Origin: Fimbriimonas ginsengisoli Gsoil 348
Lineage (GTDB): Bacteria > Armatimonadota > Fimbriimonadia > Fimbriimonadales > Fimbriimonadaceae
Assembly (NCBI RefSeq): GCF_000724625.1
Contig: NZ_CP007139.1
Location: forward strand, 3,968,001-4,032,000
Direction: 5' to 3'
Length of the DNA stretch: 64,000 nt
Position 1 is the stretch's first letter; each line of letters begins with the position of its first letter. A program made the position numbers and the translations under genes. The notes beneath the pieces are model-generated. The model was given only the letters and a program-made list of their open reading frames with translations, did no database searches and was not told where the DNA came from. Shown here one piece after another: positions 1 to 64,000 of this stretch.

Positions 1-555
1 AAGACCTATACGATCTTACTGAATAAGCCGTCCGGGGTGGTGACGACGCTAAACGATCCGCAGGGACGGCCGACGATCGTCAAGTACATGCCCGACTACG
101 GCGTCCAGCTCAAGCCGGTCGGCCGCCTCGACATGGACACCGAGGGGCTCCTCCTGTGTACTAACGACGGCGAGTTGGCGCATCGCCTATCGCACCCTCG
201 CTACGGAGTTGAGAAGGAATATCAAGCGGTAGTGCTCGGCATTGTGGGCGAAGAGGCGATGGAGAAGCTGCGGACCGGCGTTTTCGTTGAAGGGAAGAAG
301 ACCTCCCCGGCAAAGGTGGAGCTGATCCACGCCGAACCGAAGACAAACACCACCGGCTTGCGAATCACCATCCACGAGGGCCGGAAGCGCCAGGTGCGTC
401 TGATGTGCGAAACCGTCGGACACTTGGTGAAATCGCTAAAGCGAACACGGTACGGCCCGCTGAAGCTAAAGGGAATGCGAGTTGGGGAGGCACGGTTGCT
501 CGGTAAGAAAGAAGTCGACGACCTGCGACAACTTGTCGGGTTGGAAATCACTTAG
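1..555 (+). CDS. 16S/23S rRNA pseudouridine synthase (RsuA/RluB family), 5' end outside window
   Basis: Converts a specific uridine in rRNA to pseudouridine. The reading frame is open from base 1, so the true start and the usual N-terminal S4 domain lie upstream. The visible 184 residues hold the catalytic core. VGRLDMDTEG around in-window residues 39-48 carries the catalytic Asp of the GRLD motif, and GRKRQVRLM is the conserved late motif of this family. The sequence cannot separate RsuA (16S) from RluB/RluE/RluF (23S), so no symbol is given. It converges on the next gene, with a hairpin between them. Confidence 0.93.
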   Translation, partial: KTYTILLNKPSGVVTTLNDPQGRPTIVKYMPDYGVQLKPVGRLDMDTEGLLLCTNDGELAHRLSHPRYGVEKEYQAVVLGIVGEEAMEKLRTGVFVEGKKTSPAKVELIHAEPKTNTTGLRITIHEGRKRQVRLMCETVGHLVKSLKRTRYGPLKLKGMRVGEARLLGKKEVDDLRQLVGLEIT

Positions 556-583
556 CGGCCCGTGCAAGGCTCAAATCTTGGGT

Positions 584-612
584 CGCCGTAGCCTGCTTTG
601 CAGGCTACGGCG
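584..612. terminator. Bidirectional hairpin between convergent genes
   Basis: A perfect 12-bp stem (584-595 with 601-612) and a CTTTG loop sit between the stop codons of two convergent genes. There is no T-tract on either side, so this is either a factor-assisted terminator or a dispersed GC-rich palindrome reused as one. Confidence 0.6.
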
Positions 613-628
613 CCGGAATGGCCGTTTG

Positions 629-1771
629 TCAGCCGCAATATTCCTTCAGAAGCATGTCGCCCAATTGGAAGTTGTTGTCCGAGGTTTCGACCACACCCGT
701 GTTGCAGCAGGTGAAGCAAACGGGTGTGGCGAGCAGCTCCTTCCCGATCTTCGGTTTGGTGATTACAACCTTTGTTTCCTCATCCGATTCGGAGATGACA
801 ACTTCAAAGGCCTGCTTTGAACGGACGGCTTGAGACCTGAAAGCCGATTCGGGAATGCGGTCGACGACGATTCTGGGGCCGTGGTAATTTGCCTCCGTGT
901 GTCGGTCGTGGAACACCGGTCTAATCTTGGGGAACGCGGCTCCATTGGCGGGCTTTTCGTCGGTGAGGACGGCGTTGCCCACTTCGGTGTCGCGTCCATC
1001 GTTTAGGTGCGTAAGCATGAATTGCCGGCCCTGGATGCAATCAACGATAAAATGAGCTCGCTCTTCGTCCGTAGGTTTTGGTTCGCCCTGGGGCCCTTGC
1101 ACGTCGAAGTGCAAGGTGCCAAATCGTTGGGTCTTGAAAGGAGTGGCGCCGCTCACCTCGGCGGTAAGGAGCGCGACACGCGCCGGAGTCAGTTCGCCGG
1201 CGAAGTTCGTGACCGCGATATGGGGTCTCCAATACCAGATGGTCAGCATCCTCGTAAGAACCGCGAACTCGGCGAGAAAGGCCCCGCGATTCATCATCGC
1301 CTGCTGTATTACTCCCAGTAAATCGTCAAGTGCTTTAGCCTCGGCGTGGGCGATGCCCCGATAGAGCTGCGGCGAAAATTCGAAGATCTTTCTTTCCGCC
1401 ATCACCTGGGTCACGAGCGATTTCTGAGGGTCGGAAAGCCCCGGCTGCAGGATACAGGCGATGTCCTCGTTAAAGACCCAATCCGGGTCGAAGTCCCCGG
1501 CGCCCCACTGAGTTCGCCGGTCGTCGAAGAAGCCCGTAGGATCCTCCAACAACCTGGCTAGCTCGGACCAATCTTCGGAGAAGTATTGGATTGCGTACTC
1601 TGGGTCCGGGTGTCCGAGGTTGGAGAGCTGGAACACCCCGGCGTGACCCTTGGGAATTTTGACTAGCGTTTCGAGAAACTCGGAGAGTAGCTCCCGTAAT
1701 GGCCCGGGAAAGCTTTCAATCAGCTCGTTAAGGCGAAAGGATTCGGGATAGAGGTCTTCGGGCGAGGGCAT
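629..1771 (-). CDS. Unknown 380-aa protein in an operon with the CHAT-STAND gene
   Basis: Not recognised. No signal peptide or membrane segment is visible. The last 29 residues are rich in cysteine (Cys352, 355, 356 and 379) and follow a charged stretch, so the C-terminus looks like a separate small element. The start is set by a strong Shine-Dalgarno (aaggag) before ATG at 1771. The gene lies 23 bp downstream of the CHAT-STAND gene on the same strand, so the two are almost certainly co-transcribed. By analogy with other CHAT proteases that cleave a neighbour-encoded protein it could be a substrate or effector, but that is inference from position only. Confidence 0.75.
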   Translation of the reverse strand: MPSPEDLYPESFRLNELIESFPGPLRELLSEFLETLVKIPKGHAGVFQLSNLGHPDPEYAIQYFSEDWSELARLLEDPTGFFDDRRTQWGAGDFDPDWVFNEDIACILQPGLSDPQKSLVTQVMAERKIFEFSPQLYRGIAHAEAKALDDLLGVIQQAMMNRGAFLAEFAVLTRMLTIWYWRPHIAVTNFAGELTPARVALLTAEVSGATPFKTQRFGTLHFDVQGPQGEPKPTDEERAHFIVDCIQGRQFMLTHLNDGRDTEVGNAVLTDEKPANGAAFPKIRPVFHDRHTEANYHGPRIVVDRIPESAFRSQAVRSKQAFEVVISESDEETKVVITKPKIGKELLATPVCFTCCNTGVVETSDNNFQLGDMLLKEYCG

Positions 1772-1794
1772 TGAGTACTCCTTCGTGAGGGTTG

Positions 1795-4700
1795 TTAGGG
1801 GGTGGTTGGGGGATGGAGGCGGTCTCCGGCGGCGAGGGTGGTGGCGACGGAGCGCCAGTCTCGACGGACGGTGCAGGCTTCGGCGTCGGCGATGAGAGAG
1901 GAGCCGTGGCGGGAGGCGAAATCCTCACGATATTTTCGCGCTTCGGCCCGGGCTTGGGGGGAGGCGTGGCGGGGGATCATTTCCCCGGCGACGATGGCGG
2001 CGGCAGCATCGGCGAGCTTTCCTTCTTGTTCCAAGGTGCGGGCCAACTCGAGGAGGCCGCGGACGACCGATTGGAGATGCCACAGCTCGAGCGCCTGGCG
2101 GATCAATCGGCGAGCGATGACTTCGCTACGGTAAAAGCTGCCGGCGGACCGGTAGACGATGGAGAGGCTCATCCAAATGAAGAGGGCTCGCGGCTCGGCC
2201 GGGAGATCGGCAATCAGATCTTCGGCCCGGCGTCCGGCATCGACGGCTTCCTCCTGTAACCCCCACCGGAGGGAAGCGCGGGCTTGGATAACCAATGCGG
2301 CGGCTCGGATGTGGGAGCTGATTCGAGCGCTTCCGATCTTTTCGATGCGAGCGAGCATGGCGTTTACGGTCTCGGGCTCGTCGAGCACGAGGCCGAGGCT
2401 GGCGATGTCGGTGTAGCTATCGGCAGCCATATCGAACTCGCCAATGGCTTCGCACCGTTTGGCCCGATCCAGCCAGTAGCCGGTGGCTTCGCTGGCGCGG
2501 TGTTCGCGCCGCATGCATTCGCCTTGCAAACCGCGTAATTCGATCAGTAGGTGCGGATCGTTGGAGGCGTCGGAGAGGGCGATCGGTTCGGCGAAGCTAA
2601 GGAGCAGGTCGAAATCGCTACGCAAGCCGGCTTCCAAATACCATCGCAGAATCGAACGAGCGAATTTGCGAACCAGCTCCTGATTTCGTTGCGCTCCGAC
2701 GAAGGCTACGGCGGCTCGGAAGTTGGCGGCGTCGGTCCAGAGGGCCGAGTTAGCGATTTGCCAGTGCCCTTGATCCCAGTCGTCTCGTAAACGGCTGGCT
2801 CGTCGGACGAAATACTCGGCATGGCGGAGCTGGACGGGGGCCAAAACATCGGGATCGCAATGACCTTCGACGTACTCTCGAACGGTGTCCAGAATGCGGA
2901 ATCGCAGTCCGCTGTCGGTATCGAAGGTGGAAAGCAGGGAATTCTCACGAAGGGCGGTGATACCGTCCAGGACATTGTCGGCGCCCCGGAGAACGGCTTC
3001 GGCGGCTTCCCAATCGAAGCCGCCGTGGAATACCGAGCACTCGTTCATAAGTGTGTGCTCGGCCGGGTTCAGCAGCTCAAATGAGCCTTGGACCACTTGG
3101 GCCATGTTGGCGTGCCGGTCGTTGCCGCTCCGCTGCAGCACTTGTAAGCGCTGCTGGTGGACTCGAGCGGTGAGCTGCTCGAGATCCATCGTGCGAAGAC
3201 GGCCGGCGGCGAGGATGATGGCGAGCGGCATCGCCTCGAGTGCTTCGACTAAGATTCGAACCTGCACGCGGTTCGCACGGGTGACTCGGAACGAGGATTT
3301 GGCCTGGGTTGCCGCCTGTTCGAAAAGATCGATCGCGCTTTGCAGAGGGGATCGGCCGCTGGAGACGAGGGGGCCAAGAGGGTACTCGTATTCGCCCGAG
3401 ACACCCAGAAGGCGCCGGCTGGTGACCAAGAGCTTGAATCCTGGCGCGGATCGAAGGAGACGGACGAGCAGATCCGCGTGGTCAACTAAACGTTCGAAGC
3501 AATCCAGCACCAGAAGAGCCCGGTTCCCGGCGAGGGCGTCGGAAAGGCGAGCTTCATCGTAGGCTTGGCCGTTGGGATCGAGCGCGGCACCCATGGCGCC
3601 GACCAAATCGGCTTCGCTGTGGATGGCGGTGCAGTCGATCCAGTGAGCTCCGCCTGAGAACTCGGGCGCCAGCTCTTGGGCCAATCCGAGAGCAAGCCGG
3701 GACTTACCCATTCCGCCAAGGCCGGTAATGGTAACGAGGCGAGAATCCGGACGGCGAATGCGGTCGGAGATTTCAAGTAATTCGGAAGTCCGGCCTAGGA
3801 ACGGGCGGTCTTCCGTAGGAAGACGCGGCTTGGGGCGAGCTACTCCGGCGGCGGAGCCCCTAAGCGTCAGCTCATCCGCATCCCCGTTGACGTATAGGAC
3901 CGGGGCGAACCATTCTCCTCCGCAACGGGCGAGCGCTCCACGGGCCTCGTGCACGGCTTCTGAGATTGGAGCGCAACGGACTAGGCCGCCGTAGAGCGCG
4001 GCGCAGAATTGGACGGCCGAGAAATCGGGGGTGGCGTTTTGGAATGCGACGACGGCAGGGATGCCGGTTTTCGCAAGGGTGTGGGCGAACACCTTGGTGT
4101 TGCACGCAGCGAGAACGACCAGGCTTGCCGAGACGTGTTTCGCCAATTTATCGGCGTAAAGCATATCGGCGGATCCTGGGCGGCCGGACTCAAGGGCGAG
4201 TGCGGCTCCGCTCGGTAGCTCGTTTGCATGTCCGGAAAAATGGATCAACCGATATTGGCGGCCGCTAAGGGCCTTGATGAGACCGTGTGGAGTGGCGGAA
4301 GGGAGTATGTCGACGTGGAATCCATGTTCACGTAAACCGGCGGCGATCCGCTCGGCTTCGCTGGAGACATTGGGGAGGGGTGGGTAATCGAGAGAGCCGG
4401 GATCGGCCCAAACCACGAGCGCGCAGGCGTCGGGGGTGGATTGCGCAGGGATTTGGTCGAGTTGCCGGACCCACCGGAGGCTGCCGATGGAGAGGAAACC
4501 ATGAATCATATCCCGGTGGCAGAGCCCCTCCCAGGGGATGTGCTTCGCGAGCTCGGCGGGGTCGAAGACGGCTAGTTGTATGGGACCGCGACCGGCAAAC
4601 TCCAGCAGGGATTGCCGGATCGCGCTGGGAAGAACGTAGGGAATAACCGCCTCGCTCCAGGCAACCCACTCGTCTTCGTTTGCGCTCAGAGGAGCTGAGG

Positions 4701-4839
4701 TCCGTTTCGGAAGCAGGGTGCTCTCTTCGGCGAGAATTCGCCCGGACAACTGGTCGGTAAGCGACAGATGCGTACTTTGATGGGATTGGTTAGAAATACC
4801 TACGCCTTCGGTCACGGTCAGGCGTAATCTTCGAGCCAC
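1795..4839 (-). CDS. CHAT protease / STAND (NB-ARC-like) ATPase / helical-repeat protein
   Basis: A 1014-residue signalling protein. The N-terminal part (about 90-325) is a CHAT caspase-like peptidase with the expected dyad: His204 in HFSGHA and Cys246 in LAACNT. Residues about 345-640 form a STAND-type P-loop ATPase: Walker A GLGGMGKS at 373-380, Walker B LLVLD near 442-446, and an LLVTSR motif at 470-475. The remaining ~370 residues are alpha-helical with a TPR-like pattern and probably form the sensor. This architecture occurs in bacterial conflict and programmed-death proteins, where ligand binding to the repeats drives oligomerisation and protease activation. No DNA-binding domain is present, unlike SARP/AfsR regulators. 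It starts at GTG. The 380-aa gene follows after a short gap. Confidence 0.88.
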   Translation of the reverse strand: MARRLRLTVTEGVGISNQSHQSTHLSLTDQLSGRILAEESTLLPKRTSAPLSANEDEWVAWSEAVIPYVLPSAIRQSLLEFAGRGPIQLAVFDPAELAKHIPWEGLCHRDMIHGFLSIGSLRWVRQLDQIPAQSTPDACALVVWADPGSLDYPPLPNVSSEAERIAAGLREHGFHVDILPSATPHGLIKALSGRQYRLIHFSGHANELPSGAALALESGRPGSADMLYADKLAKHVSASLVVLAACNTKVFAHTLAKTGIPAVVAFQNATPDFSAVQFCAALYGGLVRCAPISEAVHEARGALARCGGEWFAPVLYVNGDADELTLRGSAAGVARPKPRLPTEDRPFLGRTSELLEISDRIRRPDSRLVTITGLGGMGKSRLALGLAQELAPEFSGGAHWIDCTAIHSEADLVGAMGAALDPNGQAYDEARLSDALAGNRALLVLDCFERLVDHADLLVRLLRSAPGFKLLVTSRRLLGVSGEYEYPLGPLVSSGRSPLQSAIDLFEQAATQAKSSFRVTRANRVQVRILVEALEAMPLAIILAAGRLRTMDLEQLTARVHQQRLQVLQRSGNDRHANMAQVVQGSFELLNPAEHTLMNECSVFHGGFDWEAAEAVLRGADNVLDGITALRENSLLSTFDTDSGLRFRILDTVREYVEGHCDPDVLAPVQLRHAEYFVRRASRLRDDWDQGHWQIANSALWTDAANFRAAVAFVGAQRNQELVRKFARSILRWYLEAGLRSDFDLLLSFAEPIALSDASNDPHLLIELRGLQGECMRREHRASEATGYWLDRAKRCEAIGEFDMAADSYTDIASLGLVLDEPETVNAMLARIEKIGSARISSHIRAAALVIQARASLRWGLQEEAVDAGRRAEDLIADLPAEPRALFIWMSLSIVYRSAGSFYRSEVIARRLIRQALELWHLQSVVRGLLELARTLEQEGKLADAAAAIVAGEMIPRHASPQARAEARKYREDFASRHGSSLIADAEACTVRRDWRSVATTLAAGDRLHPPTTP

Positions 4840-5122
4840 AAGTTACAAGTTAAACTCCCTCAGGAAGAGTTTGCAACCGAGTCGGAGGTAAGTTTAAAAA
4901 CCTGGTGAGGTTAGCAGGTTCCCCGGTGTGATTCGGTACAGATGACACCGGACAGGTTACTAACCGGAATTTGGAGCCCGGCCATTTGGCTTCTGTGCAT
5001 CGAGATTGTGGGGAGGAACCGGGTTTCGAGCGATTTCTTTCACGATCGGCTGCCGCAAACAAGCCGACCTTTGCACGAGATACACAGGGATCAGACTTTC
5101 CTCAAAAAATGTGTATAGACGG
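4840..5122. other. Intergenic stretch upstream of CHAT-STAND; likely left edge of the phage island
   Basis: 283 bp without a gene. It should hold the promoter of the CHAT-STAND operon (minus strand). An inverted repeat of 7 bp (CCGGTGT at 4923-4929 with ACACCGG at 4945-4951) could be a regulator site. I found no tRNA fragment, and no direct repeat shared with the sequence just after 40.03 kb that would mark an attachment site. Confidence 0.3.
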
Positions 5123-5836
5123 TTATGGTCGGAGACCGTCGTTGTCTCCTTCTTCTCGGTACTTGCGCCGGCCCCGTTCTTCTCGGATCCCGACAACGTA
5201 GCCAACGATCTTCCACCCTTCGCCCGGTTTGATCTCGTCGTAGTCGGGGTTGATTGGGATGAGTACCCAGTCGCCTCGGCGCTGTTTGAGGATCTTGATG
5301 ACGTACTCGTGGGACTCGTTGCGGGCCACGGTTAAGAGACCGGCGGGCGGTTTGGGATCGGGGTGGACGAGGACGTATGCGTTGTGAGGGATGCGGCCTT
5401 CCATGCTCTCACCACGAACCCGGATGGCGAATCGATCGGGGTGGTAAAGGTCATCGCTAAACTCGACGTAGTCACCCCACTCGTCGGAGGTTTCAATAGG
5501 GAACGACGAAGCTCCGGCCGTCCCCAGCACCTTGAACAGGCGGCGACCCACGCCAGGAGTTACCGCGCCGTGGTGGGGGGCGGGGGCGTCACCTTCTCTG
5601 GGGGCGCCGGAGACGGAAGGAGGATCCTCGCGGCCACCGTCCCAAAACCAAGACTCGGGGACATCCCATATTCGCGCGAGCTTGCGCGTGACAAGGGCGG
5701 GCGGATCGGTACGGTTGCTCTCGTAGTTCGCGAGCTGATTGCGCGAAATTCCGATCAGACCGGCAAGCGCTTCTTGTGTAAGCTTGGGCCTTCGGGTCAG
5801 CCGGACGTGCCTGATTTTGTCACCGGGAGTTGCCAC
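5123..5836 (-). CDS. Phage-type repressor: XRE helix-turn-helix plus S24 (LexA/CI) peptidase domain
   Basis: Likely lysogeny regulator. An XRE HTH occupies roughly residues 5-55 (LTQEALAGLIGISRNQLANYE) and a C-terminal S24 domain about 100-230. The catalytic Ser is in RGESMEG, and the matching Lys is probably within YVIKILKQ. Such repressors dimerise on operators and self-cleave when RecA is activated by DNA damage. The frame is open to a TTG at 5875, but that codon lies inside a palindromic operator and the protein aligns better from GTG at 5836, so I use the shorter 237-aa form. It is divergent from the next gene, as expected for a CI-like switch. Confidence 0.88.
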   Translation of the reverse strand: MATPGDKIRHVRLTRRPKLTQEALAGLIGISRNQLANYESNRTDPPALVTRKLARIWDVPESWFWDGGREDPPSVSGAPREGDAPAPHHGAVTPGVGRRLFKVLGTAGASSFPIETSDEWGDYVEFSDDLYHPDRFAIRVRGESMEGRIPHNAYVLVHPDPKPPAGLLTVARNESHEYVIKILKQRRGDWVLIPINPDYDEIKPGEGWKIVGYVVGIREERGRRKYREEGDNDGLRP

Positions 5837-5863
5837 GGAATAATCATACCGCAGATATACCAA

Positions 5864-5877
5864 TTTTGTACACAAAA
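5864..5877. promoter_or_regulatory. Candidate repressor operator (TTTTGTACACAAAA)
   Basis: Perfect 6-bp inverted repeat around a central AC, in the intergenic stretch between the repressor and the divergent gene. Further TGTGTAT-like half-sites occur at about 5889-5907. Position and symmetry fit a repressor binding site controlling both directions. Confidence 0.5.
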
Positions 5878-5904
5878 CGATCAGGGCTTGTGTATCATAA
5901 GTGT

Positions 5905-5994
5905 ATGGAAAGTATCCGGCGCTCGCGTCATTGCTTTGACTTCTCCTCCGCGGGAGACGATCTCCAGAAGATCTTGGGAGGGGACGACAAATGA
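5905..5994 (+). CDS. Small 29-aa ORF coupled to the following gene (uncertain)
   Basis: ATG at 5905 opens a 29-codon frame (MESIRRSRHC...GGDDK) whose TGA overlaps the next gene's ATG (ATGA at 5991-5994). The perfect overlap suggests translational coupling. No good Shine-Dalgarno precedes it and the start sits directly beside the operator half-sites, so it would have to be leaderless or expressed from very near. It may not be a real gene. If real, its position corresponds to that of a Cro or leader peptide, but the sequence shows no DNA-binding motif. Confidence 0.3.
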   Translation: MESIRRSRHCFDFSSAGDDLQKILGGDDK

Positions 5995-6671
5995 GCTTTA
6001 GACCGGAGAGGAGGCCGATGACGGACCGTGAGTGCGATCAGGTTAGAGCTTTGGCGGGCCTGGCTGTCCTAACGGACGACGAGCGCAAAGTTGTCGCAAC
6101 GTTGGAGGCGAACCGGGTGATCAGCGCGGTACGGGCGTCGGTTTTGGCGGAGATGGTGTCTCGATACTGGCCTGCGATCGCCCCGAGACTGCATTTGCGG
6201 GTGGAGCGCGGGGGGAGGGAAGAGGCGGTGAACCTCCTAGAATTGTGGGGGTTGCGGACAATCGGGTCGTCTTTGAAGAGCGCAGGGTTACGACAGTATT
6301 CGGGCGGCAGCGCGGGGGTGGATGTGGCGGAGTACGCAATGCGCTATGTGGAGGAGACGGCGGGGTTCGACTCGGCTCATCCGGTGTTGCTGCACGTGTA
6401 CGGGCACGGGCTGCCGGCGTCGACCTTCTTCTATCGGGGGCCGGGTGAGATGCTGTCGAGGGCGTTGATTCGAATGGGATGGTTCGGGTTTATCGGCACG
6501 GCGGAACGGGAGATCCCTTCCCTCGTGGAGCGGAAGTTTGTGGAGGGGCTCACCGAGCGGTTGGCGATCCAGCCGTTTCATGTTCCGGAGCCGCCGACGG
6601 AGGAAAGCGAATGGGAGGAGTGGGAGGACTCCGAGTCTTTGCGATGGCGGGGAGTGAGGCGGTCGGCATAA
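5991..6671 (+). CDS. Unknown 226-aa phage-island protein
   Basis: Not recognised. It is the first substantial rightward gene after the repressor, a place where early phage regulators usually sit. It is mostly soluble and mixed alpha/beta in character, with an acidic, tryptophan-rich tail (EESEWEEWEDSESLRW). ATG at 5991 overlaps the stop of the preceding small ORF; a second ATG ten codons in (MTDREC) is also possible. No catalytic motif or HTH could be named. Confidence 0.7.
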   Translation: MSFRPERRPMTDRECDQVRALAGLAVLTDDERKVVATLEANRVISAVRASVLAEMVSRYWPAIAPRLHLRVERGGREEAVNLLELWGLRTIGSSLKSAGLRQYSGGSAGVDVAEYAMRYVEETAGFDSAHPVLLHVYGHGLPASTFFYRGPGEMLSRALIRMGWFGFIGTAEREIPSLVERKFVEGLTERLAIQPFHVPEPPTEESEWEEWEDSESLRWRGVRRSA

Positions 6672-6743
6672 ACTTCCCTTGAAATCAATAGCCAAAAGTA
6701 CTAAAAGGTATGGTAGGATGCCTTATCGGAGGAATAAACTACT

Positions 6744-7103
6744 ATGCCATCACCAAATTATGCACTGCACTTGAGGGAGGGTGAGCCGTTCACCGTTTCC
6801 CTCGATGTGAGCCCCTTTCCCGGAGGAGCACCGGCGGTTTTTGCGCTGTCAGTCGACGGTGTGCTCCAGCCGGGTGGGCCCGACTACAACTTGCTCGGGA
6901 ACGTGGCGAAAGCGGGCACGGTGCTCCTGATCGGGTACTGGCTCGATGGGTTTAACGCCAGCATCCCGAGCGAAGGGATCGCAACATTCGACCAGCCGAC
7001 GGGGGCAGCCACAATCATGTTCCCGGCCGGCGCGACGAACCCGATCCACGACCCGTTTACGGCCAAGGGGTTGCACCAAACCGTAATCGTGGTGACGTCG
7101 TGA
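6744..7103 (+). CDS. Unknown 119-aa beta-rich protein
   Basis: Preceded by a good Shine-Dalgarno (cggaggaa). Sequence is beta-rich (EPFTVSLDVSPFPGG, FALSVDGVLQPGG, TVIVVTS), resembling small single-domain sandwich proteins, and has no signal peptide. It is the first gene of a three-gene module (6744-10537) placed between the repressor region and the packaging genes, and overlaps the next gene by 4 bp (GTGA). Function unknown. Confidence 0.7.
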   Translation: MPSPNYALHLREGEPFTVSLDVSPFPGGAPAVFALSVDGVLQPGGPDYNLLGNVAKAGTVLLIGYWLDGFNASIPSEGIATFDQPTGAATIMFPAGATNPIHDPFTAKGLHQTVIVVTS

Positions 7104-8530
7104 GCTTCTTGATCTGGTCAGCGATGCTGCCGATGCTTAGCGGAGGAGGGGCCGACGACGGGGGAAAACCCCCCAGTTTCTTCCCGAGTCAGCTTAATTT
7201 ATCGGCGCCGGCGTCGGCAGCGTTGACGGTGCTAGGAGTTTCGACGACAACGGCAAAGCCGGTTACCAACCTGCAGCAGGCGGCTCTGTCGATCGTCAAC
7301 TCGTTTAGCAAAACGGGGTCGCTCCAAAGCGGCTTCGCTTATACGGCGCAGGAATTCAACTTGATGCCGGCTTCTAACAACCAACTCTTCCCTCATCGCG
7401 ACGCGTCGGGGAACTGGATCGATCCGAGTCGTTTCGGCCGAATCATCCGGTTCAGCAATTTCGCAGTAGCGGGAGTGAAGGGGACGGGGAAGGACACTTC
7501 CGCGAGGGCGGCGGCAAGCTGGAGTTTTGCGCCAATCGACCGAAAGGACTGGCGCTTCGATCACGAGGCGCTGGCGGCCTGGCAGGATACGGCGTCGCCG
7601 ATCGTGGCCAAGTTCTTTGAGTACGTTGCTCCAGCCAATCCAGGTTACGGCCTCAGGGTGGCCGTCGACCAAGTAAAGCGCTGGAAGGGCGTGGCGGACT
7701 ACTGGGCCACCAACCTGAAGGGGACAGATAAAACCACATTTGCCGACCTCGCCAAGAAACTCGACGAGGACGCGAGCATTATCAAGCCGGGGACTGTCGC
7801 CGAGGTAATGGATCCGGCGAAGGGGCATTCCGACGCGGAAAGGGCCGCGTGGAACGAAGCGAATACGCTGGTGCTACCGTTCGACGAAGCGAAGATGGAT
7901 GGCTACGCATCGAAGCCGATCGGAGACATCTTAACCAAGATCGAAGACACCTATAACAAGTGGCACTGGAACGACGTGAAAGCGGACATTTCGGCCGCGT
8001 ATACGTGGTTTACGCCGGACGCGAGCAGCTCAAGCCTAAAGGGGGAAGGGAAGTATGTTTTCGCGACCCTTTCAGGACCATTGTTCGAGGTATCCAGCCC
8101 GCCAGCGCCGAAAGATGCGACGTACTGGCCAAAGAGCAAGCTGTACGGCGGGGAGTTCACCCTCTTTGCGGCGGCGGCAACAAACGATCTGGCCTACGAC
8201 TCGAAGACGAATGTGTGGACGGACGGCGATTCGGTCGAGTTTGGCGCGCGGGTGCAGGGTGGGTCGGCCAACGGCGGGATGTTCGCGGAGTATCTCCAGA
8301 AGACGCTGCGACCTTCCGCCGGGGGGCACACGACGAGCCAGGCATTTCAACTTGGTTACGAGTGCAAGTTGGGCAATGGCCAGTGGTTCCAGGTGGCGGC
8401 CGGCCCGAGCACGGGCGGGCTGTTCTCCAAGGTGATCTTCGGACTCAACTTCTCATTCAACACCAGTCCCACGCGGGGATTGGACGAGAACGGGAATCCG
8501 GCGAAGACGGACTCCTCGGAGGGAGGTTAG
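7100..8530 (+). CDS. Unknown 476-aa protein of the accessory module
   Basis: GTG start overlapping the previous stop. A short hydrophobic N-terminus (MSFLIWSAMLPML) is followed by a Gly/Asp-rich spacer. The middle is alpha-helical and Lys/Ala rich. The last ~130 residues alternate hydrophobic and polar residues with Gly/Trp (WFQVAAGPSTGGLFSKVIFG, FNFS-like end), which could be a beta-barrel or surface beta domain. I cannot assign a family. Together with its neighbours it may form a surface or envelope-associated module. A perfect hairpin follows the stop codon. Confidence 0.7.
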   Translation: MSFLIWSAMLPMLSGGGADDGGKPPSFFPSQLNLSAPASAALTVLGVSTTTAKPVTNLQQAALSIVNSFSKTGSLQSGFAYTAQEFNLMPASNNQLFPHRDASGNWIDPSRFGRIIRFSNFAVAGVKGTGKDTSARAAASWSFAPIDRKDWRFDHEALAAWQDTASPIVAKFFEYVAPANPGYGLRVAVDQVKRWKGVADYWATNLKGTDKTTFADLAKKLDEDASIIKPGTVAEVMDPAKGHSDAERAAWNEANTLVLPFDEAKMDGYASKPIGDILTKIEDTYNKWHWNDVKADISAAYTWFTPDASSSSLKGEGKYVFATLSGPLFEVSSPPAPKDATYWPKSKLYGGEFTLFAAAATNDLAYDSKTNVWTDGDSVEFGARVQGGSANGGMFAEYLQKTLRPSAGGHTTSQAFQLGYECKLGNGQWFQVAAGPSTGGLFSKVIFGLNFSFNTSPTRGLDENGNPAKTDSSEGG

Positions 8531-8535
8531 CGATT

Positions 8536-8566
8536 CGGGAGGGCAAGGGTTTCCCTTGCCCTCCCG
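8536..8566 (+). terminator. Perfect 14-bp hairpin after the 476-aa gene
   Basis: CGGGAGGGCAAGGG (8536-8549) pairs perfectly with 8553-8566 around a TTT loop, 5 bp after the stop codon. It lacks a T-tract, so it is either a weak terminator or an mRNA-stabilising structure that lowers expression of the next gene relative to the first two. Confidence 0.55.
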
Positions 8567-8641
8567 ATGGTTCGAGCGACGAGATCCCCTTCTTTTTGGC
8601 GTTCCGTCGCACCGGGATTTCCTGGCGGAAAGGAAGGGAAG

Positions 8642-10537
8642 ATGCAAATGAAGGAAAAAAGTAGGTGGGCCAGCCTCGTTTCCGGTTTTCGCAATGCGGG
8701 GGAGGAAGCGCTGCCTCGTAGGGGGATTATTCTTTCGCTCGTTCTAATTGTCTTGCTCGGTTTCTCTCTATTTGTATTGGGGCTGGAAACACCGGCAACG
8801 TCGGCTCTCGAGAAAGAAGCGCTCAAGTCCCACTTGGATGTGCTGCGGGCTACGGAGGCGCAGGTACCGACGGAAAAGTTGGTGGCGGCGGCGCAAAAGA
8901 AGAGCGATGAAGTCAGGTCCAAACTCGATGCCGCTAAATCGACGGCCCTCGCGGCGAAGGACACGGCCGCGAAAACCGCGGCGGGACAGGAGGTTGCGAA
9001 GCTCAAGAAAGAATTTCAAGGGGCGACGGACAACCTGGAGCCTTTGCAAAGAACGTTGACCGAGCAGCGTCAGACGATGGAGAGGCTGACGGCCTTGGCC
9101 AACAAGAAGGGAAGGGAACTGAACGATGTGCGATACCCGCTCGACACTACGGGGCCGTTGTGGATGGCTCTCTTGGTCGGGCTTCTTGCGCTGCTAGAAG
9201 CGTGGGTGGTTTTGTGGCTGGCCGGGATGAAATCCGGGCACGACAAGAATTTTTTCCGCTCGTTCGCGATGGGGGAAGACGGTGAGGTCAGCACGTCAAA
9301 GTTCCAGGCGATGCTATGGATGTTGGCGGTCGTTTTCGCCTACTTCTCGTTGTTGGCGCTTCGGGTTCGATTCGAGATCTGGGGTTCTGGTGTGCCGGGA
9401 TTGCCAACGAGCTTGGCGACGGCGCTCGGACTAGGGACGGGAACGGCGGTGGTATCGAAATACATCGCGGTGGGAAAGTCGGCGGGGGGACGAAGTTGGA
9501 AGCGTCTGCATGGACATCGGCCGGCAGACACAAACAGGGGCGGCACGCCTTCGTCCCGCCACGGGACGTGGGTCGGCCTCGTGCGAGACGAGTTTGGACG
9601 GCTCGACGTGGCCAAGGTTTTTCTACTGTTCTGGACGGTTACCGCCCTCGGAGTCTTCTTAGCCACGGTGATAAGCCAACTCCATCGGATTGGCTTTGAG
9701 GCGGCAAGATTGGGTCAGATCGATCCTCTCAGCACGACTTTTCAAGAACAATTTAGAGGGTTCAAGGCCTCCTTTGGTCTTCCAGATATCGAGGGTGGAT
9801 TGACCGCCTTGGTTGGCTTGGGTCAGACGCTTTATCTCGGTTCAAAGCTCGGGTCGTCGGAAACGATTCGCATCGTCGGCGTTCATCCGGCGGTGGTTAG
9901 AGCGGGTGAAAAGGTTACGCTTACCACGTCGACCTTGCCTACCGGTATTTGCACATCGCTTAGCGGTGGTACGCACGATCAAGAGATCGTACAGGCGATC
10001 TTCGACGGCGTACCGGTCGAAATCAGCTGCCTTGACGCAGCCAACGGCAAGTTCTCATTCCTTGTGCCCGTGGATCCCAAACGGCAGGAGTACAGGAAAA
10101 AGGTCGACGTTTCCCTTCAGTTCGAGGGAGTAGCCTTACAGGCGGTGCCGATGGGGGTGGAAACATCTGTCCAGAAGGGGTTCCATCCGGGGCAGGTCAA
10201 TCTTGTGGGAATTTCGCCGTCGGCCGCGAAGGAAGGCGATGAGGTTTCGGTGAGAATTACCGCCATTCCGGATGCCTTCACCGAACTCATCCGGGGAAAC
10301 GAATCGGGATTTGTCGAAGTATTGGTGGGGGGCATTCCCTCGCCGGAGTGCAAGGTTGGCAAGGACACGGTCACATTCAAGGTGCCGTCGAAATTACAGA
10401 TTCCCCCACCGAATCCAGCGGCGGCTTTAATTGGAGCTGCACCTCCGGTGCCCGCCTACGACGTGGTTCTCCGGCTGTTTGGTGGTGACGCGGGCAACAA
10501 GCTGACGCTTGCGGTTGCCCCAGCAACACCCACCTGA
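8642..10537 (+). CDS. Multi-pass membrane protein with coiled coil and two IPT/TIG-like domains
   Basis: 631 residues. N-terminal membrane segment about 29-47, an Ala/Lys/Glu coiled coil about 55-155, then membrane segments near 174-194, 221-242, 255-276 and 325-345. The C-terminal third contains two Ig-like repeats that begin IVGVHPAVVRAGEKV and LVGISPSAAKEGDEV, typical of IPT/TIG folds. The frame is open from 8567, but a strong purine-rich Shine-Dalgarno (aaggaaggg) precedes ATG at 8642. Family and function are not known to me. It may anchor the module's other two proteins in the envelope, or form a channel. Two strong terminators follow, so the module is transcriptionally closed off from the packaging genes. 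Confidence 0.8.
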   Translation: MQMKEKSRWASLVSGFRNAGEEALPRRGIILSLVLIVLLGFSLFVLGLETPATSALEKEALKSHLDVLRATEAQVPTEKLVAAAQKKSDEVRSKLDAAKSTALAAKDTAAKTAAGQEVAKLKKEFQGATDNLEPLQRTLTEQRQTMERLTALANKKGRELNDVRYPLDTTGPLWMALLVGLLALLEAWVVLWLAGMKSGHDKNFFRSFAMGEDGEVSTSKFQAMLWMLAVVFAYFSLLALRVRFEIWGSGVPGLPTSLATALGLGTGTAVVSKYIAVGKSAGGRSWKRLHGHRPADTNRGGTPSSRHGTWVGLVRDEFGRLDVAKVFLLFWTVTALGVFLATVISQLHRIGFEAARLGQIDPLSTTFQEQFRGFKASFGLPDIEGGLTALVGLGQTLYLGSKLGSSETIRIVGVHPAVVRAGEKVTLTTSTLPTGICTSLSGGTHDQEIVQAIFDGVPVEISCLDAANGKFSFLVPVDPKRQEYRKKVDVSLQFEGVALQAVPMGVETSVQKGFHPGQVNLVGISPSAAKEGDEVSVRITAIPDAFTELIRGNESGFVEVLVGGIPSPECKVGKDTVTFKVPSKLQIPPPNPAAALIGAAPPVPAYDVVLRLFGGDAGNKLTLAVAPATPT

Positions 10538-10653
10538 GGTTCAAGGAGCGAATGAAACGAGCCTGTGCGTTATTTATTGCGGTCTGGAGAGCAAAAATAA
10601 CCTTCTCGTTTCGATTAGATTTAGGGCGGTGTATTATGAATTCGTTACCGGGG

Positions 10654-10701
10654 GATCATTGCGCCTGAAGGCGGTCAATGATCATCCGGTTTTTGGTTTT
10701 T
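10654..10701 (+). terminator. Rho-independent terminator of the accessory module
   Basis: Stem GATCATTG-CGCC (10654-10665) pairs with GGCG-CAATGATC (10670-10683, with a 2-nt bulge), loop TGAA, followed by GGTTTTTGGTTTTT. Confidence 0.8.
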
Positions 10702-10703
10702 AG

Positions 10704-10741
10704 AGGCTCGGTCCGCGATCGCGGGACCGGGCCTTTTTCGT
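10704..10741 (+). terminator. Second terminator of the accessory module
   Basis: GC-rich hairpin (CGGTCC-GCG / CGCGGGACCG) followed by GGCCTTTTTCGTTTT. It lies directly after the first, giving a tandem pair. The remaining non-coding bases 10538-10653 and 10742-10926 show no gene and should contain the promoter of the packaging operon. Confidence 0.75.
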
Positions 10742-10926
10742 TTTGACAGGTAACGGGTTCCTTTCTCCCCGCAATGGGCCGTGAGAGGAACGAGAGCGTC
10801 GGGATCGAGCGGCCCGACGGGCGGGAATCAGTAGTCAGGCGTCGAGTACGCGGAACTGCATCTGGGTCGGCCAAAGCTGCCTTCCACCCGCCTGCCGGCG
10901 CCGCTCTCTCGACGGGAGGTTAGTAA

Positions 10927-11205
10927 ATGGCGTCTCCGGTATCGGTTTCGGATCTTCTCTCTTACTTTGCCGCGTTTTCGGCAGGGGTGGCGGCAGTGTT
11001 CGCGTTTGTGGACAAGCGGGATCGGGCGCTGAAGCTTTCGATCGAGACGGAGATGAAGCCGCAGATTTTGGAATTGAAGAAGCGGATCGAGGCGCTCGAG
11101 GGGCGTCAGGTCCAGGTGCGGAGCATCGCGGTTGAAGGGGTTATGCGGACGGCGGACGAAAGCGCGAAGGCGCGGTTCGTGCGGATCGTGGAGGTATTGG
11201 ATTGA
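10927..11205 (+). CDS. Small membrane protein with coiled coil (holin-like position)
   Basis: 92 residues: one hydrophobic segment (about 8-27, LLSYFAAFSAGVAAVFAFV), then a charged amphipathic helix (ELKKRIEALEG). A Shine-Dalgarno (gggagg) precedes ATG. Small proteins of this shape next to terminase genes are sometimes holins or holin-like, but no lysis enzyme is seen nearby, so that role is a guess. Confidence 0.65.
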   Translation: MASPVSVSDLLSYFAAFSAGVAAVFAFVDKRDRALKLSIETEMKPQILELKKRIEALEGRQVQVRSIAVEGVMRTADESAKARFVRIVEVLD

Positions 11206-11220
11206 GGTTCTTTGCGATTG

Positions 11221-11270
11221 GCGGACGGGACGTCCGCGGTCCGAGATGCGGGCGGCACGCCCGCGCTCCA
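11221..11270. repeat. Paired-hairpin dispersed repeat, copy 1 of family R
   Basis: Two adjacent perfect 7-bp hairpins, GCGGACG/CGTCCGC (11221-11237) and GCGGGCG/CGCCCGC (11248-11264). Nearly identical to 13131-13180, and related to 46081-46133 outside the phage island. Confidence 0.7.
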
Positions 11271-11281
11271 GGGGGAATCGG

Positions 11282-11803
11282 ATGTCGGACGAGACTAGAA
11301 AGCGGCGGATGATGGAATTCTTGGAGGCTTTTGCCGAGGGCGGCAATGTGGCGCAGGCTTGCCGGGTCGCGGGAATTCATCGCAGTACCTATTCCTATTG
11401 GTTGAAGAACGACCTCGGAGGCTTTCAGGCACGGTTCGAGGAGGCGCGACTTTCGGCGGTGGACGTGTTAGAGGCCGAGGCGCGGCGGCGGGCGGTGGAG
11501 GGGGTTCCCCGGCTGAAGTTCGATACGAAGACGGGTCAGCCTTATGTAGATCCGCGGACGAGCGCGCCCTACGAACACCGGGAATATTCGGACGCGCTAC
11601 TTGTGCGGCTGCTCGTTGCCCACAACCCCGAGAGATTCTCCGAGCGAATGAGGGTCGATGTCAAACAACTTGACGATGAAACCATCCTCCGACTTCTTAA
11701 ACGAACTGCTGTCGGCGGAAGCGGAGCGGAGGGGACTGCTGAGGCGGGAGAGCCGTCCGAAGTGGCGGACGATTGCACGACCGGAGCAACTTCGGCCGAT
11801 TGA
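11282..11803 (+). CDS. Terminase small subunit-like DNA-binding protein
   Basis: 173 residues. An N-terminal HTH (GGNVAQACRVAGIHRSTYSYW, about 19-39) is the pattern of small terminase subunits, which recognise phage DNA and load the large subunit. The C-terminal region is variable and acidic. Although the frame is open from 11132, I start at ATG 11282 because the upstream part covers a hairpin repeat. Its last ~146 bp overlap the terminase large subunit in another frame. Function is inferred from the HTH type and position. Confidence 0.8.
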   Translation: MSDETRKRRMMEFLEAFAEGGNVAQACRVAGIHRSTYSYWLKNDLGGFQARFEEARLSAVDVLEAEARRRAVEGVPRLKFDTKTGQPYVDPRTSAPYEHREYSDALLVRLLVAHNPERFSERMRVDVKQLDDETILRLLKRTAVGGSGAEGTAEAGEPSEVADDCTTGATSAD

Positions 11804-13028
11804 CTGCGTTCATTGGCTATATCTCGCCGGGCGGGGCGCGGGGAAAACTCGGAGCGCGGCGGAGCGGTTAAGAGAGCGAATCGAGAGCGGAGCGGCGCGA
11901 TACATCGCGCTTATCGGGCCGACGTTTGCCGACGTCCGCGACATCATGGTCGAAGGGGAGTCGGGACTGCAGGCGGTGGCCGGCGACCTGTTCGAGACTT
12001 ACAACCGTTCGATGGGCGAAATCCGCTTTAAGGGCGGGTGCCGGGCGCGGTTCTTCTCGGGCGAAGATTACGACGCGCTCCGCGGATGGCAATCGACCGA
12101 TGTTTGGGGCGACGAGCTTTGCGCTTGGCGCTATCCCCAGCAAACGTTCGACATGGCGATGTTCGGGTTGCGACTGGGCGATCCGGAAGCGATCTGGACG
12201 ACGACCCCGCGAAATCTTAAAGTCTTGAAGGACTTGATCGCAGCGCCTAATACCAAGGTGACCCGGTCGAGCACATTTGCGAACCGAGAAAACCTGGCGC
12301 CGGCGTTTTTCGCCTCGATCGTGCGGAAGTACGAGGGGACGAGACTGGGGCGGCAGGAGCTGGAAGGGGCGGTGCTTGAAGATGTGGAAGGGGCGCTTTG
12401 GGAGGCGGCCTGGTTCGAGCGAGAGGGGTTCCGGCAGCCGTCGGCGTTTGTCCGTGAGAAGGGCACGGTCGTGTTTCGGCCACCGGCGCCGATAGTGAAG
12501 ATCGTGGTGGCGCTCGACCCGAGCGTCAGCGATCCGGAGAAGCGAAGAGACCCGAACAAGGAGCCGGACGCATGCGGGATTTGCGTAGCAGGGACCGATG
12601 AGAGCGGAAACGGGTACGTGCTGGGAGATTTTTCGAAGGTGCTTTCGCCGGCAAAGTGGGCGCGGTTGTGCGTGAAGCTTTTCGATATGACGAAGGCGAA
12701 CTGCGTGATCGCCGAGGCGAACCAGGGGGGCGAGCTGATCCGGGAAGTGATCCGGGGGATCGCGTCGAATGTGCCGATCACGCTCGTCCATGCGGCGAAT
12801 GCGAAACGTCCTCGGGCGGAGCCGGTTGCGACTTTGTACGAACAAGGGCGGGTGCATCACTGCGGCCCGATGAACGCGCTCGAGGAGCAGCAGACGAGCT
12901 GGGATGCTAGCGATTCGAACTCGAAATCGCCGAACAACGTGGACGCGTTGGTTTGGGCGTTCCACGGTTTGGGGCTTTGCGTCGCGACCGGGACACGGAT
13001 CTCACAGCGAGTCCGAGCCAAAGGGTAG
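11658..13028 (+). CDS. Phage terminase large subunit
   Basis: DNA-packaging motor (ATPase plus nuclease), 456 residues. Walker A is LAGRGAGKTRSA near residues 55-66. The ATPase domain continues through WGDELCAW, a Walker B-like element, and ATP-coupling TTTPRN. The C-terminal nuclease domain shows acidic positions in VVALDPSVSD, VIAEANQGGE and NNVDALVWA, matching an RNase H-like fold. It starts inside the small-subunit gene, preceded by a gagg motif; ATG at 11676 is an alternative. Length and motifs are normal for a functional enzyme. Confidence 0.95.
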   Translation: MSNNLTMKPSSDFLNELLSAEAERRGLLRRESRPKWRTIARPEQLRPIDCVHWLYLAGRGAGKTRSAAERLRERIESGAARYIALIGPTFADVRDIMVEGESGLQAVAGDLFETYNRSMGEIRFKGGCRARFFSGEDYDALRGWQSTDVWGDELCAWRYPQQTFDMAMFGLRLGDPEAIWTTTPRNLKVLKDLIAAPNTKVTRSSTFANRENLAPAFFASIVRKYEGTRLGRQELEGAVLEDVEGALWEAAWFEREGFRQPSAFVREKGTVVFRPPAPIVKIVVALDPSVSDPEKRRDPNKEPDACGICVAGTDESGNGYVLGDFSKVLSPAKWARLCVKLFDMTKANCVIAEANQGGELIREVIRGIASNVPITLVHAANAKRPRAEPVATLYEQGRVHHCGPMNALEEQQTSWDASDSNSKSPNNVDALVWAFHGLGLCVATGTRISQRVRAKG

Positions 13029-13130
13029 GGAGGGACACGAGGGAATACGTTTCCTCATTGGCCCGCAATCCGCGCGCGTTGTCGCGCGATGCGGGAATGT
13101 CCCTCCGTGCCGGCTGTCTTTGGGAGTTTG

Positions 13131-13180
13131 GCGGACGGGACGTCCGCGGTCCGGGGTGCGGGCGGGACGACCGCGCTCCT
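13131..13180. repeat. Paired-hairpin dispersed repeat, copy 2 of family R
   Basis: Nearly identical to 11221-11270; the second hairpin is degraded (GCGGGCGGGACGACCGC). It separates the terminase from the GroES-like gene. The sequence 13029-13130 holds nothing else recognisable. Confidence 0.7.
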
Positions 13181-13190
13181 TTGGAGAGAA

Positions 13191-13589
13191 ATGCCACATC
13201 AAGAGAATTCGATTTTTGCTCGGCGGGCGCAGGGGTATCGGGAGGAGGCGGGGGTGGTGGAGCGGTTGGCGAAGGCCGTCGTGGCATTGCCGGGGAGGGT
13301 GGCGGTGTTGATGGATGAGGTGGCGGAGACGTTTTGTGGGACCGGGATCCTGACGCCAGGTGGGAAGTTCGAAGGGAAGTTTCGGGACGATTGCGGGACG
13401 GTGGTAGCGAGTGGAGTTCGCGGCCTATGCCCCGGCGAGCGGGTGTTGGTGAAGCCGTACGACGGGTTGTGGATGGAAGACACCGACGCGGCCTGGGTGC
13501 CGAAGGGGCGGCAGGTCCGGTTTTACGGGGTGGCCTCGGAGTGGTGGGAATCGGTGGTGGCGAAGGTGACGCCGGAGCGTGCGGAATGA
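13191..13589 (+). CDS. GroES-like (Cpn10-fold) protein encoded with the head genes
   Basis: 132 residues. The middle follows the co-chaperonin pattern: VAVLMDEVAE (strand 1), GILTP (start of a mobile-loop-like element), GTVVASGVRGL (the conserved G-V-V/L-A-x-G), then GERVLVKPYDGLWMED. Phage co-chaperonins such as T4 gp31 work with host GroEL to fold the capsid protein, and position next to head genes fits. It is longer than canonical GroES (~97 aa) at both ends, so a capsid-related protein using the same fold is possible. ATG at 13191 has a ggagag Shine-Dalgarno; the last codon overlaps the portal start (ATGA). Confidence 0.65.
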   Translation: MPHQENSIFARRAQGYREEAGVVERLAKAVVALPGRVAVLMDEVAETFCGTGILTPGGKFEGKFRDDCGTVVASGVRGLCPGERVLVKPYDGLWMEDTDAAWVPKGRQVRFYGVASEWWESVVAKVTPERAE

Positions 13590-15397
13590 TTGATTTACTT
13601 GTATTGAGCGACGGGCAGAAGAAGAAGCTGGCGGAGCGGATCTGTAAGGAGATTGAGGCGTCGGAGCAGGCCAAGGGGTCGTTGCCGCAGCGGTGGGAGC
13701 GGAACGAGAAGATTTATGGGGTCGATCCGGACGTTAGCTCGCTTCATGTGGCGGAAGGGATGCAGCCGTATGCGATTCCGCTGTACCGGCAGAAAGCGGA
13801 CCGGGTGATCGGGACGATTTACAGCAGCATCACGGGGCTGTATCCGTTCGTCCAGGCGCTGGACGAGGATGCGGATGGGAACAACGACGAGGTGGTGGAG
13901 CGGGCGTTGCAGGCGATGGCGGACGACGCGCAGTTTAACTCGCGGTTTAAGAAGATCCTGAAGCTTGCCGTCAACACGAACATCGGGACGCTTCGGGTGT
14001 CGCCGGACTTTCCGAAGCATGGAGTCCGGATGGAGTGGATTCATCCCGGCAACATGATGTGCTACCCGGCGGAGAACGGGTGCTATGAAGAGGCGAAGAC
14101 GATCGGGCACCGGTTCTACAAGATGCGGTATCGGATCGAGGCGGAGCAAAACAGCGGGCACTACTACAAGGGCGAGATCTTCGGAGGAGACGATCCGAAC
14201 GAGCATTACTCGGGACGGTCCAGGACCCAGTCGAAGACGGAGACGACCTCGCCGGTTGTGAATGCGGACGACCAGGTGGAGCTTTGGGAAGTGGTTCACG
14301 AGAGCGACGTGGAAGAGGCCGGCGTGTACAAGCGCTACCTGTGCGTGGTGGCGAAGAACCAGACGAAGCTGCTGAGCTGTCAGCCGTTTCCCTATAGCGA
14401 GCCGTGGTACTTCGCGGGGAGATTGGAGGAGCCGGACGGGAACGTTTGGCCGGCCGACTCGCTGGCGCAGACGATGCAGGGACTTCAGCTCGCTTACAAC
14501 GACATCCATACCACGCTGATCCACGGATCGTATATGGCGGCGTTTCCGATGGTGGTCATCAGCGGGGGAACGCTCCCTACGAAGGTGAAGAAGTACGGAC
14601 CGGCGACGCTGATCGAGTCCTCGACCGAGCTCAAGGTTCAGGCGCTGACGACGGGATTCAATCCGGGGGCGCTGCCGATGGAGGGGGCGAAGCTGGAGCA
14701 GGTGGCGGACGGGCTCACGGGGATTTCGCGCTTGGGAACGAGCGAGAACATGCCGAGTGGGACGACGGCGACGGCGGCGGCCGGATTCTTGCAGGCTCAG
14801 AATGAGGCGAAGGACCAGTACACGGAGGCGATGAGCCCGTTCGTGCAGCGGGTTTGGGGATTCCTTTACGAAGTTCTCACCCTGCACTTCGAAGAGGTGG
14901 CGGCGGCGCTGGGCTCGAAGTGGCCTCGGGAGCTGACGTGGGAGATGATCCGCGGGAAGTCGTACCGGTTCGAGGTGACGGGGAAGTCCGGATCGTCGAG
15001 CCCGCAGACGCTCTTGAACAAGCTTCAGATGTTGCTGCAGCTTTCGGCGGACCCGCAGAGCGGGTTGGACCGGCGGGAGATCACAGAGAAGATCGTTCAG
15101 GCGCTGGACCTTCCGTTCAGCGCGCAAGGGTTGAAATCGAAGCCGCCAGCGATCGACCCTCAGGAGATTTTGCAACTGCTACAGGCGGTGGCGGGCGGGC
15201 AGGTGCCGGTTCCGCAGGCGGCCCAGGTTCTACTTACGGATATTCAAAATGCCACGCAAACCAACGGCGGATCAGGTTCGGGCGCTATGGCGCTCTCCCC
15301 AATGGCGGGAGGCGGTGTTGCCGGCCCTGGAGGGGCTCCGGGCCCGGTGCCTGGACCAATTGGCGGCAACGCGCCCCAGCCCCGACAAGGATTTTAA
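13586..15397 (+). CDS. Portal protein
   Basis: 603 residues, typical of podovirus-type portals. Evidence is size, position right after the terminase, and a predominantly helical sequence with a portal-like middle (EPWYFAGRLEE, TMQGLQLAYND, ADGLTGISRLGTSENMPSG) and a Pro/Gly/Ala-rich C-terminal tail. The dodecameric portal is the vertex channel for DNA packaging and exit. ATG at 13586 overlaps the previous stop; the open frame extends further upstream but only through another gene. The 3' end overlaps a small gene by 149 bp. Confidence 0.88.
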   Translation: MIDLLVLSDGQKKKLAERICKEIEASEQAKGSLPQRWERNEKIYGVDPDVSSLHVAEGMQPYAIPLYRQKADRVIGTIYSSITGLYPFVQALDEDADGNNDEVVERALQAMADDAQFNSRFKKILKLAVNTNIGTLRVSPDFPKHGVRMEWIHPGNMMCYPAENGCYEEAKTIGHRFYKMRYRIEAEQNSGHYYKGEIFGGDDPNEHYSGRSRTQSKTETTSPVVNADDQVELWEVVHESDVEEAGVYKRYLCVVAKNQTKLLSCQPFPYSEPWYFAGRLEEPDGNVWPADSLAQTMQGLQLAYNDIHTTLIHGSYMAAFPMVVISGGTLPTKVKKYGPATLIESSTELKVQALTTGFNPGALPMEGAKLEQVADGLTGISRLGTSENMPSGTTATAAAGFLQAQNEAKDQYTEAMSPFVQRVWGFLYEVLTLHFEEVAAALGSKWPRELTWEMIRGKSYRFEVTGKSGSSSPQTLLNKLQMLLQLSADPQSGLDRREITEKIVQALDLPFSAQGLKSKPPAIDPQEILQLLQAVAGGQVPVPQAAQVLLTDIQNATQTNGGSGSGAMALSPMAGGGVAGPGGAPGPVPGPIGGNAPQPRQGF

Positions 15398-15500
15398 CCA
15401 CTCGGTCGCCCTGCTACAGGGGCAGATTCTGCAGCTCGACACGTTGTTGAGCGCGGAGTTCCGGCAGGTCGTGATCGACCAACTGAAGGATAACCCATGA
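15249..15500 (+). CDS. Small unknown phage protein overlapping the portal gene
   Basis: 83 residues, MPRKPTADQV start, helical (SVALLQGQILQLDTLLSAEF). It lies in a different frame over the portal's last 149 bp and then overlaps the next ATG (ATGA). The overlap chain and helical composition support a real gene. Short helical proteins are frequent between portal and scaffold genes. Function unknown. Confidence 0.65.
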   Translation: MPRKPTADQVRALWRSPQWREAVLPALEGLRARCLDQLAATRPSPDKDFNHSVALLQGQILQLDTLLSAEFRQVVIDQLKDNP

Positions 15501-16192
15501 CACTAAACGAACGATTGAGGTTGGTCGGCTACCATGCCACCGACGACGGAGCAGCCGGAGGTTTTGAAGACCCCGGCTTTTTTGATGTCGACGAAGACGG
15601 TTTCCATGACGGCTTCCACGATCCGGCGCCGATGGAGGCGGCGGATGGCCCGCCGGATTGGTTCGACGAGTTTGCCACCGACGTGGCATCGAAGCTCAGC
15701 GAACTGGAGCATCGCTACCAGCAACCGGTCGCTCAGGAAGCCTCTTATTGGCGGGACGATCCTACCTATCTGGATATCGACCAGCGGATCGCCCAGCGAA
15801 GCGACGCGGTGGCGCGGGCGATGAGCGAGACGATGCGCCCGATGCTGGAAGCGCAGATCGTGCAGCAGGTCGCGGGCGATCTTCCGGCGGAGGCGCAGGA
15901 ATACGTCCGCGCGGAGCTTCAAGGGATCAACCCGATGGAGATGGCGGCGATCGCCAAGAACCCGCAGGTGGCCCGGATGCTGAAGTTCGCGGCCAAGGGT
16001 TACGCCGGGGAGAGGCAATCGCCACGGACCGCGGCGCCGAGGAGCGAGGGGGTCCATAACCCTAGCTCCAATCTGGATGCGGCGGCGGAGCGCGAGATCG
16101 CGAGCTACCTGCGGGCATTCGGTCCGCGGGGAGCGACACGGGAAATGGCGGTCGCCGCCTACAACCGGGCGATGGAACAGGGTGGTCGCTAA
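15497..16192 (+). CDS. Putative scaffolding protein
   Basis: 231 residues with an acidic, Gly/Asp/Phe-rich N-terminus (GFFDVDEDGFHDGFHD) and a strongly helical Ala/Glu/Arg-rich rest, ending in a basic-helical tail. Composition and place between portal and major capsid genes match internal scaffolds, which shape the procapsid and then leave. No protease domain is seen. Assignment rests on position and composition. Confidence 0.6.
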   Translation: MTLNERLRLVGYHATDDGAAGGFEDPGFFDVDEDGFHDGFHDPAPMEAADGPPDWFDEFATDVASKLSELEHRYQQPVAQEASYWRDDPTYLDIDQRIAQRSDAVARAMSETMRPMLEAQIVQQVAGDLPAEAQEYVRAELQGINPMEMAAIAKNPQVARMLKFAAKGYAGERQSPRTAAPRSEGVHNPSSNLDAAAEREIASYLRAFGPRGATREMAVAAYNRAMEQGGR

Positions 16193-16542
16193 TGGCTTAC
16201 GAGCAGAAAAGGAAACCGGCGGCGAGCCGGAAAGCCGAGGGGATCCGGACCGTGTTCATCGAGAAGCACGGCGAGAAGGGGCACCTCGATAACCAGCTTT
16301 TGACCCTTCGAAAGATGGGATACGAATTGGCGGAGGGAGAGCTGGGCTGGGAGGCGAAGATTTCCCAGGCGGCTTATCAGAAGATCGAGGACGAGGCGCA
16401 TACGCGGGCTCGGGCGCAGGTCGACGGGACGCGGGCGATTAGCCGAGACGAGCACGACGACGGGATGTACCAGTCGACCGTGGAGTCGCTATCGCCGGTC
16501 AGCGCGGAGGATTTGCTGGAGACGTTGGGGGTGGACGAGTAG
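16192..16542 (+). CDS. Unknown 116-aa phage head-region protein
   Basis: Charged, soluble, helical protein (QLLTLRKMGYELAEGELGW). Its ATG overlaps the preceding stop by one base. Lies between scaffold and decoration candidates. Not recognised; possibly a head accessory protein. A small hairpin (TGGCGCA/TGCGCCA) lies in the following gap. Confidence 0.65.
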   Translation: MAYEQKRKPAASRKAEGIRTVFIEKHGEKGHLDNQLLTLRKMGYELAEGELGWEAKISQAAYQKIEDEAHTRARAQVDGTRAISRDEHDDGMYQSTVESLSPVSAEDLLETLGVDE

Positions 16543-16602
16543 GCGCCGATTTCGGAAGTTTGGCGCAGTTGCGCCAGTTGACAAGGAAAGGAGAACAGAA
16601 AT

Positions 16603-17166
16603 ATGCCAGGTGCACCTGGAGCATTAGATAAGGTCATTCGGCTTCGGCCCTCTCAGGGGAGTGGGGGAGCTTTTAATCAGAAAGAGGAGCAGGTCGCGAA
16701 CTCGCAGACGATTCGATATGGCGACATCGTGTCGCTATCGAGCGGCAAGGTTCAGCAATCGATCGCGTTACCGGGCTCGAACAACACGGCGTCGTCGGCA
16801 AGTGGCGGAACGCTGCCTATTTACGGCATCGCGCTGGCCGACATCGCGACCAATTCAGCGGGAACGGAGGCGTCGACCGGGCGCAATACGATTCCGGTCG
16901 CCGTCTTCGACAGCAACTTGGAGCTGCTGGTGCGGATCTACAACGCGACTCCGTCGAGCTCGACCCAAGCGGCGCTCTCGCTGGGGACTACCTATCAGTT
17001 CGTCCGCTACCGAGGAGCGGATGCCAACACGTGGTGGTACATGGTCTCGACCACCAGTACGGGCGAGTTCAAGTTCGTGGAGGCTTCGGCCGAGTCGCAG
17101 ACCAGCGACAACTACGGGATGGTCTGGCTTCGGACGATTTTGAGCGACACAGTGAGGCAGGGCTAA
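16603..17166 (+). CDS. Putative capsid decoration/head protein
   Basis: 187 residues, beta-rich with Gly/Ser/Thr stretches (YGDIVSLSSGKVQQS, GGTLPIYGIALADIA) and preceded by a strong Shine-Dalgarno (aaggaaaggag). Directly upstream of the major capsid protein, where beta-rich decoration or cement proteins are usually encoded. The pattern of a short beta domain that presents G-x-x-P-I-Y-G-I-A-L is often seen in such proteins. High expression is suggested by the strong ribosome site. Confidence 0.6.
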   Translation: MPGAPGALDKVIRLRPSQGSGGAFNQKEEQVANSQTIRYGDIVSLSSGKVQQSIALPGSNNTASSASGGTLPIYGIALADIATNSAGTEASTGRNTIPVAVFDSNLELLVRIYNATPSSSTQAALSLGTTYQFVRYRGADANTWWYMVSTTSTGEFKFVEASAESQTSDNYGMVWLRTILSDTVRQG

Positions 17167-17167
17167 T

Positions 17168-18118
17168 ATGCGAATTCAATCCATGTCGCCCCTTCTTGGG
17201 AGAGAAGGGCTTAACGACGTCATCTCCCTTTACAACACTAAGAACCCGGGGATCTGGCAGAAGATCGCCAAAGTGGAGAACACCACGGATTACTTCTACC
17301 GGGTGCTGCAGGAAGGAGATATGGGACCGGCCCTGGCGATGGGTGGAAACGCGGGCGGCAACCCGACCGGCGAGGCGGCCGGCATCCAGTACGACGATTT
17401 CCAGACGCCGTACACCAAGGATTACTATCCGCTGAAGCGGGGAATCGGCTTCGCCATCTCCTCGGAGGCGATGGAATCCGACAAGTACGGCGTGATCGCC
17501 CGGAAGGGGGCGAAGATGGCCAAGTCGATGAACAAGACGCTCGAGGCGGACGTGGCGAATTTCATGAATCTGGCGACTTCGAGCGGGTTCGTGGGGCCGG
17601 ACGGACAGCCGCTGGCTTCCTCTTCGCACGGACTGGATTCCGGTGTGGGCTCGAACATCGTTAACATTGCGGCCGGTTCGTCTTCGTCCAACTACCTGGC
17701 TTTGGGGCCGCTCGCTCTCGAGCAGGCGATCCAGGAGTTGGTGCAACAGCAGAGCCACCGGGGTGACCCGATGATGTTCATGGGGCCGTACAAGCTGTAC
17801 GTGGCTTCGGCGCTCTGGGGATTGGCCCGCCGGATCGTGGATGCGAGCGGCGTGCAAGGAACCAACACCAGCGACCCGAACTGGGCCGGCGGCTACGTGG
17901 ACGAGGTGGTGATGGACCCGTACTTTACGAGCCCGACGGCTTGGGCGCTACGCAGCTCGAAGGACGACGAGCATGGACTTACTCTGATTTCGCGACGCGA
18001 GAACCGGACGAAGGAGCAGTTCGACATCGACAAGGATGCCTGGAAGTACACGCTGACGCGGATCTGGGCGAAGGCGATCGAAGATTGGCGCGGGTTCATC
18101 TACTCGCCGGGAGCATAA
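17168..18118 (+). CDS. Major capsid protein
   Basis: 316 residues. HK97-type organisation is suggested by an N-terminal helical arm, an E-loop-like glycine-rich section (ALAMGGNAGGNPTGEAAG), a spine-helix region (MAKSMNKTLEADVANFMNL), and a C-terminal domain ending RIWAKAIEDWRGFIYSPG. The mixed alpha/beta pattern with YGVIARKGAKMAKS and the RRENRTKEQFDIDKDAWKY segment is typical for capsid proteins of tailed phages. Position between decoration and head-completion genes agrees. No fused prohead protease is present. Confidence 0.82.
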   Translation: MRIQSMSPLLGREGLNDVISLYNTKNPGIWQKIAKVENTTDYFYRVLQEGDMGPALAMGGNAGGNPTGEAAGIQYDDFQTPYTKDYYPLKRGIGFAISSEAMESDKYGVIARKGAKMAKSMNKTLEADVANFMNLATSSGFVGPDGQPLASSSHGLDSGVGSNIVNIAAGSSSSNYLALGPLALEQAIQELVQQQSHRGDPMMFMGPYKLYVASALWGLARRIVDASGVQGTNTSDPNWAGGYVDEVVMDPYFTSPTAWALRSSKDDEHGLTLISRRENRTKEQFDIDKDAWKYTLTRIWAKAIEDWRGFIYSPGA

Positions 18119-18120
18119 AG

Positions 18121-18654
18121 ATGCCGGGCGAAGGGAAACCATTCAAAGGGCTTGTGGCGGTTCCGGGTTTTCGAACCCGGATCGTGCGGGGGCTTCCGGT
18201 ACTGGTGGAGGCCGGAACCGTGACGAATCTTCCGCCGGACTCGTGCGAGTTCGAGGTGGTGACGGGGTCGACTTCGTTGCCGGATCTTACGATCGGTACG
18301 ACGGCGGCGACTTCGACGCTGCTGGCGGATTCGGATGTGCCGGCGGGCATGAAGGTGTACATCTCCAGCATTCAGGTGGTGGCAAGCGTGGCGGCAAGCG
18401 GCGGGACCGGAGGCACGGTGACGCTGACGCTGCAGGATTCGGCGGGGACGGCGATCGCGACCTACACGCAAACGGCGCTGGCTTCAGGGGCATTTTTGCC
18501 TTTGCCGGCGACGACCCCGGCTTCCGGCGTTACCGATAACCTGGTGAAGACGCTGGGGCCTTGCGGGGCGGCGGGGAAGGGGATCCAGGCGGTCTTGGCG
18601 AACTCGACCGCGGGGACGTTTCGGGTTCGCGTCGTCGGTTATTACGCGGCGTAG
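18121..18654 (+). CDS. Unknown beta-rich head/tail protein
   Basis: 177 residues from ATG 18121 (the frame is open further upstream only over the capsid gene). The C-terminal two thirds are Ala/Gly/Thr/Ser-rich with alternating hydrophobics (VTLTLQDSAGTAIATYTQTAL), consistent with a beta-sandwich structural protein. Its start is 3 bp after the capsid gene, so the two are cotranscribed. Not recognised. Confidence 0.65.
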   Translation: MPGEGKPFKGLVAVPGFRTRIVRGLPVLVEAGTVTNLPPDSCEFEVVTGSTSLPDLTIGTTAATSTLLADSDVPAGMKVYISSIQVVASVAASGGTGGTVTLTLQDSAGTAIATYTQTALASGAFLPLPATTPASGVTDNLVKTLGPCGAAGKGIQAVLANSTAGTFRVRVVGYYAA

Positions 18655-18754
18655 GCCGTGTTCGTTCGTAAAGAACGCGGGGTTAGCACGGGTTGCGGCG
18701 GCACGGACCATCCGCCTCCACCCGTGGCACCCGGCTCCCAAAAGGGGGGATTTT

Positions 18755-20215
18755 ATGCCTAATTTGAATCTATCGGGCGGAACGGCGGTTAGCCGGACGG
18801 GCGCTACCAAGACCTGGTCTTCGCTAGCCGTTCCGCTCGTCACAGGCACCTACCAGCCGGGGGACAAATCGTTTTATGCCCGGTTTAAGGTTTTGCCGAG
18901 TTCTCCCTTGGCGGCTCTGCCGAGCACGCTGTCTTTGCTGATCGGCGGGAACTACAGCCCGGCTTCGAGCGGGACGTTTATTATCGACGATCTGGTTTCG
19001 CTGGGAGACGCAAGCGCTCCCGGCTCTAACGTCGCGGTGATGGCGCCGGTCTCCGGAAACCGGAACTATCTGTTAGGGACCGGCGGCTTTACTCTGGCCG
19101 ATTTGAACGCAGGGAACGTTTACCTTTGGTTGGGGTACCGGGCCGACCCGACCAGTTACTCGGGCTATTCCGTGTCAGTTTCGCCAACATCGCCGGTGGT
19201 GGTGCGGGGCGGCTCGACGGTGTCGAGCAATCCGACGTTCTCGATAACGCCTTCCGGACCCGGCGCCTACGCGGTGGTGGACATTTCTTCCACCAGTACG
19301 GGGGACGGGTACGCGGGCGGATTTATTGCTGGTTACACGGGGACCGCGTCGGTCGATAACGGACTTGGCGTCACCGATTCCGGGGCGATCCAGGAGCCGA
19401 CGCCGGATCCCCCTCCGTCGGAGCGGACGGCGAGCTCTACTGTGCGGAGGCTGATTCCGACCGCTCAATCGTTTTCGTTTAGTCCGAGCGGGACCTCGGC
19501 GATCTCCGTGGGTGGTCCGACGAACGTTGCCCAGGTGACGCATTCTGTTTCGGCTTCGGTAGTGACGCCGGATGCCTCCACGCTTACTTTGGACACGCTC
19601 GTGCTGTCATTTACATCTCCAACCGCCGCCGGCGGGGTCGACGGTCCCATGCTTGGCTCTTTTCTATCCGCAGATCTGAATGAAATGACTACCGCTTACA
19701 TCGACGACACATTTACCTTTTGGGCGCAAACGACCCAGGCCTCGACCGGCTCGGCGTTCGATGCGACCGGGAGCCCGAGCTACCGGATTTATGAGGAGAC
19801 GACGGACACGCCGATCTTGACCGGCTCATTAGCCCTGCAAGACGACGCGAACACGGTGGGGTTCTACCGTGGGCAGGCGACGCTCTCGGCGGCGAACGGA
19901 TTCGAGGTGGGGAAGTGTTACTGCGTCCGAGTGGCGGCCACGGTGGACGCGATTGCTCAGGCAGGAATGGTCGAGCGATTTGTGGTCCGGCCGGCGGTTG
20001 CGACTTCGGTTTGGGGCGCGCTCGACGGTGGGAACGTGGCGGGACGGGCGACGACCGTGTTACAGCAGCTCGGGCAGATCTACCGCTATTTGTTCAATAA
20101 GAACACGATCCAGAGCTCCGCACAGACGGTGTATTTAGACAACTCGACGACGGTAATGCTGTCGGGCTCGCAGAGCGCGACGGACGTCTCGGCAAGCCGG
20201 GGGAAGCTGAGTTGA
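18755..20215 (+). CDS. Unknown Ser/Thr/Gly-rich structural protein
   Basis: 486 residues, beta-rich with repeated low-complexity stretches (GSTVSSNPTFSITPSGPG, DVSSTSTG-like), typical of virion surface or fibre-like proteins. No signal peptide. A GGGGG-type purine Shine-Dalgarno lies before ATG. The 100 bp upstream has no gene. No family recognised; could be a head fibre, neck whisker or tail component. Confidence 0.65.
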   Translation: MPNLNLSGGTAVSRTGATKTWSSLAVPLVTGTYQPGDKSFYARFKVLPSSPLAALPSTLSLLIGGNYSPASSGTFIIDDLVSLGDASAPGSNVAVMAPVSGNRNYLLGTGGFTLADLNAGNVYLWLGYRADPTSYSGYSVSVSPTSPVVVRGGSTVSSNPTFSITPSGPGAYAVVDISSTSTGDGYAGGFIAGYTGTASVDNGLGVTDSGAIQEPTPDPPPSERTASSTVRRLIPTAQSFSFSPSGTSAISVGGPTNVAQVTHSVSASVVTPDASTLTLDTLVLSFTSPTAAGGVDGPMLGSFLSADLNEMTTAYIDDTFTFWAQTTQASTGSAFDATGSPSYRIYEETTDTPILTGSLALQDDANTVGFYRGQATLSAANGFEVGKCYCVRVAATVDAIAQAGMVERFVVRPAVATSVWGALDGGNVAGRATTVLQQLGQIYRYLFNKNTIQSSAQTVYLDNSTTVMLSGSQSATDVSASRGKLS

Positions 20216-20484
20216 ACCAGCAACTGACGGTGGCGCCGTCGCTCATGGGGCTGTTCGGAAACGAGTCGGTCGACCAGGGTTTGCGGCTGACGACGGTCGT
20301 TTTCGGGGCGACGGCGGCGTTCGTGCCGACCGATTTTGTTTGGGATTTCCCGACGAGCGCGGCGGATGCTTACGCGGGGGGAGTCTGCGCGGCGACCGGA
20401 TACCGGGCGCCGGGGCATAGCTTAGTTTCGGTCGACGGCGTGCGGTTTATCGCCGAATTCGCTCCGAGGAGGGTGTCGAAATGA
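20212..20484 (+). CDS. Unknown 90-aa phage structural-region protein
   Basis: TTG start overlapping the previous TGA, and its own stop overlaps the next ATG (ATGA), so it is translationally coupled on both sides. Hydrophobic, beta-rich (LRLTTVVFGATAAFVPTDFV). Not recognised. Confidence 0.6.
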   Translation: MNQQLTVAPSLMGLFGNESVDQGLRLTTVVFGATAAFVPTDFVWDFPTSAADAYAGGVCAATGYRAPGHSLVSVDGVRFIAEFAPRRVSK

Positions 20485-21173
20485 CGGTTCAGAATGTGAT
20501 CGATGCCGCGCGGGAACGCTATCCCGAAATGGCCTCCGCGGTTGGGCTGACTCTCTTCAACCAGGTTCACCGCGAGCTTTGCTCGCGGTCCCAGTTGCGG
20601 AACAAGACCGAGCTGATTACTCTCAACGCCGGAACTCAGGAGTACGATTTGGAGGCCGAGGTGGTGAAGATCCACGAGGCTTACCATGAGCGGAGCGCAG
20701 ACCCCGGCGACTGGCTGAGCCTGGTGGAGCGGTCCACCGACGAGTACGCGGTGATGCGGCGGAACTGGCGCGCTCTTTCTTCTACGTCGAGTCCGACGGA
20801 GTACTACGTTACTTCGGCGGTCGACGGGAACGGGTCGAAGGCTCAGATCGGCTTTTGGCCGAATCCTGCGATCGGAACAGATGGCATATCCGGATATCCG
20901 CGGGTGCGGCTGTATTGCACGAGCGTTATCGATTTATCAGTTGGCGACCTTTTGCCACCTCAAATTCTCAACGAGAACGTTTACCTCTTCGGAATATTCG
21001 CCAAGTTCTTGGTTCGTTGGCAGCAGGCAAACCAGAACGACTTGGCGCTGTACCGAAGTTTGGCTGAGGAAGAAATGAGCACGAATGTGGCTCACATCAA
21101 GGACGTGCAAAGCAACAAGGAAGACAGTTCGTTTGTGCCGGGATTTGTGCTTCAGATCGGGAGAGTGATTTAG
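20481..21173 (+). CDS. Putative head-tail adaptor (gp4-like neck protein)
   Basis: 230 residues. N-terminal helices (VIDAARERYPEMASAVGLT, FNQVHRELCSRSQL) followed by ITLNAGTQEYDL and the WPNP / PRVRLYCTSVID strands, then a long helical C-terminus (NENVYLFGIFAKFLVRWQQA). This helix-beta-helix pattern, placed between capsid genes and the tail nozzle, matches podovirus neck adaptors that bind the portal ring. The assignment is by pattern and position. Confidence 0.6.
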   Translation: MTVQNVIDAARERYPEMASAVGLTLFNQVHRELCSRSQLRNKTELITLNAGTQEYDLEAEVVKIHEAYHERSADPGDWLSLVERSTDEYAVMRRNWRALSSTSSPTEYYVTSAVDGNGSKAQIGFWPNPAIGTDGISGYPRVRLYCTSVIDLSVGDLLPPQILNENVYLFGIFAKFLVRWQQANQNDLALYRSLAEEEMSTNVAHIKDVQSNKEDSSFVPGFVLQIGRVI

Positions 21174-21174
21174 G

Positions 21175-23718
21175 GTGGAGAACGCTCACGTATTGCTGGA
21201 ACCGGGCATGGCGAAAGGCTTTGCCTCGGCACAGGACCCTACCGCGTTGCCGCCGGGAATCCTGGCGATGGTCCAGAACTGTCGTCTCGGTGATGGCCTG
21301 GTACGGGCGCGCTGGGGAGATGTGCCGTATCTAACCTCCTTGCCCGGCACGGCCGTTCGGGGCTATGGAGCGTGCTCGCTGGATGGCGTCCCGGTTCTTC
21401 TCCGGGCGTTTCTGTCCGGAGGAGAAGTTCTAGTAAAGGATCAGCTCGGAAACGAGCTGACGGCTCCGTCTGGCCCTTTTCATAACACCCGTTTGACCGA
21501 CTCCTCGACCAGTCCGGTTCGATTCTGCGTGCTGCGTGACCGGGGGTTTTCGGACACGACGCCGTATGACCTACTGGTCATCCAGAACGGCTTGGATTCG
21601 CCCCGAGTGTATGGGCACAAGAATGAATGGTCTTCGCTGTCATCTGACTTTAATTGCGCGGTGGTTACCCAGCCAGAAGCGCCGTTGATTGGCACGCACA
21701 CCTACGCCAAAGCGACGCTCGCGAGCTTTATGGATATCGGTTCGGGTGGTTCTACGACGTCGGGGACCGGTATTACGGCTAACTTTGCCTCGATTCGTTC
21801 TCGTGCGCCCTATTATGCGATAGAGGCGGTCATTGATCATTCATACGTGGGCGGCTTTGCCGTATTCACCCTTGGAGCCGCTTGCGATTGGTCGGGTGCT
21901 ACGCGCTGGGTTCTAATTGGCTCATCGTCTTCAACAACCGGCGGAGTGGTTACTCCCGTCAACGACCTTTGGAACTCCGTACAAGTTGACATTAGCGATG
22001 CCGCAAGTGGAGTTTGGGTGAATTTGTACACTCCTGGCGGAGTAACGAGCTACGTCAGTGCGTCTACAAACAACGACGATACAGTTCAAATTGGTGGTCC
22101 AATTGGATCGGCGGGTATTGTCGCCGTTTCTGCCATTATCAAGATCCGCCTAAGCTGGTTAGACAATAGCCCACTCCTAGGAACAACATATTCGATCCGC
22201 CTTTATGTATTAGGCGCTCAGGGAACGATCCCAGGGAGTTCGCAGTTCGGAGTTGCGTTTGCTTCTTCTGACACCCGAGCGGTTGGTCCAGGAGGAGTCA
22301 TAACGACATCGCGAGGAGAATCAGTACTCAATCTTGGAGGGGCATGCCCTCCGCCAAAGATCTGGTCACTGGTCGACGATGAGCGGTTCTACTACAAATA
22401 CGTGGTTAACGTGGATCCACAGACGTCAGCGCAGCAAAACGCAGGTATCGACCGCTTACTTCTCTTTGCCCGATTCGTGGGCCAGGTTGACTATTACTAC
22501 TGCGGATCAAAAAGGGTAGCTCATTACGCTTCGGGTAGCTGGTCGATCGATTCGGCGGGTTATGACCTCACGAGCGCCGTTTCACTCACTCAGGATTTCT
22601 CGTGGCCTCTGCCAGACCCGGCGGCAGTTTGCCTGCCGGTGGGGACGGCGATGGCCGGGGCAAATGGGCGGTCGTTCGTCGCGGGAGCGACCCGCAGCGG
22701 CACTACTTACACCGGTCCGGGGGCGCGGCTTTGGTTTTCCGAATACGAACGGCCGTTTCTATTCCGGATGGCAGTCCGAAACATCGACGCCACCACTCCG
22801 GATCAGCTTTCGGGTGGGTCATTCGCGCTGGACGGGCAACTCCTGCAAGCGATTGTCCCGCTAGGCTCATTTTCGGCGGCACCCGAGCAACTTGCCTCGC
22901 CAGTCGCCGGATCGGCGACCTTACAGGTCCTGACCGATCGAAATCTGTATCAGCTAAGCGGGTTCAGTGCTACGTCGCTTTCTCGCCCTCTGCCAGTGGC
23001 GGAGTACGGCACCCTGTCGCCGCTGTCAATCGCAAGATCGAAGCTCGGATTTTACTGGCTCGACGAGAGAAACCAAATTCGGTTTTATGGTCATCAAGGT
23101 CTACAAAACATCTCGGCCTCGGTGGTGGACGACATCCTGGCCGCCATCCCCGCGGCAAGGATGGTTTGGGTCACCGGAGCCTGTGCGAACGAACGCTTCT
23201 ACCTTGGGTACACGCCAGCGGGAAGTTCCAATACCAACTGTTTGGTTTGGAGCGAGAGGCAAGACGTATGGGAGTCAGTCGACACGGCTACCGCCGGATC
23301 GTTCGAGGCGCTAGTTCCGCTCAACGATAAGGCGAACGACTATGTGAAGCTCCTACGGTACGGAATCTCCGACATTTACGAGCATGAGCAGCCGGGCTCA
23401 ACTGGAAACGTGGCCTTAAGCCTCGCATTTCCGGCCATTCACTTTCTGGGAAACAGCCGCATCAATGCCCGCGAAATGACCGTTTGGCTTCAGCAGGGAG
23501 CTTACTCGCTGACCTGCCGGCGGACGTTTGACGATGGATCTCACGCCGACGGGATGATCGACGCCTCGGCCGGTCCTATTCTGCTAGACCCGGCTGGAGT
23601 CGGCGGGTTTGGCCACTTTGTACAACCGTCGATCTTCGGGTCCGTCCCTGGCGGAGTAAAGATCCGCGCCGCTCACATCAACATATCTGCGGCCCCGAGC
23701 GGCGCAATGCGACCTTAA
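21175..23718 (+). CDS. Putative tail nozzle / packaged-DNA stabilisation protein (gp10-like)
   Basis: 847 residues, GTG start. The N-terminal pattern PPGILAMVQNCRLGDGLVRA resembles podovirus nozzle proteins, where conserved residues start the first blade. The C-terminal half (from about 395, GACPPPKIWSLVDDERFYYKY) contains beta-propeller-like segments, including LGFYWLDERNQIRFYG and ANERFYLGY. About residues 184-395 look like an extra domain with lower GC than the rest (GSGGSTTSGTGITANF ... GVAFASSDTRAVG), suggesting an inserted receptor-binding or carbohydrate-binding domain. Nozzle proteins close the tail tube and hold DNA inside the head. Confidence 0.68.
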   Translation: MENAHVLLEPGMAKGFASAQDPTALPPGILAMVQNCRLGDGLVRARWGDVPYLTSLPGTAVRGYGACSLDGVPVLLRAFLSGGEVLVKDQLGNELTAPSGPFHNTRLTDSSTSPVRFCVLRDRGFSDTTPYDLLVIQNGLDSPRVYGHKNEWSSLSSDFNCAVVTQPEAPLIGTHTYAKATLASFMDIGSGGSTTSGTGITANFASIRSRAPYYAIEAVIDHSYVGGFAVFTLGAACDWSGATRWVLIGSSSSTTGGVVTPVNDLWNSVQVDISDAASGVWVNLYTPGGVTSYVSASTNNDDTVQIGGPIGSAGIVAVSAIIKIRLSWLDNSPLLGTTYSIRLYVLGAQGTIPGSSQFGVAFASSDTRAVGPGGVITTSRGESVLNLGGACPPPKIWSLVDDERFYYKYVVNVDPQTSAQQNAGIDRLLLFARFVGQVDYYYCGSKRVAHYASGSWSIDSAGYDLTSAVSLTQDFSWPLPDPAAVCLPVGTAMAGANGRSFVAGATRSGTTYTGPGARLWFSEYERPFLFRMAVRNIDATTPDQLSGGSFALDGQLLQAIVPLGSFSAAPEQLASPVAGSATLQVLTDRNLYQLSGFSATSLSRPLPVAEYGTLSPLSIARSKLGFYWLDERNQIRFYGHQGLQNISASVVDDILAAIPAARMVWVTGACANERFYLGYTPAGSSNTNCLVWSERQDVWESVDTATAGSFEALVPLNDKANDYVKLLRYGISDIYEHEQPGSTGNVALSLAFPAIHFLGNSRINAREMTVWLQQGAYSLTCRRTFDDGSHADGMIDASAGPILLDPAGVGGFGHFVQPSIFGSVPGGVKIRAAHINISAAPSGAMRP

Positions 23719-23728
23719 AGGAGTCACC

Positions 23729-24484
23729 GTGAATCAACCCTACAGTTACGATGCGGGCAATCCGCTAACGAGCCCAAAAGGAGTCGAGCAGCAATATAAA
23801 CAGTTTGGGTTCGATCCCAGAGGAAACAACGAGGCGAGCGGGTCGCTCATGCGCTTCCTGCCGGATTACTTCGAACAAGCCGCTTCTAACGCCGAATTCG
23901 GAAAACGGCTCAATGGCCAGCGGCAGAGCGCGATTTCTGCCCTACTGAACAGTCTCTCCCCGGCCTCGCAGCAGTCTCAGATGCTGGGTTTGCAACGAGG
24001 AAACACCGAACAGGCGGCTAACGCCGCCCGCCAAGCGAACATGATGAATCGGTCGTATGGCTTGGGAGACGGCTTCCAAGCAGGTACGACCGCCGGAGCA
24101 TTCGGTCAGGCCGATCGCATGAATAACGATATCGCGCGAGAGTATGCCTCTCCACAACATCAACGTTCCGCCCTTCAGGCACTCCTACAGGCGATAGGTT
24201 ATGGACAGGAGAATCCTCAGCTTGACCAGATTGCGCACATCGGGCAAATCCTCGAGCAACGCCATCAGGCGAACCAGGCCGAAATGGGGTCTGGATCATT
24301 CCTAAGCGCCCTGGCGCCTATCGCCGGGGCGTACCTCGGTGGGATGGGCGGCGGGAGGGCGGCCGTTCCTAGAGCTGTTCCGGTAAATCAAGACTTTGGT
24401 GAATACGACGGCGGCGACGGTTGGATGTATGGGTTCAATACCGGCCGATTCGTAACGGGTCCGAGCAACCCATACGGGTCCTAA
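23729..24484 (+). CDS. Putative tail/internal virion protein, first of the ejection-position genes
   Basis: 251 residues, GTG start with an excellent Shine-Dalgarno (aaaggag). Gln/Ala/Asn-rich helical middle (LNGQRQSAISALLNS, QQSQMLGLQRGNTEQAANAARQ) and a glycine-rich hydrophobic patch near the C-terminus (APIAGAYLGGMGGG). Such Gln/Ala-rich helical proteins with a glycine zipper-like patch follow tail genes in P22-type phages and are ejected ahead of DNA. The family is not certain. Confidence 0.6.
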   Translation: MNQPYSYDAGNPLTSPKGVEQQYKQFGFDPRGNNEASGSLMRFLPDYFEQAASNAEFGKRLNGQRQSAISALLNSLSPASQQSQMLGLQRGNTEQAANAARQANMMNRSYGLGDGFQAGTTAGAFGQADRMNNDIAREYASPQHQRSALQALLQAIGYGQENPQLDQIAHIGQILEQRHQANQAEMGSGSFLSALAPIAGAYLGGMGGGRAAVPRAVPVNQDFGEYDGGDGWMYGFNTGRFVTGPSNPYGS

Positions 24485-24534
24485 TCGGGGTAGCTAATTC
24501 CACCTTGTGCAAATCGTTCGTCGTCCAGATCGAG

Positions 24535-24564
24535 CAGACTTGAGGCGGGCTGATGTCAAGTCTG
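24535..24564 (+). terminator. Hairpin after the 251-aa gene
   Basis: CAGACTTGA (24535-24543) pairs with TCAAGTCTG (24556-24564), 12-nt loop, followed by TTAAATC. Lies between the last rightward structural gene of the tail block and the leftward lipoprotein gene, so it may stop transcription from both sides. Confidence 0.45.
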
Positions 24565-24581
24565 TTAAATCACCAAAACGG

Positions 24582-24971
24582 CTACCGAAGACGGTGAAAA
24601 GAAGACTTAATGTAGTCTGGCGAATCTGGCAAATTGGTGAGAATCATCGCATCGCCATTGGTGTGAGTCATTGAGTAAGTAATTGTAGTCCTGCTGTCCG
24701 AGTCGAAAACAATAAGATTGTTTCCTTCTATTCTCCAAGTCTGAACCCCGCCTTCGACGCCATAGGCACCGTCAGCAAGGAATGTAAAAACGGTGTCTGC
24801 TGCGCAGCCCCGCCCCGACGGTAACGTCACGGCGCAGGCGCCGGAGCCGGATTTGTCTTGGATGCTGTCGAGGTGCCAGCGGCCGACGATGTTGAAGGAG
24901 GGGGAGGAACTGCCGCCGCCTCCGCAGCCGGCGAGGGCTAATAACGTGAGACAGGACAGATACCTTCGCAT
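24582..24971 (-). CDS. Lipocalin-like lipoprotein on the opposite strand (moron candidate)
   Basis: 129 residues with a lipoprotein signal (SCLTLLALAGC, cleavage before Cys16) and a Gly/Ser linker. The rest matches the small lipocalin-like pattern: VGRWHLDSIQ, TVFTFLADGAYG, GGVQTWRIEGNNLIVFD, then a closing strand. It is the only leftward gene inside the structural block and lies between tail and toxin genes. This is the pattern of a moron, a gene expressed by the lysogen independent of the late operon. Phage lipoproteins can block superinfection; that function is inference. Confidence 0.7.
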   Translation of the reverse strand: MRRYLSCLTLLALAGCGGGGSSSPSFNIVGRWHLDSIQDKSGSGACAVTLPSGRGCAADTVFTFLADGAYGVEGGVQTWRIEGNNLIVFDSDSRTTITYSMTHTNGDAMILTNLPDSPDYIKSSFHRLR

Positions 24972-25062
24972 CGCATTGGTACGTTAGCTCACCAAGGTCG
25001 GTTTCGTCAATCGGGGGCGGCACACCCTCAAGCTGTCTCTAACCCCAGATCCATCGTTTTTC

Positions 25063-25101
25063 AAACGCCCTCACTCCGCGGAGTGAGGGCGTTTTCTTTT
25101 G
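25063..25101 (+). terminator. Strong terminator directly upstream of the A1 gene
   Basis: A near-perfect palindrome of about 16 bp per arm (AAACGCCCTCACTCC... GGAGTGAGGGCGTTT) followed by TTCTTTT. The A1 ribosome site lies about 20 bp after it, so A1 and the toxins need either an antiterminated late transcript or a promoter nearby. Confidence 0.75.
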
Positions 25102-25124
25102 ACGCGAATAAGGAATTCAAAAGC

Positions 25125-26438
25125 ATGTTTCCACTTTCACAGATAGGTCAAATCCTCGACCTCGCCGCGCAGCAAGACGATAACCGGACGGGCTCCGCGA
25201 ACTTGCCCGGAACGAGCTTAGGGCGAGATGGTCGGGTGTGGATGCCCGCCGCATCCAGCCAGCAAGCCTCGGGCGACACTATCTGGGCAACGCTGCACCG
25301 GTTAGCCGACAAATTTCCAAACGAGCTCCCGTCCGCCATCAATGACTATGCGATCCAATTCGCTCAAACCATTAAGTCGCTGGTAGAAGCCGGCTCAAGG
25401 AGCGGGCAAAGATCGGATTCGACGCCTCCGCCTCCCGACTACGCGAAGTTGACGCGGGACGCGTATGACGGGATCAATCGCGGCGGCGATATGGCGGCCA
25501 AGGCCTATTCGCTCCCTTACCCGGCCGCCGTCCATCCTGCGCTGCGCTCGCGCGACCTCTTGACGGGGCTGTTGCCGGCGCTTCTCATGGCGGTGGCGGA
25601 TAAGCATGGGCGGGCAGACGCGGTCGGGCAGTTCGTGCAGCAGTACATGGGGGGCAAACAGCGGACGGCCGACGAGGCGAACCAGGCCGCGGCGGCGGAT
25701 TATGCCCGCCGAGTTCAGCAGATGCAGGCTCAAGGGGCCAATGAAATCAGTCGGGGCCAGACCCAACTCGGATACCTGAACGATATGCAGCGGTTGGACG
25801 CCCGAAACCCGCAAGCCCCCGCGCCCGCCGGTCCCGCGGCGCCTGGTGCGCCGGCGGACATGGCCACCATGGGACAAACCATAGCGCCGGCGGCGGCTTC
25901 GCCCGCTCGTCTGCATTCGTGGGGGCCGCTGACGCCCCATGCGGCGGCGGACATCCAACAGAGGGTTGCGAATTACGACCCAGAGTTCAAAGCTCGGGCC
26001 GGCGATCGGATGGCGGCGGTCGCCCATTTGGAGCGTCAGTCGGTCGGCGCCAAGGATCTCAACTGGGTGGCTCCGCTGAAGGCGGCCTATGACCAGGCGC
26101 TCAGCGTGAACCGGGCGCAGATCGCTCGGATTCTGGAACGAAACAAGAAGAACCTTCCGGTTTACGACCCGGAGGAACCGAATTCGGCGGAGTCGCTCGA
26201 GGCGATGCGATACCAAGCGCTGGTTGAGGAAGGAGGCAGGCTCCGCACAAACTCGACGCAACTCGGAGGGTTGATGAGCCGAATGAAGACTCGCAACGTC
26301 CCTCCAAGGGTCGCCGCGAGCCCGAGGTACGAAAACTCGCCCACTCGGCAATCGAGCGCGGCAATCACCCCGCAAGGTCCAAGGTCCGCCGTTCGGCAAA
26401 CGAGCTCGGGACGACGATTTCACGTGGTGGGCGGCTGA
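25125..26438 (+). CDS. Toxin-array upstream protein A1 (ejection-protein-like)
   Basis: 437 residues. The frame is open from a GTG inside the terminator hairpin, so I start at ATG 25125 with an aaggaa Shine-Dalgarno. Mostly helical, Ala/Gln-rich, with a Pro/Ala linker (APAPAGPAAPGAPADM) between two helical halves. No enzymatic motif. Two later, incomplete copies exist: its C-terminal half at 29209-29808 and a fragment of its middle at about 33605-33722, each in front of another toxin gene. Position after tail genes fits an internal virion/ejection protein that could carry or assemble with the toxins. Its stop shares one base with the next start. Confidence 0.7.
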   Translation: MFPLSQIGQILDLAAQQDDNRTGSANLPGTSLGRDGRVWMPAASSQQASGDTIWATLHRLADKFPNELPSAINDYAIQFAQTIKSLVEAGSRSGQRSDSTPPPPDYAKLTRDAYDGINRGGDMAAKAYSLPYPAAVHPALRSRDLLTGLLPALLMAVADKHGRADAVGQFVQQYMGGKQRTADEANQAAAADYARRVQQMQAQGANEISRGQTQLGYLNDMQRLDARNPQAPAPAGPAAPGAPADMATMGQTIAPAAASPARLHSWGPLTPHAAADIQQRVANYDPEFKARAGDRMAAVAHLERQSVGAKDLNWVAPLKAAYDQALSVNRAQIARILERNKKNLPVYDPEEPNSAESLEAMRYQALVEEGGRLRTNSTQLGGLMSRMKTRNVPPRVAASPRYENSPTRQSSAAITPQGPRSAVRQTSSGRRFHVVGG

Positions 26439-28591
26439 TGAGAATCCTGCTTCAAACAAAGCTCGGACCCAAGCTCGTCGAGTTCGACTCGACTCCTTCG
26501 GATGCAGATATCGACGAAGCGGCCGCCTCCATCGAAGGAGACGATTCGGACTCTCGGGGGCCGATATCATCAAAGCCGCTCGCTCTACAGCGTCGCCCGG
26601 GCGCTCCAAAGGCACGAGTGCAGATAAGCCCACCTTCGCCGGCGCCAAACACGGATTTCCGGAGCATCAGGCAACGTGTTGCGTCGGGCGACCCGCTCGG
26701 ATTGAACTCGCCACCCGCGCCCAAGCCCCAACCGAAAACCCAGACCGTTACGGACGACCTAAATCGTATTGTTAGTCAGGCAAAGCAAAAGCAACTGAAG
26801 GCGCCTGTCTTCACCTATCAGGGGAAGAAGTTTAGGGGCGACCCGTTTGGTGGCTTGTCGTTTTCGCAATCGGCGTACGAGCATGCCCTGAATTGGGGGT
26901 TGCCCTTCGTGGAAGGACGAGACGGATCTTCCGTCGATCTTCGCACGGCAATGACGCAAGTGAGCCGCGTTACCGGCATCGCCAGCTTCCGGAACACCAA
27001 GACGCCCGATCAAGTCGCGGCGGAACAGGAACGTTTCGACTACACCGGTGGCGGAAAAGTCGGACTCGGAAAGTCATTTGGTTTCGAGCGTTCGGCGGAA
27101 GGGGAAATACCGCGTGAGGCCGTTCCAATTAGGAGAAAGCGGCGAATCGACCCCAGAACCGGAAAGGTGGCCACGACTGAGTCGGGTGACTTGCTAGGCG
27201 CTAACGAGGAAGTGGAAACCGAATTCAAGAACCGGGTGGCCGATTTCCTTCACATTGCACGAGACAATCCTGTGCTTGGCCATGTCGTTGGCGCCGCAAA
27301 CCCCTTCCCACTGGTAACCGATCTTTTTATTATTCAGGACCCGAACGAGCCTTTCAAAGAGCAGATGAAGGCAGTCGGTCGAGTTGCGGAGGCCGCGGCC
27401 ACTGCAAAAGCTGGCAGTCTGATTTCCGAAACGCTGCTGCGCTATGCCAAGGGACCGGTGTTGAATTGGCTTCGGAATGCCTATGGTCGCGTGGTTGGGT
27501 CGCATGTCGATCCAGAGATGGTTGGAAATCCGTTCCACGTAAGTTATGAAGGCGATCCTCACGGAACGTATGCTCCTGAGGAAGGAAAGCTGATTCGTGA
27601 GGGAGAGCCGCCACCAGGTTCAAGTGACACCACCACCTTGCAAAGGGGGCCGACGCCGGAAACGGGTCGGCCCTCTTCCGTTTTGGAAGCAGGGGCGCGC
27701 GAACGGACTAATCCTCATGGGGGCGCTGGGCAAGACATTGGATTGCCTCAGCAGGAGTCGGACAAGAAGCCGCTCACACTCGATCAGCTACAAGAAAAAT
27801 ACCACGATGGCCAGCCGGGGGATAGATTCCAATTGGGCGTTTCAGACGGAAAAGGCTTTGTAAACGTGCGACGGCATGGATCGCTAGTCGAGGCCGATAG
27901 CATTCCTTTAACTGAGAAGGAGGAGAAGGCTCTTGCTGCCGCGTTATCTTCGAAGGAGAAAGCAGAAGCATTTTGGAAGTCCAGGGTTTCCGAATCAATT
28001 CGAAATAAAATGGTAGATTTCTCAGCAATCCTTCGTCGGGTTCGAGCAGGGGACACCATCCGGGATTCGATGGGAAAAAGGGGAATCGTTCTTGACGAGG
28101 TCAGAGGGGCGAGGCCCAGCGAGGATCGTTTCTCCGTAGCCTATGAAGACGGCAGTCAGGGGATGGTTGACCCTGGAAGGACGACGCTCGTTAAGGAGGG
28201 AGCACCGCTAGGTTTAGACGACGCCACCAAGGTTTGGGATGGTGACTCCGCAACCGTTGGTCACGCGCCCTCCTCCGATTACGCTACGACCTTCTTTAAT
28301 GCTTTCCCTCACCTTAAGGGCAAAGTGTACATTCATCATGCAGTCGAGCGGCGTGTCTTAAACAAGTATCCAAATCTTTGCACCCCGGAGCAGATACATT
28401 CTTTGGAGAACCTTCGAGGAATTCCGTGGAAGTCAAACCCAAAGGTTCACCTTTCTTATATCCGCATCGAATGGAATAAGTTCTATAAGGCACATCCAAA
28501 TGCTACGATGGAGCAATTGCTTCAAAAAGCCACGGAAATTGATGCGAAATACGGGGGTCAGTTTCGACCTCATGTAAGCCGTGAAAAATGA
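26438..28591 (+). CDS. Polymorphic toxin B1 with C-terminal HNH-type nuclease domain
   Basis: 717 residues. N-terminal residues 17-33 hold a short acidic element (STPSDADIDEAAASIEG) of the type found at the start of many phage internal proteins and shared in spirit with toxin D1. A Pro/Ala-rich linker follows, then a long middle region, two related short beta repeats (about 365-390 and 545-590), and a C-terminal domain of ~90 residues. Conserved polar residues there are His633-His634 (HHAVERR), Asn658 (LENLRG) and His671 (VHLSYIRIEWN), the spacing expected of an HNH/Endo VII-type nuclease seen at the ends of Rhs and other polymorphic toxins. GC drops over this domain. The stop overlaps the immunity gene (ATGA). 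Confidence 0.75.
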   Translation: MRILLQTKLGPKLVEFDSTPSDADIDEAAASIEGDDSDSRGPISSKPLALQRRPGAPKARVQISPPSPAPNTDFRSIRQRVASGDPLGLNSPPAPKPQPKTQTVTDDLNRIVSQAKQKQLKAPVFTYQGKKFRGDPFGGLSFSQSAYEHALNWGLPFVEGRDGSSVDLRTAMTQVSRVTGIASFRNTKTPDQVAAEQERFDYTGGGKVGLGKSFGFERSAEGEIPREAVPIRRKRRIDPRTGKVATTESGDLLGANEEVETEFKNRVADFLHIARDNPVLGHVVGAANPFPLVTDLFIIQDPNEPFKEQMKAVGRVAEAAATAKAGSLISETLLRYAKGPVLNWLRNAYGRVVGSHVDPEMVGNPFHVSYEGDPHGTYAPEEGKLIREGEPPPGSSDTTTLQRGPTPETGRPSSVLEAGARERTNPHGGAGQDIGLPQQESDKKPLTLDQLQEKYHDGQPGDRFQLGVSDGKGFVNVRRHGSLVEADSIPLTEKEEKALAAALSSKEKAEAFWKSRVSESIRNKMVDFSAILRRVRAGDTIRDSMGKRGIVLDEVRGARPSEDRFSVAYEDGSQGMVDPGRTTLVKEGAPLGLDDATKVWDGDSATVGHAPSSDYATTFFNAFPHLKGKVYIHHAVERRVLNKYPNLCTPEQIHSLENLRGIPWKSNPKVHLSYIRIEWNKFYKAHPNATMEQLLQKATEIDAKYGGQFRPHVSREK

Positions 28592-29016
28592 AATATTATC
28601 TTGTAAATCCAGAAGTCGCAGGAGGCTACGATGAGCACTCCGTAGTAGATCGAAGCGTTCATCCGCCGATTGTCAGCCGGCTCAACTACGAGTTCGACGA
28701 CTGGCTCGGAGACGCTATTGTGGAGTCGTTTCCCGTTTATATCGTGACGGAACAAGCCGCGCGCGAAATAAGGAAAGCGGGACTGACCGGGGCGGTATTT
28801 GACGATATGGAGACTTCCATTTCGGACACGTTTAAGCAGTTAAACTCGGATTCGAACTGGCTGCCCAAGTTCGTTTGGCTTAAACCGGAAGGTGTTGCCG
28901 GCAAAGACGACTTCGGTACTGTACAGCCAACCACGCTCGTTCTATCTCAACGAGCGGTCAATCTCTTTGCCAGGCTTGGATTCAACCACGCCGAGATCGA
29001 GCCCTACGTTCCATAG
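28588..29016 (+). CDS. Candidate immunity protein I1 for toxin B1
   Basis: 142 residues, overlapping the toxin stop by 4 bp, small, soluble and acidic with no signal peptide: the usual features of a cognate immunity protein. Characteristic stretches are MKYYLVNPEVAGGYDE, VHPPIVS, FDDWLGDAIVESFPVYIVTE and KPEGVAGKDDFGTVQPTTL. A highly similar second gene (33040-33468) follows the second copy of the same toxin domain, which strengthens the pairing. I do not assign it to a numbered Imm family. Confidence 0.75.
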   Translation: MKYYLVNPEVAGGYDEHSVVDRSVHPPIVSRLNYEFDDWLGDAIVESFPVYIVTEQAAREIRKAGLTGAVFDDMETSISDTFKQLNSDSNWLPKFVWLKPEGVAGKDDFGTVQPTTLVLSQRAVNLFARLGFNHAEIEPYVP

Positions 29017-29208
29017 GCAGCGATTGCCTCTAATGGGTGTCTTCCCGCGTGGCGGGTTCCGGATTTAGTGACGTGCCTGTTGTCGGCGCATGCGCCGGCG
29101 GGAAACCACCGACCGCGCCCGCTTCCCCCGCCGAGCGCTCCCGTGGAGAAGGCGAAGGATGTAAGAACGGGGCGCTGACCGCCCTGGCTCCGTACCTCGG
29201 CCGGACGC

Positions 29209-29808
29209 GTGGGGGTCGTTGACGCCCCATGCGGCGGGGACATCAAACAGAAGGGTGCAAATTACGACCCGGAGTTCAAAGTTCGGGCGGGAGACCGAAT
29301 GGCGACGCTCGCCCATTTGGAGCGTCAGCTGGCCGGCTCCAAGGATCTCAACCTGGTGGCTCCGCTCAAAGCGGCCTACGACCAGGCGCTCAGCGTGAAC
29401 AAGGCGCAGATCGCTCGGATCCTCGACCGAAACAAGAAGAACCTCCCGGTTTACGACCCCCAGGATCCCAACTCGGCGGAGTCGCTCGAAGCGGCGAGAT
29501 ACCAAGCGCTCCTGGAGGAGGGAGGCCGGCTCCGGGCCAAGTCAACGATGCTCGGAGAGTTAATGAGTCGACTGAAAACTCGAAACGTGCCTACCCAGCA
29601 AGGGGCGACGACGCCAGTCAACCCCCTCGCCGGCTCGATTGGGGCGCGCGGCTCGAAGTTGCAAGTCCGCGCGATCCCAAAGCGGCCCTCGCCACAAGCC
29701 GCATTGGATCGACAGCAGGGGCTCGAGTTAATCAAGCAGCACCCGGACAAGGCAGCCGCGATTCGGGCGCGCTTCAAGAGGACGCACGGGGTGAACATCG
29801 GTGGCTAG
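29209..29808 (+). CDS. A2: 5'-truncated copy of the A gene upstream of toxin C1
   Basis: 199 residues. From residue ~17 it is closely similar to the C-terminal half of A1 (YDPEF then RAGDRMA, AHLERQ, KDLN, VAPLKAAYDQALSVN, QIARIL then RNKKNLPVYDP). Near the 5' end it has a 1-base deletion relative to A1 (GCGGCGGGGACATC against GCGGCGGCGGACATC), so the first codons are out of the original frame. The last ~60 residues differ from A1. Its stop overlaps the GTG of C1. The 192 bp before it (29017-29208) are GC-rich and unrelated to A1. It may be expressed as a short protein or be a decaying copy. Confidence 0.6.
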   Translation: MGVVDAPCGGDIKQKGANYDPEFKVRAGDRMATLAHLERQLAGSKDLNLVAPLKAAYDQALSVNKAQIARILDRNKKNLPVYDPQDPNSAESLEAARYQALLEEGGRLRAKSTMLGELMSRLKTRNVPTQQGATTPVNPLAGSIGARGSKLQVRAIPKRPSPQAALDRQQGLELIKQHPDKAAAIRARFKRTHGVNIGG

Positions 29809-31762
29809 ACCTGGTCTCTACGACGACATCATCAACCCCGGCCCTTCGCGGCAAAGAGGGTTGTACGACGACATCATCGCGTCACCACCCGCCAAGAGTA
29901 GCGCTCCCTCACTCGCCTCCTTGCAGGCGAAACGAGCGGCGCTCATGGAGTCGGCTAAGACCGCCGACCCGGACAGCGTTCAATCCATCAATGCCCTCAT
30001 CGCGGGGCTGAACAAGCAGATCGAGTCATACACGGGAAAAGATAACTCCGCGCGAATTCGCCATGCCGGAGATACGATTCCGCGGCCGAGCCCAAGTGTT
30101 CCGGCAGGGTCAGCCACGGGTACCGGGTTGCCGGGGCAATTGGTCGACTGGGGGAGCGCTCTGCATCAGCTAGGCGCGATCTACGCCGACGGGAATCGGG
30201 ACTCGCAAGGGAAAGCCCCCGCCCTTCGGGCGGTCGTGCGGGCGAAACGCGGAGAACTGCAAAGCAAGGTCGACAGTTACAATGCACGTCTCCCGCTAGG
30301 GGAGGTGGGGGTGAACGAAGGAGCGCAAGGTAGGCAGTGGCAACAGGCTATTAACGCCATCGATGCCCACCGAAACTGGTGGGGGAGCTCTGCGATGATT
30401 CGACATGCCGGCGACCGTATTCCTACGCCGGGGCCGATCCCTGATCCGTATGTAACTGGTGGAGAGAGCGATGGAGGGCACGACGCAAGCCTGACCGCTT
30501 TCTCGCTTTCGCTAGCGTCCATGGGTGGTGGTGGCACTCCCCCGCTAAATCCTTACTTTGTGGCGGGAGTGGACCCGACGAGCGACTCCTATCAGAAATC
30601 GATCCATAACATTGCCTCCGACTATCGAGCCGGAACCCAAAAGATTCTGTCTGCTCCCCGAAAGGCGATCCACGCCGCATCTGACGCTATAAGTATGGCG
30701 ACCGGTGGCCAGCATATTGACCCAAGCATCTATGAAAACGACGCTCCTTGGTACACGATCGAGGGAGCGTCCCGGGCATCTAACAAGATTGCGGAAAATC
30801 TGCCTTACGCGGCTCCTGGCGTCGGCCAAGCGTTGATGCTCACGCAACTTATGGACCAGAGCGCGGCGTTCGTCTCGAACCCCAAGGCGGCTGCGATCGA
30901 GCTTTGGCACGGCGCAAATCCGTTCCAAAGCGGCATCCAGTGGGAGGATCGCCTAATGCGCTCCGCGGTGATCATCGGGCTTCTTAGGCGCGGAAAGGTG
31001 ATGGTCGACGACTTCCAGATCAAAGCTCAACTACGTGGTTTGGGAGCGAGCGCAGATGAAGCGGCAACGACCGTCAACCTTGCCCGTCAGGGCATGGCAA
31101 AAGGATACGGAATCGACCTGAAAGGCGAACTGGTCGGCATTGCAAAACAATATGGTCGACCTGAGGTCGAAAATCTTGCAAAGAAAATGTATTCCGGAAG
31201 TAAGTCCGAATACGCTTCGACCCAAACGGGACTTGGAAAAGGAGTACAAAGTCAGCAACCGACTGAGGCGCAGCAGGGCGCTTCGCCAACTGCCCTTATC
31301 GGAGTCACACGCCAAAGCCAGTTTAAGAGTGCCGCCGAATTTGCCATCGCAGTTCGTGACAACCCGGCGATGAAAGACAGACTTACAGTGGGTAATCTCA
31401 GTGCAACGTCCGCGGATCTAATCTGGCGCAGCACGGGGATTCGACTAAAAGGGCCTTTCGCTATTAGAATTTACGGCGATGGTATAAGGCATGCGCTGAA
31501 TCGACACGGAAATGAAATCCATGGACAAATGTCGATTGCACCTGAAGATTTCAACTTGATCGAGGATGCTATTAATAATCCTGATCGAATCCAAAAAGAC
31601 ATCGAAAGTGGACCCGATGGCAAACCCAGGATTGTTTTCGAAAAGACAAATAAAGGGAAAATATTTGTCGTGACAGCAATCTACGAACCTAGGCGCGCCA
31701 ACAAAGCGGTTGGTGAACTGCGTTTTGTCACGATGTATAAGCACAAAGCAGAACGACAGTGA
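29801..31762 (+). CDS. Polymorphic toxin C1 with C-terminal PBECR-type nuclease domain
   Basis: 653 residues, GTG start overlapping A2's stop. N-terminus has two GLYDDII motifs (residues 5-11 and 20-26), then a helical region with RHAGDTIPRPSPS and IRHAGDRIPTPGPIPD linker repeats also present in D1. The C-terminal ~103 residues (551-653) match the pattern of the PBECR family (phage barnase-EndoU-colicin E5/D-RelE-like nucleases): RHALNRHGNE with His564 and His569, GQMSIAPEDFNLIEDAINNPD, IVFEKTNKGKIFVVTAI and FVTMYKHKAER. These domains are predicted RNases. No immunity gene follows; a repeat and a degraded second toxin end do. Confidence 0.75.
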   Translation: MARPGLYDDIINPGPSRQRGLYDDIIASPPAKSSAPSLASLQAKRAALMESAKTADPDSVQSINALIAGLNKQIESYTGKDNSARIRHAGDTIPRPSPSVPAGSATGTGLPGQLVDWGSALHQLGAIYADGNRDSQGKAPALRAVVRAKRGELQSKVDSYNARLPLGEVGVNEGAQGRQWQQAINAIDAHRNWWGSSAMIRHAGDRIPTPGPIPDPYVTGGESDGGHDASLTAFSLSLASMGGGGTPPLNPYFVAGVDPTSDSYQKSIHNIASDYRAGTQKILSAPRKAIHAASDAISMATGGQHIDPSIYENDAPWYTIEGASRASNKIAENLPYAAPGVGQALMLTQLMDQSAAFVSNPKAAAIELWHGANPFQSGIQWEDRLMRSAVIIGLLRRGKVMVDDFQIKAQLRGLGASADEAATTVNLARQGMAKGYGIDLKGELVGIAKQYGRPEVENLAKKMYSGSKSEYASTQTGLGKGVQSQQPTEAQQGASPTALIGVTRQSQFKSAAEFAIAVRDNPAMKDRLTVGNLSATSADLIWRSTGIRLKGPFAIRIYGDGIRHALNRHGNEIHGQMSIAPEDFNLIEDAINNPDRIQKDIESGPDGKPRIVFEKTNKGKIFVVTAIYEPRRANKAVGELRFVTMYKHKAERQ

Positions 31763-31862
31763 AATGGCGCGCTGCTGCGTGAAGCTTTCGCCTCCTTGAG
31801 CTCTACGTCCGAAACGTCACGCGCCTAAGGTCATGATATCACATTTTGGCCGGCATCAAGCC
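31762..31862 (+). repeat. 100-bp imperfect repeat, copy 1, directly after toxin C1
   Basis: Starts at the last base of the C1 stop codon. Similar to 32062-32161 (GGCGCGCTGCT, CGTGAAG, CCTTGAGC, GTCACGCGCC). Read in the C1 frame past the stop it encodes NGALLREAFASLS..., and copy 2 encodes NGALLREVLASLS..., so it may once have been coding. Probably a recombination or duplication boundary. Confidence 0.55.
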
Positions 31863-31879
31863 GAAAGCCATTAATTCGT

Positions 31880-31969
31880 GTTAATGGCAATTTTTGCGCC
31901 AAGCAATCTCGACAAGGAGCGGGCGAAATTAGGTTTATAACCATGTACAAGCATCGAACAGCTCGTTAA
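31880..31969 (+). pseudogene. Relic: C-terminal end of a second PBECR toxin
   Basis: Frame 31880-31969 ends GAGEIRFITMYKHRTAR-stop, matching the final residues of C1 (AVGELRFVTMYKHKAERQ). Only this last piece of the toxin remains, so it marks an earlier PBECR cassette displaced by recombination. Confidence 0.6.
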
Positions 31970-32061
31970 CAATGGAGCCTTAACGATGACATGAGCCCCG
32001 GGGAACAATTTCCAGTCGGCATAACGCAAGGGTTGGCCCTATCCCCGACCGATCGAAAGAG

Positions 32062-32161
32062 CAACGGCGCGCTGCTTCGTGAAGTTTTGGCTTCCTTGAG
32101 CAAACGTCTAGAACGTCACGCGCCCAATTGGACTATACGATATTTTTGTTGGCACGAAGCC
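32062..32161 (+). repeat. 100-bp imperfect repeat, copy 2, directly before the broken HNH toxin
   Basis: Second copy of the repeat that follows C1. The toxin fragment homologous to B1 starts within about 15 bp after it. The 92 bp before it hold no recognised gene. Confidence 0.55.
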
Positions 32162-32174
32162 GAGCACGCCTGGC

Positions 32175-33043
32175 GTCCCAACGCCGGACCAATTGCAGGA
32201 GAATTTTGACGATGGCCTGCCGGAGTATCGAGTGGCGACCGGAGCCTCCGATGGGAAGGGCGTTGTCAGTGTCCGACGTCGCGGATCGCTCGTCAACGAT
32301 GCGCGCCTTACTTTGACCAAGGCGGAAAATCGGGCGGTCGCTGCCGCCGAGAGCGCTTCTATTGAAGACCGCAATTCATTTTTTGGTCTTCTCCTGCATC
32401 GCAGTCGATTCGGAAGAAGATCGAAAAGTCATTGATCAGCCGGCGAAGGGTCCTGGCAGGCGACCTCATTCAGGATTCGATGGGAAGGAGGGTGATTGTT
32501 CTCGGAGAGATCGAAGCTTGGACCGCGGATGAAAATCGGTTCCACGTTAGGTACGGAGACGGTTCCGAGGGGTTGGTCGCCCCCGAAAGAGCAAAGCTCG
32601 TTCGGGAAGCAGAGCCACCGCCAGGAAAAACTAATACCACCCGCCAAAGAGGGCCGACACCGGAAACGGGTCGGCCCTCTTTGGTTCTGGATGAGCCCGA
32701 TTCGACTGTTGGGTATGCGAAGTCGAAAGAGTACCGGGAAACCTTTCTGAAGAAGAACCCGCACCTTGGAAGGGAAGTTGTCGTTCATCATGCTGTCCCC
32801 CAGCATGTCTTAGTGAAGTATCCAAACCTCTTCACTCCAAATGAGATACATTCTCTGGAGAATCTCAGGAGGATTCCGAAGGAGCTTGATTCGACCCTTC
32901 ATCATCGGGACATTCGCGGCGAGTGGAACCGATTCTTTAGAGAGAATCCGACTACAACAAGGTCAAAGATTTTTCGGAAGGTTAGGGAAATCGCTGCGAT
33001 GTATGGGCATCAGTTTGTTCCTCCTGTAAGAGGCGGTAAGTGA
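32175..33043 (+). pseudogene. Broken HNH toxin copy B2 (frameshifted)
   Basis: Matches B1 from VPTPDQLQENFDDG (B1 LTLDQLQEKYHDG) to the end. The first part, to about 32378, reads in one frame. The rest (SQSIRKKIEKSLISRR... to the end) reads in another; the shift lies at or near a run of six Ts (32378 region). The nuclease motif is intact in the second frame (VVHHAVPQHV, IHSLENLRRIP, HHRDIRGEWN). No N-terminal export or packaging region is present. The end overlaps immunity gene I2 by 4 bp (GTGA). It is an orphan toxin cassette unless the shift is a sequence error or is programmed. Confidence 0.7.
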
Positions 33044-33468
33044 AATACTATCTAGTAGAACCGGAAGTGGCAGGAAGTTATGATGACGACTCCCAGGTGG
33101 ATAGGAGCGTTCATCCGCCGATTGTCAGCCATCTCAACTTTTCTTTCGACGACTGGCTTGGAGACGCCATCGTTCAGTCGTTTCCTGTATACGTCGTGAC
33201 GGAGCAAGCTCAGCACGAGATAAGAAAGGCCGGGCTGTCCGGTGCCGTGTTCGACGACATGGAGGTTTCCCTTTCGGGAATGTTCGAACAGTTACACTCG
33301 GATTCGAACTGGTTGCCCCGATTTGTGTGGCTTAAACCGGAAGGCGTTGCCGACAAAGACGACTTTGGGACCGTACAGCCAACCACGCTCGTTCTATCCG
33401 AACGAGCAGTGGATCTCTTCACGAGGCTTGGCTTCAATCACGCCGAAATCGAGCCGTACGTTCCTTAG
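33040..33468 (+). CDS. Candidate immunity protein I2 (paralogue of I1), intact beside a broken toxin
   Basis: 142 residues, GTG start overlapping the B2 end. Clearly paralogous to I1 along its full length (FDDWLGDAI, SFPVYVVTEQA, FDDMEVSLS, KPEGVADKDDFGTVQPTTL, FNHAEIEPYVP) with many substitutions. That the immunity gene is intact while its toxin is frameshifted is typical of orphan toxin/immunity modules kept for protection against related attackers. Confidence 0.75.
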   Translation: MKYYLVEPEVAGSYDDDSQVDRSVHPPIVSHLNFSFDDWLGDAIVQSFPVYVVTEQAQHEIRKAGLSGAVFDDMEVSLSGMFEQLHSDSNWLPRFVWLKPEGVADKDDFGTVQPTTLVLSERAVDLFTRLGFNHAEIEPYVP

Positions 33469-33604
33469 CGAGATCGATTCGCTGATCGTTATTTCTTACA
33501 CGTTCGACTCTTTTCGAGTTCCGATGCCTTGCCTCTGGAAAGCTAAATAAATAGATTGGCCCTCAGGTGGTAATGGGACTTGTGAGCCAAGCCGCTAGTT
33601 TCCC

Positions 33605-33953
33605 CAAATCTGGATTACGCAAAGACGACTCGTGAAGCGTACGACTCGATCGGCCACGGTAACGATACGGCGTCCGACGCCTATTGGCTCCCTTACCCGA
33701 ATCTGGTCCATCCGGAATGCCGCTTCCTCTGTCCGGATCTATCTCGGGCTCACAAGTCAGGCCGGCCGAAATCGGTTCGAGCATTCCGGGCGGGGTAACG
33801 GATATCCGGGTAACGGGAAATTTCCCCCTCACCGTCGGTGCGACGTCGCAGGCGGAGATGCCGCCGGGACGCTATCCATTTCCAGGTCGATCGGCTAGCA
33901 CCAGATCCGCTCCGCGCAAGGTCGGCCAGCTCACGTTCATCCCTAAGCGATAA
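33605..33953 (+). pseudogene. Relic A3: fragments of an A-like gene in front of toxin D1
   Basis: About 33605-33722 encodes NLDYAKTTREAYDSIGHGND...YWLPYPNLVHP in one frame, matching the A1 middle (PDYAKLTRDAYDGI, YSLPYPAAVHP). The sequence 33717-33953 is open in another frame (MPLPLSGSISGSQVRPAE... to a stop 3 bp before the D1 ATG) and has a partner at 36716-36772. Both look like pieces of a former A copy or its neighbour. The stretch 33469-33604 shows nothing recognisable. Confidence 0.5.
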
Positions 33954-33956
33954 CCC

Positions 33957-36197
33957 ATGGCACAAGATTACGATGTAAGAGGACCCGATGGAACGAGTAT
34001 CGGCGCCGTTCGCTGGAATGGGACGGGCGAGCCGACGGATGCGGATCTCGCGAGGATGGCGGCGGGACTAAGAGGGCAAACCGGGCCTTCACTCCGCCCG
34101 CAATCTCCGGCAAGTACCCCAACCGGCATCTCACCGACGATGCCTTGGGGTGACGCGCTTCACCAACTCTCTCAATACGATCAAGGCGAGAGAAAGGGCT
34201 TGGAGTACAGCGCGCCGGAGTCGGCAAGGCGAGGCGCTTTGAGGTTGTTGCTCCAAAGGAAGTACCAGCAACTTCAGAAGGTCGTCGCGCAGAACCGCAA
34301 CGCTCAAGCCCTCAACGAGTTCTCGCCGTCCGACATCCCGAAGTTCCAAGCCCAAGAGCGAGCGCTCACGACACTTGAGCAGAACAAGCGACTCTGGAGT
34401 CAGCCGCCGCAGACTAAGGCCAATTCCGCCGGTTCGACTTCGGGCGGCGCGAACGCTAACCCCCTCACCGCGGGCCCTGGTCGCCAGATTGCGGCGGCGG
34501 GGCGCCAGGACAACTCGGCGCGAAGTCGGCATGCGGGCGACACGATTCCGAAGGTCCGAGTCCAGGATATTCCCGACTCGTTTAAGATTCCCAGCATTCC
34601 TGCTTACGTATTGGCCCAGGATGCGACGGCTGGCAAGCCCATCCAAAAGACTCGGGCCGATTGGGCAGCTCACTGGGCTCGAATCGTAAACGGCATCCCT
34701 TCCGCCCATCCGACGGGGCCGGATTACGTGACGTTTGAGGGTGCTTCGCGGGGTATTCAGGACTACGTCAACGAGACGACGGAGTCGATTGCGGATTGGC
34801 TCAAGAACCTCGGCGGGGGTGTCCCGGCCGACGTGGCGGCCCATATCGCCCTCGTCAACAACCCACTCGGTGTGTTCCCAGCCGTTCATGATGCGGTGAA
34901 GGATGCGGGGGCGGGATTGATCGCGAACACCGTCACCACCCTCCCTCAGGCGGGATCCTCACTCCTAACGGCGACGGACACAACACGCCCGGCGTCCGAT
35001 CGTTTGAAGGCGACGGGGGAAGTAGCCCTCGCTGCCTTTCGCCCTGAAGCATTTATCGCCGAACTTGGAAAGGCGGGAATCGGGGCGGCTAAATCGGCGA
35101 TTATCACCGCGCAAGCCAAGCAACTCCTTAAGGCCGGCAATGTAGAAGAATTCTTCGCCTTCATAAAGGGCCTCGAGGCTCAAGGTGTCGATTGGAAGCC
35201 GGCGATTCTGCCAAACCTCCCTCAGGACCTTGCAAAGGCGGTCAAGACCGGCGTTAAAGCTGCGCTGCGTCCCCGGTTCATGGGCCATGCAGAGCCGGCC
35301 GCCCCAAGCGTCTCCGAAGCGCCTCGAGGGCCAAGGGTGGGCGGGCCGAGGGTCCGCTCCGACACGTCAGCCTACGCCGAGATGGCTGGCAAAGGTAGCA
35401 AAGGTCCGGATAAAACCATTCGACCTCAAGAGCCCATCATCGGAACACCTGGAAAGGATGGAACTTTCCTTGCAATAGATCGAGAAAAGGATAAAGGACA
35501 GGCGTTTGCGCACTCAAAAGATGCCGCTGACATGCTTTTGGCCTACTTCAAAGGACTGGATGAGAGATTATTCGATAAGTCTCCCGGCTTTGACCAACAG
35601 TACGCAGATGTCCTGAAGACTCTTCCCGAATATTCGGATGGCTTTAGCCTGCAATTCCACAATTCAATCAATTCCTCCAAGGCAAGGGGAATGTATAGTG
35701 CGTTTTCGGGTATTGCGCAGATTGCTCGGAATTACCGTGGGAGCGATCTGCTCGGTACGGTCATTCACGAGTTTGCTCACCACCTTCAATTCTTTCTAAA
35801 TGAGAGGGACATGAGGATCCTTCAAAAGCAATTCGAGCTCGAAAGCGAACGCGACTCTCTCCATTCTAATGCGTATCGTTACAAGAACTTCAGCGAATGG
35901 TGGGCAGAAAGCGTACGAGATAAGGTCCAAAGGGAGCAATTCGACAAGATTGCCCTGGATAAGATCGAGAATCCATTCCTACGAGTTCTAAAGCGTAGCT
36001 GGATAGCCGTGAAAGGTGTTCTGAATACGCTTTATCGCGTCTACATTCGGAAAGGGAGACGCGATGAAGCTTCTCGGATTTACGAAGCCATCACAAGCCC
36101 TGTTCGAAGTCCATCGGGCACGTTCAAGCGTGAGCATCTGGGCATGAGTGGTCCTGGCGGGGAGCAGCTTATCGACGATATCGGGTTCGGAGGCTAG
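33957..36197 (+). CDS. Polymorphic toxin D1 with C-terminal HExxH zinc-peptidase domain
   Basis: 746 residues. N-terminus has a short element (residues 25-41, TGEPTDADLARMAAGLR) comparable with B1's. Helical linkers with DALHQL and SRHAGDTIPK segments are shared with C1. The C-terminal region (about 500-746) contains His604-Glu605-x-x-His608 in TVIHEFAHHLQFF and a downstream FSEWWAESVRD (645-655; Glu647 or Glu651 as third ligand). This is the gluzincin pattern of LF-like and phage-associated metallopeptidases. A C-terminal segment after it (RIYEAITSPVRSPSG...EHLGMSGPGG) also occurs as a relic at 36716-36910. A candidate immunity gene follows after 80 bp. Confidence 0.78.
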   Translation: MAQDYDVRGPDGTSIGAVRWNGTGEPTDADLARMAAGLRGQTGPSLRPQSPASTPTGISPTMPWGDALHQLSQYDQGERKGLEYSAPESARRGALRLLLQRKYQQLQKVVAQNRNAQALNEFSPSDIPKFQAQERALTTLEQNKRLWSQPPQTKANSAGSTSGGANANPLTAGPGRQIAAAGRQDNSARSRHAGDTIPKVRVQDIPDSFKIPSIPAYVLAQDATAGKPIQKTRADWAAHWARIVNGIPSAHPTGPDYVTFEGASRGIQDYVNETTESIADWLKNLGGGVPADVAAHIALVNNPLGVFPAVHDAVKDAGAGLIANTVTTLPQAGSSLLTATDTTRPASDRLKATGEVALAAFRPEAFIAELGKAGIGAAKSAIITAQAKQLLKAGNVEEFFAFIKGLEAQGVDWKPAILPNLPQDLAKAVKTGVKAALRPRFMGHAEPAAPSVSEAPRGPRVGGPRVRSDTSAYAEMAGKGSKGPDKTIRPQEPIIGTPGKDGTFLAIDREKDKGQAFAHSKDAADMLLAYFKGLDERLFDKSPGFDQQYADVLKTLPEYSDGFSLQFHNSINSSKARGMYSAFSGIAQIARNYRGSDLLGTVIHEFAHHLQFFLNERDMRILQKQFELESERDSLHSNAYRYKNFSEWWAESVRDKVQREQFDKIALDKIENPFLRVLKRSWIAVKGVLNTLYRVYIRKGRRDEASRIYEAITSPVRSPSGTFKREHLGMSGPGGEQLIDDIGFGG

Positions 36198-36277
36198 TGC
36201 GAGGAAATGCGAATGACAAAAAACCGGTTCCGTGAGAAGCCAGCATGCTGTATCATTAAGAGGGGCTGAAAATTGAC

Positions 36278-36481
36278 ATGTTCTTAGAGCGCTTCTTTGA
36301 GATTATTTTCTACCCTCTCTTTTATGTCTTAGACTGGCTTTTAGGCGTGGACGAGGCCCGCATCGATCGGAAAATCGAGGAAAACAGGAAAAGGTTGGAC
36401 TCTATCGACGTGAAGAAACTTGTGCGAGAGGCCATGGAGAGGGGAGAGGATCCCGCCATCTACAATACCAAGGATATCTAG
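36278..36481 (+). CDS. Candidate immunity protein I3 for toxin D1
   Basis: 67 residues with an aromatic/hydrophobic N-terminal helix (about 1-23, MFLERFFEIIFYPLFYVLDW) that probably contacts the membrane, then a charged helix (RKIEENRKRLDSIDVKKLV) and the end ERGEDPAIYNTKDI. Not recognised. A degraded second copy lies at 36989-37208 behind a fragment of the D toxin end, so the toxin end and this small gene have been duplicated together. That linkage is the main support for an immunity role. Confidence 0.6.
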   Translation: MFLERFFEIIFYPLFYVLDWLLGVDEARIDRKIEENRKRLDSIDVKKLVREAMERGEDPAIYNTKDI

Positions 36482-36715
36482 GGCAGGAGAGGGTAAGGCT
36501 CTCCCAACTTTGAACGGGGTTTCCTCAGGTCAGATACTGTCCTGAGTCCTGGACGGTGAGTCTGAGGAAGAGGCAAGTTTCAGGGCGATCCATAGCCTTC
36601 AAGCGGCGATCGGCGAACGGCGTGCCGCAATCGCCGAATTCGACGGCAGTTCGATAAAGCTTCAGAGGAACATCGCCGCCTAGCGGCGAACGCTCAAGCC
36701 ACCCGCCACCGGCGA
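36482..36715. other. Intergenic sequence between I3 and the D2 relic
   Basis: 234 bp with no gene. It contains short imperfect inverted segments (TTTCCTCAGGTCAG... CTGTCCTGAG; TAGCGGCGAACG). I see no promoter or coding signal that I can support. Confidence 0.3.
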
Positions 36716-36910
36716 ATGCCGCCACCTCTCTCCGGATATATCCCCGGCTCAAAAGTTAGGCCGGCCGAAAGGGGAAAGATGCCCGACGAAGTAGCTCGAA
36801 TCTATGAAGCTATGACAAGCCCTGTTCGAAGTCCATTGGGAAACTTCAAGCGAGAGCATTTGGGTATGGACGGTGCGGGCGGGGTGCAACTCACTAAGAA
36901 TCTTGGCTAG
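36716..36910 (+). pseudogene. Relic D2: C-terminal end of a second D-type toxin
   Basis: Reads MPPPLSGYIPGSKVRPAE... then EVARIYEAMTSPVRSPLG, FKREHLGMDGAGGVQL, matching the final ~45 residues of D1 but with no peptidase core. Its first 57 bp match 33717-33772, just before D1. So this is a deletion product or an orphan cassette assembled by recombination between those short matches. Confidence 0.65.
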
Positions 36911-36988
36911 CGGGGTCCCGCTGGTGAAAATAAATTGGTCCCTTGAGAAAACAGAAGCCAGTATTATTAATGAAGAACGAAAATGAAG

Positions 36989-37208
36989 ACGTTTTTTTGA
37001 GCGCCTCTTCTGCATTCTTTTGTATCCATTCTTTTGTGCCATGAACTGGCTTTTTGGGGCGGACGGTGCCAGCATCGAACGGAAAATCGAGGAAGACAGG
37101 AAACGGTCGGATTCTTTCGACGTGGAGAAATTTGTGCGAGAGGCCATGGAGAGGGGAGAGGATCCCGCCATCTACAATACCAAGGATATCAAGGGCGGGA
37201 GAGGGTAA
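36989..37208 (+). pseudogene. Degraded copy I4 of the small immunity gene
   Basis: Aligns with I3 along its length. The start codon is changed to ACG and the first codons are frameshifted near a T-run. The remaining frame (open from a TTG at 37020) keeps SFDVEKFVREAMERGEDPAI and NTKDI. Probably not functional unless it starts at TTG. Confidence 0.6.
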
Positions 37209-37257
37209 GGTTCTCGGAGTTCTCGCGCCTAAAGGCCAGTCACAGCGTTCATCCTTG

Positions 37258-37385
37258 TGAACGACGAGGCGGCGTCTATCGAAGGAGACGACTCGGACTT
37301 GTAAGGTCCCCGATCGTCACTGCCGCTCGCTCTGCAGCTAGCGCCCGTCCAGCCCAAGGCGAGGACGCGGTTTGTTCATGGAATT
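37258..37385 (+). pseudogene. Relic B3: N-terminal fragment of a B-type toxin gene
   Basis: Matches B1 around 26505-26620: GAGGCGGC-TC-ATCGAAGGAGACGA (encodes EAASIEGDDSD) and the following GCCGCTCGCTCT. An in-frame stop follows immediately after GDDSDL. Shows that a complete B gene once lay here. The rest of the gap, 37386-37765, holds no gene that I can support; a long overlapping frame there has no family character. Confidence 0.55.
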
Positions 37386-37765
37386 GTCGAAAGTGCTTCT
37401 CCGCCACCTGCAGAGTGTCAAGGCAAGTGATGAAAAAAGATGCTCAACAAGATGAAAGAATCGCGCCGGTGGGTAACCCTGATAGCTCAACAGAAGCAAC
37501 TGCCCGAATCGATCGGGACGGGTCGGCCGATGATCTGAGCTTTGTCTTTGTTCCGCCGGTCGTGGATGAAGTGAGCCCGGTACTCGGCGCCGTCGAGACA
37601 AACCATTAGCCACAGACGAACACGCTAACTGAACTGGGGTCTCCTCGGTAAGTAGGTAGGAGAAGGCGGCGCCCGTCAGGCCCTGGGTGTTAACCGCACA
37701 TGAAGCGTCACGCTCACCACAAGACAATTGGGCTTCCAGCCTGAAATTCGAATTGATACCGCATC

Positions 37766-37808
37766 AAGCGGCCCCGCTTCCTAGTTAGGGAGCGGGGCCG
37801 CTTTCGTT
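37766..37808 (+). terminator. Terminator closing the toxin array
   Basis: AAGCGGCCCCGCTTCC pairs with GGGAGCGGGGCCGCTT around TAGTTA, followed by TCGTTTA. As at 25063, the ribosome site of the next gene (aggag) begins right behind the stem, so the array 25.1-37.7 kb is bracketed by two terminators of the same design. Confidence 0.7.
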
Positions 37809-37818
37809 TAGGAGAATC

Positions 37819-38016
37819 ATGAAAAAGAAAGCTATTTCGAAGAAACCGAGCCCACTTATGGGTTTGGGAATCATCGGCGACTTGCTCGGAGCGAAGTCGC
37901 CGGCTAATAAGAAGAAACTACCGGCGGCTCCAAAGCCACCGAAACCAGCGCCGCCGATCTTCCCAGTCGTCGCTCCGAAAGCTGCGCCGGTCAAAAAGCG
38001 GGGAGGTAAGAAGTGA
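37819..38016 (+). CDS. Small Lys/Pro/Ala-rich protein
   Basis: 65 residues: basic N-terminus (MKKKAISKKPSP), short hydrophobic stretch (GLGIIGDLLG), then a Pro/Ala/Lys-rich tail ending KKRGGKK. Shine-Dalgarno (aggag) present. Composition suggests a DNA-binding or flexible virion component. Not recognised. Overlaps the next gene by 4 bp (GTGA). Confidence 0.6.
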   Translation: MKKKAISKKPSPLMGLGIIGDLLGAKSPANKKKLPAAPKPPKPAPPIFPVVAPKAAPVKKRGGKK

Positions 38017-38924
38017 GTCGAAACCCGGCAAGCTCGGTCGTCGACATCGCGGTGCAAGTTTCCGGGCTACAGGCTTACATGTTCCTGTCGGCGGGCGGCA
38101 CCGTCAACGTTACCGGCATCTTCGTTAACAACTACGGAGACCAGACCGGAAACTCGTTCGCCTCCACCATGGGTGCGGCAACCGCAAAAACCCTTACCGA
38201 CTTCGCGGGAGCGATCCCGTCGGATGCGGTGGGGGCGATCTTGGAGTTCTCGGGCGCGGCCTACGCGGGCTTCGGAGCTCAAACTCCGGGGTACGTGACG
38301 GACTTCCAGACGAACCCGTCGAGATATGCGCCGGTCCCCGCTTCGACTCCGCAGGTGTTCGGGCGCGTGAACCCGCTGACCTACCAGCCGTCGATCGCGA
38401 TCTCGGCGCTTCCGAGTGAGAGTCACATCGGGGAGGTGGGCGGCCGGATCGCTCGAACCGGCGATAGCTTCACCCGCCCCGCCGATACCACCGCGTACGC
38501 CTCGGGCGACCTCGTGGCGAACAGTGTGACGGCGGGAAGCGTGACGCCGCTTTCGTTTGCGGTGGCGCGGGTGGCGCAGGGGAGCGGAATGCTTCGGCGG
38601 CTGAAGCTGCGGAAGAGCAACACCTCCCTGACAAACGCTTCCTTCCGCGTCCACCTGTACCTCAGCAGCCCGGTCCCCTCGAATGGCGACAACGGCGCTT
38701 GGCTCACCGATAACGGCGCTTCCTACATCGGCTCGTTCGACGTCACCATGGACCGGGTCTTTACGGATGGCGCGGTCGGGATCGGAACCCCGACGGTCGG
38801 CACCGAGATCAACTTCGCGCTCACGTCTGGCCAGGTGGTCTACGGCCTTATCGAGGCCCGGGCCGCGTACACGCCGGCAAGCGCCGAGGTCTTTACCGTG
38901 ATCTTAGAGGACTTGCAAAACTAA
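38013..38924 (+). CDS. Putative virion structural protein (fibre/decoration-like)
   Basis: 303 residues, GTG start. The last ~150 residues form a beta-rich domain (FTRPADTTAYASGDLVANSV, RLKLRKSNTSLTNASFRVHLY, PVPSNGDNGAW, GSFDVTMDRVF) of a type common in phage structural and fibre proteins. The N-terminal half is also beta-rich, with a VDIAVQVSGLQAYMFLSAGG opening. Exact family uncertain. First of three overlapping genes that end the island. Confidence 0.65.
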   Translation: MSRNPASSVVDIAVQVSGLQAYMFLSAGGTVNVTGIFVNNYGDQTGNSFASTMGAATAKTLTDFAGAIPSDAVGAILEFSGAAYAGFGAQTPGYVTDFQTNPSRYAPVPASTPQVFGRVNPLTYQPSIAISALPSESHIGEVGGRIARTGDSFTRPADTTAYASGDLVANSVTAGSVTPLSFAVARVAQGSGMLRRLKLRKSNTSLTNASFRVHLYLSSPVPSNGDNGAWLTDNGASYIGSFDVTMDRVFTDGAVGIGTPTVGTEINFALTSGQVVYGLIEARAAYTPASAEVFTVILEDLQN

Positions 38925-39703
38925 TGGTCCCCGGCACGATGCGAGCGGCCGTCCTGTCGGGCGGCTACGATCCGGTGGTGTCGGCATGGATCGCAGCCGG
39001 CGGCTCGGCCAGCGCGGCCACCCTGGCCGCTACCGACGCGATGGTGAAGACCTGGCGTCGGGACGGTTACTTCGGCAAGATCACCACGTTCGTGGGAATG
39101 TTCGGCGCCGACCTCAATTCGGCCCTGCTCCCTCTCATCGGAACCGCGCCGACGCCGGTGAACTTCGTCAGCGGCGACTACTCGGAGGGCGCCGGCCTTA
39201 CCGGAAACGGGACCAGCAAGTATCTGGACTCCGGTCAACAGGCGCCGGGACCGGCCACAGGGGGAATGGGGGTCTACATGCGCACGCTGATGTCGACGGC
39301 GGCTTTTCGCACGCCGATCGGCTCCTCTGGCGCGACCGATCTGTACCAGATCATCCAGAACAGTACGCCAAGCTATCAAGCCACGTACGGATTAACGGGC
39401 CTTACAACGGCGGTGAACGCCCAGATGCCGGTGGGCGCTTGGCACGCCGACCGAAGCTCTTCGACCCGCCTCGATCTCTACTTTAACGGCAGCTCGGTCA
39501 GTAACCGAACGACCTCGACCACGCCGGCGGCAAACGGCTTGAACGTGTACGTGTTCGGCCGGAACCAGTCGGGAAGCGCGGGTGGCTTGGCGGCGGTTTC
39601 CTTGGCGGGATACTGGATGACTTCTTCGTTGACCGCCGCGGAGGCGCTGGCCATGTACACGAGCATCCAAACCTGGCAAACCGCGCTCGGGAGGAATGTA
39701 TGA
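38924..39703 (+). CDS. Putative tail-fibre-like protein with LamG/ConA-like domain
   Basis: 259 residues. Pattern resembles phage concanavalin-like domains: VNFVSGDYSEGAGLTGNGTS with KYLDSG, a WHADRSSSTRLDLYFNGSSV strand pair, VYVFGRNQSGS and the final ALAMYTSIQTWQTALGRNV helix. Such domains bind sugars or tail-fibre partners. Start overlaps the previous stop by one base. Function by pattern, not proved. Confidence 0.6.
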   Translation: MVPGTMRAAVLSGGYDPVVSAWIAAGGSASAATLAATDAMVKTWRRDGYFGKITTFVGMFGADLNSALLPLIGTAPTPVNFVSGDYSEGAGLTGNGTSKYLDSGQQAPGPATGGMGVYMRTLMSTAAFRTPIGSSGATDLYQIIQNSTPSYQATYGLTGLTTAVNAQMPVGAWHADRSSSTRLDLYFNGSSVSNRTTSTTPAANGLNVYVFGRNQSGSAGGLAAVSLAGYWMTSSLTAAEALAMYTSIQTWQTALGRNV

Positions 39704-40026
39704 CCCCCGCAGTATTGACGATCGACGGCCAATCGTTCGAGGAGCTGCCCGCGAACGAACAGGCGGCGTTCAACATTCAGCGATGCTTCGACGTGGCGGA
39801 GAAGGCGTGGCGGGACGGGCACTGGATGGAGTGCCGGCAAAGCGACGTGGACGAGATCAACGCCCGCCTCGCCGGCTCGGCCCGCGTGATGCCGCTCACC
39901 GCGTCCGATGGACGCCTGATGCTTTGCGCGGATCTTCTCACCGACTGCGGCCCCGGCGGAACTTACGAACCAGCGGCGGACTTGCTGCAGGGGCTCACCA
40001 TCGTCGTCTGGTCCCCGTCCGCCTAG
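39700..40026 (+). CDS. Unknown 108-aa protein at the right end of the island
   Basis: Small acidic soluble protein (LTIDGQSFEELPANEQAAFNI) overlapping the previous gene (ATGA). Not recognised; tail-fibre assembly or a late accessory role is possible. Followed by a strong terminator and then chromosomal metabolic genes on the opposite strand. Confidence 0.65.
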   Translation: MTPAVLTIDGQSFEELPANEQAAFNIQRCFDVAEKAWRDGHWMECRQSDVDEINARLAGSARVMPLTASDGRLMLCADLLTDCGPGGTYEPAADLLQGLTIVVWSPSA

Positions 40027-40036
40027 CTCGGCGCTT

Positions 40037-40075
40037 GCCCCTCCCGCTTCGGCGAGAGGGGCGGTTTTTTTGTTT
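40037..40075 (+). terminator. Rho-independent terminator at the right boundary
   Basis: Stem GCCCCTC (40037-40043) pairs with GAGGGGC (40056-40062), inner GC/GC pairs around TTCG, followed by GGTTTTTTTGTTT. It separates the phage island from birA. Confidence 0.85.
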
Positions 40076-40784
40076 AGGAGCCGAAGATCGCGTCGGCGGC
40101 GAGGACGGACTGCGATTCGCCGTCTACGGAGCACAAGAGCTGGCCGTCGGAGCCGATCCCCAAGGCTATCCCCTCTTCTCCCGAAGGGAGGCGGAAACGC
40201 TTGCCGGGAGTTGCGTCGAACAGGTTCCAGATCGGAGCCAACGCGCCCCAAGAAGTTGGCTCGGGAAGGTCGGCGAGACGGCTGACGATGCGGTGGCCGA
40301 CCGCCTCGGGGTCGTAGGTCCCTCCGTGCACGATCGACGCGCTGGTGGCGATCTCTTCGAGATCCGCCGGAAACTCCGATTGGTTCAGGTTAATCCCGAT
40401 CCCCACCACCGGTACCTTTCGGCCTTGGGAATCGGGCAAAAGCTCGGTGAGAATTCCGCCCAGCTTTTTGCCACCTTCCACCAGGTCGTTCGGCCAGCGG
40501 AGCTGGCAGTGCAGTACCCCGGCGGCCGCGATGGCGGCGGCCATCCCCACTAGGTACGGCCTCGGGTGGTCGGCGTAGGCGTGGAAGACGAGCGAATAGG
40601 TGAGCGAGTCCCCTTCGCGGCTCACCCACGGACGGCCGAACCGGCCTCGGCCCTGAGTCTGCTCGCGGGCGAACACCACCCCGACCGGCTCACCGTTCCG
40701 GAGCAAATCCCCCGCGACTTTCTGTGTGCTCGGCACTTCGTCAAGGGCGCGCCATTCGAATCCGCCATCTAGCGGTGACTTCAT
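40074..40784 (-). CDS. birA: Biotin--[acetyl-CoA-carboxylase] ligase
   Basis: Activates biotin as biotinyl-AMP and transfers it to carboxylase carrier domains. 236 residues, class I (no N-terminal HTH, so not a repressor). Motifs: VPSTQKVA, AREQTQGRGRFGRPW (the adenylate-binding loop), LRWPNDL with KKLGGILTE, and VVGIGINLNQ. A short C-terminal SH3-like domain is present. Its start overlaps the nadC stop (ATGA), forming a cofactor-biosynthesis operon. Confidence 0.93.
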   Translation of the reverse strand: MKSPLDGGFEWRALDEVPSTQKVAGDLLRNGEPVGVVFAREQTQGRGRFGRPWVSREGDSLTYSLVFHAYADHPRPYLVGMAAAIAAAGVLHCQLRWPNDLVEGGKKLGGILTELLPDSQGRKVPVVGIGINLNQSEFPADLEEIATSASIVHGGTYDPEAVGHRIVSRLADLPEPTSWGALAPIWNLFDATPGKRFRLPSGEEGIALGIGSDGQLLCSVDGESQSVLAADAIFGS

Positions 40785-41635
40785 ACGATCTCCAAGTGAA
40801 ACGGCATCGAGGGCGCCGAGTGGGTGAGCGCGCCTACCGAGATGAGGTCAACCCCGGTCTGGGCAACCCCGCGAACCGTGTCGAGGTTGATCCCCCCGCT
40901 CGCCTCGAAGAGGCAGCGCCCCTTGTGCGCCTTCACCGCCTCGCGCATCATGAACGGGTCCATGTTGTCGAGCAGAATCACGTCGGCGCCGGCTTCGATC
41001 GCTTCCGCGACCTGGTCCAGCGTTTCACATTCGACTTCGATCTTGGTCATGTGCGAGGCATAACCTTTCAGGCGTTTCACCGCCTCTTGGATGGAGCCGG
41101 CGGCGGCGATGTGGTTATCCTTCAGCATCGCGCCATCGTACAGGCCCATCCGGTGGTTGTGTCCGCCTCCACACCTAACCGCGTACTTCTGCAGGGTGCG
41201 CAGCATCGGCAGCGTCTTGCGGGTATCCACGATGCGGGCGTTGGTCCCCTCGATCTTCCGAACGAAAAGGTCGGTCAGCGTCGCCACCCCGCTCAGGTGC
41301 ATCATGAAATTTAAGGCGGTCCGCTCCGCCGTCATCACCCGGCGAGCGGGAAGAAGGCCGCTGATGATGATTTCGCCCCGTTGCACATATTCGCCGTCCA
41401 CCCGGTGGACTTCGATAAAGGCGTTTTCCGGATCGGTCGAGTACGGCGCCAGCAGATACTCGGCGATCGCCACTCCGCACAACACGCCCTCCGCCTGCGC
41501 CTCGATCTGCCACTGGATCTGAAGATCCGGCGGAAGCGCTCCGCTGGTAAGGTCGCCGCTCCCCACGTCTTCTGCGACGGCATCGTCGACGATCATCCAC
41601 CAATTCTGCGGTTCGGGTTGCAGCCAAATGCTCAC
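40781..41635 (-). CDS. nadC: Nicotinate-nucleotide pyrophosphorylase (quinolinate phosphoribosyltransferase)
   Basis: Converts quinolinate and PRPP into nicotinate mononucleotide in NAD synthesis. 284 residues, normal length. Motifs: EDVGSGDLTS near the N-terminus, IVDTRKTLPMLRTLQKYAV, RCGGGHNHRMGLYDGAMLKDNH, and the C-terminal EASGGINL, all typical of NadC. GTG start. A downstream ATG (MIVDDAV) is possible but would shorten the conserved N-terminal helix. Cotranscribed with birA. Confidence 0.95.
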   Translation of the reverse strand: MSIWLQPEPQNWWMIVDDAVAEDVGSGDLTSGALPPDLQIQWQIEAQAEGVLCGVAIAEYLLAPYSTDPENAFIEVHRVDGEYVQRGEIIISGLLPARRVMTAERTALNFMMHLSGVATLTDLFVRKIEGTNARIVDTRKTLPMLRTLQKYAVRCGGGHNHRMGLYDGAMLKDNHIAAAGSIQEAVKRLKGYASHMTKIEVECETLDQVAEAIEAGADVILLDNMDPFMMREAVKAHKGRCLFEASGGINLDTVRGVAQTGVDLISVGALTHSAPSMPFHLEIV

Positions 41636-41741
41636 AAGTAAGAAGGGTTTACCCTTTTCTAAGGCGGAAGGCAGCCGTAGCGTCGGCGCCCTCGCCGATG
41701 ATCCCCTCCCAAAGCATTAATCGGGAAGAGCCAGGCGTGGG

Positions 41742-43181
41742 CTACACCTTCTGAGTCTTCCATTTTCCTTGACGGAAAACGAGGAAGGCTAAGACCCCTT
41801 GCAGCCCCTGAGTGGTGGTCAGCGCCCACCAGGCGCCGGTGGTGCCCATGCCGGCCCCGATCGGAAGCGGTAGGAATCCCCCGAGGGCGAACCCCTTCGG
41901 CAGGGTGAGCAAGATGGCCAGCGGCACCCGCAGCCCCCAGAGGCAGAACATCGCGATCCAGAGTGGCCGCACGGTGTCGCCCGCTCCCTGCATCGCTCCC
42001 ATCAGCACCATCGCCGTTCCAAACAGAAACTCCGTTGCGCACAGGTACTTCAGCAGCATCGAAGCCTCATGGATGACGCCTGGATTACCGGGGACGAGGA
42101 CGGTCGCAATCGGCTCCGCGCCGAGGAAGAGAGGGAGCGCCAAAACGAGCGTTACTCCGGCTCCAAAGCGGCACGCCATCCAACCGAGTTGCTCCGCGCG
42201 ATCCGGCCGCTTCATCCCCAAGCTCTGCCCGACCAGGGCCGCCGCCGCGGAAGAAAGCCCGAAAGCGGGCATAAACATGATCGACTCGAGCGCAAAGGCG
42301 AGGCTAAGCGCTCCGATGGCGTCTTCCGCGTTCGGGACTTGCTTCAACACCTGCATAAACGCGGTGAGCGAAAAGACCCGCAGAGTCGACATCACCGCGG
42401 CCGGGATGGCGATGCGCAAGATTCGTTGGGCCCAAGCCCGCTCCGGAAGCCGGAACGGCTGCATCTTCCCAAGCGGCGTGCGCCGGGCATACAGGATGTA
42501 GGCGATGGACGAGAGAGTCGCGCTTCCAGACAAGGCGCAACCGGCGCCCAGCAACCCCAGCCCCGCGCCCGGAACTGTGATCGGACCCAACCGGTGAGCG
42601 GGGAAGATCAGAAGGAAGTTGAGCAGGATGTGCAGAAGAATCTGGATACCGGAGATCACCATCGGGCTTCGCGTGTCGCCGATTCCTCGTAGCGAGCCGG
42701 CCAGGGTTTGGATAATGAAGATCCCCGGCAGGCCGCAACCATACGCCATGACGAAGTAGGTCATGTCCCGCTTCGCCTCGAGGGCGCCCGGCGGCATGAT
42801 CCACTCGGCCGTCAGATGCGCGATGCCTGTCGTCAGCAGCATCATCGCGATTCCGGCATAGATGGCGAGCGAGAGCGATTGGCGGGCCGCTTGCCGTACC
42901 TGCCGGCGCTCGTCTGCTCCAAAGGAGCGGCTAACCAGGGCCGTGGCGCCCGTAGCGATGGAGATCGCCAGGGAGAACATGAGGAACATCACGTTCGTCG
43001 CGCCCCCTTGTGCGGTCAGCGCCGCCGCGTGGAGATGGCCGATAAAGCCCCGGTCGAGCAACGTGTTGACGACTTGAAGCGAGTTGAGCGCAACCGCCGG
43101 CCACGCTAGCGTCCAAACGACGCGCGCAGGGTTTTCGTAGGCAAACTCCTGTTCCGGTACGGCGTCGGCGACGGTGCTCAC
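41742..43181 (-). CDS. MATE family multidrug/Na+ efflux transporter
   Basis: About 479 residues with 12 predicted membrane segments in two similar halves. Typical MATE stretches: WPAVALNSLQVVNTLLDR, FIGHLHAAALTAQG, VSRSFGADERRQ with MGAMQGAGDT and GSLRGIGDTRSPM. Exports cationic compounds in exchange for Na+ or H+. The open frame extends to 43253, but I choose GTG at 43181 because it leaves an 80-bp divergent promoter space to the peptidase gene. Substrate unknown. Confidence 0.88.
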   Translation of the reverse strand: MSTVADAVPEQEFAYENPARVVWTLAWPAVALNSLQVVNTLLDRGFIGHLHAAALTAQGGATNVMFLMFSLAISIATGATALVSRSFGADERRQVRQAARQSLSLAIYAGIAMMLLTTGIAHLTAEWIMPPGALEAKRDMTYFVMAYGCGLPGIFIIQTLAGSLRGIGDTRSPMVISGIQILLHILLNFLLIFPAHRLGPITVPGAGLGLLGAGCALSGSATLSSIAYILYARRTPLGKMQPFRLPERAWAQRILRIAIPAAVMSTLRVFSLTAFMQVLKQVPNAEDAIGALSLAFALESIMFMPAFGLSSAAAALVGQSLGMKRPDRAEQLGWMACRFGAGVTLVLALPLFLGAEPIATVLVPGNPGVIHEASMLLKYLCATEFLFGTAMVLMGAMQGAGDTVRPLWIAMFCLWGLRVPLAILLTLPKGFALGGFLPLPIGAGMGTTGAWWALTTTQGLQGVLAFLVFRQGKWKTQKV

Positions 43182-43261
43182 GGGATGAGACAGGGTACCC
43201 GGAAGGCGGAGACGTGAGGACAAATCGACACGCCCACCTCTCTGGCCGTACACTCATTCGC

Positions 43262-44002
43262 GTGAACATAATGGCAATCGGCGGAGGAGACGTGCTGGGT
43301 GGTGAAACCGAGTCGATCGACCGAACACTCGTCGAGCTCTCGGGCGTCGATCGCCCAAAACTGCTCTTCATCCCAACCGCCAGCCAGGATGCCGAGGGTT
43401 ACGTCGACACCATTACCGAGGCGTACGGACGCCTCGGCTGCACCGTTTCCGCCCTTCGCCTCTGGGGCGAGGATGGTAACGCCGAGATCGCGGCGAAGAA
43501 GATCGATGCCGCGGATGTGATCTACGTGGGCGGGGGCAATACCAAAGCGCTCATCGCCCTTTGGAAAGAGCTGCAAGTGGACAAGGCCCTGAAAAGCTTT
43601 CTCGACTCTGGCCGGCCCGCCGGCGGGCTCAGCGCCGGTGCTCTTTGCTGGTTCAGCACCGTGAATAGCGACTGGCCTCAGTTCGAAGCGATTCCGGGGG
43701 TGAACACCGCCCCGCTCGAGTGCCTGGGCTTTGTCGACCTCGCCCTATGCCCTCATACCCGCGACGAGGGGTTTCGCCTAAGCGAGTTCCGGGAGATGAT
43801 GAGGGACGTACCCGGCGCCGGAGTCGGCCTCGACGACGCGTGCGCGATCCAGATTCGGGGCGAGGAGTACCGCATCCTCGCCTCCCAGCCCGGAGCGGTG
43901 GCTCACCTCATGTTTTCTGAGAACGGAATGGTAAGAGAAGCGGAAATGCCGCCACATAACGACTTTAGACCGTTGAATCGGTTGCGGCGCGGCGTAATCT
44001 AA
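43262..44002 (+). CDS. Peptidase E-like (S51) alpha-aspartyl dipeptidase
   Basis: 246 residues. MAIGGGDVLG opening, GGGNTKALIALW, and the nucleophile in GGLSAGALCWF (Ser124), followed by PHTRDEGFR and GLDDACAIQI. This is the class I glutamine-amidotransferase-like fold of peptidase E and cyanophycinases. Length fits peptidase E. GTG at 43262 or ATG at 43271 may be the start. Probably cytoplasmic turnover of Asp-X dipeptides. Followed closely by the TlpA-like gene. Confidence 0.85.
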   Translation: MNIMAIGGGDVLGGETESIDRTLVELSGVDRPKLLFIPTASQDAEGYVDTITEAYGRLGCTVSALRLWGEDGNAEIAAKKIDAADVIYVGGGNTKALIALWKELQVDKALKSFLDSGRPAGGLSAGALCWFSTVNSDWPQFEAIPGVNTAPLECLGFVDLALCPHTRDEGFRLSEFREMMRDVPGAGVGLDDACAIQIRGEEYRILASQPGAVAHLMFSENGMVREAEMPPHNDFRPLNRLRRGVI

Positions 44003-44008
44003 CAAGGC

Positions 44009-44515
44009 ATGGTTCGTTTCCTTCGCGCGTCGATTGGGTTGGGCATCGTCATCGCCGTTCTGGGCTGCTCGGAAAACAATCCGTTGGTCGGGAAAGACGC
44101 TCCGGACGTTAAGCTTGCCCCCATAAAGGCAGGGGGAGACGTGTCCCTCAAGGACCTGAAGGGTAAGGTCGTCCTCCTCGATTTCTGGGCAACTTGGTGC
44201 GGACCGTGCAGGCAATTGATGCCGACGATCGTCGACATGAAATCGAAGTACGGACCCAAGGGGCTTGAGGTGCTGGGGGTGACGGCGGAAGACCGCGCTC
44301 CCGTGCTCCAGTTCCGCCGGGAACACCCGGAGGTTAACTACGACCTTTACTTGGATCCAGCCGGAATCGCGAACACCCTTTACAAGGTAGAGGGCTTGCC
44401 TACCACGGTGATCATCGGCCGCGACGGTAAGGTCGTCTTCTGGGATGCCGGCTTCGGAGGCGATTCCCACCGAAAGATCGCCGACGCGGTCGCCGCCGCG
44501 ATGGCAAATGGCTGA
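44009..44515 (+). CDS. TlpA-like lipoprotein thioredoxin
   Basis: 168 residues. Lipoprotein signal peptide (VIAVLGC, cleavage before Cys20), then a thioredoxin fold with the redox pair in DFWATWCGPCRQL and the cis-Pro region in VEGLPTTVIIGRDG. Membrane-anchored thiol-disulfide reductase acting outside the cytoplasm, for example in cytochrome c maturation or general disulfide reduction. Its stop shares one base with the next start. Confidence 0.93.
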   Translation: MVRFLRASIGLGIVIAVLGCSENNPLVGKDAPDVKLAPIKAGGDVSLKDLKGKVVLLDFWATWCGPCRQLMPTIVDMKSKYGPKGLEVLGVTAEDRAPVLQFRREHPEVNYDLYLDPAGIANTLYKVEGLPTTVIIGRDGKVVFWDAGFGGDSHRKIADAVAAAMANG

Positions 44516-44922
44516 TGCTCTGGCGCAGCCGCTACGAGCCGAAGATTCTCCGCAACGTGGAGCTGCCCGAGCGACTCCCCGACGGCATCGTCCTCGCCGC
44601 GTTTGATCCCAAAGGACTGGGGGAAGTCTCCCTATGGCTTCGGCTCGTCGACTCCGCCGGTCTTCTGGAAAAGACGCAGGTAATCGTTTTCGGCGATCTC
44701 CAGGAACTCCCCCGGATCAAACTTCTCCTCCCCAAGAGCCTCCACGACCAACTCGTAGTTCGGAAGGATGTCGAAGGGAAGTGGGCTCGGCTAATCGAGC
44801 CGGACACCGCGGCGCGGGCATTCAGCATAGTTTCTCGCCGCGGCGTAGCCGAGCTCATCGTCACCGGCCCCCCAACCGAAGACGTATGGGAGGAGTTCGA
44901 GCGGATCGCCTGTCTCCCTTAG
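44515..44922 (+). CDS. Unknown 135-aa protein coupled to the TlpA-like gene
   Basis: Start overlaps the previous stop by one base. No signal peptide; beta-alpha character (LPDGIVLAAFDPKG, KTQVIVFGDLQELP, AELIVTGPPTEDVWEEF) with no CxxC. It could be a redox-inactive thioredoxin-like partner or an unrelated small fold. Not recognised. Confidence 0.7.
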   Translation: MLWRSRYEPKILRNVELPERLPDGIVLAAFDPKGLGEVSLWLRLVDSAGLLEKTQVIVFGDLQELPRIKLLLPKSLHDQLVVRKDVEGKWARLIEPDTAARAFSIVSRRGVAELIVTGPPTEDVWEEFERIACLP

Positions 44923-45007
44923 CCCCGAAGGGGCGACCTCCTAAAGCTTACTAGGGTGCAGCAAAGCGGAACCCTGGTAGAGACACAAACTTTCTCGCCG
45001 TGGCACG

Positions 45008-45883
45008 TCAACCCCTAACCGGCCGAGGCGCCACGAGCGGACGCCAACCCCGGATCTCGTCCCGGTTATATGGCGCAAACCTCGCCGCGCTGAAGTCGTT
45101 CGTGGCGGTCGGCGCCAGACTCCACGAGGTCACCTTAACTTTCGTCCCGAACTGAGCTCGTTCCGTAAAGTAGATTCGGCTCAGCGAATCTTCGTTGGTG
45201 TTTGGATCGGTATAGATCTCGAACGCGATCGCCCGCCGCGGATCGGTGTCGTACACCTCGTAAACGGAGTTCGGAGCGGTGATATCGAGGTTGTTGAACG
45301 GATCGTGATAGGTAGAAGTCTCGTACGGCGTTCGGCCCGGCATCCAAGAGCGGTATTTCGCCCCGCTCGGATCCGCGTAAAGCTCGCGCAGGAGGCGCGT
45401 GGCGTACGACGACCGCCCGGAGGCGGAGGCCGACTGGTTCATGCTGTAGAGCAGGTCCCTCGCGTACGTCGGACTCTGCAGGCTCGGATCCTGGGAATTC
45501 TGAACGTCGTACGGAACCACCGAGTAGGTGTGCTGAATCCGATCGTAAGCCCAAACCAGCTTCCCATCCGCGATCGTCTCACTGGTGTAAACCGGAACCC
45601 CATTCGGGCTGATCGAATCGATCAAGTTCGACTTGATGACCACCCGCCCCGTCGAGTCCGTACTCGTCTGGTAGTAAAGGTCCGAGTTGATCGGCGTGGA
45701 TACCTTGTCAACCCTCTCCGTCCCGGTGATGGAGAAGTGAAGCCCGTCGTTCATCCGGAGCTTGTCGAACACGCCCTGAATGCGCAGCTCCGCCGCCTGC
45801 CCCGCCGTTTGCGCTGGGGTCGTCTGGGCTGAGGTGCCGGCGGCAAGCGCCAAGCCGGCAACAATAATCGGGAAGCTCTTCAA
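45008..45883 (-). CDS. Secreted protein of unknown function, possibly LolA/DUF2092-like
   Basis: 291 residues from a TTG start at 45883, chosen because an aaaaggag Shine-Dalgarno lies 10 nt upstream and it gives a clean signal peptide (MKSFPIIVAGLALAAGTSA, cleavage before Gln). The mature part is beta-rich (LHFSITGTERVDK, DGKLVWAYDRIQHTYSVVPYD), reminiscent of LolA/MucB-type folds that hold lipids. Longer ATG forms to 45925 exist. Family not certain. Confidence 0.7.
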   Translation of the reverse strand: MKSFPIIVAGLALAAGTSAQTTPAQTAGQAAELRIQGVFDKLRMNDGLHFSITGTERVDKVSTPINSDLYYQTSTDSTGRVVIKSNLIDSISPNGVPVYTSETIADGKLVWAYDRIQHTYSVVPYDVQNSQDPSLQSPTYARDLLYSMNQSASASGRSSYATRLLRELYADPSGAKYRSWMPGRTPYETSTYHDPFNNLDITAPNSVYEVYDTDPRRAIAFEIYTDPNTNEDSLSRIYFTERAQFGTKVKVTSWSLAPTATNDFSAARFAPYNRDEIRGWRPLVAPRPVRG

Positions 45884-45989
45884 ATCTCTCAAACTCCTTT
45901 TCGGCAGACGCCACCGCGCCACCATGCTCCCCTGCCTCTACGACTCGAAGATTATCCCAAAAGTTCCCCTGCAGGTTATCCAGGCAGAG

Positions 45990-46045
45990 TGGCACGGGCG
46001 GCTCGCCCGTGGGTATCTCGGGCGGCCCGCCCGAATAGAAAGCCT
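45990..46045. repeat. Paired-hairpin repeat, copy 1 of family S
   Basis: GTGGCACGGGCGGCTCGCCC... contains two hairpins (ACGGGCGG/CGCCCGT and TCGGGCGG/CGCCCGA). Nearly identical to 58712-58768, which also lies between genes. Confidence 0.75.
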
Positions 46046-46080
46046 CCCGTTCATCCCTATCTAAACGGAATCAGGTCAGA

Positions 46081-46133
46081 GCCGGGCGGGACGCCCAGTG
46101 TCCGGGGAGCGGACGGCGACGTCCGCGCTCCGA
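46081..46133. repeat. Paired-hairpin repeat, copy 3 of family R (reversed order)
   Basis: GGGCGGGACGCCC followed by GCGGACGGCGACGTCCGCGC; related to the two copies in the phage packaging region but with the hairpins in reverse order. Confidence 0.6.
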
Positions 46134-46289
46134 TGCGTACTGTGATAACACAGGTCGGCCTTGAATATCGTGTTGACGAGCGTCGAGGTCAGGACGGAGA
46201 AGCATGCTCGCGCTGATCTCCGGACCTAGGAAGGTCTAGAGGCCCCGTTGCTCATTCGAGCCCGCGGTCTCGCCCGGGAAAGCGATTTG

Positions 46290-46390
46290 GAGCGCGAGCT
46301 TTAGCTCGCATGCGAGGTCGACTTCAGTCGACGTCCCCGGCCGCCGGCAGAAGCCCGATCGGCGCGTGCGCACTGAAGTGCGCGCTCCAT
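46290..46390. repeat. Cluster of short GC-rich palindromes
   Basis: Successive hairpins with TTTAG or TTCAG-like loops: GCGAGCTTTAGCTCGC, GTCGACTTCAGTCGAC and GCGCACTGAAGTGCGC. A third dispersed-palindrome style. The intergenic region 45884-46562 holds only these repeats and the thrS leader; I found no gene in it. Confidence 0.6.
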
Positions 46391-46562
46391 TTTTATCCCC
46401 GCCGGACCGAGGCTACGGGCAAAGATTCGTCGAGTGACGACATCTCCGTGGATAGATTCCCCCTGTCCCCGCCCGCCGAAACCAAGCCGCCAACCGCCAA
46501 CTCGCCTGGTATTCTATAGCGGTCTGACATCAACGATCCCTTGGTATGGGAAGGAAAAAGAA

Positions 46563-48359
46563 ATGGCCGCACAAGCTTACGAACAGTCGTATCTCTATCG
46601 ACTTCGCCACTCCGCCGCTCACCTATTGGCCCAGGCGGTGACGGAACTTTATCCGGGAGCGAAGCTCTCCATCGGCCCGCCCGTCGAGAACGGGTTTTAC
46701 TACGACATCGATTTCCCGACCCCGCTTCGCGAAGAAGATCTGCCCAAGATCGAGCAGCGGATGAAGGAGCTGGCCAAGCTCGACCAGCGGATCGAGTGCA
46801 AGCCGGTCGACCGCGAGGAGGCCAAGCGGCTCATCCTCGACGACACCGTCCCCGGAATGGGCGCCGCCGTCGCCGAGTACAAGCTCCAGCTCCTCGACGC
46901 GATCCCCGCCGGCGACCAAATCACGTTCTACGACCAGCAGCGGACGGACCGGGAAGGGAAGTTCCACCGCTTCCTCGACCTCTGCCGCGGCCCCCACGTC
47001 GACAGCACGAAGGAGATCAAGAACTTCAAGCTGATGAACCTCGCCGGCGCGTATTGGCGCGGCGACGTGAAGAACAAGCAGCTCACGCGCATCTACGGCA
47101 CGGCTTTCGAGACCAAGGAAGAGCTGGAGAGCTACCTGATCATGCTGGAAGAAGCCAAGAAGCGGGACCACCGCCTTCTCGGCCGCGAGCTTGGCCTCTT
47201 CATGTTCTCGCCGCGCGTCGGCACCGGCCTGCCGCTGTGGCTGCCGAAGGGCGCCATGCTCCGCCAGGTCATGATCGACTTCCTGCAGAAAGAACAGGTG
47301 AAGCGGGGATACGACCCGGTCGTAACCCCCCAGATCGCCAGTATCAAGCTATACGAGAAGTCGGGCCACATCATCACGTTCAAGGAAAAGCTGTTCCCGT
47401 TCATGGAGGATGAGGAGAAAGAGACGTACATCCTCAAGCCGATGAACTGCCCGTTCCACATCGAGATCTACCAATCTCAGATGCGCAGCTACCGCGACCT
47501 GCCGATCCGCTACGCGGAGTTCGGCACCGTCCACCGGTACGAGCAGTCGGGCGAAGTCACGGGCATCCTCCGGGCACGCGGCTTCACGCAGGACGACGCT
47601 CACCTATTCGTCCGTCCCGACCAGCTAGAGGAAGAGTTCATAGCCGTGGTCGAGCTCACCAAGCGGGTGCTCGACAAACTTGGCCTCCACGACTTCCGAG
47701 CCCGCGTCGGCACCAAGGATCCGGCTTCCGACAAATACATCGGCCACGACGATAACTGGACGGCCGCCACCAACGCCATCACCGGCGCCTGCGAGAAGAT
47801 GGGGATGGAGTACTTCGTCTCCCCGGGTGATGCCGCCTTCTACGGGCCAAAGCTCGACCTCATCATCAAAGACGCGCTGGGGCGTGACTGGCAGATGGGA
47901 ACGATCCAGGTCGACTACAACCTGCCGGAGCGATTCGAGCTGGAGTACATCGGCGAGGACAGTAAGCCCCACCGGCCGATCATGATCCACCGCGCCCCGT
48001 TCGGCTCGCTGGAGCGGATGATCGGACTGCTGACGGAGCAGTACGCCGGCGCCTTCCCGTTCTGGCTGTCGCCCGTCCAGATCGCGATCCTGCCGATCGC
48101 CGACCGCCACAACGACCGCGCCGCCGAGCTTGCCTCTGAGCTCAAAGAGATGATCTACGATACGCGAAACCTTCGGGTAACCGTGGACGACCGCCGCGAG
48201 ACTCTTGGCAAAAAAATCCGCGAGAACCAGCTCCAAAAGGTTCCATACATGCTGATCTTGGGCGACCGCGACCTGGAGAACGGCACCGTCGGCGTGCGAA
48301 GCCGCGAAGAGGGAGACCTCGGCGCGATGTCGCTCGAAGACTTCATCGCGCGGCTGTAA
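46563..48359 (+). CDS. thrS: Threonyl-tRNA synthetase lacking the N-terminal TGS domain
   Basis: 598 residues from ATG 46563 (aaggaaaaag before it). The protein begins directly at the editing domain: HSAAHLLAQAVTELYPG with the HxxxH metal pair, then EEAKRLI..., LDLCRGPHVDST. Class II catalytic motifs follow: motif 1 PKGAMLRQVMIDFL, motif 2 RYAEFGTVHRYEQSGEVTGILRARGFTQDDAH, with the zinc ligands MNCPFH / ARGFTQDDAH, motif 3 near RAPFGSLERMIGLL; then the anticodon-binding domain. E. coli ThrRS has an extra ~60-residue TGS domain upstream. The upstream open frame does not encode one. Confidence 0.97.
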   Translation: MAAQAYEQSYLYRLRHSAAHLLAQAVTELYPGAKLSIGPPVENGFYYDIDFPTPLREEDLPKIEQRMKELAKLDQRIECKPVDREEAKRLILDDTVPGMGAAVAEYKLQLLDAIPAGDQITFYDQQRTDREGKFHRFLDLCRGPHVDSTKEIKNFKLMNLAGAYWRGDVKNKQLTRIYGTAFETKEELESYLIMLEEAKKRDHRLLGRELGLFMFSPRVGTGLPLWLPKGAMLRQVMIDFLQKEQVKRGYDPVVTPQIASIKLYEKSGHIITFKEKLFPFMEDEEKETYILKPMNCPFHIEIYQSQMRSYRDLPIRYAEFGTVHRYEQSGEVTGILRARGFTQDDAHLFVRPDQLEEEFIAVVELTKRVLDKLGLHDFRARVGTKDPASDKYIGHDDNWTAATNAITGACEKMGMEYFVSPGDAAFYGPKLDLIIKDALGRDWQMGTIQVDYNLPERFELEYIGEDSKPHRPIMIHRAPFGSLERMIGLLTEQYAGAFPFWLSPVQIAILPIADRHNDRAAELASELKEMIYDTRNLRVTVDDRRETLGKKIRENQLQKVPYMLILGDRDLENGTVGVRSREEGDLGAMSLEDFIARL

Positions 48360-48360
48360 A

Positions 48361-48393
48361 GGGATGGGGGCCCTTAGTTAAGGGCCCCCATCC
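48361..48393. terminator. Bidirectional terminator after thrS
   Basis: GGATGGGGGCCCTTA pairs with TAAGGGCCCCCATCC around GT, between the convergent thrS and secreted-propeller genes. Confidence 0.75.
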
Positions 48394-48406
48394 AGCGCGT
48401 CTTGGA

Positions 48407-50026
48407 TCAGTGATACTGGAGGGTGTAGCACACGTTAGTGCTCGCGCCGGGGCTTCCGGAGTAGCCGGTTAGATACATGCGAGGTGGTGAGGTGCCAGCA
48501 TTGAACGCGAATGCCTGAGCGGTCGCGTCCGCCGCTTTGTTCGCAACCTTACCGGTTCCATCAGAGGCGAGATAGGCAAGGGCAACGTTGTGAAACTCGA
48601 CTCCGCCGACGTACACGGTGCTGCCGGCTAAGGCGATGCCGAGGGCGGTTCCGCTCACGGCGAGCGTTTCGTCGTCGTATTGTGACCAGACCTGCGTGCC
48701 GCTAGAGGTGTATTTCCTCGTGGTTATGCCGGCTCCGCTCATCGCTACGTATGCGTTGTCGCTGGAATCTGCCGTTATCACCGACGGAGAGCCGAAGGTC
48801 GTGCTATTGATCACCGTAAAACTCGCCGTTCCGCTTGCGGAGACGGGCAGCCGAAGGAGAGAACAGACGTTCGCCGGGCTTCCGGTAGCATAGGTGTATC
48901 CGGTAACGAAGATGTAACTGCTACCGAGCGCGATTCCGGTCGCATAGTCCTCGTTGTTGCTGGCGTCGTTATAAGTGGCGGTAAACGCTTTGGTGATGGA
49001 GCCACTCGAGTAAACGTACCTTGCGGCGAAGATGTCGTTGTACGTTCCATTGGGAGTTTTTCCCGCTACTAAGACTCCATTCCCGCTCGATGCGGCCGCC
49101 ACCGCCCTCGGCGTTCCCGCGTAACTATCCAGGTAGCCGGCCAAGAACCCGGTGGAGTGGGTGTATGCGAGGATCTGATACTTGACGGTTCCGCTTCCGG
49201 AATCGGCGTGCGTTCCCACCGAATAGACGTTGGCCCCATCCGCTGCAATATAGAGCCCCTTGTCTTGGTGGTCCGCTTGTCCGCCGGAATAGTAAAGAGG
49301 GCCCCCCGTGTGCGTAAGAATAGCCCCCGTGGAAGGGTTCAGTTCGACGGTGTAGGTCGAAGTTGGTGCGGTGGAAATTCCCGGCGTATCGTACGCCGTA
49401 CCGGTGATCCAAACATTTCCGGACGAATCTTTCGCGATCCCCCCGGGTGTGTAAAATTCATGGGGTGGCGGCGTAGTTCCGCCCAGAGCCGGATCGCCCT
49501 CGGCACAAATTGTGGCCCAGATCTGATTGCCCGAAGTGTCGTATTTGATGACTTCTAATCGGGTTCCGGGGACGAACGCCGGTTTCAGGGCGGGTGAGTA
49601 GCTGTCGAGTCGAGACCTTATCGCACTGGCAGGATCGGATCTCATTGCAGAAAGGAAACTCTCGTGAGCCATGCTCCGGACCGCCGGCCCAACGTGAGAA
49701 TTCTGATCCGCCAGAGTCGAGCCTGGTGGCGGCCCCCCAGTTCCTCCGCCTCCGCCTCCATTTGGATTCGGAACCTGCAACAGAACGTAGACGTATGGCG
49801 TCGACGACTCGATGCTCGTGACGGCGGCCGCCCCACTTCCGTAGCTAAAGGTTTTCGTCCAATCGAGCACCCCCGAGAAGCCGGCGCTGCCTCCCGTGGT
49901 CGATGTCCCGCCGGTGACTCCGGACGTTCCCGGAACCAAAGAATTGCCAGACGAAAACCCAACGACAGCGGCCAAACCGATTAGCGCAAGAGCCTTGCGG
50001 GCAAAACTAATCGCACTTGAATACAT
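48407..50026 (-). CDS. Secreted beta-propeller-like protein (SBBP/NHL-type repeats)
   Basis: 539 residues from ATG 50026 with gaggag before it. N-terminal signal segment (ARKALALIGLAAVVGFSSG), a Gly/Ser/Thr linker, then repeated strands of the form GGIAKDSSGNVWITGTAYD, GLYIAADGANVYSVGTH, GVLVAGKTPNG, ITADSSDNAYVAMSG, each ~45-50 residues. This is the pattern of extracellular propellers. No enzyme motif. Such proteins are usually surface-exposed binding or structural proteins. Confidence 0.8.
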   Translation of the reverse strand: MYSSAISFARKALALIGLAAVVGFSSGNSLVPGTSGVTGGTSTTGGSAGFSGVLDWTKTFSYGSGAAAVTSIESSTPYVYVLLQVPNPNGGGGGGTGGPPPGSTLADQNSHVGPAVRSMAHESFLSAMRSDPASAIRSRLDSYSPALKPAFVPGTRLEVIKYDTSGNQIWATICAEGDPALGGTTPPPHEFYTPGGIAKDSSGNVWITGTAYDTPGISTAPTSTYTVELNPSTGAILTHTGGPLYYSGGQADHQDKGLYIAADGANVYSVGTHADSGSGTVKYQILAYTHSTGFLAGYLDSYAGTPRAVAAASSGNGVLVAGKTPNGTYNDIFAARYVYSSGSITKAFTATYNDASNNEDYATGIALGSSYIFVTGYTYATGSPANVCSLLRLPVSASGTASFTVINSTTFGSPSVITADSSDNAYVAMSGAGITTRKYTSSGTQVWSQYDDETLAVSGTALGIALAGSTVYVGGVEFHNVALAYLASDGTGKVANKAADATAQAFAFNAGTSPPRMYLTGYSGSPGASTNVCYTLQYH

Positions 50027-50187
50027 GAAATTCTCCTCAGCGTCAGCGACGCTTATGCAAGTGTAAAGTAGATTTGAAGAAAGCCGTATTTCGTTTAGAA
50101 CTTTGTACGGTAATCGACGACGTTCCAACAAAGTTGAAGAGTTCAAGACCAGATGACTTAAAAAGAGATTTGGCGTAAACTAATCTC

Positions 50188-50718
50188 GTGAAAACCACAC
50201 GACTTGCAAAAGAGTCGCTCCATTTTGGGCGCACGGTCGCCATCGTCTTAGCCGCGAGTGTCATCGCCATTGCCCCAGCTCAAATGGGAAGTCAAGCGCG
50301 ACGGCCCCGCCTACCTAAGCCGAAGATCAAGTCATCGTTCGTGCCGATCGGCACCTTGGTTAAGACAGCCGGCTTTCCGCTTGTCCAACTACCTTCCGCG
50401 GGCTACATCATGATGCTCTCCGAGCTCGCGACGCTCCCCAAAGGATTTGCTGGGAAATTGACCTCTCCTCAACCCGTGGTGATGCTCACGTTCGGATCGA
50501 AGAAAGGAGGGGTTATCCGGCTGTACGAAACCCCGGCCGTGGCCGGAATTCAGCCAGACGCTCTGATTCGAGAAATCGAGAAGGCCCGGGTTTTTAAGGA
50601 CATCAGCAACCGTCCGGAGTGGACGATCAAAGGTCGGTCCGTCGGAGGACTATTCTTAGTACCCACCTCCAATTCGATGGCGCTAGTCGACGCCGCTTGG
50701 AAAGCCCTCGGCCAATAA
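50188..50718 (+). CDS. Unknown secreted or membrane-anchored 176-aa protein
   Basis: GTG start; hydrophobic N-terminal segment (VAIVLAASVIAIAPAQ) after a basic stretch, probably a signal peptide. The mature part is beta-rich (PVVMLTFGSKKGGVIRLYE). Divergent from the propeller gene. Ends at a strong hairpin terminator. Not recognised. Confidence 0.7.
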   Translation: MKTTRLAKESLHFGRTVAIVLAASVIAIAPAQMGSQARRPRLPKPKIKSSFVPIGTLVKTAGFPLVQLPSAGYIMMLSELATLPKGFAGKLTSPQPVVMLTFGSKKGGVIRLYETPAVAGIQPDALIREIEKARVFKDISNRPEWTIKGRSVGGLFLVPTSNSMALVDAAWKALGQ

Positions 50719-50746
50719 TTCTGCCCCGGCTTTCACCCTAACCACC

Positions 50747-50800
50747 TGAGCAAGAAAAAAAGGGACCACGTCTACGACGTGGTCCCTTTTTTCTTGCTCA
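50747..50800. terminator. Strong bidirectional terminator
   Basis: GGGACCACGT (50762-50771) pairs with ACGTGGTCCC (50777-50786), flanked by an A-run on the left and a T-run on the right, with a longer outer stem GAGCAAGAA/TTCTTGCTC. Serves both convergent genes. Confidence 0.9.
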
Positions 50801-50809
50801 GCGGCGTTC

Positions 50810-51028
50810 CTATTTAGTTCCGGTCTGAACTCCCGGAGGAGCTGGATCGACGGTGCCGTCGAAAACTCCTCCGTTTTGAACCTTTCCTCCGGCTTTAACC
50901 TGCGGCTTTGCCGCCGGTGGTGTCACCGGCGCTACCGCGTCTGTACTTTCGCCTTTGCAGGCGCAGCACGTGGCAATAACAAATCCGGCAATTCCAAGGG
51001 CAGGCAGAATACGCATTAGGTTTCTCAC
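50810..51028 (-). CDS. Small lipoprotein downstream of the pseudopilin
   Basis: 72 residues: signal (LPALGIAGFVIATCCAC) with a candidate lipid-modified Cys, then a Pro/Ala/Val-rich tail. Overlaps the pseudopilin stop by 4 bp (ATGA), so it is translated with it. Unknown function; possibly a pilin-associated envelope protein. Confidence 0.7.
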   Translation of the reverse strand: MRNLMRILPALGIAGFVIATCCACKGESTDAVAPVTPPAAKPQVKAGGKVQNGGVFDGTVDPAPPGVQTGTK

Positions 51029-51906
51029 AGGCTCAGGTCGTTGAGGGTACCGTCCAGGCTCCAGAGGTACTTGGACATGTCGGTGATCTGCGCACCCTCG
51101 TTCCCATTGTTATAGGAAGCTGAGCCGTAGTCCGTACCTGCGGCGAGCGCGCTGTCGTTCATGAACTTGGCGTGGCCGTCAAGCCAGGCTACGTTCGCTC
51201 CGTTATACGTCTTGATTCGGGTGCTCGACGTGATCTTACCGATGCTGGCCGGGTTGTTCGCGGACCAGTTACCGGAACCGGTGCTGCCATCGTACCAAGC
51301 GCACGCGTTCGGCGCGGGGAGGATGATCGGCCAGGATCCGGGAGGGTTCGCCGCGTAGAAGCCGCGCTTCGGAACGGTGGTGAATCCTTGGCTCGTGGTG
51401 AAGAACACGGTCTCCGCCGGTTTCACCGCCGCCGTCGCCGAGCGAGCGAGCGAATTTTCGCAAGCATAGAACGGCGAGAGGAACTGATAGTTGTAACCGT
51501 ACTGGGTGTAGCGGTTCTGGTTGCGGAACCAAGCGTTGGGGCCGCTGCCGAAGATGTTGTCGCCATCTCCGAGACCCGGATCGACGAGAACCGCCAGGCT
51601 CTTCATGTACGGCTGGGTGATGAAAACCCAGGTATTGGAGTGATCCGGCAGCCCGTCGCGGCAACCGACGCTGGTCGGACAGCCGAGGTTGGCATAGGCG
51701 CCACTCAGGCTGAGCGGCAGCATGTCGTCGACGTCGCCCTCATACATGATCGCGGACAGGGAAGTCTGCTTGATGTTGGAGAGGGAGGAGGTCTTCTTCG
51801 CGGCCAGCTTCGCCTGGGCGAAGACGGGGAACAGAATGGCAGCCAAAATCGCGATGATTGCGATAACGACAAGAAGTTCAATAAGAGTGAAGGCTCTTCG
51901 ATTCAT
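51025..51906 (-). CDS. DUF1559-type pseudopilin (N-methylation and DGH motifs)
   Basis: 293 residues. Prepilin leader with the cleavage/methylation site RRAFTLIELLVVIAIIAILA (methylated Phe after cleavage), then the long hydrophobic helix. C-terminal WLDGHAKFMN is the DGH signature of DUF1559-like pseudopilins, which are expanded in Planctomycetes and Armatimonadota. It is exported and assembled by a type II/IV machinery encoded elsewhere. Followed by a coupled lipoprotein gene. Confidence 0.92.
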   Translation of the reverse strand: MNRRAFTLIELLVVIAIIAILAAILFPVFAQAKLAAKKTSSLSNIKQTSLSAIMYEGDVDDMLPLSLSGAYANLGCPTSVGCRDGLPDHSNTWVFITQPYMKSLAVLVDPGLGDGDNIFGSGPNAWFRNQNRYTQYGYNYQFLSPFYACENSLARSATAAVKPAETVFFTTSQGFTTVPKRGFYAANPPGSWPIILPAPNACAWYDGSTGSGNWSANNPASIGKITSSTRIKTYNGANVAWLDGHAKFMNDSALAAGTDYGSASYNNGNEGAQITDMSKYLWSLDGTLNDLSL

Positions 51907-52168
51907 ATGGTTTACCTGTGGCTAATTAAAAGCATCCCAAAAGATAGGATGAAAGCATCATAACACAGGTTTTTCCGAGCCACCCCAGGGGAAAATTGCG
52001 TTCTCCGCGCGCGTAAGTGCTCCGTACACTATTGTTAAATCGAATACTTGGCCTTAATTGTTCCGCCCATAATTTGTTTTCCCAACCCTCGAAACTGTTA
52101 CGGTTAGATTCCTCGACGACTGTAATCGAGTCGAAACCTACCCCGGAATGACCGTTTAGTGGTTAGTT
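51907..52168. other. AT-richer intergenic region upstream of the pseudopilin
   Basis: About 260 bp without a gene. It should contain the pseudopilin promoter (minus strand). No clear -35/-10 pair or regulator site was found. Confidence 0.3.
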
Positions 52169-52214
52169 ACAAAAAAACGTCCCGGCTCTCCAAAAAAAGG
52201 ATGAGCCGGGAAGA
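52169..52214 (-). terminator. Terminator of the zinc-ribbon gene
   Basis: On the minus strand TCCCGGCT pairs with AGCCGGGA around a long T-containing loop, followed by CGTTTTTTT. Confidence 0.75.
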
Positions 52215-52247
52215 TAAATAGAACCAAATAAAACCGTGTTAGTGCTA

Positions 52248-52772
52248 CTACTGGCGAGGGGCAGGTCGATCGGATACGAAAAGGCTGGGAATGGAATGCC
52301 ATTCTGCCGTGCGGCCAGTGTCTGGGTCGGACAAAGTTCCGCACTTCGGGCACACGACCAACCTCTCCCAAACTTCCATCCGGCGGTCCCAAGCCCGCAT
52401 CGCCAAGGTCCCTTCGTGGATGTTCGGAGCAAGGCCAATCACGATCGGTGTCTTACGCGCTCGGTACACCACCGCCACCATCGCCAACGCGGTAATAATG
52501 CCCCCGATCCAGAATCCTAGGATGGCGCAGAGCATGAGGCCGGTCAAAAAGACGACGACGAACGCCACCGCCATGAAAAAACTGGAGCCCCAGATGTCGC
52601 GGCGCCGCGATTTGTTCTGACCCGGAAGTTCAGGCGGCCGAAGCCATCGTGCGACCTGTTCCGGATTCGGAACCGCACCCGGCAACCCGGCCGGCGCCGA
52701 TCCATCCTGAGCCGCACGAAGCGCGGATGTCAGCGGAAGGGTTTCTTCTCCACAAGAGGGGCACGGGTGCAT
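52248..52772 (-). CDS. Membrane protein with two zinc ribbons
   Basis: About 174 residues from ATG 52772 (a GTG at 52844 gives 24 more). Two CxxC knuckles: CPSCGEE at the N-terminus and CPKCGTL near the C-terminus, with two hydrophobic segments between (FFMAVAFVVVFLTGLMLCAIL, GGIITALAMVAVVY). Zinc-ribbon membrane proteins of this type are generally uncharacterised. Start uncertain because neither has a good ribosome site. Confidence 0.75.
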   Translation of the reverse strand: MHPCPSCGEETLPLTSALRAAQDGSAPAGLPGAVPNPEQVARWLRPPELPGQNKSRRRDIWGSSFFMAVAFVVVFLTGLMLCAILGFWIGGIITALAMVAVVYRARKTPIVIGLAPNIHEGTLAMRAWDRRMEVWERLVVCPKCGTLSDPDTGRTAEWHSIPSLFVSDRPAPRQ

Positions 52773-52931
52773 CGTTCTTGCCGGCTGTGCGGTAGTTGAG
52801 CTAAAGTCGCCCGTTTGGTCTTGCCTAGAGATTCCGTTCGCCACGACATCGATGATATCGGGCCCCGCCTGCTATTTCTACAAGGGGAATTACCGGCTGA
52901 CGAAAGGTGTCGATGATATCGCAAGAACTGG

Positions 52932-53004
52932 CGCGGCCGAGAGGACTCGAACCTCCGACCTTCTGCTCCGGAGGCAGACGCTCTATCCACTGAGCTACGG
53001 CCGC
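52932..53004 (-). tRNA. tRNA-Arg (anticodon CCG)
   Basis: 73 nt, cloverleaf readable: acceptor GCGGCCG/CGGCCGC, D arm with GTAGCTCAGTGGATAGAGC, anticodon stem TCTGC/GCAGA and loop CTCCGGA giving CCG, T arm GGAGGTTCGAGTCCT. CCA is not encoded. Decodes CGG arginine codons. Confidence 0.95.
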
Positions 53005-53030
53005 AACCGCAAAACAGAATACTCGATCCG

Positions 53031-53090
53031 TAGTGCCGGCATCCCTGCCGGCATCTTTTCCAGTGTCACCCCGGCATCCTGCCGGGCCAA
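53031..53090. repeat. GC-rich palindromes next to tRNA-Arg
   Basis: Two hairpins, TGCCGGCATCCCTGCCGGCA and CCCGGCATCCTGCCGGG, of the same dispersed style as the other intergenic repeats. Confidence 0.55.
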
Positions 53091-53127
53091 GCCTCATCCC
53101 ACCTCGTCCGGGAAGGGCACGGCCTCG

Positions 53128-54177
53128 CTAAGCCGCCACGGCGCGGAACGCCTCGATCGCTTTCTCCGTCTTGGCGTCGTCGATGTCGGCGTGGAGCACG
53201 AGCCGGAGTCGGTTCGGACCAGTGGGCAGGCACAGCACTCCCTTCTCCGCCAACTTCCCCTGGATTTCTGGGGCCGGCGCTTCCGTGTCCACCATCACCA
53301 TGTTGGTCTCAACCTCTTCCAGCTTCACCGACATCCCCGGGAGTTCGCAGACCGCTTGGGCGATCTCCTTCGCCCGTCGGTGGTCGTCCGCCAGCCGGTC
53401 TACATTGGAATTGAGGCTCACGATTCCGCAGGCTGCAAGGATTCCGGCCTGCCGCATCCCGCCCCCAAGACGCTTTCGCCAAACGCGCGCCTTGTCGATG
53501 AACTCCGCCTTTCCACACAGAAGCGAGCCGACCGGCGAACGTAGCCCCTTGCTGAGACAGAAGTTAACGCTATCGAAATGCTTCGCTATTTCGCTTATCG
53601 GGACCCCCAGCGCGACCGAGGCATTGAAGACCCGCGCCCCGTCGAGGTGCACCTTGATCCCCCGCCGGTCGCCGATCTCACGGTAGGCGGCTAAGGTATC
53701 GAGCGGGATGATCGCGCCCCCGGCCCGGTTGTGGGTGTTCTCCACACATAGCAGCGTCGTTCCAGGTGTGTGCAGATTGGCGCGAAGAACGTGTCGATCG
53801 ACGACCTCCGGGTCCATCGCCCCCCGGTTCGAGGGAAGCGTCCAACTCACAACCCCCGCGATCAGCGCCGGAGCGCCCACCTCGTAATAAAGGATGTGCG
53901 CCTCCTCCTCGATAAGAATGGCGTCCCCCGGCTGGCAATGACATGCCAGGGCGATCTGATTGCCCATCGTTCCGCTTGGCACAAAAAGCGCGCACTCCTT
54001 ACCCAGCATCTGCGCCGCCATCTCTTCCAATCGAAGAACGGTCGGATCGTCTCCGAGCACGTCGTCCCCAAGCGGAGCGTTCCGCATCGCCTCAAACATC
54101 TCGTCCGTCGGACGAGTCACGGTGTCGCTGCGAAGGTCGACAAGATCGCGTTGTTCTGGAGGAAAGGAAGGGGACAT
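53128..54177 (-). CDS. Low-specificity L-threonine aldolase
   Basis: PLP enzyme cleaving L-threonine/allo-threonine to glycine and acetaldehyde. 349 residues. Motifs: [11 protein letters not shown] at the N-terminus, [42 protein letters not shown], and the PLP lysine in [13 protein letters not shown]. All match the low-specificity threonine aldolase family. Upstream gene on the opposite strand is recG, so the promoters are divergent. Confidence 0.94.
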
Positions 54178-54309
54178 GGGAGATCGGCGTCAGACGTTGA
54201 GGTTATGATCGAACGAGGTCTGAAAACTAGCTTATCTGAAGCCCAACGCCTCGCGCCCAACGCCTTACGCCTCATCCGCCCCCCGTCATTCGTCTATCAT
54301 TTTTAGAGG

Positions 54310-56520
54310 ATGGCGGAGCGATCACTGGATACGGAGGTTCAGTTTCTGAAGGGAGTGGGGCCGAGAAACGCCCTGGCGCTGAATAAGGCCGGCTTCCATA
54401 CCGCCGGCGACCTCCTATACGTGATGCCGCGCCGCTACGAAGACCGGCGGCACCTCCCGCCGATCGGCCAGCTCCGCCCCGGCCAATGGGCGACCGTTCA
54501 AGGGAAGCTCGTCAACGTCGACGCCCGGCAGACGAACCGCGGCATGGTCATCCTAAAGGCGGTCATCCGAGACGCCACCGGTCACATCGCCCTCACGTGG
54601 TTCAACCAGCCTTGGATCAGGCGGGTGCTCGAGAAACACGAGGGCGACGTCCTTGCCTATGGTCTCGTCAAGGAAACCTCCTTCGGAATGGAAATGGCCG
54701 CCCCCGAGTGGGAGCCGATCACCGAGGACGACGACTCCGAGGACTTCGCCCGAATCGTTCCCGTCTATCCGCTCACCGAAGGCCTTTCCCAAAAGGTGAT
54801 GCGCCGAGCGGCCAAGTCGGTCGTTGAGCATTACCTAGACCTCGTGCAGGATCCCCTGCCCGAAGAATTACGTCGCCGCTACAAGCTCCAAAAGCTACGT
54901 TGGTGCATCCGCCAGATCCACATGCCGGAATCCGAAGAGATGCGCCTGGAGGCCCGCCGCCGGCTCGTCTTCGAGGAGTTCTTCTATCTGCAAGTAGCGC
55001 TCGCCTTTCGACGCGCCGAGATGAAGCAGGAGCTTGGTATTGCCTTTCCGATCTCGCAACTCCTCACGGGAGAGATCCAGCGCCCGGCTCCGGCCGTGAA
55101 AGAACCGAAGAAGCAACGTAGCGCGGTCGTCGAGCTGCCCGACCACCCGGTCCACCTCTTCGAGCAAGATCAGCGCGCGAAGCACGAAGGAGCTCCGCTG
55201 TGGGAGCAGATCCACGAGATGCTCCCGTTCGAGCTGACAAACGCCCAGCGGCGCGTGATCCAAGAGATTTGGGCCGATATGGAACGCCCATATCCCATGA
55301 ACCGCCTCGTCCAAGGCGACGTCGGTTCCGGCAAGACCGCCGTCGCCGCCTGCTGCATGCTCGCCGCGGTGCGCAGCGGATATCAGGCCGCTTTGATGGC
55401 GCCCACCGAGATCCTTGCCGAGCAGCACGCCGTGAACCTTCGAGCGCTCTTCGAGCCGCTGGGAATCGAGGTCGAGCTGCTCGTCGGCAAGCTGAGCGCC
55501 GCTCAAAAACGGAAGGCTGCCGAGCGAACCTCGCAGGGCGTCACCCACATCGCCGTCGGAACCCACGCGCTCATTCAGGAAGGGGTCGGCTTCCACCGCC
55601 TTGGCCTCGTCATCGTCGACGAGCAGCATCGCTTCGGCGTGCTCCAGCGCAAAGCGCTTCGGGATAAGGGTCTCGGTAATCCCGACGTACTCGTCATGAC
55701 CGCCACCCCCATCCCGCGCACCCTCACCATGACGATGTACGGCGACCTCGAACTCTCTGTGATTGATGAGCTCCCGCCCGGTCGCAAGCCGATTAAGACC
55801 CACTGGAAACTGCCGTTCGAACGGCAGTCGGTCTACCTTGGAGTCCGCAAGCTCATCGAATCGGGGCGGCAAGCTTATTTCGTGTGCCCAATGGTCAGCG
55901 AGAGCGAGAAAATGCTCACGCAAGCCGCGGAGGAGCTTCACCGCCAACTCTCCACCGGGGTTTACGAAGACATGCGAGTGGGCCTGCTCCATGGCCAGAT
56001 GAAGCCGAAAGAGAAAGAGTCGGTGATGGAATCGTTCCGCCGGCACGAGCTGGATATTCTCGTGTCGACGACCGTCATCGAAGTCGGCGTCGACGTGCCG
56101 AACTCCTCGGTGATGGTCATCGAAGACGCCACCCGCTTCGGCCTCTCGCAACTGCACCAGCTTCGCGGCCGCGTCGGTAGGGGAGGGAACCAGAGCTTCT
56201 GCATCCTCATCGCCGACGCCAAGAGCGAGGAAGCGCGAACCCGGATGGAAGTCATGGTCGCCACCAACGACGGCTTCCGAATATCCGAAGAAGACCTTCG
56301 GCTACGCGGTCCGGGCGAGCTGGCGGGAACCAAACAGTCGGGCAACCTCGACTTTAAAATCGCGGACCTTGTTCAAGACGGCAAGATGCTGGAAGTCGCC
56401 CGCCAAGCCGCCATGGAAGCGATCGAACGCGACCCCGCCCTCTCCGCCCCCGAGTGGGCCGGTGTACTTGCCCGAGTCCAAGAACGCCGCAGCGACATGG
56501 CCGTAGTCACCGTCTCCTAA
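54310..56520 (+). CDS. recG: ATP-dependent DNA helicase RecG
   Basis: 736 residues, complete. N-terminal wedge/OB region (FLKGVGPRNALALNKAG, PIGQLRPGQWATVQGKLV); helicase motif I GDVGSGKT (336-343), Ia APTEILAEQHA, II DEQH (437-440), III TATPIPRT, then GRKPIKTHW, the motif V-VI region TTVIEVGVDVPNSSVMVIEDATRFGLSQLHQLRGRVGRG, and the C-terminal RecG tail (FRISEEDLRLRGPGELAGTKQSG). Reverses stalled forks and processes branched DNA. Confidence 0.98.
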   Translation: MAERSLDTEVQFLKGVGPRNALALNKAGFHTAGDLLYVMPRRYEDRRHLPPIGQLRPGQWATVQGKLVNVDARQTNRGMVILKAVIRDATGHIALTWFNQPWIRRVLEKHEGDVLAYGLVKETSFGMEMAAPEWEPITEDDDSEDFARIVPVYPLTEGLSQKVMRRAAKSVVEHYLDLVQDPLPEELRRRYKLQKLRWCIRQIHMPESEEMRLEARRRLVFEEFFYLQVALAFRRAEMKQELGIAFPISQLLTGEIQRPAPAVKEPKKQRSAVVELPDHPVHLFEQDQRAKHEGAPLWEQIHEMLPFELTNAQRRVIQEIWADMERPYPMNRLVQGDVGSGKTAVAACCMLAAVRSGYQAALMAPTEILAEQHAVNLRALFEPLGIEVELLVGKLSAAQKRKAAERTSQGVTHIAVGTHALIQEGVGFHRLGLVIVDEQHRFGVLQRKALRDKGLGNPDVLVMTATPIPRTLTMTMYGDLELSVIDELPPGRKPIKTHWKLPFERQSVYLGVRKLIESGRQAYFVCPMVSESEKMLTQAAEELHRQLSTGVYEDMRVGLLHGQMKPKEKESVMESFRRHELDILVSTTVIEVGVDVPNSSVMVIEDATRFGLSQLHQLRGRVGRGGNQSFCILIADAKSEEARTRMEVMVATNDGFRISEEDLRLRGPGELAGTKQSGNLDFKIADLVQDGKMLEVARQAAMEAIERDPALSAPEWAGVLARVQERRSDMAVVTVS

Positions 56521-56598
56521 GTAGCATCGGCACCCAGCCGATGACCGGATACCCATAACGAAGTCAACCCTTCCGCCGCTGACAGCAGGTCCCGTCGT

Positions 56599-57414
56599 TC
56601 AGGGTTTTAAGAATCGACGCAAGACTTCCTCGGGAAAGGTTGCCGTTAGCTCTTCAGCGCCGAAATCGGATGGCTTTATGTCTCCTGGAACCTCGATCAC
56701 GATGCCCTTCTTTCCATCAAAACTAACGAAGTGAACATCCCTTGCTGGGTCAGCTCCAAAGAAGGCTCCTAAAACCTTGATCGGGAGGACCGGTTCGTTG
56801 GACAGATCAGACATTGCAGGGCATTCAAGAGGAACTACCTTCCAGACTGAGCCTCCCATTCCGTCCACGAGGTGGTTTATCCAACGCGACCGATCGCCCT
56901 TATACGGAAATGGACTTCCTGTTCCGCGATAGTAAAGGCAGTACGATCGGCCGATCGTAAAGATCCATCCTTCAAATCCTCGGTTCAAATCCAGGCCGTG
57001 AACTACCAGGAAAGTCTGACGATTCTGGTCGGTTACGACGGAATACTCTTTGGTCAGGGCCGATCGAGGGCGGAAGTAGTTTCGATCTCCCACGTTGAGG
57101 TGGGGCTCCTCCACCGGTAACGAGACGCACCCTTCCGGAAGACGGATGTCTCGAATAGAATTGCTGCTTCCCGAACCTCGGTTGTGGTTGACGACGCGGG
57201 ATCGTAAATAAACGAGTGCCTCGCTCTTGAATTGGGGGTTGTCGTCGGGTTGAACCGAGTGGAGGGCACGGTTGACTTGCTCGCCTCGAGTACTTCCTTC
57301 GGGAGGATGGATCATTTGGACGATTACAAGAATAGCCGCAGCGGCCCCAATGAGGGCAGAAACGACGTGCCAAACCCAATCAAGCTTGCCAGTTCTCTGC
57401 CCATTTTCGGCCAT
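56599..57414 (-). CDS. Unknown membrane-anchored 271-aa protein
   Basis: One N-terminal membrane segment (VVSALIGAAAAILVIVQMI, about 17-35) followed by a soluble, beta-rich domain (HLNVGDRNYFRPRS, VWKVVPLECPAMSD, VHFVSFDGKKGIVIEVPGD). Not recognised. Converges with recG, and the short gap carries no clear hairpin. Confidence 0.75.
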   Translation of the reverse strand: MAENGQRTGKLDWVWHVVSALIGAAAAILVIVQMIHPPEGSTRGEQVNRALHSVQPDDNPQFKSEALVYLRSRVVNHNRGSGSSNSIRDIRLPEGCVSLPVEEPHLNVGDRNYFRPRSALTKEYSVVTDQNRQTFLVVHGLDLNRGFEGWIFTIGRSYCLYYRGTGSPFPYKGDRSRWINHLVDGMGGSVWKVVPLECPAMSDLSNEPVLPIKVLGAFFGADPARDVHFVSFDGKKGIVIEVPGDIKPSDFGAEELTATFPEEVLRRFLKP

Positions 57415-57539
57415 AGGTTATCCTACAATCGAAATCATTCTCATCAAAGTGAACTTTTCGTACTTGGTTAAGAATTCTTTAGGAAATCGGCACCACCTCC
57501 TTTCTACATTGCCGAGTCGATGCGTGGTAAACCGCAGCC

Positions 57540-58691
57540 ATGTTGCTGACGCTACTCGCCGCCACGCAGGTATTCCCGACCAACGAAGCCCTCGCCGCTC
57601 AAGTCGACCCGGGAAAGCTGAGGGCCACTGTCGAGCGGCTGGCGTCGTTTCCAAACCGGAACGTCAACAATCCAACCCTCACCGCCGCGGCGGAATACTT
57701 GGCCGGCGAACTTAGAAGGGTTCCCGGACTCCAGGTGGAAGTGATGCACTACTTGGCCCCCAAGGGGTCCAGAGTGCCCGTGGAGAAAGACGTCGTCGAA
57801 GTAGTGGCGACGTTGCCGGGAAAGACCGACCGCCGCGTCCTAGTGGGCGGCCACTTCGATTCGATCAACATGGTCGACCGAACGAACCTCGACGCCCGCG
57901 CACCCGGGGCGAACGACGACGCCAGCGGAACCGCGCTCACATTGGAACTCGCTCGCGTACTCAGCCAGCGAAAGTGGAACAACACCCTCGTCTTCGTTTG
58001 CTTCAGCGGGGAAGAGCAGGGGCTGCTCGGCTCCGCCGCCCTCGCTCGCCGGGCAAAAAAAGAGGGCTGGAAGCTGGAGGCGGTTCTTAGCAACGACATC
58101 GTCGGCTCCAGTGAGAGCGTCAACGGGCGGCGCGACAAGCGCCACGTCCGGGTCTTTAGCGAAGAGGTCCCCACCCACAACGGGCGAGAACTGGCGCGCT
58201 TCGTCGAATGGTCTGCCCGTGGCAAAGTACGCGGTTTCTCAGCCGACCTAGTGTTGCGGCGAGATCGATTCCAACGCGGCGGCGACCACACCTCCTTTAA
58301 TAACGAGGGCTTCTCGGCCGTCCGCTTCACCGAGGAGTTCGAGGAATTCTCGCGGCAGCACAACGACAACGATCTGCCGAAGTACGTCGATTTCCGATAC
58401 CTGGCCAACGTCGCCCGAGTGAATCTGCTCGCAATGGCGTCCCTCGCCGACGCCGCCGAGGCGCCCACCGATGTCCGTTACGACCGCCCCCAAGCGCACG
58501 ACACCGGCCTCACCTGGGTCGCTAAGCCGGGAGTTCGCTACGTCGTCTACTGGCGTCAGACGAACACTGCGACTTGGCAAGGATGGCGCGAAGTTGGCGC
58601 GGTTGCCAAGGCGAAGATCGAGAAGGTGAACAAGGACGACCACGACTTCGCCGTCGGAGCCGTCGGCGGTCTCCCGGTCGCGGCAAGGTAG
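57540..58691 (+). CDS. Secreted M28-family zinc aminopeptidase
   Basis: 383 residues. Possible weak signal (MLLTLLAATQVF). Two-zinc motifs: VGGHFDSI (His ligand plus Asp), GANDDASGT (bridging Asp), and FSGEEQGLLGS (catalytic Glu/metal Glu), then NDIVGSSES and GGDHTSFNNEGF with the later His. This is a typical M28 peptidase. Probably degrades extracellular peptides. Confidence 0.88.
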   Translation: MLLTLLAATQVFPTNEALAAQVDPGKLRATVERLASFPNRNVNNPTLTAAAEYLAGELRRVPGLQVEVMHYLAPKGSRVPVEKDVVEVVATLPGKTDRRVLVGGHFDSINMVDRTNLDARAPGANDDASGTALTLELARVLSQRKWNNTLVFVCFSGEEQGLLGSAALARRAKKEGWKLEAVLSNDIVGSSESVNGRRDKRHVRVFSEEVPTHNGRELARFVEWSARGKVRGFSADLVLRRDRFQRGGDHTSFNNEGFSAVRFTEEFEEFSRQHNDNDLPKYVDFRYLANVARVNLLAMASLADAAEAPTDVRYDRPQAHDTGLTWVAKPGVRYVVYWRQTNTATWQGWREVGAVAKAKIEKVNKDDHDFAVGAVGGLPVAAR

Positions 58692-58711
58692 CCGCCCTAC
58701 GCAGCCCTAAA

Positions 58712-58768
58712 GGTGGCACGGGCGGCTCGCCCGTGGGTATCTCGGGCGGCTCGCCCGAGAAAGAAGCC
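58712..58768. repeat. Paired-hairpin repeat, copy 2 of family S
   Basis: Nearly identical to 45990-46045: two hairpins built on GGGCGG(C/T)(T/C)CGCCC, between convergent genes. Confidence 0.75.
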
Positions 58769-58769
58769 C

Positions 58770-61082
58770 CTAAGAGTTTCCCAACACTGGCCCCACCGTC
58801 GTCGCCCGGCTGGCCGGGTCGCGGCGGAGGTGGATCGTCTGATCCGCCACCTGGTGAACATCCTCCAGGTGTGTGATCACGAGGATCTGCTCGAAACGGC
58901 CCCGTAGCGCCGTCAGACGGTCCAAAACCGCCTGTCGCCGTTCCGTATCGAGCGAACCGAACACCTCGTCCAGGATCAGCAGCGACATCGGGCGCCCCTG
59001 CCGTTCTTGGATCAGTTCCGATAAAGCCAGCCGAAGCGCCAGCGCCACCACGTCTTCCTCTCCGCCGGAGATCACCGGCTTCGCCACTCCGTCCTCGATT
59101 ACGCTCGGCGTAAAATTTCGATCCAGCTCAAGGGCCAGGTAGCGCCCGTTGGTAAGCAAAGAGAGATTCTCCGAGGCGCGAGCCGCCAACTCCGGACCGA
59201 TTTCCGTGTTCATCGCTTGCCTGAACACGCGCATCTCCCTCGCGCAAGCTTCGTGAAGCGCCTCGGCTTGGCGTAGCGAGGCGATCTCCCGTTCTAACCC
59301 CGCCTGCTCTTCCTGCCTCGCCTTGGCCAGCGCAAGATCGCGAGTGGCCAAGTCGCGCAAAGTTTCCACTTGGCAGCGCTCCGTCTCCAGCTTCCGGACC
59401 TCCTCGGCAACCGCTTGAGCGTGGGCAACCGCGTCCGTCGCCGCCGAAGCATCCGAAAACGGCAACTTGGCCCTCTCTCGTTCGATCGCCAGTTTTTGCG
59501 CTAGAACCGCCTCCAGGGCGGCATTGACCCGGCTGAATTCCGTCTGTCGTGGTGCCAGTGATTCGGCGATCGATGAAACGGCGAGTGATCGTTCGTGGGC
59601 GTCCCGTGTCGATTGCACCGCCGATTCGAGCTCCTCGATCTCCTTCGCCAAGCCGTCGATTTCCGGATCGTCCCGGAGAATCTCTTGGATCCGGCACTTC
59701 AGCTCACCCAATCGGCGCCCACGATCTTCCCGGACGATGTTTCGCTCGCGCATCTCAGACAGGGCACGCGAACATCGATCGCGGTATAAGCGAGCCGCCA
59801 CCATTGCCTCTGGCTCGCGAAGGCAGCCGTCCAGGTCCGCGCACAAGCGCGCGACCTCCGCAGAAGTCCGTTCCACCTCCGCTCGATAGGTGCCAACTCT
59901 CTCTTCGGCATTGGCGATCGGCTGTCCGCATTCCGGGCAGCGCCCCTCGCGCGCCGCTACTTCGGCTCGTGCCAGAGCCGCGCCGGCGATCTCCAATCGC
60001 GCGCGGGTCGCCGCCAGCGAACCAGAGATCGCCTCTCGCTCCTTCGCCAACGCCTGATTCAACTCCAGTAATGCCCGCTCGGCGGCATCGGCCTCCCGTT
60101 CCGCCGCGGGCAAGTCGAAATCGGGAATGGCCGCGATCTCGTCCTGGAGCCGGGTCGCCATCTCTCGCAAAGCGGTTGCCTCGGCCAACAACCGGCGTTT
60201 GGGCGCGAGTACGGTAAGCCGGCTCTCGGAAGCCCGAAAGCTCTCCGTTTTCGGAAGTAAGGTCGCTAGTTCTGCCGCCGCTTCTTCCGCCTCTCGAACC
60301 TGTTCGGCGGCCACTTCCGCCGCAACTTCGAGACCGCGTAAATCACCCGCGATTCGAAGTGCCTCGCGGTCGAAGGCAAGCCAGCGCTCCGCGTCGACAC
60401 GTATCGACTCCGCGCCTGCCAACTCCTGTGAGATCTTGGCCTGTCGCCCCGCCAACTCCTTGGCTTTCCGATTCGCCTCCGCGAGCCCGTTCTCCGCCTT
60501 GCGCCGCTCCGATAGGAGAAGCTCGGCAGGAACCCGGGTCCGCTCCAACGTCTCCCGTTGCAGGGCGGCTTCTCGCCGCCGTTGCCCGGCCAGTTCTTCC
60601 GCCAATCGCAGCCGGTCGAATCCGAGCATTCGTGCGACCTCGTCCTGTCGCGCCGCGTTCGTCCGAAACTGGAGGAACGCGATCTGTTTCTGCTCGGCGC
60701 AAAAGGAGTTGACGAACTGGTCGTAGTTCAGCCCCAAAAGTCGTTCGCAAGCCTTCGTCGTCTCCGAGAGCCCATGGGCTCGGAGCACTGCGCCCTGAAT
60801 TTGAACGAGATGAGCGTCGGCGTGGGTCCGCTCCACCTCATACTCGCGCCCCTCGAATTCGAACCAGAGGGTGACCGCGAACCGTTTTCCCTTCCCCCAA
60901 TAGAATCGAACCGTCTCCTTCTTGTCCCGCTGCTCACCGTACAGCGCAAAGGTAATTGCCTCCACGAGCGTCGACTTTCCAGACCCGTTGGGGCCGACGA
61001 TCGCCGTCATCCCCTCATCGAAGTGGAGGTCCGTATAGGCATGTTGCCGAAAGTTCTCAAGCCGAAGGCGTCGCAGCTTCAC
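58770..61082 (-). CDS. sbcC: SbcC/Rad50-like DNA repair ATPase
   Basis: 770 residues, shorter than E. coli SbcC. Walker A VGPNGSGKST (29-38); long coiled coil interrupted by a zinc hook CPEC about residues 381-384 (GRCPECGQPIANAEERVG); C-terminal signature VISGGEEDVVALAL and Walker B SLLILDEVFGSLD. Forms the SbcCD complex that cleaves DNA ends and hairpins. GTG start, overlapping sbcD by 26 bp, same strand. Confidence 0.94.
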   Translation of the reverse strand: MKLRRLRLENFRQHAYTDLHFDEGMTAIVGPNGSGKSTLVEAITFALYGEQRDKKETVRFYWGKGKRFAVTLWFEFEGREYEVERTHADAHLVQIQGAVLRAHGLSETTKACERLLGLNYDQFVNSFCAEQKQIAFLQFRTNAARQDEVARMLGFDRLRLAEELAGQRRREAALQRETLERTRVPAELLLSERRKAENGLAEANRKAKELAGRQAKISQELAGAESIRVDAERWLAFDREALRIAGDLRGLEVAAEVAAEQVREAEEAAAELATLLPKTESFRASESRLTVLAPKRRLLAEATALREMATRLQDEIAAIPDFDLPAAEREADAAERALLELNQALAKEREAISGSLAATRARLEIAGAALARAEVAAREGRCPECGQPIANAEERVGTYRAEVERTSAEVARLCADLDGCLREPEAMVAARLYRDRCSRALSEMRERNIVREDRGRRLGELKCRIQEILRDDPEIDGLAKEIEELESAVQSTRDAHERSLAVSSIAESLAPRQTEFSRVNAALEAVLAQKLAIERERAKLPFSDASAATDAVAHAQAVAEEVRKLETERCQVETLRDLATRDLALAKARQEEQAGLEREIASLRQAEALHEACAREMRVFRQAMNTEIGPELAARASENLSLLTNGRYLALELDRNFTPSVIEDGVAKPVISGGEEDVVALALRLALSELIQERQGRPMSLLILDEVFGSLDTERRQAVLDRLTALRGRFEQILVITHLEDVHQVADQTIHLRRDPASRATTVGPVLGNS

Positions 61083-62187
61083 GCTCGCGCACCTCCTTCA
61101 GCAACGCCAGCCCCAACTCTTTCAGCGCTCCGCGGCTCACGCTCTTGGTCAGCGTCGCTTTGTCGATATGCTCCGACCAACTCTGCTCTAAAGTCCGAGT
61201 CACGATGCCATCCCGATTCCCGATCGCCACTGGCTGGGGAGCGACCGCTTGGATCTGGTAGTTCAATGCCCGTGCCGCGATCTCTCGAATGAGCTGGTGG
61301 TCGAGCTTTCCGCGCAGGCCCGGAGGGAAGTTGACGATCCGCTGACGAACGATCGGAAACCCATCCTCCCACTGAGCGTTAGAGCGCATCTGAGATTCGA
61401 CCTGCCCAAGATCGTGCCCCTGCGCGTCGATCGTCGGCAGGTCCAAAACCGGCCTTGTCGCCAAGCCCACCTGCTCTAAGCGACCCACCTCGGTGTCAAA
61501 CCAAACCCACCCTTTGGGAACTCGAGCCTCATCCCAGATATTCGTGCTGGCGAAATCTGTGCTTCCGGAGTAGCAGACGTTCCGGCCGTAAGGCTGGTAG
61601 CTGTGGTAGTCACCCAGCGCGACGTAGGTCCAGTCGTCATGACAGGTCTGCTCGACGTCGAACTGGGCATGCCGAGGAAGCGCCTGTCGCGCCATACCGT
61701 GGAGGGTCAGCACCGAGTGCTTTCTCGTCCCGGATGGCGAATATTCCGGCTGTTGGTTCCGCAGCAAGGCATGACTCGGGACCGCCAGCACTTCAAGGTC
61801 GAGCTCGGAAAAGTCGATCGTCTCGGCCCGGTGCGGCGCTAGCCGAAGCCCGGGGATCGACTCGAAGAGTCGGAGAATATTTCCGCTGTCGGAGCTGCGC
61901 GGCGTGTCGTGGTTCCCCCCGATCAACACGAACGGCCGGCCGCCGCGCTTCGACTGAAATTCAGTTAGGGCTTGAAAAGCTCGGACGATTGTGGCATTGC
62001 CCGGTCTCACGACGTGAAACAGGTCTCCCGCGTGAATGACCAAGTCGGGATCTCGCTCCGCGATCGCATCCAAAGCGGATTGGAAGGTGGCCATCACGTC
62101 CGCCTCGCGCTGGTTCAAACCACCCGGCGTGGTCCGGCCGTAAGCCCGGAATCCGAGGTGGGTGTCACTGAGGTGGGCGAGCGTCAT
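61057..62187 (-). CDS. sbcD: SbcD/Mre11-like nuclease
   Basis: 376 residues from ATG 62187 (a GTG nine codons earlier is possible). Phosphoesterase motifs: LAHLSDTHLG, VIHAGDLFHVVRP, LIGGNHDTPRSS, ALGDYHSYQPYG, all with metal-binding Asp/His. Makes single-strand and hairpin endonuclease cuts with SbcC. The two genes form an operon. Confidence 0.95.
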   Translation of the reverse strand: MTLAHLSDTHLGFRAYGRTTPGGLNQREADVMATFQSALDAIAERDPDLVIHAGDLFHVVRPGNATIVRAFQALTEFQSKRGGRPFVLIGGNHDTPRSSDSGNILRLFESIPGLRLAPHRAETIDFSELDLEVLAVPSHALLRNQQPEYSPSGTRKHSVLTLHGMARQALPRHAQFDVEQTCHDDWTYVALGDYHSYQPYGRNVCYSGSTDFASTNIWDEARVPKGWVWFDTEVGRLEQVGLATRPVLDLPTIDAQGHDLGQVESQMRSNAQWEDGFPIVRQRIVNFPPGLRGKLDHQLIREIAARALNYQIQAVAPQPVAIGNRDGIVTRTLEQSWSEHIDKATLTKSVSRGALKELGLALLKEVREREAATPSA

Positions 62188-62250
62188 GGGACCATTACTT
62201 CTACGTTCATCCACCCTCCCGCATCCTGACGACGCGAGAGGTACGCTCGT

Positions 62251-63135
62251 TTGGTGCTTAGACCGGCCCTCTCCTCCCCTGGCGCGACATTACGTTCAAT
62301 GATCTCGGAGGATACGGTGGTGATGCCGGGTGTATTCAACGGCATTTCGGCGGTGTCCGCCCACAAAGCGGGTGCCCGGGCCTTGTACTTGAGCGGGGCC
62401 GGTATCACGAATGCCGCCCTCGGTGTCCCGGATATCGCCCTTGCAACCCTCACCGAATTCGCTCAGCAGGCCGCATACGTCACCCAAGTTGCTCCCGTAC
62501 CGGTCCTCTCGGATGCCGACACCGGTTTTGGCGAAGCGCTGAACGTGGCTCGAACGGTGATCGAAATGGAGCGCGCTGGCCTGGCCGGAATCCACCTCGA
62601 GGATCAGATCTCTCCCAAGCGTTGCGGACACCTGGACGGCAAAAGCTGCATCGAGCCGTTGGAAATGGCCCGCAAGATCAGGGCCGCCGTCGACAGCAAG
62701 CGCGACCCATCGTTTATGATCGTCGCCCGAACCGACGCCCGCGGGGTAGAAGGTCTGGACTCCGCCATCGAACGGGCGAGGCGGTACGAGGGTGCCGGCG
62801 CAGATGCAATCTTCCCAGAAGGCCTTACAGGCGAGGCCGAGTTCGAGGCGTTCCGTGGAGCCGTTTCCATCCCCCTGCTCGCCAATATGACCGAGTTCGG
62901 CAAGACCCCGATCATTCCAGTCTCGCGGTTCCGCGAACTTGGCTACGGTATGGTGATCTTCCCGATGACCGCGTTCCGAGTGATGCTCCGAGCCCTCGAC
63001 GAGACGTACGCCGAACTCCTCTCGACCGGCACCCAGGCCGGAATCCTGGACCGAATGCGAACGCGGGCCGAGTTATACGACCGGATCGACTACGCTCAAT
63101 ACGACGATGCCGACCGCCGCTGGTCGGGCAATTAG
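62251..63135 (+). CDS. Methylisocitrate lyase-like protein (isocitrate lyase/PEP mutase family)
   Basis: 294 residues, GTG start. Motifs: VFNGISAVSAHKAGARALYLSGAGI, SDADTGFGE, and the nucleophile region SPKRCGHLDGKSC with catalytic Cys, typical of the PrpB group. The usual prpBCD neighbours are absent, so substrate (2-methylisocitrate or related) is not fixed. Confidence 0.85.
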   Translation: MVLRPALSSPGATLRSMISEDTVVMPGVFNGISAVSAHKAGARALYLSGAGITNAALGVPDIALATLTEFAQQAAYVTQVAPVPVLSDADTGFGEALNVARTVIEMERAGLAGIHLEDQISPKRCGHLDGKSCIEPLEMARKIRAAVDSKRDPSFMIVARTDARGVEGLDSAIERARRYEGAGADAIFPEGLTGEAEFEAFRGAVSIPLLANMTEFGKTPIIPVSRFRELGYGMVIFPMTAFRVMLRALDETYAELLSTGTQAGILDRMRTRAELYDRIDYAQYDDADRRWSGN

Positions 63136-63182
63136 CTGTATGTTGAATAAAGCGCCGGCGTAGACCGAGCGCTTTGAGAAAC

Positions 63183-64000
63183 ATGAAGCGAATGTTATCG
63201 GGGTTCGGGCTTGCGGTCCTCACGCTCGCGGCGCTACCGATATTGCCGGACTTCCTCACAATCGCACTCCGGATTTTCACGTGCTTGGCGGTTGCGGCCT
63301 ATCTCTTGCTGACCTACTTGGCCTACGTTCCATCACGGGTAACCGTGGGTCTCCTCCGATTCTTCGCCCTAATAGCTGGAGTAGGCTTCGCTTGCGAGCT
63401 GATGTTAGTCGCTAAGCATCTGGACCTACCGGAGATCGCGCTGGCATCCGCTTTCGCGGGCGGCGCCATCGTAGCCGCCGTCGGCCCCTTTGTGGCTCTT
63501 TCCTTGCGAAGAAAGCTCTACTTTGCTTTCATCGTATGGCTGTGGCTCGTAATTGCCCTTCTCGCCAGTACCTTGTCCCAGTTATGGGCGAGCTCCCTAG
63601 GAACGTGGGCGGTTCTCCTAATCCCGATCGCCGCGCGATTGAGGTGGGAGTTGGCACACTGGGAAAAAACGGGACAATCCGTATTGGTTCACGAGCTCGA
63701 GCAAAGCCGAACTACTTCCTGGCAAATCTTGGCGGAATTAAGATTTCACTCACGTGAGAAAGCGGTCGCTGCCTGGGAAGAGCGACAATTCTGCGCCGGC
63801 TTGGTCGAAATGAGAAAGCGGGAGGCCACCTCCGCCGAGCGATACGAGGAGTTGATCCGCCTCTGTCGCGCCTATCCAAGGGTTCCGCTTGCATGGCGCC
63901 TCGCCTATTCGGCCGCGATTAGTCGCGGAGATCATTTGCTGGCCTCCGAGCTTTTGGTGTCATGTGAGGAGCTGGGGCAGCGCGAGGTGTTGGATACTTT
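63183..64000 (+). CDS. Membrane protein with helical C-terminal domain, 3' end outside window
   Basis: ATG at 63183 opens a frame with no stop to the end of the window (272 codons visible). Several hydrophobic segments fill residues 1-150 (GLAVLTLAALPILPDFLTIAL, LAVAAYLLLTYLAYV, LIAGVGFACELMLV, IVWLWLVIALLASTLSQLW), then a soluble helical region with an AAISRGDHLLASELL-type repeat. Function unknown; possibly a TPR-bearing membrane protein. Confidence 0.7.
   Translation, partial: MKRMLSGFGLAVLTLAALPILPDFLTIALRIFTCLAVAAYLLLTYLAYVPSRVTVGLLRFFALIAGVGFACELMLVAKHLDLPEIALASAFAGGAIVAAVGPFVALSLRRKLYFAFIVWLWLVIALLASTLSQLWASSLGTWAVLLIPIAARLRWELAHWEKTGQSVLVHELEQSRTTSWQILAELRFHSREKAVAAWEERQFCAGLVEMRKREATSAERYEELIRLCRAYPRVPLAWRLAYSAAISRGDHLLASELLVSCEELGQREVLDT

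Follow-up and report, generated by a model that had tools for sequence, protein, structure and literature searches.

What does a bacterial protein that joins a caspase-like protease to a STAND NTPase and a long repeat array do at the edge of a phage island? The protein, P0001, is encoded near one end of the 64,000-nucleotide stretch analysed here (the window), which comes from the single chromosome of Fimbriimonas ginsengisoli Gsoil 348T (5,231,762 bp; PMC4072686). A first-pass annotation of the DNA had proposed a death effector acting in immunity against phages. The conserved genomic company of its relatives suggests that P0001 may turn on gene expression rather than merely killing the cell.

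Anatomy of the CHAT-STAND-TPR protein

P0001 comprises 1014 aa, starts with a GTG codon and has the following parts:

1795..4839, minus strand: CHAT-STAND(NB-ARC)-TPR protein P0001 (open reading frame, Pfam CHAT and NB-ARC, subfamily profile, fold search hits PH0952 and Apaf-1)
3859..4659, minus strand: CHAT caspase-like protease domain, aa 61-327 (subfamily profile; H200, H204 and C246 invariant)
4228..4230, minus strand: codon of catalytic His204, unchanged in 12/12 CHAT domains
4102..4104, minus strand: codon of catalytic Cys246, unchanged in 12/12 CHAT domains
2770..3828, minus strand: STAND/NB-ARC NTPase and winged-helix part, aa 338-690 (Pfam NB-ARC, profile, model pLDDT ~80-95)
3703..3705, minus strand: codon of Walker A Lys379, unchanged in 10/10 homologues
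1840..2682, minus strand: C-terminal TPR-like helical solenoid, aa 720-1000, presumed sensor (AlphaFold2 pLDDT ~85-96; PDB TPR profile matches)

Pfam matched CHAT at residues 90-303 (1.6e-25) and NB-ARC at residues 358-587 (3.8e-7), and the subfamily profile bounded the CHAT, STAND and TPR parts at 61-327, 339-689 and 720-999. By its profile match and the order of its catalytic residues, His then Cys, P0001 belongs to the CHAT protease family PF12770; the NB-ARC profile, the Walker A lysine, the winged-helix part and the repeats likewise place it among STAND/NB-ARC proteins. Both the His204/Cys246 dyad and the Walker A motif had been described as intact, and both are conserved in relatives as well: His200, His204 and Cys246 are invariant in an alignment of 12 CHAT domains, and the Walker A residues G373, G375, G376, G378 and K379, together with D446, in 10/10 full-length homologues. 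An AlphaFold2 model built from 17 sequences (mean pLDDT 70.8) gave a confident NB-ARC/winged-helix part followed by a helical-repeat solenoid over residues ~340-1005, in agreement with the long repeats noted earlier, whose role as a sensor is presumed. The CHAT part was modelled poorly because the alignment is shallow there, homologues scarcely covering CHAT. When the model was submitted to Foldseek, the top hit was the STAND-TPR sensor PH0952 (2.9e-13) and the second was Apaf-1, and a profile search matched TPR proteins in the PDB to the C-terminal region. No match to a DNA-binding domain was found in P0001, as the annotation had stated. Together the domain matches, the fold and the invariant residues show that the original observation is correct and goes beyond chance. 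Judged by its sequence, this bacterial protein is related to the immune receptors of animals and plants (NLR-like), with a caspase-like protease attached.

The combination of an NB-ARC/STAND switch with a helical-repeat sensor is common to P0001, PH0952, MalT, AfsR and Apaf-1. AfsR and MalT have a DNA-binding domain of their own, and Apaf-1 recruits a separate caspase, whereas P0001 carries its caspase-like domain in the same polypeptide. Antiviral STAND (Avs) proteins, built of an N-terminal effector, a STAND NTPase and C-terminal repeats, have the same overall layout; P0001 differs from them by its sigma/anti-sigma-like association and by giving no PADLOC match. This build, similar to that of Apaf-1-like and antiviral STAND proteins, and the intact catalytic residues are what favour a death effector, in which P0001 would sense a phage and oligomerise, and CHAT would degrade essential or pore-forming host proteins and so cause abortive infection. 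We consider this unlikely, for reasons that include the failure of PADLOC models to recognise P0001: in PADLOC-DB 2.0.0, neither P0001 nor its neighbour P0002 had a match at 0.1, and other CHAT-module members matched SAVED_CHAT alone (3.9e-12, a CHAT-containing model) plus weak others.

Sigma factor and ORF2 as genomic companions

In relatives, P0001-like genes form a module made up of an ECF-type sigma factor, ORF2 and the CHAT-STAND-TPR protein; roughly half of these loci also have partner genes. The CHAT subfamily (all members under E=1e-78, the next best hit at 1e-26) and the sigma+ORF2 pair (full-length sigma only, with G036 counted through its own-profile ORF2 match, 6e-18) are confined to the same 10 of 85 Fimbriimonadaceae genomes, and both are missing from the other 75. 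The chance of such an overlap is ~1 in 3e12 (1 over C(85,10)) if genomes are taken as independent, a figure that is really less extreme because they share descent. Eight genomes have the three genes side by side, at 10 loci in all, and pairwise identities of sigma and CHAT correlate (r=0.71), which partly reflects the common descent of the genomes. The two halves of the module in G025 lie at contig ends with a common minisatellite and are therefore probably neighbours; these minisatellite-like repeats separate the CHAT gene from the partner genes (L026 end, L030 start; contigs C25, C7), at an apparent assembly break. No promoter motif common to the module genes rose above shuffled controls. 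A single-protein pattern search of the contig collection returned no close relatives of P0001; an alignment query of the same collection found mainly generic STAND proteins, the module being carried only by L094, which is the same contig as G019:C81. Compared with phages, P0001 showed no more than partial STAND or CHAT similarity.

Two of the loci depart from the simple arrangement. In G032 (L034 2517-9094) the CHAT-STAND-TPR genes are tandemly duplicated downstream of a single sigma-ORF2 pair. The CHAT-STAND-TPR gene of G019:C81 (L031 7379-10513; identical in L094) carries two in-frame TGA codons, with sigma, ORF2 and partner open, and is either a decayed copy or an assembly error.

In F. ginsengisoli the module is split. 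Its only full-length sigma and ORF2 genes lie at ~2.711-2.7134 Mb (ORF2 at ~2.7123-2.7134 Mb) and have a partner gene of their own beside them, 1.26 Mb from the CHAT gene (3.97 Mb), which adjoins another partner; the functional link in this genome therefore rests on relatives. The closest CHAT homologue by score is that of G017 (L021), where sigma-ORF2 lies divergently upstream and a partner downstream. The window looks like this layout minus the sigma-ORF2 half, with the phage island in the expected place, and the island may conceivably have displaced that half. Given the split, and the two TGA codons that break the homologous gene of G019, the CHAT-partner unit of the window might be a relic, either non-functional since its separation from sigma-ORF2 or recruited to another pathway. 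We give this very little weight: the P0001 frame is open for 1014 aa and retains all invariant catalytic and Walker residues, and the sigma-ORF2 pair is likewise intact elsewhere in the genome.

The sigma gene was identified by profile comparison. Eight of ten family members match TIGR02937 (best 9e-9), as expected for sigma region 2, and the family profile retrieves ECF structures from the PDB, including RpoE/SigE, at 1e-7 to 1e-6. For region 4, some of the PDB alignments reach position 191 (1or7), and Pfam matched one member only (E=0.33). On these matches, the module's sigma gene is assigned to a diverged ECF sigma family. ORF2 (~300-390 aa) has no match in Pfam. Its N-terminal ~70 residues show a pattern resembling zinc anti-sigma domains, with the H-x3-C-x2-C zinc ligands missing from every aligned ORF2 sequence. 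When compared with six genuine zf-HC2 domains of the same genome, an ORF2-only N-terminal profile aligned in register with an hhalign score of 23.7 and P=2.6e-4 (a weak match, with a probability of 43-78%), while 30 column-shuffled controls scored <=10.4 with P of 0.2 or worse; a wider profile set gave P=1.8e-5. These values hint that the ORF2 N-terminus may be anti-sigma-like, distantly.

The same segment recurs in a different setting. We read seven CHAT-less two-gene loci consisting of sigma and STAND-TPR (L082-L088), and the ORF2 profile finds the N-termini of the STAND-TPR proteins adjoining sigma in L084 (1.7e-8), L082 (6.7e-6) and L085 (1.2e-3), with unrelated neighbours at 0.05 or worse; in the STAND-TPR proteins of the other 4/7 loci the match is not significant. 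The presumed sigma-binding segment therefore appears to be sensor-borne where there is no protease and to sit on a separate protein where there is one. That it is separate wherever the sensor has CHAT is expected if the protease acts on the segment's carrier. For the proposed death effector the consequence is mixed: the anatomy and the catalytic residues stand, and the residues' conservation in relatives passes the check that the annotation had set for them, but nothing specific supports death, and what strictly accompanies the CHAT subfamily is a sigma/anti-sigma-like pair.

The partner family and a proposed relay

Immediately downstream of P0001 and co-directional with it lies a second gene, overlooked in the first-pass annotation and beginning 23 bp 3' of the CHAT stop:

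629..1771, minus strand: partner gene P0002, 380 aa, of an undescribed family whose homologues adjoin STAND-TPR genes or sigma-ORF2 pairs
1778..1783, minus strand: AAGGAG, resembling a ribosome-binding site, ahead of P0002 (direct sequence reading)
635..718, minus strand: conserved C-terminal segment of P0002 (C352, C355, K376, Y378 and C379 invariant in the 8 closest homologues)

P0002 matched nothing in Pfam, NCBIfam or PADLOC. At the profile threshold, homologues occur in 10 of the 291 genomes of the phylum, and more divergent partners at other loci were linked by profile comparison (hhalign P=1.6e-6). The most constant feature of the homologues is the last 20-60 residues, with 1-3 cysteines and KxY near the end; a Cys and KxY are retained in nearly all distant homologues, and in P0002 the conserved segment is preceded by a variable linker. 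A single-sequence structure prediction was uninformative (pLDDT 33). Kinship of the partner with ORF2 or with anti-sigma domains was also considered and rejected, as no similarity was found. F. ginsengisoli has three copies, in the window, at 2.7138 Mb and at 0.341 Mb; the last (L025 7874-8962) is solitary: across the 18 kb read there, no gene for STAND, sigma or ORF2 was recognised. A search of plasmids found no partner.

Partner genes lie beside CHAT-STAND-TPR genes in the window and G017, as well as in G004, G005 and G019, where the two genes converge. Their neighbours are cyclase-STAND-TPR genes in G044, G016, G035, G106 and G068, a BTAD-STAND-TPR gene in G098, and sigma-ORF2 in G000 (F. 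ginsengisoli), G003 and G025. No partner was recognised at the CHAT loci of G012, G032 and G036. As the partner adjoins protease-free cyclase- and BTAD-STAND-TPR proteins and is missing at some CHAT loci, it tracks the STAND-TPR chassis and not the protease, a pattern that favours a function in sensing or control. By their predicted domains, the nucleotide cyclase and the BTAD activator are signalling outputs, alternative N-termini on the partner-linked chassis. No recognised killing domain was found among the CHAT, cyclase and BTAD outputs beside partners, and a cyclase and a transcription activator in this position speak against a death effector. The same distribution bears on whether P0002 itself is the substrate, CHAT cutting near its Cys-containing C-terminus to give an active fragment, with sigma-ORF2 merely a co-regulated neighbour. 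In the window and G017 the partner directly adjoins the CHAT gene in the operon, and beyond a variable linker its C-terminal segment is conserved; the C-terminal domain of Csx30 is likewise recognised by its protease (PMC10028731). However, the family also adjoins sensors that have no protease and is unrecognised at three CHAT loci, and we regard P0002 as quite an improbable substrate.

We favour ORF2 as the target. In our judgement it is somewhat better than an even bet that P0001 is a ligand-gated caspase-like protease that inactivates the anti-sigma-like ORF2 and thereby frees sigma, in analogy to Csx29-Csx30-CASP-sigma and CalpLTS but without CRISPR. The proposal starts from the anatomy, the conservation of catalytic residues, gene association and co-occurrence, the sigma identity and the distantly anti-sigma-like N-terminus of ORF2; from there we infer ligand activation, ORF2 cleavage, sigma release and the role of the partner. 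The TPR solenoid would sense a ligand, possibly together with the co-encoded partner, and the STAND domain would assemble in an ATP-dependent manner and switch on the CHAT protease. The activated protease would then cleave ORF2, which as an anti-sigma-like protein would otherwise keep the ECF-type sigma inactive, and the freed sigma would change transcription. No cleavage site was identified in ORF2. In F. ginsengisoli the separate CHAT-partner and sigma-ORF2 pairs would work in trans; in most relatives a single locus holds all the parts. P0001 is thus better described as the putative sensor-protease of a sigma-factor signalling module that is split over two loci in Gsoil 348.

Relief of sigma inhibition by a CHAT protease is experimentally known: in Csx29-Csx30-CASP-sigma, cleavage of the sigma inhibitor by the CHAT protease has been demonstrated (PMC10028731). 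In that type III-E CRISPR system (Craspase), as in the P0001 module, CHAT and TPR (Csx29 is TPR-CHAT) are tied to an ECF-type sigma and its inhibitor. The two differ in that the CHAT of P0001 is N-terminal on an NLR-like STAND NTPase, and in that ORF2 cleavage is our prediction. Neither Cas7-11 nor CRISPR genes or arrays were recognised among the genes read at the window locus and related loci, and ORF2 showed no recognised similarity to Csx30. CalpL-CalpT-CalpS, consisting of a type III CRISPR Lon protease, CalpT and the sigma CalpS (PMC11417357, PMC12751052), resembles the proposed module as a signal-activated protease that elicits a transcription response via a cleaved inhibitor and a sigma; CalpL, however, is a Lon protease with a SAVED domain that senses cyclic oligoadenylate, whereas P0001 is CHAT-STAND-TPR. 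Caspase-ECF sigma neighbourhoods have been predicted by Kaur and colleagues (PMC8195603). In these EACC2-caspase-ECF systems, a predicted conflict or signalling system with EACC2 fused ahead of the caspase, a caspase-superfamily protease also neighbours an ECF sigma; the P0001 protease is part of a STAND-TPR protein and is accompanied by the anti-sigma-like ORF2 and a new partner family. DUF1822, a TPR neighbour of those systems, had no match among the proteins scanned. The combination of CHAT-STAND-TPR, sigma, ORF2 and partner was not described in the literature searched, which held few subscription-journal papers or preprints.

A wider version of the proposal, which we hold tentatively and rate below even, is that Armatimonadota possess a CRISPR-independent NLR-like sensor whose attached caspase-like protease destroys an anti-sigma-like protein and releases an ECF sigma, with one partner common to CHAT, cyclase and BTAD versions. 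If true, caspase-to-sigma relays would be a general route from NLR-like bacterial sensors to transcription rather than a peculiarity of CRISPR type III-E, and one circuit would exist in two wirings, with the anti-sigma-like segment on a protease-free sensor or on a separate protein alongside a protease. ORF2 would then be a concrete substrate prediction for a group of CHAT-STAND proteins in bacteria that are mostly labelled just as putative death or defence effectors.

The phage island and its surroundings

The island begins right beside P0001, and its recognised genes include:

5123-5875, minus strand: CI/UmuD-like repressor, right beside P0001
11658-13028: large terminase
13334-15397: portal/head-tail adaptor

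It occupies ~5.1-37.7 kb of the window (its right edge roughly estimated), and recognised host-type genes (nadC, MatE, class II tRNA synthetase) start at 40.8 kb. The first-pass annotation took a place just outside such an island as usual for defence genes. The island does start there, but the position is atypical of the family: CHAT relatives lie outside phage settings, so that finding the gene next to an island is a peculiarity of this genome and lends defence little support. In an empty-site test of a possible joint arrival of the CHAT-partner pair with the island, synteny downstream of rluB was lacking in relatives. While the adjoining island counts in favour of a death effector, the relatives sit among ordinary chromosomal genes outside recognised defence islands, and the nearby genes include no recognised known lethal substrate. 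A phage-triggered defence role for P0001 is possible.

The published 45.5-kb prophage of Gsoil 348 has its 20-bp core at 130.5 and 176.0 kb and so is distinct from the island in the window. Positions 5123-37700 thus hold a second phage-like element, apparently absent from the paper describing the 45.5-kb prophage. Within it, the region 25906-37338 contains long direct repeats of 300 nt (86%, 71%), 223 nt (85%), 108 nt (79%) and 78 nt (76%), which suggest duplicated modules. Finally, a GC-rich palindromic repeat, GGCACGGGCGGCTCGCCCGTG, occurs in the window at 45989-46044 and 58713-58768. It has 74 copies genome-wide at <=1 mismatch, against zero for the reversed sequence used as control, and from its sequence and distribution is classed as a REP-like dispersed element; repeats resembling it also lie at 11218 and 13128, inside the island.
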